64,000 nucleotides of DNA. Origin: an uncultured Lachnospiraceae bacterium. GTDB taxonomy: Bacteria > Bacillota > Clostridia > Lachnospirales > Lachnospiraceae. Below are positions 1 through 64,000 of this stretch, piece by piece. The notes beneath the pieces are model-generated. The model did not search any database. It saw nothing but the letters and a program-made list of their open reading frames with translations, and was not told the origin of the DNA. Within the stretch, counting starts at the first letter, position 1. The number at the start of each line of letters is the position of its first letter. The position numbers and the translations under genes are program-made. The DNA lies in assembly GCA_945919075.1 (NCBI GenBank), contig CAMEIX010000002.1, positions 62,001 through 126,000 of the forward strand, in the 5' to 3' direction.

Positions 1-52
1 GAAATAAGAATGTCAGTGAATTGTTTCGGACAAGATCATAATGATGGAATTT

Positions 53-93
53 AAGCCTCTTTTTCCTCATAGAATGAAAGGAAAAGGAGGCTT
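53..93 (+). promoter_or_regulatory. Hairpin covering the spoIIM ribosome-binding site
   Basis: Two 15-base arms, 53-67 and 79-93, are complementary except for one G-T wobble and enclose an 11-base loop. The right arm contains the AAGGAGG at 84-90 that serves the ATG at 100. A short T-rich stretch (ATTTTTA) follows. Seen in the sequence: the inverted repeat and the buried Shine-Dalgarno. Inferred: either the terminator of an upstream gene outside the window, or a translational switch that hides the spoIIM site on long transcripts. Confidence 0.55.
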
Positions 94-99
94 ATTTTT

Positions 100-678
100 A
101 TGCTTGCAAAATACCGGAAACCAGTGATACTGTTTGGGGTCGGAACCATAATAGGAATTGTACTAGCTTATTTACAAAGCATGAAATTTCAAGGGATGGA
201 TGTATGGGTTGGGGAAGAACAACTGTGCGAACTGAAATATTATACAGTAGAGGGAAACGGTTATTTCTGGTATGTTTTTCTGGAAAGAGTAAAGCCGCTT
301 TTGATTATTTCTCTGTTAGCCACAACCTGGCTGGGAGTCTACGGAGTACTGTGCGCTCTGTTGTGGTTTGGATATTCCTTTGGAATGTTAACGGCATCCT
401 GTCTGATTTTGTTTGGAATCAAAGGTATTTTTCTAATGCTTACCATTATATTTCCCCAGTGTTTTGTTTTTGCCCCGGTGACTCTCATTTGGCTGAAATT
501 CTGTAATGAAATGAGTTTTTCTCTGTATCATGAAAAGGCGGAAGGAAAAGATCGGGGAGAGATGATCAGGCAAAAACTCATTCAACTACTGATTTTGTTC
601 CCGTTTTTTATAGTGGGCTGCCTTTTGGAAGGTTATGTAAACCCCATAATCCTGGTTGGATTTTTAAAAATCTTCTAA
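100..678 (+). CDS. spoIIM: Stage II sporulation protein M-like membrane protein
   Basis: A 192-residue protein with about five hydrophobic segments (near residues 10-27, several between 68 and 135, and 163-190) and the C-terminal EGYVNP-type ending seen in SpoIIM. In sporulating Firmicutes SpoIIM works with SpoIID and SpoIIP in septal peptidoglycan thinning and engulfment at the sporulation membrane. The length is slightly below the roughly 210 residues of the Bacillus protein. The ATG at 100 has a strong AAGGAGG nine bases upstream, but that site lies inside a stable hairpin. A xerD-like gene follows, a neighbourhood also known in other Clostridia. The family assignment is by overall hydrophobic pattern and ending, so it is good but not certain. 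Confidence 0.78.
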   Translation: MLAKYRKPVILFGVGTIIGIVLAYLQSMKFQGMDVWVGEEQLCELKYYTVEGNGYFWYVFLERVKPLLIISLLATTWLGVYGVLCALLWFGYSFGMLTASCLILFGIKGIFLMLTIIFPQCFVFAPVTLIWLKFCNEMSFSLYHEKAEGKDRGEMIRQKLIQLLILFPFFIVGCLLEGYVNPIILVGFLKIF

Positions 679-820
679 ATAAAGGCCCAAAAACAGGCGT
701 TTTGCATCCACTTTTCACAAAAATATTTTTGCAGGCTTCTTGGGACTTTAAAGAAAACGGATTTTATGTTAATTTTAATATAATTTATTGTAAACAAATG
801 TATGGAGTGGGGATATATCA

Positions 821-1705
821 TTGATAGATACAATAGATAATTTTTTGGATTATTGTCTGAACAAAAAGAAAATAACTTACAACACCTACAAATCCTATGA
901 GAACGATCTACGGAAATTTAAGGATTTTATGCTTTCCATAAATATCAGAGCGGTGCAGGATATTACGAAAACAAATCTGAATGCTTATCTCATTTCGTTA
1001 GAGCGTAAAAATTACTCAGTTGCAACGATTTCCAGAAACATTACCAGCTTGAAATCCTATTTTCATTATCTGGAAAAGGAACATCTGATTTATGAAAATC
1101 CGACAGAAGAGTTAATACTTCCGAAGGTGGAGAAAAAACTTCCGGAAGTATTAAGCGAGGAGGAAGTGGACATGCTTCTTTCCATACCGGATAAGGAGTC
1201 CTTAAAAGGTATGCGCGATGCAGCGATTCTGGAGCTTTTATATGCAACAGGAATAAAGGTTTCCGAACTGGTTTTATTAAATGTGGAGGATGTTAATCTT
1301 AAACTGAATTTTGTGCGGTGCGGAGAGGAAGAGAAGGAGAGGGTGATTCCCTTTGGTTCCATGGCAAGAAACGCTTTGCTTATCTACCTGCAGGAAGCCA
1401 GGGAAATCATGGCAGATAGCGAAGATAATACCCGTTTATTCTTGAATTGCCGGGGAGGCAGTTTAAGCAGGCAGGGTGTCTGGAAAATGATAAAAGAATA
1501 TGCTCATAAGGCAGGAATTGAAAAAGAGATTACGCCGCATACGCTGCGGCATACTTTTGCGGCACATCTGATCGGGAACGGTGCGGATTTTAAAAGCGTA
1601 CAGGAAATGTTAGGACATTCCGATATTTCCACAACCCAGATGTATGCCGGATTTCAAAAGAACAGACTGCGCGAGGTCTATACAAAAAATCACCCACGAG
1701 GATAA
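821..1705 (+). CDS. xerD: XerD-like tyrosine recombinase with altered active site
   Basis: A 294-residue protein with the XerC/XerD layout: N-terminal core-binding domain (residues 1-85) and C-terminal catalytic domain (about 105-290). Of the canonical residues, H240, R243, H266 and nucleophile Y275 are present. The first catalytic arginine of the usual GLRVSEL motif is Lys146 (GIKVSEL), and the beta-hairpin lysine of the usual GKG-KER motif is replaced by Glu169 (CGEEEKER). Normal XerD resolves chromosome dimers at dif. Here strand cleavage is probably weakened or lost, so this may be a DNA-binding paralogue. It starts with TTG, with GGAGTGGGG at 804-812 eight bases upstream, and no in-frame ATG lies nearby upstream. 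The next gene begins six bases after its stop, so the two are likely cotranscribed. Confidence 0.8.
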   Translation: MIDTIDNFLDYCLNKKKITYNTYKSYENDLRKFKDFMLSINIRAVQDITKTNLNAYLISLERKNYSVATISRNITSLKSYFHYLEKEHLIYENPTEELILPKVEKKLPEVLSEEEVDMLLSIPDKESLKGMRDAAILELLYATGIKVSELVLLNVEDVNLKLNFVRCGEEEKERVIPFGSMARNALLIYLQEAREIMADSEDNTRLFLNCRGGSLSRQGVWKMIKEYAHKAGIEKEITPHTLRHTFAAHLIGNGADFKSVQEMLGHSDISTTQMYAGFQKNRLREVYTKNHPRG

Positions 1706-1711
1706 AACGTT

Positions 1712-4700
1712 TTGAACAAGTTTATTTTACGGAAAGAGAAAGAAAAAGAAAAAAGGAAATACTATCGGGAAAAAGTGGAATATCTTATCATGATGTTCGC
1801 ATTTATCGCATTGAATCTTTTGGGAAGAATCATTGTCTCAGCCTTTCGGTTACCTTTCTGGCTGGACATGGTGGGGACAGTTCTGGCCTCCTGTTATCTA
1901 AGTATTCTCGGATGTATCATTGTGGCAGCAACCCCTAATATTCTGTTTGGAATATGGGATCCCGTTACCATGGTCTACGCCTTGACGAGTGTAGAGGTGG
2001 TTCTGGCACTTTACTATCTGCAAAAGAAAAACATGATGAATGTATTGCCGAAAGCAGTGGGGTTTAGCATTCTGATCGGTATATTAAGTGTGATTGTGTC
2101 CACCCCTTTAAATCTGTTATTCCATGACGGATACTCCGGGAATATCTGGGGAGATGCACTGGTGGATATGCTGAAATGGATGCAGATGCCTCTTGTTGTG
2201 TGCACAACGGCAGGAGAACTGGTAGTAGAAATTGTGGATAAGCAGATTTCCGTTCTGTTAGCTTATGTGATTATGCAGGCGGTTCGCAAAAGAAAGAAGA
2301 ATCCGGACAGGATAAAAACTTTGTATTTCTTTTTGCCGCTTGTTTTTTCGGCATGGATTTTGCTTTCCGAGAGTATGGCGGTGCGGGCATCGGAAAATGG
2401 TTCGGATATTTATGTAGGTAAGATTTTTGATAATACCAATGGGATTATGTCCAGTGAGGCAAATTATATCGGAGAATCAAATGACGGTTATCTCTGGATT
2501 GGAAGCTATGCCGGACTTACCAGATACGACGGCAATCGTTTTGAATTTATAAAAGACGGTGGAATTACCGGTGTCAAATCCATTTATAATGATTCCAAAG
2601 GCAGAATCTGGATTGGAACCAATGACAGCGGTGTTGTTCGTTTTGACGGCAATGAAAGAAAACAATTTAGAGAAGAAGAGGGACTTGCCGAAAGTTTTAT
2701 CTGTTGTTTTGCGGAATCGGATGATGGGGATATGTATGTCGGTACCATCAATAATTTATACCGGATTGATGCAGAGGATCATGTATACAGGGTGGAGGAA
2801 GATATCTCCTACGCCAAGACTTTAGTCTGGTCGGGGGATTGCCTGCTTGGCGTGGAAAAGAATGGAGAAATATTCTGCCTTGGAGAAAATGGTTTATATA
2901 AGGGGAAAAACGGTATTGTGGACTATACCTGTGTGAGCATGGCAGGAAATGTTGTCCTGGCAGCGGATAAAGCAGGGAAAGTAGGAATCATTACAGTATC
3001 TGACGGGATTCCCCGGTTTCGTCTTCTTGCATATACCAGAGTCATGGATATCACTTCCCTGTGTGAGGACCGAAATGGGAACATCTGGTTATGCGGACAA
3101 AGTGAGATGGGTTATATTGACAAAGGAGGAGACTATCATTCTTTCAAGATTCGGGGCTTTGATTCTTCCTTTGAGTGCATTCATGCAGATTATCAGGGGA
3201 ATATATGGGTTGCCTCTTCCCGGTGCGGTATTTTGAAAATTACAAAGAGTATGTTTGGAGATCTGTTCAATCTGGCGGGAGTAACTCCCAATGTTGCCAA
3301 TGCCGTTACGGAATATGAGGGACTTTTATATTGTGCAACGGACAGCGGGATCGTGGTACTGGGGGAGGATGGACAGATTATCAAAGAAAATCCGCTTTCC
3401 CGGTATTTAGAAGAAAAACGGGTACGGTGCTTCTTTGTGGATTCTTTAAACCGGTTATGGGCATGTACTTATGGCGAATATGGCCTGATCTGTTATGAGA
3501 GTGACGGAACCATTACCAGTTTTAACACTTCAAACAGCGGTATTACCTCCGACAGAATCCGGTGTATGATGGAGCTAAAGAATGGGACGTTAGCTGTAGG
3601 CACCACATCCGGGCTTAACTTCCTGAAAAATGGAAAGGTTACCTTTACCCTGACGGGAAAAGACGGCCTGGAAAATGATCAGATTCTTTCTCTCTGGGAG
3701 GATGAGGAGCAGACTTTATATGTGGGAACGGACGGTGCCGGAATTTATCTGGTAAAGGATGGAAAAATAAAGGGCCGTTACTCTACCGGGGAAGGCCTGA
3801 CCTCCAATGTTATTCTCCGTATGGTACCTTATGATGGTGGATTGCTCGTAGTAACCAGTAATTCGTTATGTTACATAAAGGAAAAACAGGTAAGAGTACT
3901 GGAGAATTTTCCTTACTTTAATAATTTTGATGTTCTGATCCGGGATAATACGCTCTATGTATTGTCAAGCGCAGGCATTTTTGTGGTGGACGGACAAAAA
4001 CTGCTCTCCGGTGAGGAGGTCACTTATCGTCAGTACAATGTTTCAGAAGGACTCCCCATGGGACTTACGGCAAACTCCTGGAATATGATTAAGGAGGACA
4101 GGCTGCTCATATGTGGGAATAATGGGGTGATTTCCTTCCGTATGGAAAGTAAGGAGAAGGACATTGCCATTCATTATGATCTGGAAAAGGTTCTCTGTGA
4201 CGGAGAACCGGTAGAGGAAAAGAATGGCCGGTACGAAATACCAGCCGGTGCAAGGCAAATTGTTATTACGCCATCCATCCGGCACTATCTGCCTGAAAAC
4301 GTGAAGGCACGGGTCTATCTGGAAGGGATGGATACGACACCGGTACTGCTTGATTTTGATGAATTGGAAACCCTGACGTACTCCAATCTTTCCTATGGAA
4401 ATTATAAACTTCATTTTGAAATCTATAACAGTGCGGGAGATACCCTTCTTGACGAGAAGGTATATACTTTTGAAAAGAAACCGCAAATGTGGGAGCATTG
4501 GTGGTACAAGCTATATCTGATTGTCATTGTTATAGAGGTGATTGCCTTTATCACATGGGCATTCTTTCTTATCGGGAATATGTCCAAGCAGAAGAAGCGT
4601 CTGGAAGAATTGCGGAAGGAACTGGAAGAACAGCTGGATGACCGGATGAGAGAGATTCTGAATCAGAAGGAGAATTCCGATCAGCTTTTAAGACAGGTGG

Positions 4701-5626
4701 TGCAGTCATTAAGTGCTACCGTGGATGCCAAGGACCGCTATACAAGCGGACATTCCGAAAGGGTTGCGGAGTATTCCAAGATGCTGGCACAGAAGATGGG
4801 TAAGGATGAAACAGAACAGGAGACCATCTATTTTGCCGGATTGTTGCATGATGTAGGAAAAATCCGTGTGCCGGACGAAATTATTAACAAAACAGGTCGT
4901 CTGGATCAGAAAGAGTTTGACTTTATCAAACTGCATCCTGTAGCCGGTTATCATATTTTGAAAGATATCTCGGGCAACCGGAAGTTCTCGGAGGGGGCGA
5001 GGTTTCACCATGAGCGCTACGACGGAACCGGATATCCAAGCGGCCTGTCGGGGAAAAATATTCCGGAAATTGCGCGAATTATTGGCGTTGCCGATGCTTA
5101 TGATGCTATGACAAGCAGCCGTAGTTACAGAAAGGCTCTGCCGCAGCAGGTGGTTCGGGAAGAGATTGAGAAGGGAAAAGGTACCCAGTTTGATCCGGAA
5201 ATTGCAGATATTATGCTGGACATGATTGACAACGATCCGGAATACAAAATGAAGCAGGCCGATGAAGGAGATAAGAATATCCTTGTGGTGGACGATGAGC
5301 CCATGAATGCAAAGATGGTTCGTTTTATCTTAAAGGAAGAAAAGAACTACTGTATTCTGAGTGCAGAAAATGCGAATGATGCCATGGATATTCTGGGGCA
5401 GAACCAGGTGGATCTGATTTTGCTTGATATTGAGATGCCTGAGATGAATGGTTTTGATGCTTTGGTTATGATTCGGGAAAGGTATCAGATTCCGGTCGTA
5501 TTCATGACCGGCAACAAAGACCTGGAATCTATCCAGAGAGCAGAAAGCATGGGGGTCGACGATTATGTTACCAAACCTCTTTCTCCCCAGGCATTGCAGG
5601 AAGTAATTCATAGTATTTTGAAATAA
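1712..5626 (+). CDS. Membrane propeller sensor with HD-GYP and receiver domains
   Basis: A 1304-residue protein with this order: lysine-rich start; about six membrane segments (residues 25-220); an extracytoplasmic two-component-regulator propeller with at least nine W-I-G / Y-V-G type blades (about 245-780); a Y_Y_Y-like domain (about 830-925); one membrane helix (about 932-957); a coiled coil; an HD-GYP domain with H1046-D1047, H1099-H1100-E1101 and DGTGYP at 1104-1109; and a C-terminal receiver with acceptor Asp1239. HD-GYP proteins hydrolyse cyclic-di-GMP, and all expected motifs are intact. The receiver after the HD-GYP suggests control by phosphorylation from the downstream Hpt and hybrid kinase as well as by an outside ligand. 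TTG start, with GAGG at 1698-1701 ten bases upstream. I know no named gene for this architecture. Confidence 0.85.
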   Translation: MNKFILRKEKEKEKRKYYREKVEYLIMMFAFIALNLLGRIIVSAFRLPFWLDMVGTVLASCYLSILGCIIVAATPNILFGIWDPVTMVYALTSVEVVLALYYLQKKNMMNVLPKAVGFSILIGILSVIVSTPLNLLFHDGYSGNIWGDALVDMLKWMQMPLVVCTTAGELVVEIVDKQISVLLAYVIMQAVRKRKKNPDRIKTLYFFLPLVFSAWILLSESMAVRASENGSDIYVGKIFDNTNGIMSSEANYIGESNDGYLWIGSYAGLTRYDGNRFEFIKDGGITGVKSIYNDSKGRIWIGTNDSGVVRFDGNERKQFREEEGLAESFICCFAESDDGDMYVGTINNLYRIDAEDHVYRVEEDISYAKTLVWSGDCLLGVEKNGEIFCLGENGLYKGKNGIVDYTCVSMAGNVVLAADKAGKVGIITVSDGIPRFRLLAYTRVMDITSLCEDRNGNIWLCGQSEMGYIDKGGDYHSFKIRGFDSSFECIHADYQGNIWVASSRCGILKITKSMFGDLFNLAGVTPNVANAVTEYEGLLYCATDSGIVVLGEDGQIIKENPLSRYLEEKRVRCFFVDSLNRLWACTYGEYGLICYESDGTITSFNTSNSGITSDRIRCMMELKNGTLAVGTTSGLNFLKNGKVTFTLTGKDGLENDQILSLWEDEEQTLYVGTDGAGIYLVKDGKIKGRYSTGEGLTSNVILRMVPYDGGLLVVTSNSLCYIKEKQVRVLENFPYFNNFDVLIRDNTLYVLSSAGIFVVDGQKLLSGEEVTYRQYNVSEGLPMGLTANSWNMIKEDRLLICGNNGVISFRMESKEKDIAIHYDLEKVLCDGEPVEEKNGRYEIPAGARQIVITPSIRHYLPENVKARVYLEGMDTTPVLLDFDELETLTYSNLSYGNYKLHFEIYNSAGDTLLDEKVYTFEKKPQMWEHWWYKLYLIVIVIEVIAFITWAFFLIGNMSKQKKRLEELRKELEEQLDDRMREILNQKENSDQLLRQVVQSLSATVDAKDRYTSGHSERVAEYSKMLAQKMGKDETEQETIYFAGLLHDVGKIRVPDEIINKTGRLDQKEFDFIKLHPVAGYHILKDISGNRKFSEGARFHHERYDGTGYPSGLSGKNIPEIARIIGVADAYDAMTSSRSYRKALPQQVVREEIEKGKGTQFDPEIADIMLDMIDNDPEYKMKQADEGDKNILVVDDEPMNAKMVRFILKEEKNYCILSAENANDAMDILGQNQVDLILLDIEMPEMNGFDALVMIRERYQIPVVFMTGNKDLESIQRAESMGVDDYVTKPLSPQALQEVIHSILK

Positions 5627-5636
5627 GGAGGCATGG

Positions 5637-6008
5637 ATGATGAGTAACACACAAGATTGTATTATGAAATTGAGGGAGCAGATTCCCGGAATTGATATTG
5701 AACAGGCACTTGTTTTCTGCATGGGAAGTGAAGAGTTTTATCTGGAAGTTTTAGGTGATTACTGCAATAGTGGAAGAGTGAGTAAATTAGATGATTATTT
5801 TAATCAGAAGGATTGGGATAATTACCGGGTTGAAGTACATGGATTAAAAAGTACTTCCAGGACAGTAGGCCTTATGGAACTGGGAAGCGCCGCAGAAAAA
5901 CTGGAAATGGCCTGTAAAGAGGGTAATTTTGCTTATGTGGAAGAAAATCATCTGTCTTTTGCAGCACAGGTATGTGAAATAATGGAAACCATTAAAGGCT
6001 GCATTTAG
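5637..6008 (+). CDS. Stand-alone Hpt phosphotransfer protein
   Basis: A 123-residue, all-helical protein with the Hpt signature VHGLKSTSRTVG; the phospho-accepting histidine is His68. Hpt proteins shuttle phosphate between receiver domains. It lies ten bases after the HD-GYP/receiver gene and in the same transcription direction as a hybrid kinase 2.2 kb further on. The natural inferred path is kinase receiver Asp627 to this His68 to receiver Asp1239. AAGGAG at 5625-5630 serves ATG 5637, or the adjacent ATG at 5640. An ATG at 5633 in another frame stops after four codons and is ignored. Confidence 0.85.
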   Translation: MMSNTQDCIMKLREQIPGIDIEQALVFCMGSEEFYLEVLGDYCNSGRVSKLDDYFNQKDWDNYRVEVHGLKSTSRTVGLMELGSAAEKLEMACKEGNFAYVEENHLSFAAQVCEIMETIKGCI

Positions 6009-6019
6009 AGGGGATAAGA

Positions 6020-7117
6020 ATGAAAAAATTATCGATTTGGGGCGGAATTGTTCTGGTTATTCTGGTTGTAGGTATGTTTTTTATCAGACAGCGTAAGGTG
6101 GATACAGACATTACCTCCAAACAGACGAAGGTAGGTATGGTTCTGATTGGTGAAAAAGAAGACCATAGCTGGGGACAGTCTCATTACGAAGGGATGGAAA
6201 AGAGTGCAAAAGAATTAAATCTTCTGGTTGAATATGAGGAGTGTGTTCCGGAAAATGAAGAATGCATCCAGGTTATGGAAGAGATGATAGAGGATGGGTG
6301 TAAGATTATCTGTTGCAATTCTTTTGGATATGAACCATATATTGAAGAAGTGGCACAACGGCATCCGGATATTTATTTCTTTCATGCCACCGGAGTAACC
6401 ACCGCACATAATTTGTCCACTTACTTTGGCAGGATTTACCAGATGAGATATCTAAGCGGGATTGTGGCCGGACTTCAGACCAAAACCAATGAATTAGGAT
6501 ATGTGGCGGCCTTTAATATGTCCGAAGTAAATCGAGGAATTAATGCATTTACGTTAGGGGCTAAGAGTGTCAATCCGGACATTACGGTACACGTTTCTTT
6601 TATCAATTCCTGGCTGGATGATGAAAAGACAGAGGAGATTACCAACGAACTTTTGGAAGCACATCCGGAGATTGATGTCATCGCCATGCACACGGACTCA
6701 TTAAAAGCTTTGGAAATCGCGGAAGAGAGGGGAATCTGGTCCATTGGATATAATGTGGATAACAGCAAATTGTTTCCCGATACCTATCTTACGGCACCGG
6801 TATGGAATTGGGATAGCTTTTACACCCCCTATATTTTGTCCTGCCTGCAGGGGAAGTTTACGCAGAATAATTACTGGCTTGGGGCTGAAACAGGAGTAGT
6901 CAGGCTCGCTCCGTTTACCGATAATGTAAATCCAAAGGCAAAAGGAGCGGTGGAGGATGCCTATTTAAAATTAAAGAGCGGATCTTTTGATGTGTTTTAC
7001 GGCCCTATAAAGGATAATACCGGAGTAATACGGGTGGAAGCCGGCGAATGTATGGCAGACGAAACACTTCTGAATGAATTTGACTGGTTCGTGGAAGGAG
7101 TGGAGATTGATGAATAA
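6020..7117 (+). CDS. Membrane-anchored BMP-family (PnrA-like) binding protein 1
   Basis: A 365-residue protein with an N-terminal hydrophobic anchor (residues 4-22) and a BMP-family periplasmic-binding fold: SEVNRGINAFTLGA in the middle and the C-terminal FYGPIKDNTGVIRVEAGE-type ending. BMP/PnrA proteins normally capture purine nucleosides for an ABC transporter. Unlike typical members it has no lipobox cysteine after the hydrophobic stretch, so it probably stays tethered by an uncleaved helix. No ABC permease or ATPase gene is nearby; the neighbours are an Hpt protein and a hybrid kinase, which suggests sensing rather than uptake. Its stop overlaps the start of its paralogue by eight bases. 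The ligand is unknown. Confidence 0.82.
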   Translation: MKKLSIWGGIVLVILVVGMFFIRQRKVDTDITSKQTKVGMVLIGEKEDHSWGQSHYEGMEKSAKELNLLVEYEECVPENEECIQVMEEMIEDGCKIICCNSFGYEPYIEEVAQRHPDIYFFHATGVTTAHNLSTYFGRIYQMRYLSGIVAGLQTKTNELGYVAAFNMSEVNRGINAFTLGAKSVNPDITVHVSFINSWLDDEKTEEITNELLEAHPEIDVIAMHTDSLKALEIAEERGIWSIGYNVDNSKLFPDTYLTAPVWNWDSFYTPYILSCLQGKFTQNNYWLGAETGVVRLAPFTDNVNPKAKGAVEDAYLKLKSGSFDVFYGPIKDNTGVIRVEAGECMADETLLNEFDWFVEGVEIDE

Positions 7118-8219
7118 TGTAAATAGAAAAAGAATTGTGTCATTAGTGGTGGTATTTCTGACACTCGGAATGATACTCGTACTGCTTCTAAGTAGTAATC
7201 TGTTTCGTAATAATAATAACAGAATTAAAATAGGTTATGTCATGACGGGCAGTGCTTCTGAGGGTGGCTGGAACGGAATGAATTACGAAGGCATAAAAGG
7301 GGCCTGTGAACAAAGTGGTGTGGAACTGATCATAATTGAAAACATTCCGGAATATACAGGAGAATGCTCTAAGACCGTACAGGAACTGGTAGAAAAAGAT
7401 GCGGAAGTGATTTTTTTGAGCAGTTTTAATTACGCAGATGAAATAGCGGATGTTATCAGAGAGAATCCGGAAATACAATTTTATGCCAGTGCTTCCGGTA
7501 ATGTACAGGAAAAAAATCTCAGTGTTTATTTCCCACGTATGTATCAGGCAAGATACTTATCCGGAATGATAGCAGGAGCGACTACTAAGAGTAATGTGAT
7601 AGGTTACGTTGCCGCTATGGATAACAGTGAAGTAAACCGTGGTATCAATGCCTTTACATTAGGGGTATTAAGAGCAAACCCCAATGCGAGCGTAGTGGTT
7701 TATTTTACCGGTGACTGGAATAATGAAGCGGTGGAGAAAGAAGCGGCAGACATTTTGGTAAGGGAAGAGGGTGCGGATGTTTTAACGTATCATCAGAATC
7801 TTGCCTATGTTGTAGAAGAGGCAGATAAGTTAGGAGTCTGGTCCATTTCCTATCATATTGACGGCACCGGAATGTCGGATAAATGTCTGACCGGAGTGGT
7901 CTGTGACTGGCAGTGCCTGTATCAGGAAATTATTAAGGATTACCTGAATGGGAAAAACATGGAAAATAATCTTGTCTGGCTTGGCATTGACAGACATGTG
8001 GTTGACCTGAGCGGTTATGGAAAAGATGTGTCGGAAGAAAATATCGCCATGGTGGAAAAGGCGAAGACCGAGCTGATTGGAGGAAAAGAAGTTTTTTCGG
8101 ATGAAATTATAGATAATGCCGGTAATGTAAGATGCAATAAAGGAGAAATGATTTCAGACTCTTATTTGATGGATGAAATGACCTGGTTTGTGAGAGGGGT
8201 AAGAATTTATGAAAAATAA
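7110..8219 (+). CDS. Membrane-anchored BMP-family (PnrA-like) binding protein 2
   Basis: A 369-residue paralogue of the preceding gene, sharing the SEVNRGINAFTLG block and the WFVRGV-type end, so the pair looks like an old tandem duplication. Residues 10-28 form a hydrophobic anchor and no lipobox cysteine follows. The ATG at 7110 is chosen because AAGGAG lies at 7095-7100 and the start overlaps the previous stop (ATGAATAA); a longer frame from 7074 would lie inside the previous gene without a better site. The stop overlaps the kinase start by 11 bases, so the three are translationally coupled. Probably a ligand-binding partner of that kinase (inference from position only). Confidence 0.82.
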   Translation: MNNVNRKRIVSLVVVFLTLGMILVLLLSSNLFRNNNNRIKIGYVMTGSASEGGWNGMNYEGIKGACEQSGVELIIIENIPEYTGECSKTVQELVEKDAEVIFLSSFNYADEIADVIRENPEIQFYASASGNVQEKNLSVYFPRMYQARYLSGMIAGATTKSNVIGYVAAMDNSEVNRGINAFTLGVLRANPNASVVVYFTGDWNNEAVEKEAADILVREEGADVLTYHQNLAYVVEEADKLGVWSISYHIDGTGMSDKCLTGVVCDWQCLYQEIIKDYLNGKNMENNLVWLGIDRHVVDLSGYGKDVSEENIAMVEKAKTELIGGKEVFSDEIIDNAGNVRCNKGEMISDSYLMDEMTWFVRGVRIYEK

Positions 8220-10308
8220 ACTTCTTGACCGAAAACATTTAATCTATGGAGTTTTGTTGCTTATTCTTTCCCTCTTTGTCATAGGTTTTCTGCTTGCCAG
8301 AAAAATGAACAGTATGATTACAAATTATATTTGTGATATGATTACCGAACAAGCAGCCACCATGACGAAGCTGGAAAATGAGTATTTTGAGTCGGAGTAT
8401 CGACAGCTTTCAGAAATTGCGGTATATCTGGAGGACGTTGTAGAAGAGGAAGAGAAAGTAAAAGAAAGGGCACAGGTTCTTTTTGAAGCCAATATGGAAG
8501 CAGGTGTGGAAAAAGGAGTATTGACACTGGACGGTCAGGCAATTTTGGGAAAGGCCTTATCCGTTGAAGACTTTATATGCATTAAAAATGCCTTTCAGGG
8601 ACATCATTCCATTGGTTACAAAGAGGGGGACGGGCTTTTGTTCTGTATGCCGGTTTTTAGAGGAAAAAATGTGAAATATGTTCTCTATTACCGGTATTTG
8701 CCTGATGAAGTACAAAAACGTTTTTCTACGGCAACATTTAAGGGAAAGGCTAATATTCTTATCGCCAATGAAAAGGATGAGGTAGTAGTAGCATCGGAAA
8801 ATGATGAAATCAATGCCGGGTTGATTGGGGAACTGCAGGATAACGGAATCATGATGGAACTCAGAAATCGCCTGAATGTTGCAACATCCGCAGCAAAGGC
8901 CGGAAAATGGAAGGGAAAAGACAGTATTTTTTTCCTGGCTGAAATCGGGGAAACGGATTTTTATATGATTGGACAGATGAATGAGGAGGATGTAGCGGAC
9001 GGAATTGACACGCTTATTGTCCTGGTTCTCTGGGTGTTCGGTCTGTTATTGGTATTGGTTGTCAGTGGAACGGTCTTTCTTTTCAGCATAGAAGGAAAAA
9101 TAACAGAAAGTGAGGCACTACGGGAGGCAAAGGAAGAAGCAGAACGTGCCAATGCCGCAAAAAGTGAATTTTTGTCCAATATGTCCCATGAAATCCGAAC
9201 GCCCATTAATGCGGTACTCGGAATGACGGAAATGATTTTAAAAGAATCCAAGGAAGAGCAGATTTTAGAGTATGCGGTATCGATTGACAGTGCCGGTAAT
9301 GCATTGCTTTCCATCATTAACGATGTTCTGGATCTTTCTAAAATAGAATCCGGTAAGATGGAAATTGTGGAATCCCAGTACGAATTTTATACGTTAATCA
9401 GTGACTGTTATCACATGGTATTAGACAGGGCAAAGAAGAAGAATCTGGAACTTAAGGTGAATTGTGATGAAACCATTCCTTCCAAAATGCATGGAGATAT
9501 GGTTCATATTCGGCAGATTCTGGTCAATTTCTTAACCAATGCGGTAAAATACACAAATGAAGGGTCTGTGGAATTTCGAATTAAAGGGGAATGTTGTGAA
9601 GATCTGTGCGCCCTGGCGTTTACAGTAAAGGATACAGGAATTGGTATCAAAAAGGAACATCTGGATAAATTGTTTGAAAAATTTGTGCGTGTTGAACTGA
9701 AGCGAAATCAGTCCGTTGAGGGAACCGGACTGGGACTTGCCATTACCCGCCAGCTTGCTGATCTTTTGGATGCACGGATTGAGGTGGAAAGTACCTATGG
9801 GGAAGGTTCCGAATTTACATTGTATATACAGCAGAAAATTGTAGACAATACTCCTGTGGGGAGAATGGAATTTGGTATTCACGATAACAAAGTGCTGCTT
9901 GCAAAGCAGAATGAAGAGCATTTTGAGGCACCCGGCAAGAGAATTCTGGTTGTGGATGATGTAGAAATGAACCTGAAAGTTTTCGGTTTTCTTTTGAAAA
10001 ACAGTAAGATGGAAATTGATAAGGCGACCAGTGGACAACAGTGCATTGATTTGATTCGTAAAAACACTTATGATATGATTTTTATGGACCATATGATGCC
10101 GGAGATGGATGGTATCGAAACTTTTGAGTACATGAAAAAAATGGAGGATAACCAGAGCAAAACAACGCCTGTTATTATGCTGACAGCAAATGCTACAGCA
10201 GGAGTAAAAGAACAATACATGGCATGCGGATTTACGGATTACCTGTCCAAACCTGTTAAGGGAGAACAATTAGAACAGGTACTGATAAAATATATGAAAA
10301 TGGGTTAA
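8209..10308 (+). CDS. Hybrid histidine kinase with C-terminal receiver
   Basis: A 699-residue inner-membrane kinase: helix at about 12-31, extracytoplasmic region 32-270 of no family I recognise, second helix at about 272-293, coiled linker, HisKA with His327 (SNMSHEIRTPINAV), HATPase_c with N, G1 (DTGIGI) and G2 (GTGLGLAI) boxes, and a receiver with acceptor Asp627 (MDHMMPEMDG). All catalytic motifs are present. The gene overlaps the upstream BMP gene and ends at a strong terminator, closing the cluster. Known for the family: autophosphorylation on His, transfer to its own Asp, then to an Hpt protein. Inferred: BMP proteins supply the stimulus, and the Hpt and HD-GYP/receiver proteins are the outputs. 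Confidence 0.88.
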   Translation: MKNKLLDRKHLIYGVLLLILSLFVIGFLLARKMNSMITNYICDMITEQAATMTKLENEYFESEYRQLSEIAVYLEDVVEEEEKVKERAQVLFEANMEAGVEKGVLTLDGQAILGKALSVEDFICIKNAFQGHHSIGYKEGDGLLFCMPVFRGKNVKYVLYYRYLPDEVQKRFSTATFKGKANILIANEKDEVVVASENDEINAGLIGELQDNGIMMELRNRLNVATSAAKAGKWKGKDSIFFLAEIGETDFYMIGQMNEEDVADGIDTLIVLVLWVFGLLLVLVVSGTVFLFSIEGKITESEALREAKEEAERANAAKSEFLSNMSHEIRTPINAVLGMTEMILKESKEEQILEYAVSIDSAGNALLSIINDVLDLSKIESGKMEIVESQYEFYTLISDCYHMVLDRAKKKNLELKVNCDETIPSKMHGDMVHIRQILVNFLTNAVKYTNEGSVEFRIKGECCEDLCALAFTVKDTGIGIKKEHLDKLFEKFVRVELKRNQSVEGTGLGLAITRQLADLLDARIEVESTYGEGSEFTLYIQQKIVDNTPVGRMEFGIHDNKVLLAKQNEEHFEAPGKRILVVDDVEMNLKVFGFLLKNSKMEIDKATSGQQCIDLIRKNTYDMIFMDHMMPEMDGIETFEYMKKMEDNQSKTTPVIMLTANATAGVKEQYMACGFTDYLSKPVKGEQLEQVLIKYMKMG

Positions 10309-10311
10309 AAG

Positions 10312-10340
10312 AAAAATGACCGGAAGTCCGGTCATTTTTT
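10312..10340. terminator. Bidirectional intrinsic terminator
   Basis: A perfect 12-bp stem (10312-10323 with 10328-10339, loop AAGT) is flanked by A and T runs, so it can stop transcription on both strands. It lies between the convergent kinase gene and the DAHP synthase gene. Confidence 0.85.
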
Positions 10341-10345
10341 GTATC

Positions 10346-11374
10346 TTATTCGTAATCTGCAATATCGTAGATGAGTCTTTCGGTATCTTCCCAGCCAAGA
10401 CAGGGATCAGTAATGGATCTGCCGTAGACACCTTCGCCCACCTTCTGGCAACCTTCCTCGATATAGCTTTCAATCATGACACCCTTAACCAGCTTGTGAA
10501 TATCGGGGCTTAATTTTCTGGAATGCATAACCTCTTTCACAATACGGATCTGCTGCTTAAACTGCTTGTTGGAATTGGAATGGTTCGCGTCAATGATGCA
10601 GGCAGGATTCTTCAAATCTCTTTCGTTGTAGAGATTTAAGAGGGTATTCAAATCCTCGTAATGATAGTTGGGTAGGTTACGCCCATATTTATTTGTGGCA
10701 CCGCGAAGCACGGTATGGGACAGTTCATTACCGGTAGTATGTACTTCATAACCTCTGTAAATAAAGGAATGAGGATGCTGGGCTGCATATACGGAATTTA
10801 ACATAACGGAGAAATCCCCACTGGTGGGATTCTTCATACCTGCGGGAACATCAAAGCCGCTGCATGCAAGGCGGTGCTGCTGGTCTTCTACGGAGCGTGC
10901 ACCAATGGCAACATAGGAGAGCAGGTCGGATACATACAACCAGTTCTCGGGATAGAGCATTTCGTCTGCCGCAGTCAGATGACTTTCCTCCATGGCATGA
11001 ATCTGCATTTTTCTCATGGCAATCAGTCCGGCAAGGAAATCCGGTTTCTTTTCGGGGTCGGGCTGGGAAACGATTCCCTTGTAGCCTTCTCCTGTGGTAC
11101 GGGGCTTATTCGTATAAATACGGGGAATCAGAATCAGTTTATCCTTCACTTTCTCATTGACTTTAGCAAGTCTTGTTACATAATCGCAAACGGCGGCTTC
11201 GTTATCTGCGGAGCAGGGACCGATGACCACCAGAAATTTATTGCTTTTGCCGGTGAATACATCCGCAATTTCTACATCTCTTTTTTGTTTTAACTCAATC
11301 AACTCCCTGGAAACGGGGAACTGTTCTTTGATTTCTTCCGGAGTGGGAAGTTTCTTTATAAATTCGTAACTCAT
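10346..11374 (-). CDS. aroF: 3-deoxy-7-phosphoheptulonate (DAHP) synthase, class I
   Basis: A 342-residue protein of the AroF/AroG/AroH type. It condenses phosphoenolpyruvate and erythrose 4-phosphate, the first step of the shikimate pathway, in the cytoplasm. Motifs seen include VIGPCSAD, PRTTGEGYKG, NPTSGDFSVML and DANHSNSNKQ (the last replaces the more common SHANS form). The start at 11374 (MSYEF) has AGAGG seven bases upstream; a start six codons earlier lacks any site. It has its own promoter in the gap after the flippase gene and shares the terminator at 10312-10340. Which of aroF, aroG or aroH it matches in regulation cannot be told from sequence alone. Confidence 0.9.
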   Translation of the reverse strand: MSYEFIKKLPTPEEIKEQFPVSRELIELKQKRDVEIADVFTGKSNKFLVVIGPCSADNEAAVCDYVTRLAKVNEKVKDKLILIPRIYTNKPRTTGEGYKGIVSQPDPEKKPDFLAGLIAMRKMQIHAMEESHLTAADEMLYPENWLYVSDLLSYVAIGARSVEDQQHRLACSGFDVPAGMKNPTSGDFSVMLNSVYAAQHPHSFIYRGYEVHTTGNELSHTVLRGATNKYGRNLPNYHYEDLNTLLNLYNERDLKNPACIIDANHSNSNKQFKQQIRIVKEVMHSRKLSPDIHKLVKGVMIESYIEEGCQKVGEGVYGRSITDPCLGWEDTERLIYDIADYE

Positions 11375-11408
11375 GTCAAAACCTCTTCTCATGTTCTTTT
11401 TGCAAACG

Positions 11409-11437
11409 ATTATACATCATAAAAAATAAGGGCGCAA
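11409..11437 (-). promoter_or_regulatory. Promoter of the DAHP synthase gene
   Basis: On the minus strand TTGCGC (11437-11432), a 17-base spacer and a perfect TATAAT (11414-11409) form a good vegetative promoter, giving a leader of about 28 bases before the start at 11374. Confidence 0.7.
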
Positions 11438-11443
11438 GTTGTT

Positions 11444-12766
11444 TTACCAGTATTTCTTTAACAGGCACATCAAAAGAAGGGCGCTGATTACCTGACTTAA
11501 AATGGTAGCAAAGATATAACTGTCTATGCCGAATAAAGGTACAAGGAAATAAACAAAACCAAGTCTAAGTGTTATAGATACCACACTGATTGCAAAAACC
11601 GGGATGGCTTTGCCGAGTCCGTGCAGGATGGAGGAGAGCATGGTACTCAGGTAAAGGAAGGGACAGATAAAACCCATACTGCGGATGTGGATTCCTGCCA
11701 GTTCACTTTTAAATAAGAATTTCCCGAAAAAGGGACCAAGCAGATAAAATGCGGCGGTACAAATAAGTCCCAGTAAGAGGCAGAGAAGAATGGTCTTGAC
11801 GGCGGTCTTTTTTACTTTTCCGCTGTCTCCGGTGCTGTCCGCTTCGGATACCATGGGAAGCAGGAGAACGGACATGGAGCCGGTAAGGGCATTGGGAAAA
11901 AAGATCAGGGGCAGTGCCATGCCGGTCAGTACACCGTAAACACAGAGCGAGGTTTTGACATCATATCCATAATCCTGCAGCTTCAGAGGTATCATAACGG
12001 CTTCGATACTCTGTAGAAAATTAATGACGATACGGCTTAAGCTGAGCGGAACGGCAAGAGAAAGCAGATGATCACATACGGTTCCGATTCCGGGAATGCG
12101 GCTCTCTTTTGCGGATTTGTCCAGACAGGCGTGACGGTAAATGGCACATACGGATACCAGGGTAGCTACCCCCTCTCCGATGACAAGACCAAGCACCGCA
12201 ACATTGATGGTGGGGGCACTTCCCGCCTTTTCAGCTAACAGTGAGGCAAATAAAACGCAGAGAATCCGGCAGAACTGTTCGATGAGCTGGGTGGCACTGG
12301 GAATACCGGTTTTCTTGATTCCATAGTAGAATCCGTTAATGCAGGAATGGACGGAAGAAAGAGGTACGGAGTAGGCAAGAATACGAATCATGGAAGCACA
12401 CCGGCTTTCATGCAAAAAGCCAACTGCGATTTTTTCGGAGAAGATAAGCAGAACTTCCATGCATATAAGGGAAAGGCCTATAGAGAAAAAGAGCCCTGCA
12501 AAAAGATAACGATAAGCAGCTCTTTTTTGCCCTTTTGCGATTTCGGCAGCTATGTATTTGGAAATGGAGGTCTGGATACCGGCGGCACAGAGGGAAAAGG
12601 TCAGGGCAAGGACCGGCCCTAACAACTGATAAATCCCCATTCCTTCTTCTCCAAACAGATTAGATAAGTAGATGCGGTAGAAAAAACCGATTAACCGGGA
12701 AAACAGACCGGTAAGTGTCAGAATCAAGGTGCCCTTGATAAAGGGATGCGCTTTTTTGAAAACCAT
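11444..12766 (-). CDS. SpoVB-like MOP-superfamily flippase
   Basis: A 440-residue integral membrane protein with 12 or more hydrophobic helices. It belongs to the polysaccharide-flippase (MurJ/Wzx/SpoVB) group; the N-terminal GLFSRLIGFFYRIYLSNLFG stretch is typical. Such proteins flip lipid-linked sugars; SpoVB acts in spore cortex formation. It has the usual family size, though slightly short for SpoVB (about 500). AAGGAAA precedes the ATG by six bases. It lies 48 bases after the PHP gene and is probably cotranscribed with it. Whether it moves cortex precursor or another polysaccharide is unknown. Confidence is high for the superfamily and moderate for SpoVB itself. Confidence 0.8.
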   Translation of the reverse strand: MVFKKAHPFIKGTLILTLTGLFSRLIGFFYRIYLSNLFGEEGMGIYQLLGPVLALTFSLCAAGIQTSISKYIAAEIAKGQKRAAYRYLFAGLFFSIGLSLICMEVLLIFSEKIAVGFLHESRCASMIRILAYSVPLSSVHSCINGFYYGIKKTGIPSATQLIEQFCRILCVLFASLLAEKAGSAPTINVAVLGLVIGEGVATLVSVCAIYRHACLDKSAKESRIPGIGTVCDHLLSLAVPLSLSRIVINFLQSIEAVMIPLKLQDYGYDVKTSLCVYGVLTGMALPLIFFPNALTGSMSVLLLPMVSEADSTGDSGKVKKTAVKTILLCLLLGLICTAAFYLLGPFFGKFLFKSELAGIHIRSMGFICPFLYLSTMLSSILHGLGKAIPVFAISVVSITLRLGFVYFLVPLFGIDSYIFATILSQVISALLLMCLLKKYW

Positions 12767-12814
12767 ATTTGTTTCCTTGGTTTTTTCTTAATTTATATGC
12801 AAAAAGAGGTCTTT

Positions 12815-13633
12815 TTATAATTTTAAAAATTCCGGCAGACGCTTTTCAAAGATCGTATAATAGCGAAAACCACAGTCGGAAAGAATTTCACGGGCACGGT
12901 CAAAATCCGAGGCCATGTCACGGGACTTGTGGGCATCGCTTCCCACAGTGATGATTTCTCCGCCAAGCTTGCGATAACGTTTCAGAATGGCGGTACAGGG
13001 ACTCACATCCTTTGTACCGTTTCTTAAACTTCCGGTGTTAAGCTCCAGACCTTTTTCGTTTTCAAGAAGAGTATAAAGAATCGGGTCAATGGCATCCTTG
13101 TATTTTTCGTAGGAATAGTCCAGGTCCTTATTCTTTCCGTAACGTACACAATAGTCAAGATGCCCGCAGACATCAAAGTTTCTGAACTTCTTTACATTTT
13201 CCAGAACGCAGGCGAAATATTCACGGTATGCTTCTTCGTCACAGCGCCCCTCATAAAAAGCAGGGTAGTAGGGGTCCTTTTTATTTGCGACGTGAACGGA
13301 GCCGATTATGAAATCAAAGTCATATCCCTTGGTATAAACGGATATCTCACGAAAAAGATGGGGCTGCAAACCGATTTCCACACCGAATAAAACCTGAATC
13401 TTTGCGGCATACTTTTCTTTGAGGCGGATGAGGTCATAGAGATAGGAATCGGTATTTAAAAGAAACATGCTTTCGGGACAGTCTGCGCTTACGGGATAGT
13501 CCATATCCATATGCTCGGTGAAGCAGATATGGGTAAGTCCGATCTGAATGGCGTGCAAAATTGCATTTTCCATGGGTTCTAAGCTGTCGCCGGAAAAGGA
13601 AGAATGTAAATGAAAGTCTGTTTTAATTGCCAT
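12815..13633 (-). CDS. PHP-domain phosphoesterase, histidinol-phosphatase family
   Basis: A 272-residue PHP metal-dependent phosphoesterase. Metal-ligand motifs appear in order: HLHSSFSGD near the start, TEHMD, GVEIG, GSVH, GHLD and GSDAH near the end. The closest known family is HisJ/HisK histidinol-phosphate phosphatase, but no other histidine genes are nearby, so the substrate is open. AGGAAAGGG lies seven bases before the ATG. It is divergent from gap and has its own promoter with a perfect palindrome just downstream of the -10 box. The flippase gene follows in the same direction. Confidence 0.82.
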   Translation of the reverse strand: MAIKTDFHLHSSFSGDSLEPMENAILHAIQIGLTHICFTEHMDMDYPVSADCPESMFLLNTDSYLYDLIRLKEKYAAKIQVLFGVEIGLQPHLFREISVYTKGYDFDFIIGSVHVANKKDPYYPAFYEGRCDEEAYREYFACVLENVKKFRNFDVCGHLDYCVRYGKNKDLDYSYEKYKDAIDPILYTLLENEKGLELNTGSLRNGTKDVSPCTAILKRYRKLGGEIITVGSDAHKSRDMASDFDRAREILSDCGFRYYTIFEKRLPEFLKL

Positions 13634-13674
13634 AACGGGGCCCTTTCCTAATGTAATATGGGGTATCTGACATA

Positions 13675-13688
13675 CAGGATATATCCTG
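13675..13688. promoter_or_regulatory. Perfect 14-bp palindrome in the PHP gene leader
   Basis: CAGGATATATCCTG equals its own reverse complement. It begins ten bases downstream of the minus-strand TATAAT, so it would cover roughly the +4 to +17 region, a classic repressor position. It shares the pattern CAnGnTATAnCnTG with the palindrome at 37698-37711. Confidence 0.5.
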
Positions 13689-13698
13689 CATTATGCAC

Positions 13699-13727
13699 AT
13701 TATAACAGAAAAAATAAATTTTTTCCA
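13699..13727 (-). promoter_or_regulatory. Promoter of the PHP / flippase genes
   Basis: Minus strand: TGGAAA (13727-13722), a 17-base spacer and a perfect TATAAT (13704-13699). The -35 matches consensus at four of six positions. Confidence 0.55.
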
Positions 13728-13735
13728 TTTTCATC

Positions 13736-13764
13736 TTGAATTATGTGGACAAATTAGGTAAAAT
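13736..13764 (+). promoter_or_regulatory. Promoter of gap
   Basis: TTGAAT (13736-13741), a 17-base spacer and TAAAAT (13759-13764) form a vegetative promoter back-to-back with the PHP promoter. The leader would be about 65 bases. Confidence 0.6.
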
Positions 13765-13834
13765 ATCCTTGCGATAAATAATTGACAATCAAAAGATTGC
13801 AATAAAAAGATAAGATTTTTAGGAGGAAACTAAA

Positions 13835-14848
13835 ATGGCAGTAAGAGTAGCAATTAATGGTTTCGGCCGTATTGGTCGTCTTGCATTCAGACAGATGTTT
13901 GATGCAGAAGGATATGAAGTAGTAGCAATCAACGATTTGACAAGCCCTAAGATGCTTGCACATCTGTTGAAATATGACTCTTCCCAGGGCAAATACAAAT
14001 ATGCTGATTCTGTAGTAGCAGGCGAAGACAATATCACTGTTAACGGCAAAACTATCACAATTTACAAAGAAGCAGATGCTTCCAAGCTTCCTTGGGGCGA
14101 ATTAAAGGTAGACGTAGTTCTGGAATGTACCGGTTTCTACTGCTCCAAAGACAAAGCAAGCGCTCATATCACAGCAGGTGCTCGTAAAGTTGTTATTTCT
14201 GCTCCCGCAGGTAATGACCTTCCTACCATCGTATACAATGTTAACCACAACACACTGAAGCCTGAAGATACTGTTATCTCCGCAGCTTCCTGTACCACAA
14301 ACTGCTTAGCTCCCATGGCTAAGGCATTAAATGACTTTGCTCCTATCCAGAGCGGTATCATGACCACCGTACATGCTTACACCGGTGATCAGATGATTCT
14401 TGACGGACCTCAGAGAAAGGGCGATTTAAGAAGAAGCCGTGCAGGCGCTTGCAACATCGTTCCCAACTCTACCGGTGCTGCAAAGGCAATCGGCCTTGTT
14501 ATTCCTGAATTAAACGGCAAGTTAATCGGTTCCGCTCAGCGTGTACCTACCCCTACCGGTTCTACTACAATCCTTGTAGCAGTTGTTAAGGGTGAAGTTA
14601 CCAAAGAAGGCATCAATGCAGCTATGAAGGCAGCTAAGACCGAATCCTTCGATTACAATGAGGACGAAATCGTATCCTCCGATATCGTAGGAAGCACCTA
14701 TGGTTCTATCTTCGATGCAACCCAGACCATGGTTTCCAAGATGGAAGATGGCAACTCCTTAGTACAGGTTGTTTCCTGGTATGACAATGAAAACAGCTAC
14801 ACCAGCCAGATGGTACGTACCATTAAGTACTTCAGCGAGTTAGCATAA
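13835..14848 (+). CDS. gap: Glyceraldehyde-3-phosphate dehydrogenase
   Basis: A 337-residue cytoplasmic glycolytic enzyme that oxidises glyceraldehyde 3-phosphate with NAD and phosphate. The N-terminal [10 protein letters not shown] nucleotide-binding motif, catalytic Cys153 in ASCTTNC and the C-terminal [13 protein letters not shown] block are all present. AGGAGG lies nine bases before the ATG. The codon choice looks strongly biased, as expected for a highly expressed gene. It is followed by an intrinsic terminator before pgk, so gap can also make a monocistronic message. Certain. Confidence 0.98.
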
Positions 14849-14870
14849 TTTGTCTGAATCAGACCTTTTG

Positions 14871-14906
14871 GAGGTCCGGCCTTATAAGGGACCGGGCCTC
14901 TTTTTT
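14871..14906 (+). terminator. Terminator between gap and pgk
   Basis: A nine-pair stem (14871-14879 with 14892-14900, one G-T pair) is followed by six T. Because pgk follows closely with no clear promoter, it probably works partially and sets the gap to pgk ratio. Confidence 0.75.
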
Positions 14907-14953
14907 CATCATGAGAACACATGACAAATATTTAATAAATGGAGGTTTTAGAA

Positions 14954-16177
14954 ATGGGTTTAAACAAGAAGTCCGTAGATGACATTAACGCAAAAGGTAA
15001 GAGAGTACTGGTCAGATGTGATTTTAACGTTCCTTTAAAGAACGGTGAAATTACGGATGAAACACGTATTGTAGCAGCTCTTCCTACCATTCAGAAATTA
15101 ATTAACGATGGCGGCAAGGTAATTCTCTGCTCCCATTTAGGAAAAGTAAAGAACGGCCCTAATGAAGGAGAATCTCTGGCTCCCGTTGCAGCAAGACTTT
15201 CCGAAAAGTTAGGCAAACCCGTTAAATTTGTTGCGGATTACAATGTAACCGGTGAAGAAGCAACTGCAGCAGTAGCAGCCATGAAGGAAGGCGATGTAGT
15301 ATTATTACAGAATACCCGTTTCCGTGGTGCGGAAGAAACCAAAAACGGTGAGGAATTCAGCAAGGAACTTGCAGATCTTGCAGATCTCTATGTATGTGAT
15401 GCATTCGGTTCCTCCCACAGAGCACATGCTTCCGTGGAAGGCGTTACCAAATTCATTACGGCTAAGGGCGGCGAAAATGTAGTAGGTTACCTGATGCAGA
15501 AGGAAATCAACTTCCTCGGAAATGCAGTAGAAAATCCGGTAAGACCCTTCGTTGCAATCCTTGGCGGTGCAAAGGTTGCAGATAAGTTAAATGTAATTTC
15601 CAATCTTCTTGAGAAGTGTGATACCCTTATCATCGGCGGCGGTATGGCATATACCTTCTTAAAAGCACAGGGCTACGAAATCGGTAAGTCCTTAGTAGAT
15701 GATACCAAACTTGATTACTGCAAGGAAATGATGGAAAAGGCAACCAAACTTGGCAAGAACCTTCTTCTTCCCGTGGATGCCGTAACCATCGCTGATTTCC
15801 CGAATCCCATCGATGCTCCCGTAGAAGTGGAAACCTGTGACGTTGCAGATATGCCTGCAGACAGAGAAGGCTGTGATATCGGACCTAAGAGCCAGGCACT
15901 CTTTGCAGACGCTGTAAAGAACGCCAAGACCGTTGTTTGGAACGGACCTATGGGTGTGTTTGAAAATCCGACTCTTGCAGCAGGTACGATTGCCGTTGCA
16001 AAGGCTCTTGCGGATACCGATGCTACCACCATTATCGGCGGCGGAGATTCTGCAGCAGCAGTAAACCAGTTAGGCTTCGGTGACAAGATGTCCCATATCT
16101 CTACCGGTGGTGGTGCTTCCCTGGAATTCTTAGAGGGTAAGACTCTGCCCGGCGTTGCAGCAGCAGACGATAAATAA
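14954..16177 (+). CDS. pgk: Phosphoglycerate kinase
   Basis: A 407-residue glycolytic kinase that makes ATP from 1,3-bisphosphoglycerate. Seen: RCDFNVPL near the N-terminus, [14 protein letters not shown], and the C-terminal GGGDSAAAV nucleotide loop with [10 protein letters not shown]. The length is normal for bacteria. The start at 14954 is preceded eight bases earlier by GGAGG (14941-14945); an upstream in-frame ATG at 14939 would sit on the far side of that site and is rejected. It lies between gap and tpiA as in many Firmicutes. Confidence 0.97.
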
Positions 16178-16186
16178 GACAGAATT

Positions 16187-16220
16187 TACGGGACCGGCTT
16201 TCGGTCGGCCCCGTACTTTT
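16187..16220 (+). terminator. Hairpin between pgk and tpiA
   Basis: TACGGG and CCCGTA arms with an inner CCGGC/GTCGG stem (16187-16215, one internal mismatch) are followed by CTTTTAAATTTT. It is probably a partial terminator or processing site between two cotranscribed genes. Confidence 0.5.
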
Positions 16221-16247
16221 AAATTTTAAAATGAAGAGGAAAAAGAA

Positions 16248-16997
16248 ATGGCAAGAAGAAAAATTATTGCCGGTAACTGGAAGATGAACATGACTCCCAG
16301 TGAAGCGGTAGCATTAATCGAAAAGTTAAAACCCCTTGTAGTAACGGAAGATGCAGACGTTGTTTTCTGCGTACCTGCAATTGACATTATTCCCGCTGTA
16401 GAAGCAGCAAAAGGCACCAATATCGAAATCGGTGCGGAAAATATGTATTTTGAAGAAAAAGGTGCCTTCACCGGTGAAATCGCACCGAATATGCTCACCG
16501 ATGCAGGTGTAAAATATGTCATTATCGGTCATTCCGAAAGAAGAGAGTATTTTGCGGAAACCGACGAAACCGTAAATAAGAAGGTGTTAAAGGCTTTTGA
16601 ACACGGTCTGACCCCCATTATCTGCTGTGGAGAATCCCTGACCCAGAGAGAACAGGGCATTACCATTGACTGGATTCGCCAGCAGATTAAGATTGCTTTC
16701 TTAAATGTGACTGCAGAGCAGGCTGCAAAAGCAGTCATTGCCTATGAACCCATCTGGGCAATCGGTACCGGTAAGGTTGCAACCACCGAACAGGCAGAAG
16801 AAGTATGTGCAGCAATCCGTGCCTGCATCGCAGAAATTTATGATGCAGCAACTGCAGAAGCTATCCGTATCCAGTACGGCGGTTCCGTATCCGCAGCAAG
16901 CGCTCCTGAATTATTTGCACAGGCAAATATTGACGGTGGTCTTGTAGGCGGTGCTTCCTTAAAAGAAGATTTCGGAAAAATCGTGAACTATAAATAA
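16248..16997 (+). CDS. tpiA: Triosephosphate isomerase
   Basis: A 249-residue TIM-barrel enzyme interconverting dihydroxyacetone phosphate and glyceraldehyde 3-phosphate. The catalytic residues Asn10 and Lys12 (AGNWKMN), His95 (IIGHSERR) and Glu167 ([11 protein letters not shown]) are in their expected places, and the phosphate-binding YGGSV and GLVGGASL loops are present. Normal length. pilT begins 31 bases after its stop with no terminator between, so glycolytic readthrough into pilT is likely. Confidence 0.98.
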
Positions 16998-17028
16998 TCA
17001 ATTTTGAAACACAATAGGAGAGGGAAAT

Positions 17029-18084
17029 ATGTTATCAATTGACGAAATATTACAGGTTGCCATTGAAGCAGGCGCCAGCGATGTCCATCTGACAGTAAAT
17101 GTGCCTCCTGTTATGCGTGTGCATGGTAGATTACAGGCATTAAATCATCCTGTGCTGATGCCGGATGATACATTGGCAATAGCAAAACAGATTACCAGTC
17201 CCAGCCAGTGGCAGGTTTTTGAGGAAAAGGGCGAAAACGACTTATCCTATTCCATGGCAAATTATGCACGTTTCCGTGTAAATATCTTTAAGCAGAGAGG
17301 ATCCGTGGCACTTGCACTTCGTCTTGTAGGTACCGATATTCCGACCCCTGAAAAACTGGGTATTCCGCAGTCCGTAGTAGACCTTCATACACGTAAAAGA
17401 GGATTGATTCTTGTAACCGGACCTACCGGTTCCGGTAAGTCCACCACACTTGCTGCTCTGATTGATAAGATTAACAGCAGCCGTGATGCACATATTATCA
17501 CGCTGGAGGACCCGATTGAGTACATGCATCATCACAAAATGTCCATCGTAAACCAGCGAGAAGTGGGCTCCGATACCGGTAACTACGCAAATGCACTTCG
17601 TGCTGCACTGCGTGAAGACCCGGATGTTATTCTGGTAGGAGAAATGCGTGACCTGGAAACCATCAGTATTGCCATTACGGCTGCAGAAACAGGTCACCTG
17701 GTATTGTCCACATTACATACCATTGGTGCGGCAGCTACCGTAGACCGTATCATTGACGTTTTCCCTCCCTATGAGCAGCAGCAGATTCGTATTCAGCTTG
17801 CCAGCGTATTAGAAGGTATTGTATCCCAGCAGCTTATTCCTACCTCTGACGGGCAGGGCCGTGTAGCTGCATTTGAGGTACTGCATTGTATTCATGCGGC
17901 ACGTAACCTGATACGTGAGAGTAAGAGCTATCAGCTCCCCAATATCATGCAGACAAACCGTAAGATGGGTATGATGACTATGGATGACGCCATTGTCCAG
18001 TTATACTTCGACGGTGTGATTGACAGGGATATGGCAATTCAGTACGCACAGGCTCCGGAAAATATGCTGGAAAAATTGTTCTAA
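17029..18084 (+). CDS. pilT: Type IV pilus retraction ATPase PilT
   Basis: A 351-residue hexameric secretion ATPase of the PilT branch: N-terminal PAS-like region, Walker A with Lys137 (GPTGSGKSTT), Asp box EDPIEY, Walker B in REDPDVILVGEMRD, and the AETGHLVLSTLHT histidine box. PilT disassembles pilin subunits at the inner membrane and powers pilus retraction and twitching. It lies outside the pil operon, directly behind tpiA, and is cut off from pilB by a strong terminator, so assembly and retraction ATPases are transcribed separately. AGGAGAGGG before the ATG is a good site. GEMRD in place of the usual GELRD is a minor variant. Confidence 0.95.
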   Translation: MLSIDEILQVAIEAGASDVHLTVNVPPVMRVHGRLQALNHPVLMPDDTLAIAKQITSPSQWQVFEEKGENDLSYSMANYARFRVNIFKQRGSVALALRLVGTDIPTPEKLGIPQSVVDLHTRKRGLILVTGPTGSGKSTTLAALIDKINSSRDAHIITLEDPIEYMHHHKMSIVNQREVGSDTGNYANALRAALREDPDVILVGEMRDLETISIAITAAETGHLVLSTLHTIGAAATVDRIIDVFPPYEQQQIRIQLASVLEGIVSQQLIPTSDGQGRVAAFEVLHCIHAARNLIRESKSYQLPNIMQTNRKMGMMTMDDAIVQLYFDGVIDRDMAIQYAQAPENMLEKLF

Positions 18085-18133
18085 ATTTATCTGCTTTAGA
18101 ATATTTTTATATTTGTAAAGCGGATGTAAAATG

Positions 18134-18173
18134 AAAAACACACTTGCTTTCCCCAAAAAGTGAGTGTGTTTTT
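18134..18173 (+). terminator. Terminator after pilT
   Basis: An 11-bp perfect stem (18134-18144 with 18163-18173) whose 3' arm ends in TTTTT. Confidence 0.85.
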
Positions 18174-18225
18174 ACAAATTTTGAATATTTTGTTAATTTT
18201 TTATGTATAATTTTACTAAAAAGGG

Positions 18226-18254
18226 TTGCAAATTGGACATAAAATGGTTACAAT
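18226..18254 (+). promoter_or_regulatory. Promoter of the pil operon
   Basis: TTGCAA (18226-18231), a 17-base spacer and TACAAT (18249-18254). The predicted leader is only about 35 bases, too short for a cyclic-di-GMP riboswitch such as those reported before some clostridial pilus operons. Confidence 0.7.
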
Positions 18255-18295
18255 GTAAATGAGAAATTGACTAAATGCGTTTAAGGTAGGTAGAC

Positions 18296-19990
18296 ATGAG
18301 CAGATATACTGGAAAGAAGATTCGTCTCGGTGAAGCTCTTGTTCTCAGTAATGCAATTACAGAAGAACAGTTACAGAGTGCATTGGAGGAACAGAAAGCA
18401 TCCGGTAAAAAACTGGGTGAGTTGTTGATTGAAAAGAATTTAATTACGGAAGATTTAATCGCACAGATATTAAGTGCACAGCTTGGTTATCCGATAATTG
18501 ATTTAGCAAATATTTCTATTTCCCCCGAAGTACAGTCGTTAGTTTCTTCTTCTGTACTGAAAAAATCCATGGTTCTTCCTTTGGAATATGCAGAAGATAA
18601 CATGAACATTCTTCGTGTTGCCATGGCAGATCCTTTGGACATTAATGCAATGGATGACATTTCCATTATTACAGGTTGTCAGGTAGAACCTCTGATTGCC
18701 ACTCCAAGAAGTGTCATGCTTGCGATTGACCGAATCTATGGCTCTGATGAAGTAAATTCCGCACTGGAAGAGTACGCGAAGGAAAGATTCGGTAACGAAG
18801 AGGAAGATGATTCCATCAATGAGGACATCAACAATTCCCCTATCGTAGTTCTGGTTAAGGAAATGATTGAAAAAGCTGCACGTCAGCGTTCTTCCGATAT
18901 ACATATTGAACCGATGGAGCGTTCGGTTCGCGTCCGTTATCGTATTGACGGTGCCTTGTATGAAAAAGGCAAATACGATATCAAAATTATGCCGGCTTTG
19001 TCAGCTCGTATTAAGATTATCGGCGGAATGGATATTTCCGAAAAGCGTAAACCTCAGGATGGTCGTATTACCCAGATGGTAGACCGTACCGAGTATGATA
19101 TCCGTGTATCTGTACTTCCTACAGTATACGGTGAGAAAATCGTTATGCGTCTTGCATCCAAGACCGCACTTAACAGAGAGAAGAGTCAGCTTGGTCTGAA
19201 GCCGGAAGAAATGGCCCGCTTCGACCACATTCTGAAAAACCCACACGGTATTTTGCTTGTTACCGGTCCTACCGGTTCCGGTAAGTCCACAACTCTTTAT
19301 ACCGCACTGAGTGAGTTGAATACAGAATATGTTAATATTATTACCGTTGAAGACCCTGTCGAAGCAAATATTGATGGTATCAACCAGGTACATGTTAATC
19401 CGAAAGCGGATTTGACCTTTGCAAGTGCACTGCGTTCCATCTTACGTCAGGACCCGGATATCATCATGATCGGTGAAATCCGTGACCAGGAGACGGCGAG
19501 CATCGCGGTACAGGCTTCTATCACCGGTCACTTGGTTGTAAGTACTTTGCATACCAACTCTTCCGCAAGTACCATTACCCGTCTTGCGGACATGGGTATT
19601 GAACCATACCTGATTGCAGACTCCATTGTAGGCGTTATTGCACAGCGACTTGTCCGTAGACTCTGCCCCGCATGTAAAGAGGCAAGACTTGCAGACGAAG
19701 AAGAAAAGGAAATCATGAACTGCAAGCCGGATGAAGAGGTTACTATTTATGAGCCTAAAGGTTGCTTCCAGTGTGATAACATGGGTTACAAGGGACGAAT
19801 CGGTGTTTATGAAATTATGGAGATGACTCCTGCACTGAAACGAATTATCAGTAAGGAAGGAAATGCGGAAGAAATTAAGGAACAGGCTATCGCGGATGGC
19901 ATGAATACCCTGCGTATGAGTGCTACCAAACTGGTATTGGAGGGTGTCACCTCATATAATGAAATGATGAAGGTATCATTCGATATCTAA
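18296..19990 (+). CDS. pilB: Type IV pilus assembly ATPase PilB
   Basis: A 564-residue GspE/PilB ATPase that drives pilin polymerisation. An N-terminal MshEN-like region has two RLGE / KLGE repeats (residues about 10-65), followed by the N2 domain, Walker A GPTGSGKSTT, EDPVEA, RQDPDIIMIGEIRD and GHLVVSTLHT, and a four-cysteine zinc element (CPAC and CFQC). MshEN domains of this type bind cyclic-di-GMP in some PilB and MshE proteins, so direct control is possible but not proven here. The Shine-Dalgarno AAGGTAGG is weak. First gene of the pil operon; pilC follows after 12 bases. Confidence 0.95.
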   Translation: MSRYTGKKIRLGEALVLSNAITEEQLQSALEEQKASGKKLGELLIEKNLITEDLIAQILSAQLGYPIIDLANISISPEVQSLVSSSVLKKSMVLPLEYAEDNMNILRVAMADPLDINAMDDISIITGCQVEPLIATPRSVMLAIDRIYGSDEVNSALEEYAKERFGNEEEDDSINEDINNSPIVVLVKEMIEKAARQRSSDIHIEPMERSVRVRYRIDGALYEKGKYDIKIMPALSARIKIIGGMDISEKRKPQDGRITQMVDRTEYDIRVSVLPTVYGEKIVMRLASKTALNREKSQLGLKPEEMARFDHILKNPHGILLVTGPTGSGKSTTLYTALSELNTEYVNIITVEDPVEANIDGINQVHVNPKADLTFASALRSILRQDPDIIMIGEIRDQETASIAVQASITGHLVVSTLHTNSSASTITRLADMGIEPYLIADSIVGVIAQRLVRRLCPACKEARLADEEEKEIMNCKPDEEVTIYEPKGCFQCDNMGYKGRIGVYEIMEMTPALKRIISKEGNAEEIKEQAIADGMNTLRMSATKLVLEGVTSYNEMMKVSFDI

Positions 19991-20002
19991 TAAGGAGGCT
20001 AC

Positions 20003-21217
20003 ATGGCAAGTTACGGCTACGAGGCATTGAATGGTGCCAACAAACAAGTTAAGGGCAGCGTTGAGGCTGACAATATTGAAATTGCTAGACAAGAGTTAAA
20101 GAAACAGGGCTATCAGGTTATCAGCATCAAACCACAGTCCATGTTAAGTAAGGATATCAACATTAAGGTGGGCGGTTGGCCCACACCCCGAGACATGAGC
20201 GTTTTCTGTAGACAGTTCGTCAGCATGACAAGAGCGGGTGTTACCATTTCGGAAGCACTGAAGATGCTATCCGAACAGACAGAAAATGACCGATTAAGAG
20301 AGGCTACCGAGGGCGTTCGCGTGAACGTGGAAAAGGGTGAAACTTTAGCACATTCCCTTTCCGCATATCCTAAGATTTTCCCTTCCCTGCTAATCAACAT
20401 GGTGGAAGCGGGAGAAGCATCCGGTAGTTTGGATGTGGCACTGGAACGAATGTCCACCCATTTCGAATCCTCTGCAAAGACTGCATCCCTGGTGAAAAAA
20501 GCCATGATTTACCCCATTGCGGTGTGCGTGGTTGCCCTTGCAGTAGTAGTAGTAATGCTGGTAGTGGTTATTCCTAACTACGCATCCATGTTTGAAGAGT
20601 TGGGAACAGATTTACCGGCGCTGACCAAAATGGTAAAGGCGGCCAGCGATTTCCTGATACAAAAGTGGTTCATTGTGGTGCCGTTAGTAATTGCTATCGT
20701 GGTAGCGGTAAAGATGTTTGCCAGCACCGATACGGGAATTCATTTCTTCCACAAACTGAAATTGACAATTCCCATGTTTAAGGTTTTGGAAATGAAAACC
20801 GCATCCTCCCAGATGGCACGTACCTTAAGTACCCTGATGGCAGCCGGTGTTCCCCTGGTGGAGGCCGTGGATATCGTATCCAATATCATGGGAAATGTAT
20901 ATTATAAAGAAGCACTGGTAGATGCCAAGAATGAAATCATCATCGGCCAGCCTCTTTCCAGACCCATTGAACAGTCCGGTCTTTTCCCTCCCATGGTTTA
21001 CCATATGATTCGTATCGGAGAGGAAACCGGTAATACCGAGGAAATGCTTTCCAAACTTGCGGATTACTACGACGAAGAAGTAGAAGCAGCAGTTGCAGCC
21101 TTCATGGCAGCGTTAGAGCCGGTCATCATCATCGTACTGGCAGGAATTGTTTTGGTTCTGGTTGGTGCATGTCTCTTACCCATGCTTACCATGTACGAAA
21201 CACTCAATAATATGTAA
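20003..21217 (+). CDS. pilC: Type IV pilus inner-membrane platform PilC
   Basis: A 404-residue GspF/PilC protein with two homologous cytoplasmic helical domains (about 65-190 and 265-390) and three membrane helices near residues 168-195, 218-238 and 372-395. FCRQFVSMTRAGVTISEAL and ARTLSTLMAAGVPLVEAV are the paired family signatures. It forms the base through which PilB rotates or adds pilins. Strong AAGGAGG before the ATG. Full length for the family. A small hairpin separates it from pilA. Confidence 0.95.
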   Translation: MASYGYEALNGANKQVKGSVEADNIEIARQELKKQGYQVISIKPQSMLSKDINIKVGGWPTPRDMSVFCRQFVSMTRAGVTISEALKMLSEQTENDRLREATEGVRVNVEKGETLAHSLSAYPKIFPSLLINMVEAGEASGSLDVALERMSTHFESSAKTASLVKKAMIYPIAVCVVALAVVVVMLVVVIPNYASMFEELGTDLPALTKMVKAASDFLIQKWFIVVPLVIAIVVAVKMFASTDTGIHFFHKLKLTIPMFKVLEMKTASSQMARTLSTLMAAGVPLVEAVDIVSNIMGNVYYKEALVDAKNEIIIGQPLSRPIEQSGLFPPMVYHMIRIGEETGNTEEMLSKLADYYDEEVEAAVAAFMAALEPVIIIVLAGIVLVLVGACLLPMLTMYETLNNM

Positions 21218-21227
21218 TGAATTAATT

Positions 21228-21251
21228 GATGAGGGGTAGGGCTCATCTTTT
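21228..21251 (+). terminator. Weak hairpin between pilC and pilA
   Basis: GATGAG (21228-21233) pairs with CTCATC (21242-21247), followed by TTTT. It may be a partial terminator or an RNA end that stabilises the major pilin message; no clear pilA promoter was found downstream. Confidence 0.35.
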
Positions 21252-21292
21252 AAGATAAAAATAATAGTACTATTAAAAAAGGAGAGAATAAT

Positions 21293-21661
21293 ATGAAAAA
21301 GGATAACAAAGGTTTTTCACTCGTTGAATTGATTATCGTTATTGCAATCATGGCAGTACTCGTAGGTCTTCTTGCACCTCAGTATCTGAAGTATGTATCT
21401 AACTCCAAGGTATCTACCGATATCTCCAATGCACAGGAAATTGCTACTGCAATTAATGTTGCATTCGCTGATGACAGTCTTACCAGCCTTGCTAATATGC
21501 CCGGTGGTGCAGGTAACTTCCCTGATTCCAAGTATGACAAGACCTTTACTTGGCTTGTAACCACAGATGACAATGGCGTTAACAAGATTACTCTTGGTGG
21601 TAAGGATATTTATCCTGATCCCAAGGCAGCTGGTGCTTACTATACCACATATCACAAATAA
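21293..21661 (+). CDS. pilA: Major type IV pilin
   Basis: A 122-residue type IVa-like prepilin. The short leader MKKDNKG is cleaved after Gly7, giving mature FSLVE with Glu at +5 and a hydrophobic helix (residues 8-30) for membrane storage and fibre packing. The globular part is small (about 85 residues) and has no cysteine, so the usual C-terminal disulphide loop is absent. The AGGAGAG site is good, and the codons resemble those of the glycolytic genes, which suggests high expression. Position between pilC and pilD and the short head make it the likely main subunit. Confidence 0.88.
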   Translation: MKKDNKGFSLVELIIVIAIMAVLVGLLAPQYLKYVSNSKVSTDISNAQEIATAINVAFADDSLTSLANMPGGAGNFPDSKYDKTFTWLVTTDDNGVNKITLGGKDIYPDPKAAGAYYTTYHK

Positions 21662-21690
21662 GTTTTACTATTTGAAAGGTTATTGCCTCC

Positions 21691-22464
21691 ATGGATAACA
21701 TCCCTACAATGTTACAGATAACTTTATATCTTTTAGTATTCCTTTATGGAATTGTAATCGGCAGTTTTATCAATGTTTTGACCATTCGCATTCCGCGAAA
21801 GGAAAACTTTATTAAAACCAGATCCCATTGTGATTCCTGTGGATATGAACTTAAATGGTATGATTTAATCCCTATCGTAAGTTATCTGAGCCTGGGTGGC
21901 AAATGCCGAAAATGTAAAACAAAGATTTCCGCTTCGCACCTCTATATGGAGGTGCTAAGCGGTATCCTTTATGTAATTGTTTTTTATGTAGCAGGCTTTT
22001 CAGTGGATTCTATTCTGATATGTCTGCTTAGCAGTGCGTTGTTGGCACTTAGTGTTATTGATTTTAAGACCTATGAAATTCCGGTTGGGTTTCAATGGGT
22101 AATTTTGGTGCTGGCGGTTGCAAGAACCGGTCTGGATTATCATAACTGGTTAAACCATGTGATTGGTTTTTTTGCAGTCAGCCTGTTTTTATACTTACTG
22201 TATATGGTAAGTAAAGGCGCCGCAATCGGCGGCGGTGATGTGAAACTGATGGCAGTCTGCGGACTGTTCCTCGGTTGGAAACTTGTACTATTTGCTTTTT
22301 TGGCAGGTTGTGTCGTGGGTTCTATAATCCATATAATACGTATGAAGCTTTCAGATGAAAGCCACGTGCTTGCCATGGGGCCTTATCTATCCATTGGAGT
22401 ATTTGTTGCTGCACTTTGGGGCGATAGGATATTATCATGGTATTTAGGAATATTGGGTATTTAA
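21691..22464 (+). CDS. pilD: Prepilin peptidase PilD
   Basis: A 257-residue polytopic membrane aspartyl protease that cleaves and often N-methylates prepilins. Seen: the N-terminal domain with two CxxC pairs (CDSC and CRKC) around WYDLIPIVSYL, then six or so helices with catalytic Asp residues in DFKTYEIP and GGGDVKL. Full length, so both the peptidase and methyltransferase regions are likely present. The ribosome site upstream (AAAGG) is modest. Processes the five prepilin-like products of this operon. Confidence 0.94.
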   Translation: MDNIPTMLQITLYLLVFLYGIVIGSFINVLTIRIPRKENFIKTRSHCDSCGYELKWYDLIPIVSYLSLGGKCRKCKTKISASHLYMEVLSGILYVIVFYVAGFSVDSILICLLSSALLALSVIDFKTYEIPVGFQWVILVLAVARTGLDYHNWLNHVIGFFAVSLFLYLLYMVSKGAAIGGGDVKLMAVCGLFLGWKLVLFAFLAGCVVGSIIHIIRMKLSDESHVLAMGPYLSIGVFVAALWGDRILSWYLGILGI

Positions 22465-22532
22465 TATTAAGAAATTAGATAAGAGTTTTCCTGTGGAATC
22501 ATTCATTTGGAAAGCGGCAGAAAGGAATATTT

Positions 22533-24200
22533 ATGGCAAAAATACTTGGCATTGAAATTGGTAGTTCCATAACACGTATTTGTGAAATGGATTACAAGAC
22601 CAAAAATCCGAAACTATATAAGTATGTATGTATCCCTACTCCGAACGGGGTTGTGGATGATGGATTCTTAAGTGAAAATGTGGAATTTTCTTTAGCACTT
22701 AAGAAGGCTTTAACTGATAATAAGATCACAACGAAGCAGGTAATTTTTTCAATCTCTTCTTCTAAGATTGTTACAAGAGAGGTTACCATTCCTGCTGTTA
22801 AGACGGCTCAGGTCGGAACTTATATCCGTGCAAATGCAACGGATTATTTCCCTATTGACCTGACCCTATATGAACTTGCCCATATTGTTTTGGGAGGATT
22901 TAAAGCAGAAGACGGTTCTGATAAACTCCGCGTTATGGTGATTGCGGCAAGTAAAGAACTGGTTGCCGGTTACTCCACACTTGCTTCTTCCTGCAACTTA
23001 AAACTTCAGGCAGTTGACTATGCCGGAAATTCGGTATTCCAGTTAATGAAGGAAGAGAATAACGGTGAGACGGAACTGATTGTAAAGGTGGAAGAAAATT
23101 CTACCATTGCATCCGTAATCAGCAACCGCAGTCTTGTTCTTCAGCGTAACCTTGCATTCGGTATTGACAGAGCAGTCAATGCCATGGTGGATGCACCGGA
23201 ATATGCCGAAGATAATTACGAAGCGGCTCTTGCTACCATGTGCAGAAGAGCCTGCGTGAAGGTGGTATTAAGCGAACGTACCAGAATGATTGAACCGGAA
23301 AGCTCTGCCGGCGAAAGTGAAGCCATGACAGAAGCACGCAGACGTATTACTGAGACCTTTACACAGATGATCAGTAATATTGCCCGTATCATCGAATTAC
23401 ATAACCAGAAAGATAAGGAAAATCCCATTTCCCAGATTACACTGGTAGGTGTGGGTAGTGAAGTGGTTGGGTTAAATAAATTGTTTACCAACGAACTTGG
23501 AATTCCCACGAGAGTAGTGAAAAATTTAAGAAGTGTTTCTTATTTCCACTCTGTGGATCAGGAAAGTATTGCAAAATATATTTCCTGTATCGGTGCTACC
23601 TTTGATCCGGTTAACCTGTTAAGTGAGGGAACCAAGCAGAAGGTTAAGACCACCGTCAACTATGCACAGCTTTCCTTATTGTTTGCTGTATTATTTATAA
23701 TTATCAATGCATTTTTGTGCTATAAAGCCATTCCACCTTACCTTGAGCAGCAGGAAAAGGAGACGGATTTAAAAGCGAAAGAAGCCGAATATGCTCCGGC
23801 AGAACCGATTTATCATCAGTACAACGATATGCTGGATTTCTATAATCAGGCAATTGTACTGGGAAATGTAATCAACCATCCGAATGACCAGTTAATTGCT
23901 TTCATGGAAGAACTGGAAAGCAAAATTTTGCAGTCTGCCTGCATACTGGAGTTTACTTCCATGGGGGATATGGCTGTTATTAAGTTCCAGGCAAACGATT
24001 ACGAAGAGGCAGCAAAGATAATTGAAACCATGCGTACCTTCAAGAGTCTCGCCAATGTAACTTCCTCTGAAATTATAGAAGTTAAGATTGAGGCAAGAGA
24101 AGCTACTGCAAATACAGAAGCTGTGGAAGCGTCCCAGCATGTAGAGTTTGAAGTGGTTTGCTACTATCTGGAACCTGCTATAAAAACAGGGAATAAATAA
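22533..24200 (+). CDS. pilM: PilM-PilN fusion pilus alignment protein
   Basis: A 555-residue protein. Residues 1-350 are PilM-like, an actin-fold cytoplasmic ATP binder (IEIGSSITRICEM at the start, VGVGSEVVGL near 310). They are followed by VNLLSE at 360-365, which matches the conserved INLLP peptide at the start of PilN, a membrane helix at about 379-398, and a 155-residue extracytoplasmic part with a coiled coil and PilN/GspL-like fold. In most species PilM and PilN are separate proteins that bind through exactly that peptide; here they are one chain. No separate pilN is present. pilO follows after 14 bases. Strong for PilM; the PilN half is assigned by position and motif. Confidence 0.85.
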   Translation: MAKILGIEIGSSITRICEMDYKTKNPKLYKYVCIPTPNGVVDDGFLSENVEFSLALKKALTDNKITTKQVIFSISSSKIVTREVTIPAVKTAQVGTYIRANATDYFPIDLTLYELAHIVLGGFKAEDGSDKLRVMVIAASKELVAGYSTLASSCNLKLQAVDYAGNSVFQLMKEENNGETELIVKVEENSTIASVISNRSLVLQRNLAFGIDRAVNAMVDAPEYAEDNYEAALATMCRRACVKVVLSERTRMIEPESSAGESEAMTEARRRITETFTQMISNIARIIELHNQKDKENPISQITLVGVGSEVVGLNKLFTNELGIPTRVVKNLRSVSYFHSVDQESIAKYISCIGATFDPVNLLSEGTKQKVKTTVNYAQLSLLFAVLFIIINAFLCYKAIPPYLEQQEKETDLKAKEAEYAPAEPIYHQYNDMLDFYNQAIVLGNVINHPNDQLIAFMEELESKILQSACILEFTSMGDMAVIKFQANDYEEAAKIIETMRTFKSLANVTSSEIIEVKIEAREATANTEAVEASQHVEFEVVCYYLEPAIKTGNK

Positions 24201-24214
24201 GGGGGAAACAGACA

Positions 24215-24946
24215 ATGAAGAATAAGCAGAAATCAATGATGACAATGGTCCTCCTGGCAGGAGTCCTGATAACCATTCTGGTTTATATGTATGTCTACAA
24301 TGAATTTAACAAAAAAACAGAGAATTTGAAAAACTCCAATGCAACCCTGCAGACCCGTGTGGATGAATTAAAAGAGTATTACGATGCTATGGAAGAGCAC
24401 AAGGAAGATATCAAGAAGATGACAGCAGAGATCGAAAAGAAGTTGGGTGTCTTCCCTGCCTATATAAGAGAAGAAGATGCGGTAGCACTTGCATTACAAC
24501 CTTTAAAGAAGCAGATCCTGATAGATTTTGAATCCATTGCCATGGGTAATAATGAGGTAATAGGTACCATCGATGCGGAAGTGGTACAGGCAGCAAAACT
24601 GGAAAAATACCAGGATAAAATCGAAATCTATGAAAAACTGGTTACCTATAGCAGTGTTACCACATACAGTGATTTAAAAGATGTTATTAAAATCTATAAT
24701 GCATACGGCGATGGTATGAACATTGATACGATTTCCTTCTTCAAAGTAGCAGATACCAATGTTCTGGAAGGTACTATCGATTGCAAGTTCTATTTTGCAA
24801 CCGGAACAGGTGCAAGCTATAAGGCACCTACTTTCAGCACTTATCCTGTAGGTTCTACCGATCTCTTTAAGGTGGTAGGTTCTGAAGAAGAAATTGATTA
24901 TTCCGTATTTGGCTTGGGTGAAGACGAAATCCCCGTTGTTGAATAA
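24215..24946 (+). CDS. pilO: PilO-like pilus alignment protein
   Basis: A 243-residue bitopic protein: a membrane helix at about 9-28, a coiled coil at 30-75 and an extracytoplasmic domain. This is the PilO/GspM layout, which with PilN forms the inner-membrane ring linking PilM to the fibre. Sequence similarity of PilO proteins is low and I see no diagnostic motif, so the call depends on order (after the PilMN fusion, before the minor pilins), size and topology. The C-terminal 45 residues beyond the usual core are acidic. GGGGGAAA precedes the ATG. Confidence 0.72.
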   Translation: MKNKQKSMMTMVLLAGVLITILVYMYVYNEFNKKTENLKNSNATLQTRVDELKEYYDAMEEHKEDIKKMTAEIEKKLGVFPAYIREEDAVALALQPLKKQILIDFESIAMGNNEVIGTIDAEVVQAAKLEKYQDKIEIYEKLVTYSSVTTYSDLKDVIKIYNAYGDGMNIDTISFFKVADTNVLEGTIDCKFYFATGTGASYKAPTFSTYPVGSTDLFKVVGSEEEIDYSVFGLGEDEIPVVE

Positions 24947-24969
24947 GTAACAGTATAAGGATTGATGAT

Positions 24970-26220
24970 ATGAGCAGAAACAAAATGAAGCATAAGGTAT
25001 TAAAAAATAATAAAGGTATGACCCTGGTCGAAGTTCTGGTTGCCATGATGATTCTGACAGTGGTTTCTTTAGTCTTGTTGCGGGCTTTTGTTTCTGCAAC
25101 CAAGTACAATAAGATTGCAAAGGAAAAGCAGAGAGAAATTACCCTGGCACAGAGTATTATGGAATCCTTCAAGGCCTATGATATGGAAGAGATTGTGAAA
25201 CAGTTTCATGGTGTAGATGTCTTCCGTATTTATTCCGGTGCACATGGAACTGTCGGAGAGGTTGGAGGAAACAGTTATGACGCCTCAAAAGATGAGTTCG
25301 TAAGAAATGACGGGGGTGCTGATCCTGCTAATGCGGATAAGTATGAGTTTAAAATTGAGAGTGTAGATTATGATGGTGGGCTTTATGATGTGCAGATAAC
25401 ACTGGAGCCCGATAAATCGGTAAATTCACTTGTTGAAATTGCAGAGGCCCCGGAATTTAATAAGTTCAATGATGCTTTCTATTCCGGAGAAACTGCAGCA
25501 CAGGCAAATGCTCAAATTTTGGATAAAGCGAAGAATTATCTGGTTACAAACGAAGCATTTGATACTTCCGATTCCGGAAATCCGGATCTGGATAATTTTA
25601 GTGATATGAGCAGTTACATCAATGTGATTTCCCGAGATCTTTATGTGACCATGGATTATAGTGGTTCTGCACAGGTCGTGAATGTAAAATCGGTTTATGA
25701 CTTTGAAATAAATGGGATATCTTTTTCCTGTACGGATGGAACCAGTGTAACGGATGGTATTTATGACTCCTCATTAATTGATGATGTGGTATTCGAGACG
25801 AAGATTTATGATAACAGCATTACCGGTGCAGGTACGGCATCACTCAATAATGTATACATCAATTACTGCCCATATTATGCAAGTCCTACCGTGGATAGTC
25901 TTCATATTAGCAATAATCTGGGCGGAACCAAAGATGTCTATCTGATTAAACTGTCACAAGGGTTCAGCGGCACATTATTAAACACTTATGAGAGTTCTTA
26001 CAGACCTTCCGTATCCGTTACAAATTGTGAACTTTACACCAATGTTTATACACATTTGGTTACAGGAAATCAGATTGCGGGAACTATGCCTTTAAGTTCG
26101 TTCCATTTGGAGTTATATAAGAAAGAATGGAAAAATCTGGAATATATTGTAAAGATCAAAGTTAAGAACCAAAAGACTTCGGAAGAGTTTGAACTTGTTG
26201 GATCTATCTATGATAAGTAA
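24970..26220 (+). CDS. Minor pilin, PilV-like, 416 residues
   Basis: The prepilin leader ends at Gly16, then MTLVE with Glu at +5 and a hydrophobic helix to about residue 38. The remaining 375 residues are an extracytoplasmic, beta-rich, Asp/Asn/Ser/Tyr-rich region of no family I recognise, far longer than ordinary pilins. It is one of four minor pilin genes in a row at the end of the operon, the place of the pilus-tip initiation complex (PilV/PilW/PilX or GspI/J/K). Probably a tip or adhesive subunit. Confidence 0.78.
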   Translation: MSRNKMKHKVLKNNKGMTLVEVLVAMMILTVVSLVLLRAFVSATKYNKIAKEKQREITLAQSIMESFKAYDMEEIVKQFHGVDVFRIYSGAHGTVGEVGGNSYDASKDEFVRNDGGADPANADKYEFKIESVDYDGGLYDVQITLEPDKSVNSLVEIAEAPEFNKFNDAFYSGETAAQANAQILDKAKNYLVTNEAFDTSDSGNPDLDNFSDMSSYINVISRDLYVTMDYSGSAQVVNVKSVYDFEINGISFSCTDGTSVTDGIYDSSLIDDVVFETKIYDNSITGAGTASLNNVYINYCPYYASPTVDSLHISNNLGGTKDVYLIKLSQGFSGTLLNTYESSYRPSVSVTNCELYTNVYTHLVTGNQIAGTMPLSSFHLELYKKEWKNLEYIVKIKVKNQKTSEEFELVGSIYDK

Positions 26221-26236
26221 TGATAGGGGAAGAGAG

Positions 26237-26905
26237 ATGAATGGTATGAAAAGCAATAGGAAACTGAATAATAAAGGTGCAGCTCTCGTTACCGTTATCG
26301 TGGTTATCTCTTTCATCAGCATTCTTGCCACGATGATTCTTTACAGTGCCGGTATCAATTTTACCATGAAGGCTACCGATATTAAGACAAAGAAAGGCTT
26401 TTATGACGGAGAACAGGCGGTTGAGGAAATAAAGGTTTATTTTACGAATCTGGCACAGAAAGCATTTGAGGAAAGTTATGCCAATGCACTTACAAGTGGA
26501 GGCGGTCTTACCAGAGAAACAGTATTTGTGACAAGTTTTCTGGATAGTATTAATTCCAGCTGGAATGCAGATGTAGCAGCATCCACCTCCGCCAGTGATT
26601 TATTACAGTCAAAGATTGACGCAAAGTATGCAGGAGGTGGTAAAGTAACATTGGCTTCTGCAACACTTGATCTGGATTATACGGTGGAGAAATGTGCAAC
26701 ACTTAAGGGTCTGGAATTTATTTATACCGATTCCAATAATTGCACTACGAAAATTTCAACTGATATCAAGATATATGCTCCTCCCCAGAAGTGGAGTATT
26801 GAGATGGCAGAAATGACTGAGTTTCCCGGAAGTTATCTTGATGTGATGAATAATGAGTTAGAAATAGCGGATTGTGTTAAGTATTATAATTGGAAGAAGA
26901 AATAG
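26237..26905 (+). CDS. Minor pilin, PilX/GspK-like
   Basis: A 222-residue prepilin-like protein: leader to Gly14, then AALVT and a hydrophobic helix. Position +5 is Thr rather than Glu, the feature that marks GspK/PilX-type subunits that cap the fibre. The ATG at 26237 has AGGGGAAGAG upstream; a longer frame starting at 26189 overlaps the previous gene and has no better site. Lies between the PilV-like and PilE-like genes. Cap role is inferred from the missing Glu and gene order. Confidence 0.72.
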   Translation: MNGMKSNRKLNNKGAALVTVIVVISFISILATMILYSAGINFTMKATDIKTKKGFYDGEQAVEEIKVYFTNLAQKAFEESYANALTSGGGLTRETVFVTSFLDSINSSWNADVAASTSASDLLQSKIDAKYAGGGKVTLASATLDLDYTVEKCATLKGLEFIYTDSNNCTTKISTDIKIYAPPQKWSIEMAEMTEFPGSYLDVMNNELEIADCVKYYNWKKK

Positions 26906-26914
26906 GGTGCAGGT

Positions 26915-27421
26915 ATGAAAAAGGATAACAGGGGTCTTTCATTAGTGGAATTGATTATTGTAATTGCTATCATGGTCATACTGACCGGACTTGTGACAAC
27001 AAGCATCGGTCTGGCCAATTCAAAACCGGCTGATGAATGTGCGAAAAAGATTGAAGCAACGCTTCAGGATTTGAGAATATCTTCCATGGGAAAATATGAT
27101 GCATATCTTGAAATCTATAAAAGTAATAATCAGATTTACGCCAAGCAGGTATTAACTATGGATGATAGTGGTACAACAACAGAAAAGCTTGTTGTTGTAG
27201 GAACCAAAGGTGTAGATCTTACCTATGAATTTGAAAACAGCGGAGTCTTCGCTTTGCTTATGGATGGTTATTCCATTAAGATTAAATATGACAGAAGCAG
27301 TGGAGCATTTGCCGTACCGGATGGATATACGGGAAGAATTTCCGGAATAAAGTGTTCAAAAGGGGACAGAACCGTAGAATTGAAATTGACACTTTCTACC
27401 GGAAAGATTAAAATACAGTAA
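26915..27421 (+). CDS. Minor pilin, GspH/PilE-like
   Basis: A 168-residue prepilin. The leader MKKDNRG and the helix LSLVELIIVIAIM are almost identical to the major pilin, cleaved after Gly7, with Glu at +5. The head (about 135 residues) differs completely from PilA. It lies nine bases after the PilX-like gene. Size and order fit a GspH/FimU-like minor subunit that joins the tip complex to the shaft. Confidence 0.76.
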   Translation: MKKDNRGLSLVELIIVIAIMVILTGLVTTSIGLANSKPADECAKKIEATLQDLRISSMGKYDAYLEIYKSNNQIYAKQVLTMDDSGTTTEKLVVVGTKGVDLTYEFENSGVFALLMDGYSIKIKYDRSSGAFAVPDGYTGRISGIKCSKGDRTVELKLTLSTGKIKIQ

Positions 27422-27493
27422 TAAGGTAAATTACGTACATAGGTACTAAAGAATATATTTAGAAAAGAGTATTGAGAAAGGATGGAACATAGT

Positions 27494-29500
27494 ATGAAGA
27501 TGTTCAGAAAACTCACAAATCAGGGTTTGTCTCTTGTGGAACTAATATGTGCCATTGCAATCCTTGGACTTGTCGGTGTAACGATTGGAAGTATGCTGGT
27601 AATCAGCTCCAATAGTTATGACAAGGGCATTACCGAAGTGGAACTGCAGCAGGAAGCACAACTGGTGGTTAACCAGATTAGTGATCTTGTAATTGATTCT
27701 TCTACGGATCCCGCAACAAGTTTAAGTGTGCAGTTTAGTGGAGGGACTCTTACTATTCCTGAAATGACAGAATCAGGAACGATTAAGACACACACAATTA
27801 CACTGAGTGGAACCGAGTTGTACTATTCCTGTGATGGCTCTACACCGGAACTGATGGCAGAAGGAATTACCGGTTTTAATGTGGATACTTCCACTTTTGA
27901 TTCAACCGGAAATCTCTATCTGGATATCGCGTTGGAAAGAGAAAGCAGAGGAAATATAAGAAACTTTGAAGCAACCTTCCATATCACATCCAGAAATGGT
28001 GTAGTTGAGACCATTCCTATGGCTTCCATCAATATTGAAGATAATATTGTATTGGAACCGAATCAGGTTTTTGACTTTACAACCAGTGTAGATGGAATTG
28101 CAGACCAGGGAGTTACCCTTACACTTGTCGGAGGTAACACATCCAGCGCAACTTATATTTCAGGTAACAGACTTACTATTGCAGATAATGAACATGGTAG
28201 TGTTCTTCAGATTCTTGCGAAAACAAATGCAACTGAGAATGGCGCTCCCATGGCGATGCGTCCTGTCAGAGTCAGAATCAGACGTATCAATGACATTAGT
28301 GTAAGTGGCACATTAATTTATGGTACTTCATTACAGGCTAATGCACAGTATAAGGTAGTAGCAGATCTTTCCGGATATAATCTTGATAAACTGTTTGATG
28401 TAACCAATGATGATGACTATGTAAATCCTTATGGTATTAGTTTTAAGGTTACTGCAAGTGGAACAGAGGTTCCGATTTTAACTACCTGGGGACGTGATCC
28501 CGTAGTACCCACTCAGGCAGTTGCAGTTATTACCCTGAAGGAAGATATGCCAAATATGTCTACCATTACGGTTACTGCTTATGCGGATCATGCGTATGGT
28601 ACGGAGAATGCAGGAACTTCCAGTACTCCATCCAATAAAACAGGTCTTCCTTATGAAGAAATTACTAATTATTTTCCTCTTGAGAATATGAACACTTTTG
28701 TTCTTTCCGGTGGTCTTTCCCGTGGTTCCGATGATGCAGTCGGTGAATTCACAGGACTGGATAGCTTAAAGCAGTTACTAATCGACAAGTATGGAAATGG
28801 AAATTACCAGCCTGTGAAATGGCACAGATTCCGTGCTGTAAATGGTGATGGCTCCAAGGGGCCCTGGACAGATTGGATGGGCGGTAACCCCAATGATCCT
28901 ACCGACAAAGGTACTTCCATTAACATTCGTCCTTGTTCCGGTCTTATGATGGACTACGATAAGGCATATGAAGTTCAGATTAAATTAACCATCATTAATC
29001 AGGATATTGTTAATCCGGATGGTACCTATAAAGTGATGTGGCCGGAAGCAGATACTCCGCAGAGTGCTTATCTGATTGATGCCGTTATGAATAAGGTTAC
29101 CTTGAGCTTTAAGAGTACTCAACTTGGATTCTCAGCTAAGACTGGCTTTACCTGTAACACGATTTTAACGGAAGAATACTATGATAACCTTTTCGAACTG
29201 GATACAGTTGCATCCTTAAAGCGTGATCTTGCTGAGAATAATATCCAGTATATCTTAGAGAAGAAGGTTAATGGTACGTGGACGAAAGTATCCGATTTAC
29301 AATCCGGTCCGCAGTGCCGTGCAAGATTTAATCAGGGTAGCGGAGATTACCGAATTAAGATTTGGGTAAAGGATTGTAAGAAGTGTCTTGGTTACTCGGG
29401 TCAACCTTCTCATACTGCTAATGATCATGTATTGTTTGATTATAACGTATACAATGAAGCGACCGGAGAAGGAATCTTCTACTTCAAAGTGCAGAAATAA
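27494..29500 (+). CDS. Very large minor pilin, PilW-like, probable tip adhesin
   Basis: A 668-residue prepilin-like protein: leader to Gly11, then LSLVE with Glu at +5 and one hydrophobic helix. The mature protein is four to five times the size of a normal pilin. After a PilW/GspJ-like first part (to about 180) come roughly 480 residues rich in beta-strand pattern that look like Ig-type or lectin-like modules, though I cannot name them. Such size suggests a tip subunit displaying a binding domain. The ATG at 27494 is preferred: GAAAGG (27476-27481) abuts an earlier ATG at 27482 but sits 12 bases before this one. Last gene of the operon, followed by a terminator. Confidence 0.75.
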   Translation: MKMFRKLTNQGLSLVELICAIAILGLVGVTIGSMLVISSNSYDKGITEVELQQEAQLVVNQISDLVIDSSTDPATSLSVQFSGGTLTIPEMTESGTIKTHTITLSGTELYYSCDGSTPELMAEGITGFNVDTSTFDSTGNLYLDIALERESRGNIRNFEATFHITSRNGVVETIPMASINIEDNIVLEPNQVFDFTTSVDGIADQGVTLTLVGGNTSSATYISGNRLTIADNEHGSVLQILAKTNATENGAPMAMRPVRVRIRRINDISVSGTLIYGTSLQANAQYKVVADLSGYNLDKLFDVTNDDDYVNPYGISFKVTASGTEVPILTTWGRDPVVPTQAVAVITLKEDMPNMSTITVTAYADHAYGTENAGTSSTPSNKTGLPYEEITNYFPLENMNTFVLSGGLSRGSDDAVGEFTGLDSLKQLLIDKYGNGNYQPVKWHRFRAVNGDGSKGPWTDWMGGNPNDPTDKGTSINIRPCSGLMMDYDKAYEVQIKLTIINQDIVNPDGTYKVMWPEADTPQSAYLIDAVMNKVTLSFKSTQLGFSAKTGFTCNTILTEEYYDNLFELDTVASLKRDLAENNIQYILEKKVNGTWTKVSDLQSGPQCRARFNQGSGDYRIKIWVKDCKKCLGYSGQPSHTANDHVLFDYNVYNEATGEGIFYFKVQK

Positions 29501-29517
29501 CGATTAACACAATATAT

Positions 29518-29552
29518 AAAAATACTCCTTGCATTGCAGGGAGTATTTTTTT
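29518..29552 (+). terminator. Terminator of the pil operon
   Basis: An 11-bp stem (29518-29528 with 29540-29550) ends in seven T. Confidence 0.88.
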
Positions 29553-29584
29553 GTACTATAACCCTAACCTCAAAAATGCGGAAA

Positions 29585-29618
29585 AGAAAAGAGTATGCAG
29601 ATTTGCATACTCTTTTCT
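29585..29618 (-). terminator. Terminator of the dynamin-like gene
   Basis: A perfect 15-bp stem (29585-29599 with 29604-29618, loop of four) lies 38 bases beyond the minus-strand stop. The minus-strand 3' arm is T-rich and followed by TTTCC. Confidence 0.75.
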
Positions 29619-29655
29619 ATATAATAAATAAGGAAAATAGATGAGTCTTATAGGA

Positions 29656-32172
29656 TTATTCCTCACCCCAGATTCTCTGGTTCAACTCTTCATCCTTCTT
29701 GGCAACAAGCTCCAGTACAGCTTTTGCTTTTTCCTGCATCACAATTGCTTTCTTCTCATCGTTGATAAGGAATTCCAGATTGCTGGAAATCATATCAATG
29801 TTGGACTTGAATTCATCAATCAGTTCAGCTGTTTTGCTTCTTGCTACATCCAGAATTTCGGCAATGTAGGAATCGTACTGCATCTGGGTGGTGGAAGAGA
29901 ACATGCCTTCCACATCGTTCTTGTAAGACTTTTTGTCATTGGTAGAGAAGATAAAGATGGCTTTCTGCTTGTTAATATACTCATCCATCTTAAGGGCCTT
30001 CAGGGAAGAGGGCGGTACTAAGGTATCGGAAACGTTTGTGATACGTCTTACCAGTTCTTCGTCAATGCCCTTGTATCCGGCAATTCTTTCCACAATGATT
30101 GCTTTTAACTCTTCAATCTGACGTTTTAAGATGCTTTCACGATTCTCTTTATAGAATTCATCAATTTCCAATAAATAACGGTTTAATTCGTTTCTGATGA
30201 TATTGTTCTTTTCCTCGAAAACTTCAGGACGGAGAGCAATCCATTTCATCTTGTCAGCAATCTTTTCTGCCTGAATTTTTCTGGTTTCCACAATAGCGGT
30301 TAAAACTTTGATTTCCGGGAAAGCAGCAACCAGTCTTTCAGGAGTTAATTCTGTCAGATATTTTTCATAAGCAGTATCGATATCCTGAACCATGGTAGTT
30401 TTCATGGTATCGATGTTTTTGGAAATCTCTTCCTTGGAGAGACGTGCCTGCTTTTCAATTACCTCATAGTCATCGCGGATAAAGTTTACCACGCTGCAGA
30501 TGCCGTCATACAAGCCTTTCGCTTTCACAGCAAGAGCATATTTCTGGGCATATTTTACAATTTCCTTCTCAACGGCATACATACCTGAATTTACATAGAT
30601 TCTTTGTAAAATAGGGTAGAGGCTGTTGTCACCGGAATACTCATCGCAACGTTTCAGCTCGGCATTACAGTCTTCAATCAGCTGTTTGGTTTCATTATCT
30701 GCCTGGGATAGCTTATCAAGTTTGAAATACATACCGGTTTCAATCTCGGTTTCATTGGTCTTCATAAGAAGAGGATCGGTAATCGGATTGTTATTGATTT
30801 CATTTCTGTGATTTGCAAGCCACAGACGTTCATCCTCGGTATCCACATTGTTGGCAATTGCTTTTACAATGTAGGCAGCCTTAGAAGATACAAAGAAGAG
30901 TCTTTCTTTGGAAAGATCAATTTCTTCTGCTTCTTCATTATAAATCTTGTCAGTTTCTTTTAAGGAAACTTTCACCTTTTTATTCTTCAGATTATTCAAA
31001 TCGGCAAGACTTCTTGTATCCGCCTGATTAATAATATGGAGGGAACGGGTAAGGTCAATATGTACACGATCCTTGGTTTCGCTGCTTTCCCTGGAAGAAT
31101 TAATCAGCTTATAAAGTACGGAGTTACCGGTACCTTCCATCTTGGTGGGCTCATAAAGAATAATGAGAATGGAGTTGGTCTGCTGCTGTAAGGCCTTCTG
31201 TAATACTAAAAGGTGCTCGTTGGAGTTGGAATCCGTACCGGGGGTATCATAGAAGGTAAAACTGATATTTTTGTCAATCGGAATCGGATAATTTACTTCA
31301 ATGATGCCGTCGATGTATTCGGGATATTCACTGTCAAATGCGTTTGGAATATCATTCAAACTCTTTAAAATGTTGGAAAGCTGCTCATGCTGCTGAAGGT
31401 GAAAAACCAGAGCCTGGTTAATCTCGTCCATGATTTTTTTCTCTGTAAGAGGGCAGGGAGCGTCTGCGGAGAATACAAATTTCTTCTTATTGTCATCCCA
31501 CTTTATGGTGACACGTACATTTTTTCCCTCATCCCCGCTCTTCATATTGAAAGCAACGCTGGGTTTTAAATTGTTCTGAATACGGAACATTTTTGCAGTC
31601 TCGGAATTGATGCTCTCAGGAAGGATTCTCTTACCTATCATGGCATTAATAAAAGTAGACTTACCGGAACTATATGTACCGACCAGACAGATATTAATAT
31701 CATTCTGACTCAATTTTTCACGTTTGTATTCAAATTCATGCTTTCTGATCAGGAAAGATTTTTGAATGTCAGAATTTTTCAACTCTTCATCGAAGAGAGC
31801 AATGGTCTCGTCACAGAAATCGCTTACTTTCGTAAAAATTTCATCTACAGAAGCGGTCTCTATAAAATTTGCAATATGGAAACGTTCTTCTCCACAGGAC
31901 TGATTGTATTCCTCCACTTTCTTTTGGAAATCTTCATAGTCAATCAAGGTTCCCTTGAAAACAATATTTATTTTTTCGTGAAGAAACTGCTCCCAGATAT
32001 CTTCAAAAAACTGGTTACCCTGATTCTGCAGTAAGAATTCACCGTGCTCCGGAGAATACTGGATCAGATTCGGACACATTTTATAGGGGATGTCCAAATA
32101 TTCGCCCTTAACTTTGGCCAAAAAACGGACTTCTTTCTTGACCGGGTGGTACATAATCATTAGTTCTTTCAC
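29656..32172 (-). CDS. Dynamin-like GTPase
   Basis: An 838-residue protein with a dynamin-family G domain in the first half: P-loop GTYSSGKST (165-173), G3 DTPG (309-312) and G4 NQAD (382-385). A long, highly charged helical region (about 540-838) follows, probably the stalk and coiled coils. I see no membrane helix. A unique N-terminal 140 residues precede the G domain. Bacterial dynamins bind and remodel membranes, but roles vary. GTG start with GGGAGG eight bases upstream, driven by a perfect-consensus promoter, so expression should be strong. Divergent from the SHOCT-repeat gene. Function in this organism is unknown. Confidence 0.85.
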   Translation of the reverse strand: MKELMIMYHPVKKEVRFLAKVKGEYLDIPYKMCPNLIQYSPEHGEFLLQNQGNQFFEDIWEQFLHEKINIVFKGTLIDYEDFQKKVEEYNQSCGEERFHIANFIETASVDEIFTKVSDFCDETIALFDEELKNSDIQKSFLIRKHEFEYKREKLSQNDINICLVGTYSSGKSTFINAMIGKRILPESINSETAKMFRIQNNLKPSVAFNMKSGDEGKNVRVTIKWDDNKKKFVFSADAPCPLTEKKIMDEINQALVFHLQQHEQLSNILKSLNDIPNAFDSEYPEYIDGIIEVNYPIPIDKNISFTFYDTPGTDSNSNEHLLVLQKALQQQTNSILIILYEPTKMEGTGNSVLYKLINSSRESSETKDRVHIDLTRSLHIINQADTRSLADLNNLKNKKVKVSLKETDKIYNEEAEEIDLSKERLFFVSSKAAYIVKAIANNVDTEDERLWLANHRNEINNNPITDPLLMKTNETEIETGMYFKLDKLSQADNETKQLIEDCNAELKRCDEYSGDNSLYPILQRIYVNSGMYAVEKEIVKYAQKYALAVKAKGLYDGICSVVNFIRDDYEVIEKQARLSKEEISKNIDTMKTTMVQDIDTAYEKYLTELTPERLVAAFPEIKVLTAIVETRKIQAEKIADKMKWIALRPEVFEEKNNIIRNELNRYLLEIDEFYKENRESILKRQIEELKAIIVERIAGYKGIDEELVRRITNVSDTLVPPSSLKALKMDEYINKQKAIFIFSTNDKKSYKNDVEGMFSSTTQMQYDSYIAEILDVARSKTAELIDEFKSNIDMISSNLEFLINDEKKAIVMQEKAKAVLELVAKKDEELNQRIWGEE

Positions 32173-32214
32173 TGCATACGCCTCCCTGAATATTTAATAA
32201 GGATAATCAATTTA

Positions 32215-32243
32215 ATTATATGCTTATAACAAGGAAATGTCAA
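32215..32243 (-). promoter_or_regulatory. Consensus promoter of the dynamin-like gene
   Basis: Minus strand: TTGACA (32243-32238), a 17-base spacer and TATAAT (32220-32215), matching the vegetative consensus at all twelve positions. Leader about 36 bases. Confidence 0.82.
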
Positions 32244-32335
32244 AAAAATGTTGCAAAAAAAATATGATAAATTGCATAAAAAAAACAGAATATTTTGTAC
32301 AATATAAGAAAAGTATGGAAAAATTTAAAAAAGCC

Positions 32336-32364
32336 TTGAAATCTTCAAACCTTCTTGCTATTAT
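32336..32364 (+). promoter_or_regulatory. Promoter of the SHOCT-repeat gene
   Basis: TTGAAA (32336-32341), a 17-base spacer and TATTAT (32359-32364). Confidence 0.68.
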
Positions 32365-32398
32365 ATTATAAGAGTACGATTAATGCGCGATTTTATAA

Positions 32399-32430
32399 CC
32401 GTTTTCCGCCTTTGGAATACGGATATTTTT
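32399..32430 (+). promoter_or_regulatory. Attenuator-like hairpin in the SHOCT-repeat gene leader
   Basis: CCGTTTTCC (32399-32407) pairs with GGAATACGG (32414-32422) except at the centre, and ATATTTTT follows. It lies about 30 bases into the predicted transcript and could end it early. Confidence 0.35.
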
Positions 32431-32496
32431 GTCACTGGGCATAAGTAGTATATTGCTCTTGGCGGCAGATAAATGGATGAAAGGAGGTCACTTTCG

Positions 32497-34308
32497 ATGG
32501 AAGGGACACAGGTTTTTTCATGCAAATCTGGCAACAACATGAAAAATTTATTTGCAAAAAAAGATGATGCAATGTTCCTTAAAGTGGAAAATGATAAGAT
32601 TTCCGGTAAGGGATATGTATGCAATACTGAGGGGAAGAACGGTTACATTGATGAGTTTTCGGTAGAAATCAGTAAGATTACTGCAGTTATGGTTAGTACA
32701 TACCTGGGAGAAACCGCACTTGCAATTAATACCAGATTGGATAACCTTTATGGTTCCAAAAAGGTTCAGTTGGTATTTCCCCAGCTTAAGAACATGGATC
32801 TTGCAGAAAAACTGCTTAATAAATTAAGAGGAAACAGCGGGGAAGCAGAAGCATCTGCAGCACCTGCAGCACCGACACCTGCAACGGCTGCCAATCCCGG
32901 AATCATATCTCCTGCACCGATTCGTACATCCGGTGCAACACTTACTTCCGGTCCTATCGGTACCGGATCTGCACTTATGAACAATGTGGCAGCACAGAAA
33001 AGTGAAAAGCCGGTAGCAAACCCTTATGGTGTAATACAGACCGGTTCACCGGTAAAGACCCCGCCTCCAACAGGACTTGGTTCTGCACTTATGGGAAGCG
33101 GAAGGCCGCTTTCTCCGGTAGCACCTAAGCCTTTGAATAGCAGTCCTGTATCTGCTGCACCTGCACCGTCGGCACCTGTAATGCCGTCAGCACCGTCGAC
33201 ACCTTCAGCACCTGTAGCACCTGCAGCGCCTCAGAAACCGAAGGGACCTGCACCTGTACCGACACCTGTTCCGGTTCAGATTTCAGCACCACAGTCATCT
33301 TCTGCAAGCGAAGAAGATCAGCGTAAAGAAGACGAATTTAATGAGCGTATTGAGAAACTTACCGTTCTTAAGGACTGCGGTATTCTTGGAGAAAAGGAAT
33401 TTAATGCAAAGAAATTTGAATTGGTCAGCGAATTTTGCGATTTGACCGATTTTAATGAAAAAATCCAAAAACTTGTTGTTCTTAAAGATTGTGGACTTCT
33501 TTCCGAAACAGAGTTTGAGGGAAATCGTACAGACATCATTAAAGAATGCTGTGATACGGAGACAGATGACCCTGCCGTATACCGCAAAAATATCCAGAAA
33601 CTTGTATATCTGGAAATGGGTGGAATTATCAGCTCGGAAGAATATGCAAAGAATAAGAAAATCATGGTGGATGACGTGAAATTCACCTTAGATGATGATC
33701 CTGCTATTTTTGTGAGAAAGTTAAAACGTCTTCCGGTTCTTAAAATCAGTTCCATGATGACGGATGCGGAATACAAGGAATGCATGGATGATATGTTTGC
33801 GATGATTGAGCTTTCCGAGGATGATTCCCATAAGACTTTGGTAAGCAAGATGTTGAAGTGGCCGATTCTTGCGCAGGAGAGAGTGATTACCATAGAAGAG
33901 CTTCAGGAGAAGCAGATTCCCTGGTTACAGGGTGTTACCGAGATGCCGCTTAATACCCCTGAAGATGTCCAGAGACTTTCTGACAGACTTCTTGCACTTA
34001 AAGAGGGTGGTTGGATTTCGGATGAAGATTTTGCTCTTCAGAAGGGTGATATGGTCCGCAGAATTGACGAAATTAAGGATTATACCAATCGTATCAATAT
34101 GTATGTTGCAATGCCTAAGATGGGCCTTGCTACGGAAGAAGAGTATGAAGCTACAAAGGAAAAATGTATTGCGGAAATCTTTGCTCCTTATAGTGGAATG
34201 AGTGAATTCAAGGAAAGAGTAAACAATCTGCTCATCTTACAAAAAGCCGGTATGCTTACCGAGGAAGATTTCATTTCTTACAAGACAAAACTGATGGCAG
34301 ATTTATAA
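32497..34308 (+). CDS. PH-like / Ala-Pro linker / SHOCT-repeat protein
   Basis: A 603-residue protein with three parts. Residues 1-105 look like a small beta-rich PH-like domain (inference). About 110-275 is a low-complexity Ala/Pro/Ser linker. About 279-603 is a row of about eight 38-43-residue helical hairpins of the SHOCT type, with the repeated pattern K-L-x-x-L-K-x-x-G-x-(I/L)-(S/T)-x-x-E-(F/Y). SHOCT modules usually occur once, at a C-terminus, and are linked to oligomerisation or membrane proteins. The start at 32497 has AAGGAGGT eight bases upstream; an ATG at 32473 precedes that site and is rejected. No membrane segment. Divergent from the dynamin-like gene, which suggests a shared task. 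No known name. Confidence 0.8.
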   Translation: MEGTQVFSCKSGNNMKNLFAKKDDAMFLKVENDKISGKGYVCNTEGKNGYIDEFSVEISKITAVMVSTYLGETALAINTRLDNLYGSKKVQLVFPQLKNMDLAEKLLNKLRGNSGEAEASAAPAAPTPATAANPGIISPAPIRTSGATLTSGPIGTGSALMNNVAAQKSEKPVANPYGVIQTGSPVKTPPPTGLGSALMGSGRPLSPVAPKPLNSSPVSAAPAPSAPVMPSAPSTPSAPVAPAAPQKPKGPAPVPTPVPVQISAPQSSSASEEDQRKEDEFNERIEKLTVLKDCGILGEKEFNAKKFELVSEFCDLTDFNEKIQKLVVLKDCGLLSETEFEGNRTDIIKECCDTETDDPAVYRKNIQKLVYLEMGGIISSEEYAKNKKIMVDDVKFTLDDDPAIFVRKLKRLPVLKISSMMTDAEYKECMDDMFAMIELSEDDSHKTLVSKMLKWPILAQERVITIEELQEKQIPWLQGVTEMPLNTPEDVQRLSDRLLALKEGGWISDEDFALQKGDMVRRIDEIKDYTNRINMYVAMPKMGLATEEEYEATKEKCIAEIFAPYSGMSEFKERVNNLLILQKAGMLTEEDFISYKTKLMADL

Positions 34309-34319
34309 AAATGATGATT

Positions 34320-34350
34320 AAGAGTATCCTAAAACAGGGTACTCTTTTTT
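34320..34350 (+). terminator. Terminator of the SHOCT-repeat gene
   Basis: An 11-pair stem (34320-34330 with 34336-34346, one G-T pair) followed by a T run. Confidence 0.82.
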
Positions 34351-34368
34351 CGTTTAGAAAAATTTAAC

Positions 34369-34397
34369 TTGCACATCTATTTTTTTTAGTGTATAGT
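34369..34397 (+). promoter_or_regulatory. Promoter of topA
   Basis: TTGCAC (34369-34374), a 17-base spacer and TATAGT (34392-34397). Confidence 0.62.
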
Positions 34398-34467
34398 GAA
34401 ACGCGATTACTGAAAATTGGAGAAGTATGCTTTTTGTGGCATCCAAATTAATGAATCGAGGGATAAT

Positions 34468-36537
34468 ATGGCAAAATACCTGGTTATTGTAGAATCACCT
34501 GCAAAAGTAAAGACCATTAAGAAATTTTTGGGTTCAAATTATGAAGTGGCAGCAAGTAACGGACACGTGCGTGATTTCCCCAAGAGTTCTTTGGGAATAG
34601 ACGTGGAACATGATTATGAACCGAAATACATCACCATTCGTGGGAAGGGGGATGTTCTGGCTAATTTGCGAAAACTGGTAAAGAAGGCAGATAAAGTCTA
34701 TCTCGCAACCGACCCTGACCGTGAAGGGGAAGCTATTTCCTGGCACTTATATTATGCACTCAAGCTTCAGGATAAGAAGACCTATCGTATTACTTTTAAT
34801 GAAATAACCAAAAATGCGGTAAAAGAATCCTTGGCACATGCAAGGGATATTGATATGGATTTGGTAAATGCCCAGCAGGCAAGACGTTGTCTGGACCGTA
34901 TGATTGGTTACCGTATCTCACCGCTTCTTTGGGCAAAGATTAAGAGAGGATTATCCGCAGGAAGAGTACAGTCCGTAGCGCTTAGAATCATATGTGACAG
35001 GGAAAAGGAGATTGATGCTTTTATTCCGCAGGAATATTGGACATTAGAGGCAATGCTACTGGCCGAAGGTGAGAAAAAGCCATTTGCGGCAAAATACTAC
35101 GGTACTAAGGATGAGAAAATTACCATAGAGTCCAAGGAAGAGTTGGATAAAATCAAGGCGGAAATCGATAAGGAAGCATATAAGGTGATTGACGTAAAAA
35201 ATGGGGAAAGGATTAAAAAGGCACCCCTTCCCTTTACTACGTCCACACTTCAGCAGGAGGCAAGCAAAGTACTGAATTTCTCTCCGCAGAAGACAATGAG
35301 GATTGCGCAGCAGCTTTACGAAGGAGTAGAGGTCAAAGGAGAAGGAACCATCGGTTTAATCACCTATCTTCGTACCGATTCTACAAGAGTATCCGAAGAA
35401 GCTGAAAAAATGGCAAAGGATTATATAGAAGAGGTATACGGAAAGGAATATGCCGGAGAGGGAAGTGTTAAAAATACAGGAAAGAAGATTCAGGATGCAC
35501 ACGAAGCCATTCGTCCTACCAGAATTTCCCTGACTCCAGCAGAATTAAAAGACCAGCTTCCCAAAGATTTGTACCGCCTTTATCAGCTTATCTGGAAGCG
35601 CTTTACGGCCAGTCGTATGCAGGCTGCAAAATATGAAACGGTTTCCGTGAAAATCGGTGCGGGAAAGCATGTTTTTACGGCGGCATCTTCCAAGGTGAGC
35701 TTTGACGGCTTTATGTCCGTCTATACGCAGGCAGATGAAGAGAAAGAAGAAAATACACATTTGACAGCTTCTTTGACAAAGAATACAAAGCTTTCCATGG
35801 ATACACTAAGCGAGATGCAGCATTTCACCCAGCCACCGGCTCACTATACGGAGGCATCTTTGGTTCGGGCACTGGAAGAACTGGGAATTGGACGTCCCAG
35901 TACCTATGCACCCACCATTACGACGATACAGGCAAGAAGATATGTTGCGAAGGAAAACAAGAATCTGTTTGTTACGGAGCTGGGCGATGTGGTAAATTCC
36001 ATGATGCAGAAAGCATTCCCGGCTATTGTGGATGTGAATTTTACAGCGAATCTGGAAACACTTCTGGATGGCGTGGAAGAAGGAAAAGTGAATTGGAAGA
36101 CTGTGGTATCCAATTTCTATCCGGATTTAAACGAGGCAGTTACACAGGCGGAAAAGGAACTGGCGGAGGTCAAAATTGCAGATGAGGTTTCGGATGAGGT
36201 ATGCGAATTCTGCGGACGGAATCTGGTGATTAAGTATGGACCGCACGGCAAGTTTCTGGCCTGCCCGGGCTTTCCGGAATGTAAGAACACTAAGCCGTAC
36301 TTTGAAAAGATTGGCGTGGCCTGTCCGGTCTGCGGTAAGGATATTGTGGTAAAGAAGACACAAAAGGGCAGAAGGTATTACGGTTGCATTGCCTATCCGG
36401 AATGTGATTTTATGGTATGGCAGAGACCTTCCAATGAAAAATGTGAAAAATGCGGTTCTGTTATGGTGGAAAAGGGCAACAAACTGGTTTGCGCAGATGA
36501 ACATTGCGGTTTTATGAAAGAAAATAAGACACAATAG
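34468..36537 (+). CDS. topA: DNA topoisomerase I
   Basis: A 689-residue type IA topoisomerase that relaxes negative supercoils. Seen: the TOPRIM domain (LVIVESPAK at the start and DPDREGEAISWH), catalytic Tyr300 in TYLRTDSTR, and three C-terminal zinc-finger repeats (CEFC, CPVC and CEKC elements). The start at 34468 (MAKYL) has GAGGG upstream; a frame extending to 34417 adds an unrelated leader without a site. In B. subtilis topA also lies just upstream of the codY-flgB region. Here trmFO, codV and clpQY, which lie between in Bacillus, are absent. Confidence 0.97.
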   Translation: MAKYLVIVESPAKVKTIKKFLGSNYEVAASNGHVRDFPKSSLGIDVEHDYEPKYITIRGKGDVLANLRKLVKKADKVYLATDPDREGEAISWHLYYALKLQDKKTYRITFNEITKNAVKESLAHARDIDMDLVNAQQARRCLDRMIGYRISPLLWAKIKRGLSAGRVQSVALRIICDREKEIDAFIPQEYWTLEAMLLAEGEKKPFAAKYYGTKDEKITIESKEELDKIKAEIDKEAYKVIDVKNGERIKKAPLPFTTSTLQQEASKVLNFSPQKTMRIAQQLYEGVEVKGEGTIGLITYLRTDSTRVSEEAEKMAKDYIEEVYGKEYAGEGSVKNTGKKIQDAHEAIRPTRISLTPAELKDQLPKDLYRLYQLIWKRFTASRMQAAKYETVSVKIGAGKHVFTAASSKVSFDGFMSVYTQADEEKEENTHLTASLTKNTKLSMDTLSEMQHFTQPPAHYTEASLVRALEELGIGRPSTYAPTITTIQARRYVAKENKNLFVTELGDVVNSMMQKAFPAIVDVNFTANLETLLDGVEEGKVNWKTVVSNFYPDLNEAVTQAEKELAEVKIADEVSDEVCEFCGRNLVIKYGPHGKFLACPGFPECKNTKPYFEKIGVACPVCGKDIVVKKTQKGRRYYGCIAYPECDFMVWQRPSNEKCEKCGSVMVEKGNKLVCADEHCGFMKENKTQ

Positions 36538-36587
36538 AGACAGAAACGAAAAAAGTACCAAAAATGCGGAAAATCTTCGAATTTTAA

Positions 36588-36616
36588 TTGAAAATCCCGA
36601 TTTAGTGTGCTAAAAT
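36588..36616 (+). promoter_or_regulatory. Promoter of codY
   Basis: TTGAAA (36588-36593), a 17-base spacer and TAAAAT (36611-36616). The leader is about 55 bases. Confidence 0.65.
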
Positions 36617-36678
36617 AATCATTATATTAGTGAATTGTTTATACATTATAAAATATTGGAACGAATCGGGGGACGAAG

Positions 36679-37461
36679 ATGAGTAGTGTGCAGCTTTTGG
36701 ACAAAACCAGAAAAATCGGTAAATTATTGCACAATAACAATTCCAGCATTGTTGTGTTTAACGACATCTGCAAGGTTATGCGCGAAATTCTGAAGTCCAA
36801 TGTTCTGGTTGTCAGCAAAAAAGGCAAGGTGCTTGGGGCAGGGCATTTAAATGATATTCCCAAAATCAATGAACTGATGGAAGAAAAGGTTGGCGGATTT
36901 CTGGATTCCATGCTGAATGAAAGGCTTTTGGCAATTCTTTCCACAAAGGAGAATGTGAATCTCACCACTCTTGGTTTTGAACAGGAAGGTGTGGAAAAAT
37001 TTCAGGCCATTATAACGCCCATTGAAATTGCAGGAGAAAGACTGGGCACTTTGTTTATTTATAAGTGTATGGAGCAGTATGATATTGATGATATTATACT
37101 GTGTGAGTACGGTACTACGGTAGTGGGTTTGGAAATGTTACGTGCCGTTAATGAAGAAAGTGCGGAAGAGAATCGGAAACTTGCGGTGGTACGTTCGGCA
37201 ATATCCACCTTGTCATTTTCTGAATTGGAGGCTATTACCCATATCTTTGATGAACTGAATGGGATGGAGGGTGTTCTGGTAGCATCCAAGATAGCGGACC
37301 GTGTTGGCATTACAAGGTCGGTGATTGTGAATGCACTTCGCAAATTTGAAAGTGCGGGGGTGATCGAATCCAGATCCTCAGGTATGAAGGGCACTTATAT
37401 CAAAGTCTTAAATGATGTGGTTTTTGATGAAATTGAGGAACTTCGGAAAAACCGGAAATAG
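36679..37461 (+). CDS. codY: GTP- and branched-chain amino acid-sensing repressor CodY
   Basis: A 260-residue protein with an N-terminal GAF domain (about 1-155) and a C-terminal winged helix; ASKIADRVGITRSVIVNAL is the recognition region and GMKGTYIKVLN the wing. CodY represses hundreds of stationary-phase genes when GTP and isoleucine, leucine and valine are plentiful. It is followed by its own terminator and then by the fla/che operon. In B. subtilis the same neighbour is a direct CodY target, so nutritional control of motility is a reasonable inference. Full length, strongly conserved. Confidence 0.97.
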   Translation: MSSVQLLDKTRKIGKLLHNNNSSIVVFNDICKVMREILKSNVLVVSKKGKVLGAGHLNDIPKINELMEEKVGGFLDSMLNERLLAILSTKENVNLTTLGFEQEGVEKFQAIITPIEIAGERLGTLFIYKCMEQYDIDDIILCEYGTTVVGLEMLRAVNEESAEENRKLAVVRSAISTLSFSELEAITHIFDELNGMEGVLVASKIADRVGITRSVIVNALRKFESAGVIESRSSGMKGTYIKVLNDVVFDEIEELRKNRK

Positions 37462-37524
37462 AAGTTTCGGCTATTATTAAAATAAAACTTTGATTACGAA
37501 TTAAATAAATGGATTGGCTATGGT

Positions 37525-37560
37525 AAACGGATTTATATAGGAGTATATAAGTCCGTTTTT
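37525..37560 (+). terminator. Terminator of codY
   Basis: A 15-pair stem (37525-37539 with 37544-37558, one G-T pair, loop GGAG) followed by T-rich sequence. Confidence 0.85.
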
Positions 37561-37660
37561 GTATTTTTAAGATTCTTAGACGACAGAAGCATAAAATTAT
37601 ACATATTGTGTTGATTTTTGGGAGGAAGTACAAAATAATGTATTTTTTTATCGAAAATGC

Positions 37661-37688
37661 TTGTTTTTTTTAGTAAATAACATATAAT
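37661..37688 (+). promoter_or_regulatory. Promoter of the fla/che operon
   Basis: TTGTTT (37661-37666), a 16-base spacer and a perfect TATAAT (37683-37688), about 60 bases before flgB. I found no sigma-D type (TAAA / GCCGATAA) element, so the operon seems to use the vegetative sigma factor. Confidence 0.6.
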
Positions 37689-37697
37689 GAATAGTAG

Positions 37698-37711
37698 CAT
37701 GGTATACCATG
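37698..37711. promoter_or_regulatory. Perfect 14-bp palindrome at the flagellar transcription start
   Basis: CATGGTATACCATG equals its own reverse complement and begins nine bases after the TATAAT, covering about +3 to +17. Likely operator. It shares CAnGnTATAnCnTG with the palindrome at 13675-13688. Confidence 0.5.
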
Positions 37712-37753
37712 TCATAGTTATAGGTATATCTGCCAAAACGGAAGGAGATTGTT

Positions 37754-38146
37754 ATGATCAATACCAATGCATTTGACTACATTAACGTGTTAGATAAGGC
37801 GGCCGATGCTTCCTGGATAAGAAACGAATGCATCGCCAATAACATTGCCAATGCTACGACCCCTGGCTATAAGAGACAGGATGTGGCTTTCGAATCCGAA
37901 CTGAAAAAAGCACTTGGCGGAAGCAGTGATGTGGCACATATGGATCAACGTGTTGCCAAGGTAAAGACCTCTGAACTGACTCCCAAGGCATACACGGATT
38001 TGAACGGCTATTCCTACCGTCTTGACGGAAATAATGTGGATATTGATACAGAGAACGTGATGTTGGCGGAAAACCAGTTAAAGTATTCCGGTCTGCTCAA
38101 CAGCATCGATCAGGAATTTAAGAACCTGCAGATGGTGATGAAGTAA
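37754..38146 (+). CDS. flgB: Flagellar proximal rod protein FlgB
   Basis: A 130-residue rod protein of the normal size. The N-terminal helix with ANNIANATTPGYKRQDVAF is the axial-family signature, and the C-terminal helix pairs with it. FlgB forms the base of the rod on FliE, outside the membrane, and is exported by the flagellar type III system. First gene of the operon, with GGAAGGAG before the ATG and a likely operator 42 bases upstream; flgC follows after 11 bases. Confidence 0.96.
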   Translation: MINTNAFDYINVLDKAADASWIRNECIANNIANATTPGYKRQDVAFESELKKALGGSSDVAHMDQRVAKVKTSELTPKAYTDLNGYSYRLDGNNVDIDTENVMLAENQLKYSGLLNSIDQEFKNLQMVMK

Positions 38147-38157
38147 GGAGGTAGGCT

Positions 38158-38610
38158 ATGAGCATGTTTCATTCTTTTAATATCAACGCATCCGGTCTGA
38201 CTGCTCAGAGATACCGCATGGATATCATTTCTGAAAATGTTGCGAACGCAAATACGACAAGAACGGCGGATGGGACACCTTATCGCAGAAAGGTGGTTAC
38301 CTTTGAAGAAAAGGGTATCGGTACCGAAGAACGTTTTGGCAGTGTTTTTAAAAATGCCAAAGAAAGATACAGCGGAAGCGGTGTCAAAGTGAGTCAGGTA
38401 TCGGAAGATACCTGGACGGAAATGAACATGGTTTATGATCCGTCCCATCCGGATGCGGATGAAAACGGATACGTGACCTATCCTAATGTGAACATTATTA
38501 CAGAAATGACAAATTTAATTGATGCCAGTCGTGCATATGAAGCAAATGCTACCGCCTTTACCGCAAGCAAGAGCATGGCACAGCAGGGATTAAATCTCGG
38601 AAAGTCATAA
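38158..38610 (+). CDS. flgC: Flagellar proximal rod protein FlgC
   Basis: A 150-residue rod protein. The N-terminal SGLTAQRYRMDIISENVANA helix and the C-terminal NIITEMTNLIDASRAYEAN helix form the conserved rod coiled coil, and the variable domain between them is short. It stacks on FlgB. AAGGAGG precedes the ATG. Typical length for the family. Confidence 0.96.
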   Translation: MSMFHSFNINASGLTAQRYRMDIISENVANANTTRTADGTPYRRKVVTFEEKGIGTEERFGSVFKNAKERYSGSGVKVSQVSEDTWTEMNMVYDPSHPDADENGYVTYPNVNIITEMTNLIDASRAYEANATAFTASKSMAQQGLNLGKS

Positions 38611-38657
38611 TGCGTAGCACTTAACTTTTTTTACTTTTACATAGAAGAGGTGTCATT

Positions 38658-39017
38658 ATGGACATATCAGGTACACTGGCAGCAATGAATGCCGTGAATA
38701 TTACAAGAGACGCGACCAATATCGGATTAAATTCTTCTTACGGACAGGTTGGCAAGATTCGCAAAGAGGAAGAACTGACGGCCGATGGAACCATGTTTAG
38801 TTCCCTTCTTAATACGGCCATCGACAATATTAAAACGACCAACCAGTATCTTTCCGACGCTGAGAATGAGGAAATTAAATTTGCACTCGGAGAGACGGAG
38901 AATACGCATGATTTAATGATTGCGTTAAATAAGGCATCCACGGCTTTGCAGTATACGGTGGCTATCCGGGACAAGGTACTGGAAGCATATAAAGAAATTA
39001 TGAATATGCAGATATAA
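38658..39017 (+). CDS. fliE: Flagellar hook-basal body protein FliE
   Basis: A 119-residue small helical protein that joins the MS-ring to the rod. Its second half carries the family pattern (DNIKTTNQYLSDAENEEIKF, then HDLMIALNKASTALQYTV and RDKVLEAYKEIMNM). The first 45 residues are variable, as usual. It sits between flgC and fliF as in most Firmicutes. GAGGTG upstream of the ATG is adequate. Confidence 0.93.
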   Translation: MDISGTLAAMNAVNITRDATNIGLNSSYGQVGKIRKEEELTADGTMFSSLLNTAIDNIKTTNQYLSDAENEEIKFALGETENTHDLMIALNKASTALQYTVAIRDKVLEAYKEIMNMQI

Positions 39018-39042
39018 AGTTCGGTAGATAAGGAGAAGAATC

Positions 39043-40644
39043 ATGCCGGATAGAATCAAAAAGATATTGGATAGAATAAAAGCCTGGTGGGATAAATACA
39101 CCACCAGACAGAAAACTGCAATTGTTATTATATCGGCAGCCGTAATTTTTACGTTTGCCCTTTTGGTGTGGATTTTTACCAAACCGCAGTACGTACAGTT
39201 TCAGCAGTGTGAGACAACATCGGAGTCTTCCGAGGTAATTCAGATTCTGCAAAGCAATAATATTGACTATAAGACTTCTGCTGACGGACTTCGGATACAG
39301 GTAAAATCCAGCCAGCTTTCCACGGCAAATCTGGCCCTTGGTGCAGCCGGTTACGTGCCGGACGGGTATACCATTGAGGATGCTCTTTCGGGAGGACTTA
39401 CTTCTTCCCAGGCCGACAATCAGAAGCGATGGGTTTATTATTTACAGAAAACACTGGAAAAAGATATCAGTGATATCGATTCCGTTAAGAGTGCTACCGT
39501 AAAGCTGAATATACCGGATAATACGGGGACGCTGATTGCTACGGATAAGGAAGCCAGTGCATGGATTCAGCTTACTTTAAAGGATAAGTTTACTCCGGAA
39601 CAGGCACTTACGGTGGCAAAAGCGGCAGCAACAGCTTTGGGAAATGATTCCACGGCAAACATTACCATTACGGATACCAACGCCAATCTTCTTTTTTCGG
39701 GAGAAGAGGATTATTCAACAGCCGGTGTTGCCAATAACATGTTTGAACTCAGGGCACAGGCGGAGACTATGGTGGGAGCAGAGGTAAAACAGCTCCTTGT
39801 CGGCTCCAGACAGTTTGACATGGTGGAGGTAGCGTGCCGTCTGGACATTGATTTTGCGGAATATCAGAAAACCGTACATGAGTATTATGCCAATGCAGGC
39901 CGTGACGAAGGAATGTTAATAGAACGGGATACCACCGAGGATGTAAATTCTTCCGGTGTTGCCGGTCTTCCCGGAACGGATTCCAACAATGAGACTACCT
40001 ATCAGTATCAGGACGGAACCAATTCCGAAAGCTCCTCGAATACCAAGCATGAATTGTTTGCACCGAATGAGAGCATTACGGTTAATAACCTTCCCGCCGG
40101 AATCATTAAATTTGGTAACTCTTCTTTGTCCTTAACGGCAATTAGCTATAATGTGTTAAAAGAGGAAGATGCCAAGAGACTGGGACTTCTGGATGAGATT
40201 TCATGGGAAGATTATAAAGCGCAGAATGACCATTATACCGTAAAAGAGGTGGATGATAATTTCTACGATCTGGTTTCCAATGCTACTGGAATACCCAGGG
40301 AAAGTATTACCATAATGGCTTATGATGCACCCCAGTTTATTGACAAGGTGTCCGCGGTTTCGGAGGATCAGATCAGTCTGATTATTTCGCTGGTTCTTAT
40401 TCTTCTCATACTGGGAGTTCTCATTTTTGTAATTATGAAGAGTATGAAGACGGTAAAGGAACCGGTAGAAGAAGAGGAATTATCCGTGGAGAATCTTTTA
40501 CAGTCCACCAAGGATAGTGAAGTGGGCGATCTGGAGGTAGAGACGAAGTCGGATACCCGAAAGATGATAGAAAAATTTGTGGATGAAAATCCGGAAGCAG
40601 CAGCAAATCTTTTGAGAAACTGGTTGCAGGAAGATTGGGGGTAA
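39043..40644 (+). CDS. fliF: Flagellar MS-ring protein FliF
   Basis: A 533-residue inner-membrane ring protein with helices at about 26-48 and 445-467. Between them lie ring-building motifs such as DGLRIQVKSSQLSTANLAL and the periplasmic beta-collar region; the cytoplasmic C-terminus (residues 510-533, ENPEAAANLLRNWLQEDWG) is the FliG-binding helix. FliF forms the base and the housing of the export gate. Normal length. fliG starts four bases after its stop. Confidence 0.96.
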   Translation: MPDRIKKILDRIKAWWDKYTTRQKTAIVIISAAVIFTFALLVWIFTKPQYVQFQQCETTSESSEVIQILQSNNIDYKTSADGLRIQVKSSQLSTANLALGAAGYVPDGYTIEDALSGGLTSSQADNQKRWVYYLQKTLEKDISDIDSVKSATVKLNIPDNTGTLIATDKEASAWIQLTLKDKFTPEQALTVAKAAATALGNDSTANITITDTNANLLFSGEEDYSTAGVANNMFELRAQAETMVGAEVKQLLVGSRQFDMVEVACRLDIDFAEYQKTVHEYYANAGRDEGMLIERDTTEDVNSSGVAGLPGTDSNNETTYQYQDGTNSESSSNTKHELFAPNESITVNNLPAGIIKFGNSSLSLTAISYNVLKEEDAKRLGLLDEISWEDYKAQNDHYTVKEVDDNFYDLVSNATGIPRESITIMAYDAPQFIDKVSAVSEDQISLIISLVLILLILGVLIFVIMKSMKTVKEPVEEEELSVENLLQSTKDSEVGDLEVETKSDTRKMIEKFVDENPEAAANLLRNWLQEDWG

Positions 40645-40648
40645 GCAT

Positions 40649-41665
40649 ATGCCGAGAGGTTCGGATGACAGATTAAGCGGAATTCAAAAAGCGGCAGTAC
40701 TTCTGATTTCTTTGGGACCGGAACGCTCTGCGGGAGTCTTTAAACACCTGAAAGAAGAAGAAATTGAGGAACTGACCCTGGAAATAGCCAACACCAGAAG
40801 TGTAACGCCGCAGGCCAAGGAAAATGTGATCAATGAGTATTATGAACTCTGTCTTGCACAGCAATATATTGCAGAGGGCGGTATTAATTATGCAAAACAA
40901 CTTCTGGAAAATGCTCTTGGGGCAGAAAAAGCAGTGGATGTTATCAGCAGGCTGACTTCTTCCTTGCAGGTCAAGCCTTTTGAATTTGTAAGAAAGACGG
41001 ATGCTTCCCAGTTACTTAACTTTATTCAGGATGAGCATCCGCAGACCATTGCATTGATTTTGTCCTATCTGTCCGCAAGCCAGGCAGCACTTATTATTTC
41101 GGCACTTCCTCCTGACAGGCAGGCGGATGTGGCAAAACGTATTGCGGTCATGGACAGAACCAGTCCCGATGTAATCAAAGATGTGGAAAAGGTCTTGGAA
41201 TCCAAACTTGCTTCTTTGGTGAATCAGGATTACACCATCATCGGTGGCGTGGATGCCGTTGTAGATATTTTGAATACGGTGGACCGGGGTACAGAAAAGC
41301 ATATTATGGAAGCTTTGGACATTGAAGTACCGGAGCTTGCGGATGAAATCCGGAAAAAGATGTTCGTATTCGAAGATATTCTGCTGCTCGATGACAGAGC
41401 AATCCAGCGTGTTTTACGTGATGTGGATAATAATGATCTGGCTATTGCACTTAAGAGTGCCAATGAGCAGGTTCAAAATGCAATTTTCAACAACCTTTCC
41501 AAACGTCTGGCTGTTATGATCAAGGAAGATATGGAATTTATGGGGCCGGTACGTATGAAGGATGTAGAGGATGCACAGCAGAAGATAGTAAATATTATCA
41601 GAAAACTGGAAGATGCAGGAGAAATCGTGGTATCCAGAGGTGGAGGAGACGATATCGTTGTCTAA
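40649..41665 (+). CDS. fliG: Flagellar motor switch protein FliG
   Basis: A 338-residue cytoplasmic rotor protein. Its N-terminal domain (GIQKAAVLLISLGPERSAGV) binds FliF, the middle EHPQTIALILSYL motif binds FliM, and the C-terminal charged helix (DDRAIQRVLRDVDNNDLAIAL) meets the MotA stator. All three domains are intact and the length is canonical. The last eight bases overlap the inferred TTG start of fliH, so the two are translationally coupled. Confidence 0.97.
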   Translation: MPRGSDDRLSGIQKAAVLLISLGPERSAGVFKHLKEEEIEELTLEIANTRSVTPQAKENVINEYYELCLAQQYIAEGGINYAKQLLENALGAEKAVDVISRLTSSLQVKPFEFVRKTDASQLLNFIQDEHPQTIALILSYLSASQAALIISALPPDRQADVAKRIAVMDRTSPDVIKDVEKVLESKLASLVNQDYTIIGGVDAVVDILNTVDRGTEKHIMEALDIEVPELADEIRKKMFVFEDILLLDDRAIQRVLRDVDNNDLAIALKSANEQVQNAIFNNLSKRLAVMIKEDMEFMGPVRMKDVEDAQQKIVNIIRKLEDAGEIVVSRGGGDDIVV

Positions 41666-42491
41666 TTTATTTAAAGGGTATTATACGAGCCTGAATAAGG
41701 AAAATGTCAGAATCATTGATTCCAACGAAAGAGCCATGGAAAAGGTGCAGAGTGTAACTCTGTCCAAGATGGAACCGGGCAAGCCGGATGAGGATGGTTT
41801 TTCAGCCGGACTTTCAGCTGATGTGCTTTCTACCCTTACCGGAGACGGAAATGAGGAGAAGGAAGATATTACGGCTGCCGAAATCCATAAGTTTGACGAA
41901 GAGTCCTATAATGCCATGATTGCGGAGGCAAATGCCGAAATCGAAAGAATGCAGGCACAGGCACAGGACGAAATCAGTCAAATGGCGGAGGAAGCAAGAA
42001 GTCAGGCCAGTAAGCAGGGCTATGACGAAGGATTTATGCGCGCACAAAGTGAATTTCAGGCAAAAGAAAAGAAACTTCATGCAACAGAGGAAAGACTTAA
42101 GAAGGAGTATGAAGAAAAAATAGAACAGCTGGAGCCCTTGCTTGTAGAAACGATTACAGGGGTCTATGAGCATGTGTTCCATGTGGAGTTGGGGGAACAA
42201 CGGGAGATTATAACCTATTTAATTACGGCCGCACTGAAAAAAGTAGATGGGGGCCGTAATTGTATTGTACATATTTCCAAAGAGGATTATCCCTATGTAA
42301 GTATGCAGAAAAAGCAAATTATGTCAGGAGTTTCCTCCAATACCACTGTGGACATTGTAGAGGATATTACTTTGTCTAAAAACTGTGCATTGATAGAGAC
42401 GGAAGGCGGTATTTTTGATTGCGGGCTGGGAACCCAGCTTTCGGAATTAAACCGCAAAATCAGACTGTTGTCTTATGAAAAAGAAGCATAA
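41658..42491 (+). CDS. fliH: Flagellar export ATPase regulator FliH
   Basis: A 277-residue cytoplasmic protein with a long central coiled coil (about 85-175) containing Gln/Glu-rich helix repeats, and a C-terminal V-ATPase subunit-E-like domain. FliH dimers hold FliI away from or at the export gate. The preferred start is TTG 41658, with GGAGGA ten bases upstream, overlapping the fliG stop. An ATG at 41613 is deep inside fliG and lacks a site. The first residues (MSNLFKGYYTS) resemble other clostridial FliH starts. Assigned by position and layout, since FliH sequences diverge. Confidence 0.85.
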   Translation: MSNLFKGYYTSLNKENVRIIDSNERAMEKVQSVTLSKMEPGKPDEDGFSAGLSADVLSTLTGDGNEEKEDITAAEIHKFDEESYNAMIAEANAEIERMQAQAQDEISQMAEEARSQASKQGYDEGFMRAQSEFQAKEKKLHATEERLKKEYEEKIEQLEPLLVETITGVYEHVFHVELGEQREIITYLITAALKKVDGGRNCIVHISKEDYPYVSMQKKQIMSGVSSNTTVDIVEDITLSKNCALIETEGGIFDCGLGTQLSELNRKIRLLSYEKEA

Positions 42492-42502
42492 GGAGCTTTG
42501 GC

Positions 42503-43816
42503 ATGTCCTTTGATTTTTCAAAATATGAAAAACTGAAAGATGGCACGTATTATTATAAGCTTGGTAAAGTAGTGAATGCAGTGGGACTTACTATTGAATC
42601 GGCTGGACCGGATGCCAAATTGGGTGATTTGTGCGAAATTTATCCGGAAGAGATGGGAAGTAAGCCGGTTTTGGCGGAAGTGGTCGGATTTAAGGATAAA
42701 AAGACTTTACTGATGCCCTATGAGGTAGTGGAAGGAATCGGACTTGGGAGCATGGTAAAGAATATCGGGGAACCTTTTTGCGTAAAGGTGAGCGATGACC
42801 TTCTCGGACGTACCCTGGATGGTCTGGGACGTCCCACCGACGGCAGGGAAGTCAGGGATGCAAAAGCTTATCCGGTGGAGAATATGCCCCCTGATCCCAT
42901 GAGCAGGGAAATCATTGATGAGGTGCTTTCTTTGGGAGTCAAAGCGGTGGACGGGCTTTTAACCGTTGGTAAGGGACAGCGTATCGGAATTTTTGCAGGC
43001 TCAGGTGTGGGAAAATCTACCTTGATGGGTATGTTTGCAAGAAATACCAAAGCAGATATTAATGTCATTGCGCTGATCGGTGAACGGGGTAGGGAAGTAA
43101 GAGAATTTATTGAACGGGACTTGGGACCGGAAGGTATGAGGCGCTCGGTGGTAGTGGTGGCAACCTCCGATAAGCCGGCATTGGAAAGAAATAAAGCGGC
43201 AAAAACGGCAACCGCCATTGCAGAGTATTTCCGGGACCAGGGGAAGGATGTTCTTCTGATGATGGATTCCCTGACACGTTTTTCCATGGCACAAAGAGAA
43301 ATCGGTCTTGCCAGCGGAGAACCGCCGGTATCCAGAGGGTATCCGCCCAGTGTCTATTCGGAAATGCCGAAACTTTTGGAGAGAGCCGGAAGAGCGGATG
43401 TGGGATCCATTACCGGTTTATATACGGTACTTGTGGACGGAGATGATTTTAATGAACCGATTACCGACACGGCACGAAGCATTTTGGATGGGCATATTGT
43501 ACTAAACCGAAAACTGGGGCACAAAAATCATTATCCTGCCATTGACGTATTACAAAGTATTTCCCGTTGTATGAGTCAGATTGTGGATAAGGAACACAAA
43601 AGACTGGCGGGTAAGTTAAAGAACGTACTGGCGACTTATAACGAGGCAGAAGACCTGATTAATATCGGCGCGTACAAGCCGGGAAGCAATCCGGGTATTG
43701 ATTATGCCATTTCCAAAATCGATGCGGTCAATGCATTTTTGTGTCAGGATACCGACGAAAAAATTGACTATGAACAAACCTGTGAATTATTAAAACAATT
43801 GTTTGAGGATAGATAA
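42503..43816 (+). CDS. fliI: Flagellar export ATPase FliI
   Basis: A 437-residue F1-beta-like ATPase: Walker A GSGVGKSTLMG, Walker B VLLMMDSLTRF and the GLASGEPPVSRGYPPSVYSE loop typical of type III ATPases. It energises unfolding and delivery of rod, hook and filament proteins to the export gate. Full length. Its stop overlaps the fliJ start by one base. Confidence 0.97.
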   Translation: MSFDFSKYEKLKDGTYYYKLGKVVNAVGLTIESAGPDAKLGDLCEIYPEEMGSKPVLAEVVGFKDKKTLLMPYEVVEGIGLGSMVKNIGEPFCVKVSDDLLGRTLDGLGRPTDGREVRDAKAYPVENMPPDPMSREIIDEVLSLGVKAVDGLLTVGKGQRIGIFAGSGVGKSTLMGMFARNTKADINVIALIGERGREVREFIERDLGPEGMRRSVVVVATSDKPALERNKAAKTATAIAEYFRDQGKDVLLMMDSLTRFSMAQREIGLASGEPPVSRGYPPSVYSEMPKLLERAGRADVGSITGLYTVLVDGDDFNEPITDTARSILDGHIVLNRKLGHKNHYPAIDVLQSISRCMSQIVDKEHKRLAGKLKNVLATYNEAEDLINIGAYKPGSNPGIDYAISKIDAVNAFLCQDTDEKIDYEQTCELLKQLFEDR

Positions 43817-44265
43817 TGGCAAGGTTTAATTATCGGATGCAGAGTATTCTGGATATAAAAAAGAAATTGGAAAATCAGGCAAAGCAGGAACTTGCCAATG
43901 CGCAGGCAGCACTGTATGAAGAGAATCGGAAATTGGACAGCCTGAAAGAGAGAAAAGAAGGCTATGAAAGAAAAGCGGAGCAATTGCTTTGCGACACCTT
44001 AAGCGTCAGGGAAATTATGGAGAATAAAAATGCAATCCTGAAGATGGACGAATACATTGTCAGCCAGAAAAAACGGGTCCTGATGGCGAAAGAGAACCTG
44101 ATTGTTGCCCAGAACAGGATGAAGGAGGCAATGCAGGAACGTAAAATACAGGAAAAACTGAAGGAAAATGCCTTTGAAGTTTTTCTTGAGGATGAAAAGA
44201 AAACAGAAAGTAAGGAAGTAGATGAACTTACCAGTTACACCTACGGTAAGGAACATCGTTTGTAG
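43816..44265 (+). CDS. fliJ: Flagellar export chaperone FliJ
   Basis: A 149-residue protein made of two long charged helices with no hydrophobic segment. FliJ is the stalk-like rotor inside the FliI hexamer and links it to FlhA. Sequence similarity within the family is low, so the call depends on size, coiled-coil content and the place between fliI and the MotE-like gene. Start and upstream stop share one base (TAATG). Confidence 0.86.
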   Translation: MARFNYRMQSILDIKKKLENQAKQELANAQAALYEENRKLDSLKERKEGYERKAEQLLCDTLSVREIMENKNAILKMDEYIVSQKKRVLMAKENLIVAQNRMKEAMQERKIQEKLKENAFEVFLEDEKKTESKEVDELTSYTYGKEHRL

Positions 44266-44282
44266 TTTGTAAGGGTGAGATT

Positions 44283-45140
44283 ATGGCAAAAGAAATGGAT
44301 GCAGCGGCAATCGAAAAGAAACGGTTGTCAGAAGAGAAGAAAAAACTGAAAGCAGAGCAAAAGAGACAGAAAAAGGAAGCAAAACTGCGTGCAAAAGAAA
44401 TTGAAGCCAAGGAAGCCGAACTTACCAGAGATGATGAAGGCGGCGGTTTTATGACGGTTTTGGCAACTTTGCTTATCATTGCAGTCTGGATTGCGATTCT
44501 TTGTGTGGTCATTAAGCTGGATATCGGTGGCTTCGGCTCCGGTGTGCTGACACCGCTTTTAAAAGATGTTCCGGTCATCAATAAGATATTGCCGAATCCA
44601 AAGGGGGACGAATCCACTCTCCCGGAATCCGGCTATTCCAATATGAATGACGCATTGGAGGAAATCCGGTTATTGGAATCCCAATTACAGCAGGCCCAGC
44701 TTGATAATTTACATCTGAGTGAAGAAAATGAAAATTTGAAGGCAGAAAATGTCCGTTTACAGCAGTTTGAGGATAAACAGGTAGAATTTCAAAGAATTAA
44801 AACCGAATTTTTTGAAAGTGTGGTATATGCGGAAAACGGACCTGGGGCAGAAGAATATAAGAAGTATTACGAAGCCATGGATCCTGCAACGGCAGAATAT
44901 TTATATAAGCAGGTGGTTGCACAATTGGAAGAGGATGAGGAAATTCAAAATTATGCACTGGCTTATTCTACCATGAAGCCCAAAAATGCTGCCAAGATTT
45001 TTGAACAAATGACGGACAACCTGAATCTGGTTGCCAGAATTTTAGGTGCCATGAATGCAGAAAGCAGGGGAGCGATACTGGCTGCCATGGACCCTGAAAT
45101 TGCAGCCAGAATTACAAAAATCATGGACCCGGAGTCTTAA
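44283..45140 (+). CDS. ylxF: MotE / YlxF-like flagellar protein
   Basis: A 285-residue protein: a cytoplasmic lysine/glutamate-rich coiled head (1-50), one membrane helix (about 56-79), an extracytoplasmic coiled coil (about 115-160) and a C-terminal MgtE_N-like helical domain (about 190-285, with YEAMDPATAEYLYKQV and MKPKNAAKIFEQMTD). This is the layout of MotE, a stator chaperone/stabiliser described in other bacteria, and it is in the place of B. subtilis ylxF between fliJ and fliK. Role here is inferred. Confidence 0.8.
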   Translation: MAKEMDAAAIEKKRLSEEKKKLKAEQKRQKKEAKLRAKEIEAKEAELTRDDEGGGFMTVLATLLIIAVWIAILCVVIKLDIGGFGSGVLTPLLKDVPVINKILPNPKGDESTLPESGYSNMNDALEEIRLLESQLQQAQLDNLHLSEENENLKAENVRLQQFEDKQVEFQRIKTEFFESVVYAENGPGAEEYKKYYEAMDPATAEYLYKQVVAQLEEDEEIQNYALAYSTMKPKNAAKIFEQMTDNLNLVARILGAMNAESRGAILAAMDPEIAARITKIMDPES

Positions 45141-45205
45141 GTTTTTTCGGGAAAATGACGATAGTTATATCGGTACCTTGAAAATTTAAGAAAGGAGGAA
45201 AAAGC

Positions 45206-46411
45206 ATGACAAGTTTACCGATTACCCCGGGAGTGCAGAATGTATATGCCGGAATGCTAAATACGGCACGTACAACGAATACTTCCGAGGAAAATGATTT
45301 TGCCGGTTATTTAAACGGCGGCAGCGAGAAAGACTCTGACATGAAAGCGGATTCCCAAAAAACGGGAGTGCGTGTGGAAAGCCGGGGAGACCGGGTAAAG
45401 ACCCAGCAAAAGGTCGAGCAGACTGCCAAATCCGGTGAAGCAGAAACTAAGGATCTTTCAGAGTGTGCGGACGAGATGGCTACTCTGGTTGCAGAACAAT
45501 TTGGCATTCCGGTTTTGACGTTGGAAAACATCCTCGCTGATAACGGCATGACAAAGGAAGATCTGCTTACAACGGAAGGAATCAAAGAAGCAGTTCTTCT
45601 GGTTACGCAAAAGGATTCGACGGCATTTATTACGGATGACGGGCTTTTTTCACAGTTTAAAGAGCTGGAAGACGGACTAAATGAAATAGTTCAGGAATTT
45701 GCGGAAGTGAATCATCTGGACGAGGCAGAAGTGAAAGAACTTTTTGCAGGCGTAGTTTCCAATTCCGGTGAAATTGCAAAGGAAGAAAGCACAGTCACAC
45801 TGGAAACGAATGTCCGGGCTAAGACCGGAGAAGAAGGGCCTAAAGAGGAGGGAAATGCCGAAAATCCCCTGATTGCGGGAAACGGTATTGCCGTTGAAAA
45901 TCAGGCCAAGGCGGAGAATGTATCCAAAGTGGAAACTTTCCATTACACGGATGTGGATACCGAGAGAATTATGGAGCAGATTACAGAGTCCATAAAGTTA
46001 TCTTCGACAGACGGACTCTCCGAGATGGAAATGCAGCTTCATCCCGCAAGTCTTGGAAACTTACATATTCATTTGAGTTCCAAGGAAGGCGTTTTGACGG
46101 CACAGTTTACGGCACAGAATGAAGTGGTAAAAGAAGTACTTCAGAGTCAGATGGTACAGCTTACGGAGAGCTTCAAGGAACAGGGAATTACGGTAGAGGC
46201 TATTGAAGTGATGGTTTCCAGCCACAAATTCGAGCAGAGTTATGAACAGGCACAGAGTGATGCTGACAATTCCGGGAAACAGTTTACCAAGCCGAAAGTC
46301 CGCAGGCTGAATCTGGATGCGTTATCGGAAGAGGAAGAACTCACGGAAGAGGAAAGCCTGGCAAAAGAGATGATGGAAGCAAACGGCGGCACCGTAGATT
46401 ATATGGCATAG
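45206..46411 (+). CDS. fliK: Flagellar hook-length control protein FliK
   Basis: A 401-residue secreted ruler. The N-terminal two thirds are low-complexity and acidic; the Flg_hook C-terminal domain (about 255-350) has the core LQLHPASLGNLHIHLSSKEG and a VVKEVLQSQM segment. FliK measures the hook and switches the FlhB gate from hook to filament substrates. AAAGGAGG precedes the ATG. FliK is followed closely by flgD, as expected. Confidence 0.92.
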   Translation: MTSLPITPGVQNVYAGMLNTARTTNTSEENDFAGYLNGGSEKDSDMKADSQKTGVRVESRGDRVKTQQKVEQTAKSGEAETKDLSECADEMATLVAEQFGIPVLTLENILADNGMTKEDLLTTEGIKEAVLLVTQKDSTAFITDDGLFSQFKELEDGLNEIVQEFAEVNHLDEAEVKELFAGVVSNSGEIAKEESTVTLETNVRAKTGEEGPKEEGNAENPLIAGNGIAVENQAKAENVSKVETFHYTDVDTERIMEQITESIKLSSTDGLSEMEMQLHPASLGNLHIHLSSKEGVLTAQFTAQNEVVKEVLQSQMVQLTESFKEQGITVEAIEVMVSSHKFEQSYEQAQSDADNSGKQFTKPKVRRLNLDALSEEEELTEEESLAKEMMEANGGTVDYMA

Positions 46412-46430
46412 CCGGGAAAGGAGAGAAAGA

Positions 46431-47063
46431 ATGAGTTTAGTAGCACCTGTAAGTGACGGGAAAATCGTCACAACGACTAGCGATACAACGCAAAAAACAT
46501 CCTCCGGAATGGATAAGGAGTCTTTTTTACAGTTACTGGTTGCACAGATGAAATACCAGGATCCGTTGGAACCTACATCCAATACCGAGTACATTTCACA
46601 GTACGCACAATTCTCCCAGGTAGAATCCATCCAGAACATGAGTGCCAATATGGATTTACAGAGAGCAAGTTCTCTGGTAGGCAAAGAAGTGTATGTGGAA
46701 ACTACCACATCGGATGGCGGAACCAGTTTGATTCGGGGAAAAGTGGATTATGTTTCCTTCGAAAACAATAAGGCTTACGTTTTCATTAATGAGACCGCAT
46801 ATCCTCTTGAAAGTGTGCAGAGCATTGTGGATTCTGAATATTCGGAAGCCTATGATTTGGCAACAGAACTTCTGATTGGCATTAACAAACTGCCTGCACT
46901 GGAAAATGTGGATCTGGCGGATGCGGATGCCATAGATAAACTGAAAAAAATCTATGATAATATGACAGATTATCAGAAGACCTTTGTGGCAAAGGAAAAG
47001 GCCGATCTGCTGAATGCCTATGCAGAAAAGATTGCACAGCTTCGAAAGGATAAAGAAGAATAA
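46431..47063 (+). CDS. flgD: Flagellar hook cap FlgD
   Basis: A 210-residue hook-assembly scaffold. The N-terminal DKESFLQLLVAQMKYQDPLE signature is diagnostic. Then come an NTEYISQYAQFSQVESIQNM helix and a beta-rich head of the shorter Firmicute type. The C-terminal 60 residues are a charged helical tail not seen in enteric FlgD. It caps the growing hook and is discarded afterwards. Confidence 0.94.
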   Translation: MSLVAPVSDGKIVTTTSDTTQKTSSGMDKESFLQLLVAQMKYQDPLEPTSNTEYISQYAQFSQVESIQNMSANMDLQRASSLVGKEVYVETTTSDGGTSLIRGKVDYVSFENNKAYVFINETAYPLESVQSIVDSEYSEAYDLATELLIGINKLPALENVDLADADAIDKLKKIYDNMTDYQKTFVAKEKADLLNAYAEKIAQLRKDKEE

Positions 47064-47075
47064 GGAGGCGATTGC

Positions 47076-47474
47076 ATGAATATTCAAAAAGGCAGCTTTC
47101 GCTCCATTGAACAGCTTCAGAATGAGTATCTGAGTTCCTCTGTAAGGAGTACCGAGGAAAATAAAAACGGGATTTCTTTCCGTGACATACTCATAAAAAC
47201 ACAGACCGGTGTGGAAGCGTCCGAATTAAAATTTTCCAAGCATGCCGTTAACCGCTTATCCGACAGAAATATATCCCTGTCAGGGGCGCAGATGACAAAA
47301 CTGGAAAACGGTGCAGTGAAAGCAAAAGAAAAAGGTATTAAAGAATCCCTGGTAGTTGTGGATGAATTGGCGTTTATAGTCAATATTCCAAACAAAACCG
47401 TTATCACGGCAATGGGCAGGGAAGAGTCACAGGGAAATGTTTTTACAAACATTGACGGAGCAGTTTTTATGTAG
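47076..47474 (+). CDS. Flagellar operon protein of the TIGR02530 family
   Basis: A 132-residue soluble protein. The core FSKHAVNRLSDRNISLSG and VVVDELAFIVNIPNKTVITAM is that of the small 'flagellar operon protein' family found between flgD and flgE in Bacilli and Clostridia. Its function is not established; gene order suggests a hook-assembly factor or chaperone. AAGGAGG precedes the ATG by eight bases. Confidence 0.85.
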   Translation: MNIQKGSFRSIEQLQNEYLSSSVRSTEENKNGISFRDILIKTQTGVEASELKFSKHAVNRLSDRNISLSGAQMTKLENGAVKAKEKGIKESLVVVDELAFIVNIPNKTVITAMGREESQGNVFTNIDGAVFM

Positions 47475-47552
47475 CCGGACCTTTTTAGGAGGCTATGAAT
47501 TTCCGGAATGACAGACGGAAATGCTTCAAGATTATAAGGAGGTCATTTAATT

Positions 47553-49301
47553 ATGATGAGATCACTTTTTTCTGGTGTATCCGGTCTTAAGACCCACCAG
47601 ATCAGAATGGACGTAATTGGTAATAATATTGCAAACGTAAATACAACTGCATTCAAATCCAGCAGCATGGTTTTCAGTGATTTGATCAGTCAGACTACGC
47701 AGAGGGCAAGCGGACCCAATGCAGCCACCGGTACCGGCGGTATCAATGCCCGCCAGATTGGTCTTGGTGTTAAGAGCGGTGCCATTAATACCAATATCAG
47801 CGGACAGGGTGCAGCACAATCCACAGGAAATCCTTTTGATATTATGATTAACGGAAGTTCCCTGTTCATTGTCAGCAATGGATCAGAGAATTTCTTTACC
47901 AGAGACGGTTCTTTTTATGTGGATGCAGCAGGTAACCTTGCCATGACCAGTAACGGATACAATGTTATGGGATGGCTGGTAGATGAGGAGACCATGGAAA
48001 TTAAGCAGGATACCGTTTCTGCCCTGCGTATTATGGATGCTGCAAATATGACGTATCCGCCTGAGGCAACCAGCAAGGCATACGTAAGCGGTATCATTGA
48101 TAAGAATAATAAAGATGTTACCAGCAGTTCCGGTAAATCCATCAACTTAAATTTCTATGATAATCTGGGTTACAGTTACACGGCGAAACTGGTTTTGAAG
48201 CAGTCCTCCGAAACCAATGAGTACAGTGTGGAATTATCCAAAATTCTGGATTCCAAAGGAAACGAAGTGGACATCAGCAAAGTTTCACTCGGTAGCCAGA
48301 CTTCCCAGAAAATCAACAAGTCAATCAAAATGGATACGGCTTCTTATCAGTGGGATGGAAATGAACTGAAGGATACAGCAGGAAATGTGGTTGCAAATCT
48401 TACCACTTTGTTTGACAGCAGTGCAACCACCGACAATCCGGTTTTAGCAGATACGGATGAAGCAAAAGCGGCTTTGGAGGCACTGGCAAAAGCTTACGGT
48501 TTTGAAGGCTCCGCAGAGGAGTTCTTAAATCTTACCGTAACGCTTACCAATAATGCGGACAGCGGTATTACATTTACGGACGGCACCTATACCGTTCAGC
48601 AGTTATTACATAACCAGGCGAAAGGAATCGACCCCAGCTTCAGCACCCCTACGGATGCATTTAATGAAGATATGGGTGACTGGAGTCTGGAGTCATTTGA
48701 GACCACGGGAAGGAACTTTGAAGGCGCGGTTTTAGTTTATGACCCGGATAAAGGAAATTTCCTTGGCGTAAACGGTATGCCCAATACCACAAGTGTCACT
48801 CTGGGATTGTCTGCACTGGGCGGAAATTTCAAGGATATCTCCATTGATTTTTCAACCAGTTCCATGTATGACAACAACGGAACCTGTACCGTAGCCGCAA
48901 CAGCCGGTGACCAGAAGGGTCTGGGAATGGGACGTAAGCTGGGAGAGATGAGTGGTATTTCCATTCAGCAGAACGGTATGATCTATGCATCCTATGACAA
49001 TGGTATGACGAAACTTCTCGGCCAGATTGCTGTTGCTGAATTTGCCAATGTTTCCGGTCTTGAAAAAGCCGGTGAAAATCTGTACATGGCAACCTTAAAC
49101 TCCGGTGAATTTGATGGCATCGGTGTGGATATCACCGCAAACGGCGGCAAGATGAGCACCGGTCAGCTGGAAATGAGTAATGTAGACCTTTCCGCAGAAT
49201 TTACGGAAATGATTACCACACAGAGAGGTTTCCAGGCAAACAGCCGTATTATTACGGTATCCGATACCATGCTGGAAGAATTAACCAATCTTAAGAGATA
49301 A
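47553..49301 (+). CDS. flgE: Flagellar hook protein FlgE
   Basis: A 582-residue hook protein, longer than the 403 of Salmonella because of large D1/D2 insertions. The N-terminal SGLKTHQIRMDVIGNNIANV helix, the ENFFTRDGSFYVDAAGNLAM block and the C-terminal EFTEMITTQRGFQANSRIIT helix are the conserved axial pieces. It polymerises into the universal joint between rod and filament. AAGGAGG lies 11 bases before the ATG. A second AGGAGG at 47487-47492 has no usable start. A strong hairpin follows the gene. Confidence 0.95.
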   Translation: MMRSLFSGVSGLKTHQIRMDVIGNNIANVNTTAFKSSSMVFSDLISQTTQRASGPNAATGTGGINARQIGLGVKSGAINTNISGQGAAQSTGNPFDIMINGSSLFIVSNGSENFFTRDGSFYVDAAGNLAMTSNGYNVMGWLVDEETMEIKQDTVSALRIMDAANMTYPPEATSKAYVSGIIDKNNKDVTSSSGKSINLNFYDNLGYSYTAKLVLKQSSETNEYSVELSKILDSKGNEVDISKVSLGSQTSQKINKSIKMDTASYQWDGNELKDTAGNVVANLTTLFDSSATTDNPVLADTDEAKAALEALAKAYGFEGSAEEFLNLTVTLTNNADSGITFTDGTYTVQQLLHNQAKGIDPSFSTPTDAFNEDMGDWSLESFETTGRNFEGAVLVYDPDKGNFLGVNGMPNTTSVTLGLSALGGNFKDISIDFSTSSMYDNNGTCTVAATAGDQKGLGMGRKLGEMSGISIQQNGMIYASYDNGMTKLLGQIAVAEFANVSGLEKAGENLYMATLNSGEFDGIGVDITANGGKMSTGQLEMSNVDLSAEFTEMITTQRGFQANSRIITVSDTMLEELTNLKR

Positions 49302-49319
49302 TTTAATATCATGAAAGCG

Positions 49320-49348
49320 AAGGGCCGGCAGGTTTCTGCACGGCCCTT
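49320..49348 (+). other. Strong hairpin after flgE
   Basis: AAGGGCCG (49320-49327) pairs with CGGCCCTT (49341-49348), extended by GCAG/CTGC (49328-49331 with 49336-49339) with one bulged A and a four-base loop. Only three T follow, so it is probably not a full terminator but an RNA end-protection or processing element. Confidence 0.6.
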
Positions 49349-49375
49349 TAGCCCTATTATTACAGAGGATTTGCT

Positions 49376-49561
49376 ATGATTGAAATTACAAAAATGAACG
49401 GCCAGAAAATACTGATTAATTCCAATCTGATTGAAATTGTGGAAGAAACTCCCGATACGGTTATGACACTTACCACCGGTCGAAAAATTATTATAAAAGA
49501 AAGTAGACAAGAGGTTAAAAATTTAGTAAAATTGTGTAGAAAGGAATTTTTTTCGCAGTAA
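49376..49561 (+). CDS. swrD: FlbD / SwrD family motility protein
   Basis: A 61-residue protein with the family pattern: IEITKMNGQKILINSNLIEI at the start, then a TPDTVMTLTTGRKIIIKES block. In B. subtilis SwrD raises stator power and is needed for swarming. It stands just upstream of motA here, which fits a motor role. GAGG-type site before the ATG. Confidence 0.9.
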   Translation: MIEITKMNGQKILINSNLIEIVEETPDTVMTLTTGRKIIIKESRQEVKNLVKLCRKEFFSQ

Positions 49562-49586
49562 TTTGTGAGAAAAAAGGTGACATACA

Positions 49587-50381
49587 GTGGATATAGCATC
49601 AATTTTGGGATTGGTAATATGTTTTGTTATGCTACTTGTTGGTATTGCTACCAGCGGTGGTCTGCAGTCCATTCCCAGTTACATAGATGTCCCTTCCCTG
49701 GCAATCACATTCGGTGGGGCATTTGCAGCCGTTTTGGGCGGTAAGTCCATAAAGAGTTTTTTGAGCGGTTTAAAGAGTTTCGGCCTGATTCTTAAGATGC
49801 CTCAGGACGATACGACTGAGATGATTAAAAAGGTCATCGATTTATCAAACGTAGCCCGTAAGGAGGGCTTACTTTCGTTGGAAGAAGCAGCCGGTGAACT
49901 TGAGGATGAATTTATGAAAAAAGGTATTCTGCTTATTGTAGATGGTACGGATCCGGAATTGGTTCGTGCCATTTTAGAGACGGAACTTATCAGTATGGAT
50001 ACCCGCCACAAGGAAACCATCGGATTCTGGGAAAGTGTGGCAAGCATGGGTCCTGCCTGGGGTATGATCGGTACTCTGGTAGGTCTGGTTAACATGCTTA
50101 ATAACATGTCGGATGCTGCCAGCATCGGACCGGCTATGGCAACAGCATTGATTACCACCCTGTACGGGTCCCTGTTAGCTAACTGGATTTGTGCTCCCGT
50201 TTCTGCCAAATTGAAAAGCCGTAACGACGCGGAAATACAGCGTCGTGAGATTATGATAGAAGGTCTCTTGTCCATACAGGCCGGTGAAAATCCCCGTGTT
50301 ATTGAGGAAAAATTAAAATCCTTTATGGCACCGGTAGATCGTGCCGGTACAACAGAAGGCGGAGGTGAGGAGAATGGCTAA
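49587..50381 (+). CDS. motA: Flagellar stator proton channel MotA
   Basis: A 264-residue membrane protein with four helices (about 5-25, 35-50, 148-170, 180-205) and the MotA block ASMGPAWGMIGTLVGLVNML. With MotB it forms the ion channel that drives FliG. GTG start at 49587 with AAGGTGA six bases upstream. In many Firmicutes motAB lie elsewhere; here they are inside the fla/che operon. The stop overlaps the motB start. Confidence 0.95.
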   Translation: MDIASILGLVICFVMLLVGIATSGGLQSIPSYIDVPSLAITFGGAFAAVLGGKSIKSFLSGLKSFGLILKMPQDDTTEMIKKVIDLSNVARKEGLLSLEEAAGELEDEFMKKGILLIVDGTDPELVRAILETELISMDTRHKETIGFWESVASMGPAWGMIGTLVGLVNMLNNMSDAASIGPAMATALITTLYGSLLANWICAPVSAKLKSRNDAEIQRREIMIEGLLSIQAGENPRVIEEKLKSFMAPVDRAGTTEGGGEENG

Positions 50382-51192
50382 AAGGAAGGAAGAAACACCT
50401 CCGGCCGGATCGCCGGCGTGGATGGCGACATTCTCTGATCTTATGAATCTCCTCCTTTGTTTCTTTGTTTTGCTTTTTTCCATGTCTACGGTGGACAATG
50501 AGAAATTCAGACAGATTGCAGAATCCTTCAGCCAGAGTTTTTCCATTTTTGACAGCGGTTCCACGTCCATTGGGGACGGTGTGCTGATCAGTAATGGTGT
50601 AAGTCAGTTAAATGAACTGGATGAATACATTAACAGTACAGGAAAAACTAATGAGAGTGACACAGATTCCAATGAAATCAAGGAATTTGATGAAATGATG
50701 CAGGAGATTGAGGCCAAACAGCTTGAAGAGAGCGAGCAGCTTGCGGAGAAGATTGAAGAGAGCGTCCAGGAAAGTTATATGTCGGACAAGATAGAAATCT
50801 CTTTCACCTCCCAATATGTACAGCTGACACTGAAAGGTGCGCTTTTATTTGATTCCGGAAAGACTGAGATACGGGACGACTCAAAAGCAGTGGTCGATAA
50901 GGTTGGGGTTATACTGGAAAGGTATGCCGACAATGTGATTGAAATTGAAGGTCATACGGATAATGTTCCGATGAACAGCAGTAAGTATGCCGACAATAGT
51001 GAACTAAGCTGCGGACGTGCCCTTTCCGTATATAATTATCTGATGGAGACTACAAATCTGGATCCGTCCAAAGTAAAATATGCAGGTCGAGGTGAATATG
51101 TTCCGATTGCGGACAATTCCACACCGGAGGGACGGGCTAAAAACAGACGTGTTGAAATCAGAATTTATCATGATTTAAGTAATTACCAATAA
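50374..51192 (+). CDS. motB: Flagellar stator protein MotB
   Basis: A 272-residue protein: one membrane helix (about 23-41) with the essential ion-binding Asp22 in TFSDLMNLL, a plug region, and a C-terminal OmpA-like peptidoglycan-binding domain (FDSGKTEI and IEGHTDNVPM). The start at 50374 (MAKRKEE) has GGTGAGGAG upstream and overlaps the motA stop (ATGGCTAA); an in-frame ATG 33 bases earlier lies within motA. The coupling ion cannot be told from these motifs. Confidence 0.95.
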   Translation: MAKRKEETPPAGSPAWMATFSDLMNLLLCFFVLLFSMSTVDNEKFRQIAESFSQSFSIFDSGSTSIGDGVLISNGVSQLNELDEYINSTGKTNESDTDSNEIKEFDEMMQEIEAKQLEESEQLAEKIEESVQESYMSDKIEISFTSQYVQLTLKGALLFDSGKTEIRDDSKAVVDKVGVILERYADNVIEIEGHTDNVPMNSSKYADNSELSCGRALSVYNYLMETTNLDPSKVKYAGRGEYVPIADNSTPEGRAKNRRVEIRIYHDLSNYQ

Positions 51193-51229
51193 GCATGAGA
51201 AAGGATATGCAAAAGCATATAACAGAAAC

Positions 51230-51742
51230 ATGAAGAAGAATTTATTATCTGTTTTGATATTGGCTCTTTTGGTTGTTAATCTGGCACTGACATCCGTTAT
51301 GATGTTTGGAATGATGGGAGCCATGAAGAGTACCACCGCTCTGGTGACTAAGATAGCGGGTGTACTGGATCTGGAATTGAGCACAGAAGGAGAAGAAACG
51401 GAGCAGGTTGTTGCCATATCCGATTCGGTTTCCTACGATATCGCAGATTCCATGACCATTCCTCTTAAGAGTTCTTCCGATGGGGAGCAGCATTATGCAA
51501 AAATAGCAGTTTCCATCCAGATGGACAAAAGTCATAAGGATTACAAGAAGCAGTCGGAGACCATTGAATCCAATGTCAGTATGATTAAATCCGAAATTAT
51601 TTCGGTTGTATCCTCCAGAACGGTAGAGGAGTTTTTGGGCGATACCGATGGCGTATGCAAGGAAATCCTTCAGCGGTTACAGAAATTATATGGTTCAGAC
51701 TTCATTTATAAGGTAGTTTTCAGCGATATGCAGGCATATTAA
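51230..51742 (+). CDS. fliL: Flagellar basal body-associated protein FliL
   Basis: A 170-residue bitopic protein with one N-terminal membrane helix (about 5-28) and an extracytoplasmic SPFH-like domain. FliL surrounds and supports the stator. Sequence conservation is low; SKIVSVVSSRT-type helix residues (here KSEIISVVSSRTVEEF) and the place between motB and fliM support the call. Normal length. Confidence 0.87.
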   Translation: MKKNLLSVLILALLVVNLALTSVMMFGMMGAMKSTTALVTKIAGVLDLELSTEGEETEQVVAISDSVSYDIADSMTIPLKSSSDGEQHYAKIAVSIQMDKSHKDYKKQSETIESNVSMIKSEIISVVSSRTVEEFLGDTDGVCKEILQRLQKLYGSDFIYKVVFSDMQAY

Positions 51743-51776
51743 TCGCAAAATTATCAGATGAAGGAGGTGAACTTTC

Positions 51777-52757
51777 ATGGGCGAGGTATTGTCCCAGAAT
51801 GAGATTGACAGTCTGTTGGCTGCACTTACGAGCGGTGAACTGGATGTGTCACAGATAAAGGATGAAAACGAAAAAAGTGTCAAAAATTATGATTTCCGTC
51901 GTCCTGCAAAGTTCTCCAAAGAGCATTTAAGAACACTGGAAATTATATATGAGCATTACGGAAGACTGATTTCCACTAATTTGCCGGTTTACCTGCGTAA
52001 AAATGTACAGGTAAGTGTCGCAAGTTCTGAGACCGTTACTTTTTCGGAATTTACAAACTCTTTGAGTAATCCGGTTATACTGGGGATTGTTAACTTTATA
52101 CCGCTTGCCGGCAATATCATTATTGATATATCCACCAATCTGGGTTATACCATCATTGACAGAATGCTTGGTGGCGGCGGAGTTCCACTTGAGAAAAACC
52201 GGTCATTTTCTGAAATCGAACGCACAATTATCGAAAAGATATTAATCGTATGTATGCAGCTGATGCGTGAACCGTGGAAGAATGTTGTGGAGATTAATCC
52301 GGTGTTGGACCGGCTGGAGACCAATCCACAGTTTGCACAGATTATTTCTCCAAATGATATGGTTGCAATTGTTACGTTAAATGTGAAAATCGGTGATGTT
52401 CAGGGCTTTATGAATATGTGTTTGCCATATTTTACCCTGGAATCGATTATGGATAAACTGAATACCAGATACTGGTATTCGAATATGCAGGAGAATCATG
52501 ATGAGAACTTTGAAGAATATGTGGAAACCGTGCTTAAGAAAGTAAGCATCCCGGTGAAAGCAATTCTCGGTACAAGTTCCGTCTCGGTTGGAGATTTTGC
52601 CAATTTACAGCCTGGTGATGTGATCCGGCTGAATACTCATGTAGAGGATGAACTTTCTGTCTACGTGGGAAATATTAAAAAATTTACTGCGTTACCGGGA
52701 GCCAGCAAGGATTGTTATGCCGTAAAAGTGGTTTCGGTAATCAGAGAGGGGGAATAA
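51777..52757 (+). CDS. fliM: Flagellar motor switch protein FliM
   Basis: A 326-residue C-ring protein. The N-terminal LSQNEIDSLLAAL peptide is the CheY-P docking site, the middle CheC-like domain contains NPQFAQIISPNDMV, and the SpoA domain is at the C-terminus. It links FliG to FliY and passes the chemotaxis signal to the rotor. AAGGAGGTG precedes the ATG. The stop is three bases before the fliY start. Confidence 0.96.
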   Translation: MGEVLSQNEIDSLLAALTSGELDVSQIKDENEKSVKNYDFRRPAKFSKEHLRTLEIIYEHYGRLISTNLPVYLRKNVQVSVASSETVTFSEFTNSLSNPVILGIVNFIPLAGNIIIDISTNLGYTIIDRMLGGGGVPLEKNRSFSEIERTIIEKILIVCMQLMREPWKNVVEINPVLDRLETNPQFAQIISPNDMVAIVTLNVKIGDVQGFMNMCLPYFTLESIMDKLNTRYWYSNMQENHDENFEEYVETVLKKVSIPVKAILGTSSVSVGDFANLQPGDVIRLNTHVEDELSVYVGNIKKFTALPGASKDCYAVKVVSVIREGE

Positions 52758-52760
52758 AGC

Positions 52761-53984
52761 ATGGATGGCATGTTGTCCCAGGACGAAATTAATGCGCTTT
52801 TAAGTGGGATGGATCTGACGGACAGTGGCAATGTAACTGAACCGGCACCAGACCCGGAAAAAGAACTTTTAAGTGATATGGAAAAGGATGCAATCGGTGA
52901 AGTGGCGAACATCAGCATGGGCTCCAGTGCAACCACATTGTATTCCTTGGTTGGGAAAAAAGTAAATATTACCACGCCGGTTGTTACCATTGCGCAGTGG
53001 AAAAATGTTCTGGAAGAGTATTTAAAACCCTGTGTTTTTATTCAGATTAAATATACCAAGGGACTTGACGGAAGCAATATTTTAGTCCTTCGTGAGCAGG
53101 ATGTGAAGGTTATTACAGACCTGATGATGGGCGGAGACGGAACCAATGTGGAAGGGGAAATTACGGAACTTCACTTAAGTGCCATTTCGGAAGCCATGAA
53201 TCAGATGATGGGGGCATCCGCCACCTCACTTTCTTCCATGCTTGGTACCGTTATCGATATCAGCCCGCCGGAATCCAGCCTGATTGATCTTACAGAATAT
53301 CATGACGGAGCGGATGTTTCTCCATTCCTTGGCGGAGACTTTGTTAAAATTGCATTCCGAATGCAGATTGAGGATTTGGTTGACAGTACCATTATGCAGC
53401 TGTACCCCATCGAATTTGCAAAAACCATTATCAATACTTTTATGGTTCAGCCTGAAGAAAATGTACCGGAACCGGCTCCTATGCCGGAACCTGCAGTAAC
53501 TCCTGCTCAGCCGCAGGCTGTTATGCCTGATGCTTCCCAGATGAGTATGCCGCAGATGGGAATGCCGAATATGGGTATGCCGCAGATGAGTATGCCGCAG
53601 ATGGGAATGCCGAATATGGGTATGCCACAGATGGGAATGCCTCAGATGTATATGCCTCCGCAGGCACAAATGCCTCAGATGGCACAGGGCGGAGTAAATA
53701 TACAGCCTGCCCAGTTCCAGAGTTTTAACAGTACCACTACCATTCCGGGACAGGAAAATATCGGTCTGATTATGGATGTTCCCTTAGAGGTAACGGTTGA
53801 ACTTGGCCGGACCACAAAATCCATTTCCGAGATCCTGGATTTTGCACCCGGCAGTATTATTGAACTGGACCGAATTGCCGGTGAACCGATTGACGTATTG
53901 GTGAATGGAAAATATGTAGCCAAAGGTGAAGTAGTAGTAATTGAAGAAAGCTTTGGTATTCGTGTAACTGAGATCATAAAATAG
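52761..53984 (+). CDS. fliY: Flagellar switch / CheY-P phosphatase FliY
   Basis: A 407-residue protein with FliY architecture: an N-terminal LSQDEINALLSGM CheY-P docking peptide, a CheC-like phosphatase domain (about 35-225; AIGEVANISMGSSATTL and ISEAMNQMMGASATSL each carry the ExxN site residues), a Met/Pro-rich linker, and a C-terminal FliN/SpoA domain (about 328-405). FliY replaces FliN in the C-ring and dephosphorylates CheY-P. The linker contains near-identical 45-base repeats, which is unusual. cheY follows. Confidence 0.95.
   Translation: MDGMLSQDEINALLSGMDLTDSGNVTEPAPDPEKELLSDMEKDAIGEVANISMGSSATTLYSLVGKKVNITTPVVTIAQWKNVLEEYLKPCVFIQIKYTKGLDGSNILVLREQDVKVITDLMMGGDGTNVEGEITELHLSAISEAMNQMMGASATSLSSMLGTVIDISPPESSLIDLTEYHDGADVSPFLGGDFVKIAFRMQIEDLVDSTIMQLYPIEFAKTIINTFMVQPEENVPEPAPMPEPAVTPAQPQAVMPDASQMSMPQMGMPNMGMPQMSMPQMGMPNMGMPQMGMPQMYMPPQAQMPQMAQGGVNIQPAQFQSFNSTTTIPGQENIGLIMDVPLEVTVELGRTTKSISEILDFAPGSIIELDRIAGEPIDVLVNGKYVAKGEVVVIEESFGIRVTEIIK
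53541..53630 (+). repeat. Tandem 45-base repeat in the fliY linker
   Basis: Two copies (53541-53585 and 53586-53630) differ at one base and encode the 15-residue unit MSMPQMGMPNMGMPQ; degenerate MPQM units continue to about 53680. Confidence 0.9.
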
Positions 53985-54004
53985 GAAATATAAGGAGTAG
54001 AAAA

Positions 54005-54367
54005 ATGGCAAAAAATATTTTAATCTGTGATGATGCAGCGTTCATGCGTATGATGATCAAAGATATTTTGACAAAGAACGGATATAATGTGGTTGGTGAA
54101 GCTGAAAATGGCTTAAAAGGTATTGAAAAGTACAATGAATTACATCCGGATCTCGTTCTTATGGACATTACCATGCCGGAAATGGACGGTATTTCGGCAC
54201 TCAGAGGCATCAAAAAAGCAGATCCGAATGCTACTGTTATTATGTGTTCCGCGATGGGTCAGCAGGCAATGGTTATTGAATCCATTCAGGCAGGTGCCAA
54301 AGACTTTATTGTGAAACCTTTCCAGGCGGATCGTGTACTGGAAGCAGTGAAAAAGGTTGTGGGATAA
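54005..54367 (+). CDS. cheY: Chemotaxis response regulator CheY
   Basis: A 120-residue single receiver domain: acidic pocket Asp9-Asp10, acceptor Asp54 in LVLMDITMPEMDG, the switch Ser in MCSAMG and Lys in VKPF. CheY-P binds FliM/FliY and sets rotation. Location after fliY is as in B. subtilis. AAGGAG precedes the ATG. Confidence 0.96.
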   Translation: MAKNILICDDAAFMRMMIKDILTKNGYNVVGEAENGLKGIEKYNELHPDLVLMDITMPEMDGISALRGIKKADPNATVIMCSAMGQQAMVIESIQAGAKDFIVKPFQADRVLEAVKKVVG

Positions 54368-54747
54368 TGCGTTTTGAAATTATGGTGCAGTCGGGCGGCA
54401 GTTTGGATGGTTTTGTACAGTTGATTACAGTACTGATTATTTTTATTGTCGTTCTGGCGGCGGCTTTATTTACTTCAAAGTGGATTGCCGGATATCAAAA
54501 ACAGCATAAAGGAAAAAACATTGATATCATTGAAACGGCACCGCTTGGTACCGGAAAATATCTGCAAATTGTAAAGGTTGCAAAGACTTATGTCGCCATT
54601 GCGGTTTGTAAGGATACGGTTACTGTGCTTGCTACATTACCGGAAGAAGACATCGAGTATCCGGTAGTGCAGGAAAAGCCCTCATTCAATTTCAGAGAAC
54701 TTTTTCAAAAGGCAAAAGAGAATGGAAATGACAAGGATATTGAATAA
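54367..54747 (+). CDS. fliO: Flagellar export gate protein FliO
   Basis: A 126-residue protein with one membrane helix (about 18-37) and a small cytoplasmic beta-domain (IIETAPLGTGKYLQIVKVAK). FliO aids assembly of the FliP ring. It starts on the last base of the cheY stop and overlaps the start of fliP by 26 bases. Assigned from layout, the family block and gene order. Confidence 0.85.
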   Translation: MRFEIMVQSGGSLDGFVQLITVLIIFIVVLAAALFTSKWIAGYQKQHKGKNIDIIETAPLGTGKYLQIVKVAKTYVAIAVCKDTVTVLATLPEEDIEYPVVQEKPSFNFRELFQKAKENGNDKDIE

Positions 54748-55582
54748 ACGAATATGGAAGATCATATGCCTGCTGGTTACGGTGGGCATATTGTGTATTA
54801 TACCCGCATATCGAGTAAACGCAACCGAACAGGGTGGCGGTAATGATACCACTATAATACGGGAACCCGGAAGTTCGGAAGCTGCGGAAGAACTGGGTGA
54901 ACTGAATATTGCAAATACCGTTACGATACAGTACAAAGACGGAAACGGGCAACTAAATGGAGCACTGAGAATTTTGTTAGTGCTTACTTTGATTGCCATA
55001 TTGCCGATTATTGTAATGTGCGTGACTTCCTTCACCCGTATCATCATTGTATTGCATTTTACACGGGCGGCACTCAATACGCAGACGGCACCGCCCAATC
55101 AGATTCTGATTGGTCTGGCTTTGTTTCTGACCTTGTTTATTATGACCCCTACGTTTACACAGATTTATGAAGATGCATTTGTTCCCTATAACAACGGACA
55201 AATAGACGATACACAGGCTCTGGAGGCTGCAGTCGGGCCTTTGCGGGAATTTATGTATGGGGAGACCCAGGCAAAAGATGTGGAGTTGTTTATGGGGATT
55301 GCAAGACAGGAGTGGGATGGCGACCTGGAGGATATTCCCATAACGGTTCTGGTTCCCAGTTTTATGATTAGTGAACTTAGAACAGCCTTTTTCATCGGAT
55401 TTTTGATTTATATTCCATTCATTATCATAGATATGGTGGTGGCATCCACGCTTATGAGTATGGGTATGATGATGTTGCCACCCACAACCATTTCCATGCC
55501 GTTTAAGATCCTGCTCTTTGTTATGGCGGACGGATGGAGTTTGATTATCGGAAGTTTGGTAAAGACTTTTCATTTTTCTTAG
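54722..55582 (+). CDS. fliP: Flagellar export gate protein FliP
   Basis: A 286-residue integral membrane protein with an N-terminal signal-like segment (about 8-35), a variable region, and the FliP core: FTRIIIVLHFTRAALNTQT, PPNQILIGLALFLT and the C-terminal MGMMMLPPTTISMPFKILLF. Five FliP subunits form the export pore. It starts within the end of fliO, showing translational coupling. Confidence 0.96.
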   Translation: MEMTRILNKRIWKIICLLVTVGILCIIPAYRVNATEQGGGNDTTIIREPGSSEAAEELGELNIANTVTIQYKDGNGQLNGALRILLVLTLIAILPIIVMCVTSFTRIIIVLHFTRAALNTQTAPPNQILIGLALFLTLFIMTPTFTQIYEDAFVPYNNGQIDDTQALEAAVGPLREFMYGETQAKDVELFMGIARQEWDGDLEDIPITVLVPSFMISELRTAFFIGFLIYIPFIIIDMVVASTLMSMGMMMLPPTTISMPFKILLFVMADGWSLIIGSLVKTFHFS

Positions 55583-55598
55583 GAGTTAGGAGTAAGTT

Positions 55599-55868
55599 AT
55601 GAGCGTAGAGGCAGTAAGTGAAATAGCAAACAAAGCTTTGTTTATAATTATAGAGGCTTCTCTGCCTTGTTTGCTTATATCACTGATTGTAGGTCTTTTA
55701 ATCAGTATTTTTCAGACAGTTACATCCATACAGGAACAGACGCTGACCTTTGTGCCGAAGATTATTTCGATTTTTATCGTGTTAATGCTCTTTGGCAAAT
55801 GGATATTAAACCTGATTATTGATTTTATGACAGAACTCTGGCTGAATTTCTCGGCTTATGTAAAGTGA
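55599..55868 (+). CDS. fliQ: Flagellar export gate protein FliQ
   Basis: An 89-residue protein of two membrane helices. The family block LISLIVGLLISIFQTVTSIQ, followed by EQTLTFVPKI, is clear. Four FliQ subunits wrap the FliPR pore. AGGAGTTAGGAG precedes the ATG. Confidence 0.95.
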   Translation: MSVEAVSEIANKALFIIIEASLPCLLISLIVGLLISIFQTVTSIQEQTLTFVPKIISIFIVLMLFGKWILNLIIDFMTELWLNFSAYVK

Positions 55869-55881
55869 TGAGGGAACAGGT

Positions 55882-56664
55882 ATGTTAGATATTTCCTTTT
55901 CGTTTCTGGATTTGGAATACTTTTTACTGATATTGGTACGAATTTCCTGTTTTATCTTTATCGCTCCTTTTTTTAGTATACGGGGGATACCGAACCAGGT
56001 GAAGATTGCGTTTTCTTTCTTTACGGCGATGTTAATCTATACTGTGCTGACACCCCATGAAGCAGTCGTTTATGATTCGGTTCTCGCCTATGCGGTCATT
56101 GTGGTAAAGGAAGCGGTTACGGGACTTTTGTTAGGGTTTTCCGCTAATATCTGTACGGCAATTGTAAATTTTGCCGGAGCTGTTGCAGATATGGAGACCG
56201 GGCTATCCATGGTTACGCTGATGGACCCCACTACTAAGGAGCAGACCAGTATTACCGGAGCCTATTACCAGTATGTGATTATGTTGATGTTAGTCGCAAG
56301 CGGGATGTACCGTTATCTTTTCGGGGCACTGGCGGATTCCTTTACCCTGATTCCGGTAAATGGTGCGATATTTCGCGGAGAAAATCTGGTAGCGACACTG
56401 GTAACGTTTTTGAGTGATTATATCATCATAGGTTTCCGCATCTGCCTTCCAATCTTTAGCGTGATTTTACTGTTAAATGTCGTACTGGGAGTACTGGCAA
56501 AGGTTTCGCCGCAGATGAATATGTTTGCAGTCGGTATTCAGTTAAAAGTGCTGACCGGACTTTGTGTACTTTTTCTTGCTTCCAATATGCTCTCCGGAGC
56601 TGCTAATTTAATTTTTTCCGAAATCAAAAAAATCACGGTATTGTTTGTGGAGGGCATGATGTGA
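55882..56664 (+). CDS. fliR: Flagellar export gate protein FliR
   Basis: A 260-residue protein with about six to eight membrane helices. ARISCFIFIAPFF-like N-terminus (here VRISCFIFIAPFFSIRGIP) and a MDPTTKEQTSI region are as in other FliR proteins. One FliR copy closes the FliP ring. The stop overlaps the GTG start of flhB by four bases. Confidence 0.95.
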   Translation: MLDISFSFLDLEYFLLILVRISCFIFIAPFFSIRGIPNQVKIAFSFFTAMLIYTVLTPHEAVVYDSVLAYAVIVVKEAVTGLLLGFSANICTAIVNFAGAVADMETGLSMVTLMDPTTKEQTSITGAYYQYVIMLMLVASGMYRYLFGALADSFTLIPVNGAIFRGENLVATLVTFLSDYIIIGFRICLPIFSVILLLNVVLGVLAKVSPQMNMFAVGIQLKVLTGLCVLFLASNMLSGAANLIFSEIKKITVLFVEGMM

Positions 56665-57770
56665 TTTTAGAATATAATCTGCAATTTTTTGCTGAAGGGG
56701 CCGGTGGAGAAAAAACAGAGCCGGCAACAGAAAAGAAATTATCGGATGCCAGAAAAGAAGGACAGGTAGCGAAAAGTAAAGAAGTAGCAAATGCACTTGG
56801 TATTTTGGCATTGTTTTTGATTTTAAAATTATGGGTAGGAATGGTAGGAAAGCAGTTTATTCAACTGTTTTCTGATATATATGACTCCATTCCCGAAGCG
56901 GTGGTTAACTGGAACGGATATCTGCCCGAAAAGGCGATGATGAATGCTTTTGTAAACATTATTTTCCGTACTCTTTTAATTGCCGCACCTATTTTCCTTG
57001 TAGCATTTATTGTGGCGTTTCTCGCGGATTTGTTTCAGGTAAAATGGATGGTGACGGCAAAACCGTTAATGCCGAAGTTCAGTAAATTAAATCCCATCAG
57101 CGGATTCAAACGTATTTTTTCCGTAAATTCCCTGGTGGAGCTGGTGAAAGCCCTGTTAAAGATAGGCTTAATCGGCTACGTTGTATATGCTTTTTTGAAG
57201 GACAGGGTAAATGATATCTACATCCTGTATGATATTCCTTTGACACAGGCGCTTTCCCTGATTTTTGAAATATTGGTTGACATGGGTATACGTATTGCCG
57301 TGGTGTATATCATAATCGCGTTGGCTGATTATATATACCAGAAAGTCAAATTTGCCCATGATATGAGAATGACCAAACAGGAAATCAAAGATGAGTACAA
57401 GCAGCAGGAAGGAGATCCTCAGGTCAAAGGAAGGATTCGTCAGAAGATGCAGGAGGTTTCCAGAAGACGTATGATGCAGAGCCTTCCCCAGGCAGATGTG
57501 GTCATCACCAACCCGACACACTTTGCGGTTGCGGTAAAATATGACCCGGAAACGGCAGATGCACCCATCGTTCTGGCAAAAGGTGCTGATTATATGGCAC
57601 AGAGAATCAAACAGATTGCAAGAGAAAATGAAATTGAAATAGTAGAGAATAAGATTCTTGCAAGAACTCTGTACAATGCCGTGGAGGTGGGGGAAATGAT
57701 TCCGCCGGAACTGTATCAGGGTGTTGCGGAGGTACTTGCATTTGTATATCACCTCAAAGGAAAAGCCTGA
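56661..57770 (+). CDS. flhB: Flagellar export switch protein FlhB
   Basis: A 369-residue protein: a KTEPATEKKLSDARKEGQVA amphipathic start, four membrane helices (about 45-220) and a cytoplasmic domain with the self-cleavage motif Asn284-Pro-Thr-His287. Cleavage lets the export system change substrates after FliK signals that the hook is complete. GTG start with GGAGGG six bases upstream, overlapping the fliR stop. Confidence 0.96.
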   Translation: MILEYNLQFFAEGAGGEKTEPATEKKLSDARKEGQVAKSKEVANALGILALFLILKLWVGMVGKQFIQLFSDIYDSIPEAVVNWNGYLPEKAMMNAFVNIIFRTLLIAAPIFLVAFIVAFLADLFQVKWMVTAKPLMPKFSKLNPISGFKRIFSVNSLVELVKALLKIGLIGYVVYAFLKDRVNDIYILYDIPLTQALSLIFEILVDMGIRIAVVYIIIALADYIYQKVKFAHDMRMTKQEIKDEYKQQEGDPQVKGRIRQKMQEVSRRRMMQSLPQADVVITNPTHFAVAVKYDPETADAPIVLAKGADYMAQRIKQIARENEIEIVENKILARTLYNAVEVGEMIPPELYQGVAEVLAFVYHLKGKA

Positions 57771-57815
57771 AAAATAAATAGATAGGTCTGAAAACAAAAG
57801 AAAGGAGGAGCAGAA

Positions 57816-59858
57816 ATGAACGTCAGATTACAAAAATGGGATGCCGTGGTCGGAATTTACATCCTGGTTGCATTCATTATGTTTATCGTTCCGCTGCCTG
57901 CTTTTCTTTTGGATGTTTTCATGGCTTTTAATATGGCAGTTGCATTTACCATAATGTTTGCCTGTATGTTTGCAAAAGAAGTTCTGGATATGTCCTTTTT
58001 CCCGTCCATGCTTTTGTTTACCACCATTTTCCGTATTGCAATGAACGTTTCGTCCACCCGATACATTTTAACCACCGGTACCTCCGGTAATGTGGTTAAA
58101 ACCTTCGGTAATTTCGTAGGGGGAGGAAACCTGATTGTAGGTGGCATTATCTTTGTGATTCTGATACTGGTACAGTTTCTGGTTATCAACAAAGGTACGG
58201 AACGAGTTGCAGAAGTAACGGCAAGATTTACATTGGATGCGATGCCCGGTAAACAGATGGCTATCGATGCGGACTTAAATACCGGAGCCATTGATGATGC
58301 CGAAGCCAAAAGACGAAGAGATAAGATTCAGCAGGAATCCAGCTTCTTCGGTTCCATGGATGGTGCGGTTAAGTACGTAAAAGGGGATGCAGTAGCAGGT
58401 CTTCTGCTCACCGCAATTAACTTGATCGGCGGTATTGCCATGGGAATGACAAGAGGCGAAGATATCAGCGGAGCCCTTGCTACATATGGTATTCTGACCA
58501 TTGGTGACGGTCTTGTAAGTCAGATTCCGTCATTGTTAATCTCCCTTGCAACCGGTATTTTAGTTACCAAAGGAGGCAAGGAAGCCGAATTCGGACCTAC
58601 TATTATCAAACAGTTATTCGGAATTCCCAAGGCTTTGTATCTGGTTGGAGGTACCCTTTCTTTTCTGGGTATTGTGACATCCTTAAATACCATATTGTTT
58701 TTGGGCATGGGTCTGATTTTTGTAGTGGCAGGCAGACTGACGGCACAGAATCTGGAAACGGCAAACATTGAGTCCCAGGTGGATTCCGAAGAAGTGGCTG
58801 CAGAGGAAATCCGACAGCCCGAGAATGTAAATAGCCTGTTGCAGGTGGACCCCATTGAACTGGAATTTGGTTATGGTATTATTCCTCTGGCGGATGTGAA
58901 CCAGGGTGGTGATCTTTTGGACCGTGTGGTTATGATCCGAAGACAGATTGCGTTAGAACTTGGTACGGTGGTACCGATTATCCGTCTGCGGGATAATATT
59001 CAGTTAAATCCCAACCAGTACATTATAAAGATTAAAGGAATACAGGTCAGCGAAGGGGAAATTCTCTTTGACCATTATATGGCCATGAACCCGGGCTATG
59101 TGGAAGAGGAGATTACCGGTATTCCGACTTTTGAACCCTCCTTCCATCTTCCGGCAATCTGGATAACGGAGGGACAGAGGGAACGGGCAGAAAGTCTGGG
59201 ATATACGGTGGTAGATCCACCTTCCATAATCGCCACACATCTGACGGAAATCATCCGACAGTATATTTCCGAACTGCTTACCAGACAGGATGTACAGAGC
59301 CTTGTTAACAATTTGAAGGAAACAAATCCGGCACTGATAGAAGAACTGATTCCCAAACAGCTTGGACTTGGTGAAATTCAGAAAGTACTTCAGAATCTGT
59401 TAAAAGAGGGTATTTCCATCCGCGATTTGCTCACTATTTTTGAAACACTTGCAGATTATGCGCCTACCACAAGAGATACGGATATCTTGACGGAATACGT
59501 CAGACAGAGTCTGAAACGTGCCATTTCCGGTAAGTATTTTCCTGCCCATGAAACCACGCAGGTGGTGACGTTAGATCCCAAGGTGGAGCAGGAAATCATG
59601 AACAGTGTGAAGCAGACGGAGCAGGGTGCATATCTTACCCTGGATCCGGAAAAGAGCAGGCAGATTATGGATTCTGTGGGCAAAGAAATTCAAAAACTGG
59701 AAAACCTCGGTAAGAGCCCGATTATCATTACTTCTCCCATTGTGAGAATGTACTTTAAGCGTCTGACAGAGGAGTATTATAAGGATTTAATTGTAATATC
59801 ATACAATGAGATAGAGAGTAATATTGAATTACAGTCTGTAGGGATGGTGACAGCATGA
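57816..59858 (+). CDS. flhA: Flagellar export gate platform FlhA
   Basis: A 680-residue protein: about eight membrane helices in the first 310 residues, with the highly conserved FHIPEP-type loop (TARFTLDAMPGKQMAIDADL), and a cytoplasmic ring domain from about 345. It takes up cargo-chaperone complexes and uses the proton gradient for export. Canonical length. AAAGGAGG precedes the ATG. The flhF start overlaps its stop (ATGA). Confidence 0.97.
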   Translation: MNVRLQKWDAVVGIYILVAFIMFIVPLPAFLLDVFMAFNMAVAFTIMFACMFAKEVLDMSFFPSMLLFTTIFRIAMNVSSTRYILTTGTSGNVVKTFGNFVGGGNLIVGGIIFVILILVQFLVINKGTERVAEVTARFTLDAMPGKQMAIDADLNTGAIDDAEAKRRRDKIQQESSFFGSMDGAVKYVKGDAVAGLLLTAINLIGGIAMGMTRGEDISGALATYGILTIGDGLVSQIPSLLISLATGILVTKGGKEAEFGPTIIKQLFGIPKALYLVGGTLSFLGIVTSLNTILFLGMGLIFVVAGRLTAQNLETANIESQVDSEEVAAEEIRQPENVNSLLQVDPIELEFGYGIIPLADVNQGGDLLDRVVMIRRQIALELGTVVPIIRLRDNIQLNPNQYIIKIKGIQVSEGEILFDHYMAMNPGYVEEEITGIPTFEPSFHLPAIWITEGQRERAESLGYTVVDPPSIIATHLTEIIRQYISELLTRQDVQSLVNNLKETNPALIEELIPKQLGLGEIQKVLQNLLKEGISIRDLLTIFETLADYAPTTRDTDILTEYVRQSLKRAISGKYFPAHETTQVVTLDPKVEQEIMNSVKQTEQGAYLTLDPEKSRQIMDSVGKEIQKLENLGKSPIIITSPIVRMYFKRLTEEYYKDLIVISYNEIESNIELQSVGMVTA

Positions 59859-61030
59859 TTATTAAAAAGTTCCAGGGAAAAACAGAAGAGGAAGCAACTG
59901 CATACGCCAAGAAAGAACTGGGTGACGGAGTGGTAATTATGAATGTTCGGAATGTAAAAAGAAAGGGTCTTTTTGCATTTCTTATGGCACCCATCGTGGA
60001 GGTCACGGTAGCACTGGAAGAGGAGACGGAAAACATGATTCCGGTTAAGAAAAAGCCTGAAGTACCCATCGTAACCCCGGTGAATACCGGCGAAATGGAT
60101 ACCATCGGTGAGAAACTGGATAGTCTGCAATCTCTTCTGGAAAGAAAATTAAACAGTGTGGAAATGGAAACAAAAACGGAGAAAGAGGATACCTCAAAGG
60201 CAGAGGAGAAGCCGGTTGAGGAAAAGGATGAAGAGCTGGTCCGTTTCATGAAACTTTTATACAAGGTTATGATTGAAAATGAAGTGGATGAAAAGTATGT
60301 GAATCAGATTATGGATGAGGTTGAGAAGAATCATAAAGCCAATATGCCTTTTGATTATGCTCTTTCCAATGCCTATCAGAAGATGATTTTGAAATTTGGC
60401 AATCCTGCAGAAATAAAGCCGGCTGAAAACGGGGTAAAGGTTATTTTCTTCGTTGGTCCCACAGGGGTCGGGAAGACGACGACCATCGCTAAGATTGCTT
60501 CCAAGTTCCGATTGGAAGAAAAGAAGAAGGTGGCACTGCTTACGGCAGATACTTACCGGATTGCGGCTGCGGAGCAGCTTCGTACCTATGCCAATATTCT
60601 GGAAGTTCCTTTCCGGGTCATTTATACAGCGGAAGAGATTAAGGATGCCATTGCGGAGTTTAAGGAATATGACTATATCTTTGTGGATACGGCCGGTCAT
60701 TCACCCCAAAATGTAGAACAAAAGGAAATCATGATGAGTTTTATCCGCGGAATAGATGCGGAAGCGGAAAAGGAAGTTTTCCTGGTACTGTCTGCTACGA
60801 CCAAGGAACGGGATTTGATGAGCATTGCAGACAGTTATAAGGATGTGGCGGATTATAATCTGATTTTTACCAAGCTTGACGAAACCGGCGCGGTGGGTAA
60901 TCTTTTGAATCTGAAAATGTATACGGGTGCGGAAATTGCTTATATCACCTACGGGCAGAACGTACCGAATGACATTGAAAAGTTCAATCCGCAAAAGACA
61001 GTAAAACAGCTTCTGGGTGGAAAAATCTAA
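59855..61030 (+). CDS. flhF: Flagellar placement GTPase FlhF
   Basis: A 391-residue SRP-family GTPase: the N-terminal B domain is short and charged (about 1-130), the N domain is helical, and the G domain has GPTGVGKTTTIAKIA, VALLTADTYRIAAAEQLRTY and FVDTAGHSP. It directs where and how many flagella form, together with FlhG. It begins inside the flhA stop (ATGA). TAGH in the G3 box is a normal variant. Confidence 0.95.
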   Translation: MIIKKFQGKTEEEATAYAKKELGDGVVIMNVRNVKRKGLFAFLMAPIVEVTVALEEETENMIPVKKKPEVPIVTPVNTGEMDTIGEKLDSLQSLLERKLNSVEMETKTEKEDTSKAEEKPVEEKDEELVRFMKLLYKVMIENEVDEKYVNQIMDEVEKNHKANMPFDYALSNAYQKMILKFGNPAEIKPAENGVKVIFFVGPTGVGKTTTIAKIASKFRLEEKKKVALLTADTYRIAAAEQLRTYANILEVPFRVIYTAEEIKDAIAEFKEYDYIFVDTAGHSPQNVEQKEIMMSFIRGIDAEAEKEVFLVLSATTKERDLMSIADSYKDVADYNLIFTKLDETGAVGNLLNLKMYTGAEIAYITYGQNVPNDIEKFNPQKTVKQLLGGKI

Positions 61031-61052
61031 TTTTACGGAAAGGAAGAGATTT

Positions 61053-61928
61053 ATGGATCAGGCAGAACAATTACGCAACATCATCAAAGCCGAAAACCAT
61101 GCCCGGCCGTTAGCCCGTGTCATCACGGTTACCAGCGGTAAGGGAGGAGTCGGAAAATCGAATACCGCCATCAATCTGGCAATTCAATTCCGTAAAATGG
61201 GACAGCGGGTTATCATACTGGATGCAGATTTCGGACTTGCCAATATTGAGATTATGTTTGGCGCAGTACCCAAATTCAATTTATGTGATCTGATATATCA
61301 GGGGAAGAATATTAAAGATATTATCACATGGGGTCCCATGGATGTGGGTTTCATCTCGGGAGGGTCCGGTATTGCCGGAATGTCCAACTTAAGCCGCGAT
61401 TATTTAATCTATATTATACAGAATCTTGCAGAACTGGATGCCATTGCGGATATCATTATTGTGGATACGGGAGCAGGAATTTCAGATGCGGTTTTGGAGT
61501 TTTTGGTAGCCAGTGGTGAAATTTTACTGGTAACCACACCGGAACCTACTTCCATTACCGATTCCTATTCCCTATTAAAAGCACTCAGTCGGCATCCCCG
61601 GTTTTCGGTAGAAAGTTCCAAGGTAAAGATGATTGCCAATAAAGTGGAAAAAGAAGAGGAAGGACAGGCCCTTTACGGGAAACTGAATGCGGTTGTTTCC
61701 AGGTATCTGAAAATTCCGTTTACCTATCTTGGTGCAGTGAAGCAGGATGGACAATTGTTAAAAGCGGTTATGCAGCAAATGCCCGTTTCCTTACAGAATC
61801 CTACGGCCAGGTCCAGCCTGGATTATGAAAGGATTGCAGCGAAACTGATGAATCGGGATGAAGTGGTACGAAAGAGAGGCATGGCAGGGTTCTTTTCACA
61901 CATTATTACCGGGAAAAAAATGGGCTAG
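61053..61928 (+). CDS. flhG: Flagellar number regulator FlhG (MinD-like)
   Basis: A 291-residue ParA/MinD-type ATPase with the deviant Walker A SGKGGVGKSNTAINLA, the ILDADFGLANIEIMFG switch and a DTGAGIS motif. In other bacteria it stimulates FlhF GTPase and limits flagellar number. The start at 61053 (MDQAEQL) has GGAAAGGAAGAG just upstream; a longer frame from 61017 overlaps flhF. The helix at its C-terminus (KRGMAGFFSHIITGKKMG) may be the membrane-targeting helix. Confidence 0.94.
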   Translation: MDQAEQLRNIIKAENHARPLARVITVTSGKGGVGKSNTAINLAIQFRKMGQRVIILDADFGLANIEIMFGAVPKFNLCDLIYQGKNIKDIITWGPMDVGFISGGSGIAGMSNLSRDYLIYIIQNLAELDAIADIIIVDTGAGISDAVLEFLVASGEILLVTTPEPTSITDSYSLLKALSRHPRFSVESSKVKMIANKVEKEEEGQALYGKLNAVVSRYLKIPFTYLGAVKQDGQLLKAVMQQMPVSLQNPTARSSLDYERIAAKLMNRDEVVRKRGMAGFFSHIITGKKMG

Positions 61929-61937
61929 GAGGATATT

Positions 61938-62672
61938 ATGTTGTCAAAAATAATTGATGCCGGATGTAAACTTGAATTACAGGTGTTAAACAAAAATCTG
62001 ACCCTACAGCAGGATGACGAAAAGAAAAAAGTATATTACAGTCAGGTTTATGAAGTGATTTCCGATGACAGGATGGAAATTACCATGCCCATGGAAAAAA
62101 CGAAATTGATACTACTTCCCGTGGATGGTGAATTTGATGCAACATTTTACGTGGGTGAGAACCTGTATCAGGCATTTATACGCGTAGTGGATCGGTATAA
62201 ATCAGACAATATGTATATTTTACTGGTTGACCTGACCAGCAATCTCAGAAAGGTACAGCGAAGGGAGTATTATCGCTTTAGCTGTGCATTGGAAATGTGT
62301 TCCCGTCCTCTCATGGAGGAAGAAGTGAGGGAAGTGGAGGAAAAGGGGAATCATTATATGCTGACTCCCGGACTTCCGCTTAAGAGGAGCGTCATAGTGG
62401 ATATCAGTGGCGGAGGTCTTCGGTTTATCAGTGACCATACCTATGAACCGGATAGTCTGATTTATTGTTCCTATTATCTGTCCTTCGGAGGGAAAACCAA
62501 GCAATGTGAGTGCGTGGGGCGGATTTTAAGTGTCCGTGAACTGGAGCACAGGAAGGGAAATTATGAGCATCGCGTACAATATGTGAATATGGGTGCCGGC
62601 GACAGAGAAGAAATTATCCGGTTTATCTTTGAAGAAGAGCGAAAGAGCAGAAACAGAGATAATAATCGCTAA
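61938..62672 (+). CDS. YcgR-like PilZ-domain protein
   Basis: A 244-residue protein with an N-terminal YcgR-like beta domain (about 1-100) and a C-terminal PilZ domain. The cyclic-di-GMP site is intact: RxxxR as Arg109-EYY-Arg113 and DxSxxG as Asp155-IS-GGG160. Proteins of this kind (YcgR, MotI/DgrA) brake the flagellar motor by binding the stator when cyclic-di-GMP is high. Here it is encoded inside the fla/che operon between flhG and cheB. AGGAGG precedes the ATG. Confidence 0.9.
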   Translation: MLSKIIDAGCKLELQVLNKNLTLQQDDEKKKVYYSQVYEVISDDRMEITMPMEKTKLILLPVDGEFDATFYVGENLYQAFIRVVDRYKSDNMYILLVDLTSNLRKVQRREYYRFSCALEMCSRPLMEEEVREVEEKGNHYMLTPGLPLKRSVIVDISGGGLRFISDHTYEPDSLIYCSYYLSFGGKTKQCECVGRILSVRELEHRKGNYEHRVQYVNMGAGDREEIIRFIFEEERKSRNRDNNR

Positions 62673-62726
62673 TAAAATACATCAAAAAGTTATTTTGCAC
62701 TTATGAGAAGAGGAAGGTGTGATATA

Positions 62727-63326
62727 ATGAATCATACTGAAAAAAAGTGTGCAAATACTATAGTGGCGATTGCAAGCTCCACAGGGGGCCCGAAAGCATT
62801 ACAAGTGGTTCTCGGAGGGCTTCCCAAGGATTTTCCTTCTCCGGTGGTTGTGGTACAACATATGCCCACAGGTTTTACGGAAGTAATGGCAGAAAGATTG
62901 AATAATCTCTGTCAGATGGAAGTAAAAGAGGGAGAGGAAGGGGAATACCTAATGCCCGGTGTAATCTATATTGCAAAAAGCGGTATGCATCTGACCATCA
63001 AAAGGACTATGGCAGGAAAGCATATATTGCAGTATCTGGATGCACCCAACCGGGAGGGCGTAAAGCCCTGTGCAAATTACTTGTATGAGTCACTTGCGGA
63101 ATGCAAATTTGACCGGCATATCTGTGTTGTCCTGACCGGAATGGGTTCGGACGGTACGGATGGAATCATGGCATTAAAAAAGAAAAAAGAATGCTATGTT
63201 ATTTCTCAGGATCAGGCTACAAGTGCTATTTACGGTATGCCGAAGAAAGTATATGAAGCAGGTTTGTCCGATATAGTTTTGCCTTTAAACGAAATTTCAA
63301 AGGAAATCATCAAAATGCGGGGGTAA
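62727..63326 (+). CDS. cheB: CheB methylesterase domain protein without receiver
   Basis: A 199-residue protein that is only the CheB catalytic domain: Ser18 in SSTGGPKA, His45 in QHMPTG and Asp142 in MGSDGTDG form the triad. CheB removes methyl groups from chemoreceptor glutamates and normally carries an N-terminal receiver of about 130 residues phosphorylated by CheA; here that part is absent and only about 10 residues precede the fold. The ATG at 62727 has GAGGAAGGTG seven bases upstream; an earlier ATG at 62703 adds only eight residues and has no site. So this is not a start error hiding a receiver. Confidence 0.9.
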   Translation: MNHTEKKCANTIVAIASSTGGPKALQVVLGGLPKDFPSPVVVVQHMPTGFTEVMAERLNNLCQMEVKEGEEGEYLMPGVIYIAKSGMHLTIKRTMAGKHILQYLDAPNREGVKPCANYLYESLAECKFDRHICVVLTGMGSDGTDGIMALKKKKECYVISQDQATSAIYGMPKKVYEAGLSDIVLPLNEISKEIIKMRG

Positions 63327-63332
63327 GAGAAA

Positions 63333-64000
63333 ATGGATGTAAGTCAGTATCTGGAAATCTTTCTTGACGAGACAACGGAACATTTACAAAACCTAAATAC
63401 ACAAATCCTGACCTTAGAGCAGGAGCCGGAAAATATGGATACCATTAATGAAATTTTCCGTGCGGCACATTCCCTAAAGGGTATGGCCGGAACCATGGGG
63501 TATAAGAGAATGCAGACCCTGACCCATGATATGGAAAATGTGTTTTCCGAAGTACGTAACGGAAACATTAAAGTGAAGGCAAGCATGATTGATGTTTTAT
63601 TTCAATGCCTGGATGCATTGGAAGAATATACTGCCAATATCAGGGAATCCGGTGATGAGGGAACCAATGACAATGAAGTCATTATTAACCTTTTAAATGA
63701 TCAGCTTAAAGGTAAGGAAGAAGCATCCAAGGAGGCAGCCAAGGCACAGACTGCCGAGAAAGAAGCACCGGCATCGGATAACGGAAGCGGCGACCGGAGA
63801 AAATGGCTGCAGATTAAGCTTGGTAGCACCGAAACCATGGTGATTAATGAGGCATTAAAGCAGGGACTCAAGGTGTATGGAGCCACTGTTTATGTACAGG
63901 AAACCTGTCTTTTGAAAGCAGCCCGTGCATTCCTCGTATTTAAGGCCATTGAAGAAGTCGGGGAAGTCATTGTATCCAGTCCTTCCGCACAGGATATTGA
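63333..64000 (+). CDS. cheA: Chemotaxis histidine kinase CheA, N-terminal part
   Basis: At least 222 residues, cut by the right edge of the window. The P1 Hpt domain has its phospho-accepting His46 in AAHSLKGMAGTMGY and is followed by a linker of Ala/Glu-rich low complexity (about 130-152) and the beginning of a second domain with receptor-coupling P2 features (about 154 onward). CheA phosphorylates CheY. It starts six bases after the cheB stop; AAGAGA is a modest site. The dimerisation, kinase and CheW-like domains would lie beyond 64000. Confidence 0.93.
   Translation, partial: MDVSQYLEIFLDETTEHLQNLNTQILTLEQEPENMDTINEIFRAAHSLKGMAGTMGYKRMQTLTHDMENVFSEVRNGNIKVKASMIDVLFQCLDALEEYTANIRESGDEGTNDNEVIINLLNDQLKGKEEASKEAAKAQTAEKEAPASDNGSGDRRKWLQIKLGSTETMVINEALKQGLKVYGATVYVQETCLLKAARAFLVFKAIEEVGEVIVSSPSAQDI

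Follow-up and report, generated by a model that had tools for sequence, protein, structure and literature searches.

A candidate purine-sensing phosphorelay with anchored BMP-family proteins and a likely c-di-GMP output in a gut bacterium

The stretch of DNA analysed here (64,000 nucleotides, hereafter the window) carries five consecutive + strand open reading frames, at 1712-5626, 5637-6008, 6020-7117, 7074-8219 and 8209-10308 in its ORF list. Together with the Pfam domains, these frames confirm the five consecutive genes of the preliminary description, with small corrections to the start of the fourth gene and to the overlaps. The first gene (1712-5626, TTG start) encodes a membrane protein of 1304 aa, in which Pfam finds HD_5, Response_reg and Reg_prop. 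Its HD-GYP domain (residues 1001-1164, 4712-5203) has the phosphodiesterase motifs intact, with HD at 1046 and HHERYDGTGYP, matching HHExxDGxGYP, at 1099, and its receiver (residues 1190-1299, 5279-5608) has Asp1239 within LLDIEMPEMN. There follows a stand-alone protein of 123 aa (5637-6008) with a Pfam Hpt domain and His68 within VHGLKS, and then two anchored proteins of the BMP family, BMP1 (6020-7117, 365 aa) and BMP2. The longest ORF of BMP2 opens at 7074, and its probable start is the ATG at 7110, preceded on the 5' side by GGAAGGAG; read from there (7110-8219), it overlaps BMP1 by 8 bases. The last gene (8209-10308) overlaps BMP2 by 11 bases and encodes a hybrid histidine kinase of 699 aa, in which an outer sensor is joined to HisKA (His327 within SHEIRTP), HATPase_c and Response_reg (Asp627 within FMDHMMPEMD). 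The path His327 - Asp627 - His68 - Asp1239, proposed earlier, is thus complete by motif. A terminator-like hairpin of 13 pairs, called by a consensus scan only, lies 3' of the kinase gene at 10311-10340 (+ strand) and may mark the end of the gene run; a promoter scan gave 24 candidates against 23.1 expected.

One feature of the first protein had been overlooked in the first reading. Residues 28-196 (1793-2299) resemble the S component of an ECF transporter (NF045596), with a score of 61.8 bits where the curated cut-off is 180, and by this score the N-terminal domain is a relative, not a member, of the CD3073-type S components.

Both binding proteins belong clearly to the Bmp family (PF02608; E-values 3.3e-50 for BMP1 and 3.2e-43 for BMP2), their domains scoring 171.2 and 148.3 bits against a gathering score of 24.1. 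The solved structures nearest to BMP1, at about 36-37% identity, are AtzT (6pi5), which binds guanine with a KD of 110 nM and whose role is thought to be transport, and 3s99 from Brucella, in which adenine was modelled. A profile search against solved structures gave 247 bits for AtzT, 246 for 3s99, 138 for 2hqb as third-best and 55 for PnrA, and since the profile prefers the first two over PnrA, a nucleoside ligand as in PnrA or BmpD was rejected. BMP1 shares with AtzT and 3s99 the aromatic sandwich and the Ser and Glu contacts, and its pocket (W51, S101, E169, W198, H224 and D226) recurs in BMP2 with N in place of D226. Among the relatives in which contact positions were counted (78 of BMP1 and 71 of BMP2), the first W is kept in 74 and 70, S in 77 and 71, E in 78 and 68, and the second W and the H in every protein, while the last position is D in 75 of the 78 BMP1 and N in 67 of the 71 BMP2 proteins. 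As the pocket matches those of purine-base binders, purine bases appear likelier than nucleosides as the ligands of both proteins, and the nucleoside-like ligand originally suggested is not what the pocket points to.

The pocket does not tell sensing from transport, because it is conserved to an equal degree in the transport BMP protein of the same genome. An alternative is that BMP1 and BMP2 capture purines for an ABC transporter whose other components are encoded at another locus, with the kinase merely regulating purine use. Their family membership and intact purine pocket would suit such a role, and the genome does contain one BMP-type ABC operon; this operon has its own BMP lipoprotein, however. 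In the genome, which is 98.7% complete, three BPD_transp_2 permease pairs were found, each with its own binding-protein gene, one of them coding for a BMP lipoprotein and the other two recognised by eye, so that a permease of this type lacking a binding protein, which BMP1 and BMP2 could have served, was sought and not found. No permease or ATPase gene lies within the five-gene run, as had been noted from the start, and among 79 comparable runs in relatives only one (L057) has ABC genes, both of the ABC_membrane exporter type. Binding proteins of Gram-positive bacteria are usually anchored as lipoproteins through a lipobox. A lipobox-like motif was seen in 1 of the 78 BMP1 and 0 of the 71 BMP2 proteins, and all of them have a hydrophobic N-terminal stretch. 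Neither the permease and ATPase genes nor the lipobox anchor of a BMP-type ABC transporter thus accompanies BMP1 and BMP2, and we consider a transporter role very unlikely.

The comparison of gene neighbourhoods points instead to a partnership with the kinase. A survey from the BMP side covered the 80 nearest relatives, in 79 of which a BMP gene was called. At 76 of these 79 loci the next gene after the BMP gene or genes codes for a hybrid kinase of the same type, and at the other three the contig stops within 95 bases; genes overlap at 142 of 146 junctions. A search from the kinase side found a BMP gene directly upstream of all 28 kinases with a sensor of the window type, but upstream of none of 14 weak sensor homologues that have no kinase. 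Twelve of these 14 are fused to GGDEF, and in the six whose upstream genes were inspected these are unrelated to binding proteins. From both sides, then, the pairing of BMP proteins and kinase exceeds chance.

The outer sensor of the window kinase has no credible Pfam match, and a profile search with it against solved structures (PDB) gave a best E-value of 0.32. Within the sensor family, 25 of the 65 relatives give a dCache_1 match, and only once the cut-off is relaxed to E 1 (best 6.5e-7). These weak matches leave room for a kinase that senses a ligand of its own, the BMP proteins delivering, scavenging or buffering purines; direct purine binding by dCache domains is possible according to PMC11245519. 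The count of 28 of 28 against 0 of 14 speaks against this own-ligand explanation, which we judge quite unlikely.

The output side is more variable. A c-di-GMP gene lies within the run or is fused at 46 of the 79 loci, and the neighbours in relatives include REC-HD-GYP, HD-GYP-REC, REC-GGDEF and other receiver genes. At the remaining 33 loci, some of whose runs stop at contig ends, the run showed no c-di-GMP gene, so HD-GYP is not an obligate output; at 20 of the 79 the run includes a GGDEF gene, so the output is not always c-di-GMP breakdown. The control of breakdown proposed earlier is consequently upheld as far as the frequent link to c-di-GMP goes, but not as a general rule. Where the cassette kinases are complete, 68 of 72 have the Hpt domain fused to them, whereas in the window it is a separate gene, and the best matches of this separate Hpt protein are a mixture of cassette kinases and other HK-REC-Hpt proteins.

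The exact five-gene set was not found outside the window among the relatives surveyed, because elsewhere the ECF-S/propeller/HD-GYP-REC protein adjoins other kinases. Seven further proteins of this architecture were found, none with a BMP neighbour, so that the combination in the window has no second instance; six of the seven adjoin a different HK-REC-Hpt kinase, and conservation of the five genes as a unit was discarded on this ground. Of the co-occurrence expected at the outset, the BMP-BMP-kinase set holds widely and the complete set in the window only. The window is thus a composite that joins two separately conserved modules. These neighbourhoods, and the 33 loci lacking a c-di-GMP gene, would be in keeping with a sensor formed by the BMP pair and its kinase next to an HD-GYP-REC protein that is there by chance and answers to a kinase elsewhere. 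Yet the HD-GYP-REC protein of the window has beside it a separate Hpt and no HK-REC-Hpt, and in a tree of 72 HD-GYP rows it falls in a set of 26 that includes 18 HD-GYP-REC proteins from cassette loci (support 100/96). Furthermore, at one locus (L066) a single frame of 1842 aa combines the BMP-associated kinase, a second kinase, Hpt, receiver and HD-GYP. We therefore regard a chance neighbour as unlikely. An independent link between the two halves of the locus comes from ECF-S/propeller/HD-GYP proteins without a receiver, 12 of 13 of which have a BMP gene immediately downstream.

LuxP-LuxQ-LuxU and TorT-TorS are phosphorelays with a binding protein, a hybrid kinase and an Hpt step, and the sensor of LuxQ is of the dCache type. 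The window likewise has binding-protein genes beside a hybrid kinase gene, followed by an Hpt step, and from its gene content it would be classed as a variant of the binding-protein-activated phosphorelays of the LuxP-LuxQ-LuxU kind; the best NCBIfam models for the kinase core include TorS, BarA and LuxQ, all under cut-off. It differs from these systems in that the receptors are of the BMP family, usually two and anchored, that Hpt is fused in most relatives and that c-di-GMP enzymes are the likely output. Unlike AtzT, BMP1 and BMP2 have neither a lipobox nor permease partners. A BMP fold outside a transporter context is also found in 2hqb, which we take to be Med, a BMP-family regulator that activates comK; we know of no kinase or c-di-GMP partner of Med. 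Among characterised pairs of binding protein and kinase, 10 of 11 are gene neighbours according to PMC11113362. The dCache_1PU receptors described in PMC11245519 sense purines outside the cytoplasm and signal to kinases, cyclases, phosphodiesterases and chemoreceptors. In those receptors the purine is bound by a Cache domain of the receptor itself; for the window we propose that a separate BMP protein binds it.

We believe that the locus is probably an extracytoplasmic purine-sensing phosphorelay that alters c-di-GMP breakdown. Two BMP-fold receptors, tethered outside the membrane by their N-terminal helices and not serving an ABC transporter, would bind purine bases and, by way of the outer sensor, make the neighbouring kinase more or less active. 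In the order that we infer from the motifs, phosphate would then pass from His327 to Asp627 within the kinase, on to His68 of the Hpt protein and finally to Asp1239 of the ECF-S/propeller/HD-GYP protein, and phosphorylation of this receiver would raise or lower c-di-GMP breakdown. A wider reading is possible but on the whole doubtful: BMP-fold proteins would be dedicated extracytoplasmic purine receptors with at least three outputs (hybrid-kinase phosphorelays, direct ECF-S/propeller/HD-GYP partners and sCache chemoreceptors), and BMP1 and BMP2 would compare two purines on one kinase, for example adenine and guanine, the D and N of their pockets matching the structures with modelled adenine and bound guanine.

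The set of a BMP pair and a sensor kinase in gut bacteria, often with c-di-GMP enzymes, looks like an undescribed means by which nutrients are sensed and behaviour is altered. Among the matches listed for open-licence PMC, none links BMP proteins to kinases, HD-GYP proteins or chemoreceptors. The Pfam label for the BMP genes is ABC transporter substrate-binding protein PnrA-like, and routine annotation makes them transporter parts. If our interpretation is correct, many BMP genes of gut and rumen bacteria would code for sensory receptors, purine bases would be a reasonable guess for what a whole kinase family responds to, and the purine supply of the gut would be linked to behaviour controlled by c-di-GMP. 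The BMP-BMP-kinase set is present in many Lachnospiraceae genera and also in a further family of the phylum; Fibrobacter records contain it too. Mere mis-binning was not accepted as an explanation of these records, given that one locus (L104) lies on a 297-kb contig and shares flanking genes with a second (L123); two others (L086 and L093) are on short contigs.

Open reading frame calling, Pfam and a residue check confirmed the five ORFs of the preliminary description with their domains and phospho-residues; for the HD-GYP protein (1712-5626), the domains described stood and an ECF-S-like membrane domain at its N-terminal start (1793-2299) had been overlooked. The source genome consists of 55 contigs (3.0 Mb), and the five window genes form a single close run. 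The first two gaps, of 10 and 11 bases, hold purine-rich, ribosome-binding-like stretches, and the gene ends further on overlap, by 8 bases between BMP1 and BMP2, given the likely BMP2 start at 7110, and by 11 bases between BMP2 and the hybrid kinase (8209-10308). SpoIIM-like and XerD-like genes lie 5' of the run, a terminator-like hairpin of 13 pairs (10311-10340) closes it and the neighbouring gene 3' of it is on the opposite strand.

A single genome-collection search, queried with seven aligned BMP1 proteins, allowed us to survey the BMP1-BMP2-kinase cassette in relatives, of which the best 80 of 410 were kept, so that the counts describe nearest relatives only. The gene finder called the BMP gene in 79 of these 80 loci (numbered with L); the remaining one, L079, has an open BMP frame that a longer ORF on the opposite strand displaced in the calling, and its kinase likewise comes next. 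A tandem BMP pair was present in 70 of the 79 loci and a single BMP in nine. In 76, the following gene encodes a hybrid kinase that shares the sensor of the window's kinase, and in the remaining three the contig stops 75 to 95 bases past the BMP gene. Furthermore, 142 of 146 gene junctions overlap. Defining a run as co-directional genes with gaps of at most 300 bases, up to four genes per side, we found an HD-GYP or GGDEF gene in the cassette's run, or fused to the kinase, in 46/79 loci (in-run HD-GYP 34/79, GGDEF 20/79, both in some loci), receiver-containing genes without c-di-GMP domains in nine further runs, and ABC genes, both of exporter type, in 1/79 runs; as some runs are cut by contig ends, these counts are lower bounds. 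Domains were called with profiles made from single seeds, and samples were checked with Pfam. In the window's own genus, 7 of 61 genomes have a tandem BMP pair.

The association was also observed starting from the kinase. A sensor profile (n=65: the window plus 64 of 76 kinase-linked sensors, near-duplicates and odd lengths excluded) was run against 299 family and 398 phylum genomes, and strongly matched 28 kinases (E 1.1e-45 or better), all 28 with a BMP gene directly upstream. They occur in at least 16/299 and at least 6/398 genomes, the source genome being in both sets; these are lower bounds, with only 5 to 7 candidates scored per genome. None of the 14 weaker matches (E 1.6e-24 to 5.2e-16) has a BMP gene directly upstream; 12 are GGDEF fusions, and in the six whose upstream genes were checked none was related to binding proteins.

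The ECF-S-like domain was found at 37 places in 138 same-genus genomes, of which we read all 23 frames of at least 1172 aa and, of 14 shorter ones, L252 alone. Thirteen of the 23 are ECF-S/propeller/HD-GYP proteins without receiver, directly followed by a BMP gene in 12 cases (exception L199). Eight, the window's among them, carry a receiver; of the other seven, six adjoin a different HK-REC-Hpt gene, and the stretches read contain no BMP gene for any of the seven. The remaining two, about 2000 aa long, are fused to kinase domains. Thus, BMP and ECF-S/propeller/HD-GYP proteins are connected in more than one way and the window gene set is a composite: of the co-occurrence anticipated for the five families, BMP with the adjacent kinase is conserved and the full five-gene combination was observed a single time. 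Across its loci (window, L187-L203, L247-L252), the fusion partners of the ECF-S-like domain are propeller/HD-GYP, an HD-GYP protein of 714 aa (L252) and the kinases of about 2000 aa (L197, L251); it seems to serve repeatedly as an input domain for signalling.

Cassette kinases normally carry Hpt as a fused domain, in 68 of 72 complete frames (absent from L077, L101, L102 and L108), and therefore the window's separate Hpt (5637-6008) plausibly serves the window's kinase. Separate Hpt genes also occur, alongside fused Hpt, in L059, L065 and L070. At L066, a single 1842-aa frame joins the BMP-associated sensor to kinase, receiver, second kinase, receiver, Hpt (24.3 bits in Pfam, slightly below the cut-off of 24.6), receiver and HD-GYP. 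Among 72 HD-GYP domains placed in a tree, the window's falls inside a set of 26 (starred; support 100/96) made up of 18 HD-GYP-REC proteins of cassette loci (in L097 and L113 encoded on the opposite strand), seven ECF-S proteins including the window's and a 7TM HD-GYP protein from cassette L041; the nine further HD-GYP domains from the source genome that the tree includes lie outside this set. Between the separate Hpt and the cassette's REC-GGDEF gene, L059 (4945-8514) and L065 (5319-8462) have large coiled-coil surface-protein-like genes, mutually 30% identical, whose product is a possible adhesin target.

On the question of transport versus sensing, three BMP genes are present in the genome: BMP1, BMP2 and a lipoprotein gene preceding ATPase and two permease genes. 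None of the three BPD_transp_2 permease pairs found in it lacks its own binding-protein gene, two of the binding proteins being recognised by eye. A hydrophobic N-terminal stretch is present in 78/78 BMP1 and 71/71 BMP2 proteins, and a lipobox-like motif in 1/78 and 0/71. In contrast, the five single BMPs encoded before sCache-MCP genes are lipoproteins, four by pattern and the fifth on visual inspection, its start having been called too far upstream. This succession of BMP lipoprotein and sCache-MCP chemoreceptor genes, in five same-genus genomes (L036, L042, L043, L044, L045), suggests BMP-coupled chemotaxis there. Many same-genus genomes also encode a protein (L016 499-2436; other frames about 640-690 aa) whose N-terminal 290 or so residues match nothing in Pfam and are followed by a C-terminal BMP domain; it has no obvious signal peptide and may be a cytoplasmic BMP regulator.

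The best relatives among solved structures are AtzT and 3s99. According to PMC6834077, AtzT contacts guanine through Y45, S97, F98 (backbone), E165, W194, N218 and N220, with KD values of 110 nM (guanine) and 2.5 uM (adenine), and the adenine in 3s99 is modelled. The contacts align to W51, S101, F102, E169, W198, H224 and D226 of BMP1, the last two like 3s99 (H, D) and unlike AtzT (N, N). With BMP1/BMP2 labels set by profile, the last position is D in 75/78 BMP1 and N in 67/71 BMP2. The BMP partners of ECF-S proteins (n=9) keep E, W and D in 9/9, H in 6/9 and S in 6/9 (gap in three). By alignment, the pocket speaks for purines as ligand; as it is also kept in the five MCP-partner BMPs and the single transport BMP, it points to purines and not to sensing versus transport.

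PilZ proteins at four places in the genome, at least nine other HD-GYP-like proteins and flagellar genes inside the window (recognised by eye) indicate that c-di-GMP is plausibly in use; the physiological output of the putative window phosphorelay is a guess. The window also holds, at 17029-29500, a type IV pilus-like set of PilT-, PilB-, PilC-, PilM- and pseudopilin-like ORFs (by eye), flanked by glycolytic and flagellar genes.

By record, the best 80 of 410 relatives are mainly Lachnospiraceae metagenome assemblies, with four Fibrobacter and a few Oscillospiraceae, Ruminococcus or Ruminiclostridium. L104 and L123, on longer contigs, have identical cassette neighbours, which suggests that the cassette moved between phyla. 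In the Fibrobacter records (L086, L093, L104, L123), a REC-HD-GYP gene precedes the BMP1-BMP2-kinase cassette.
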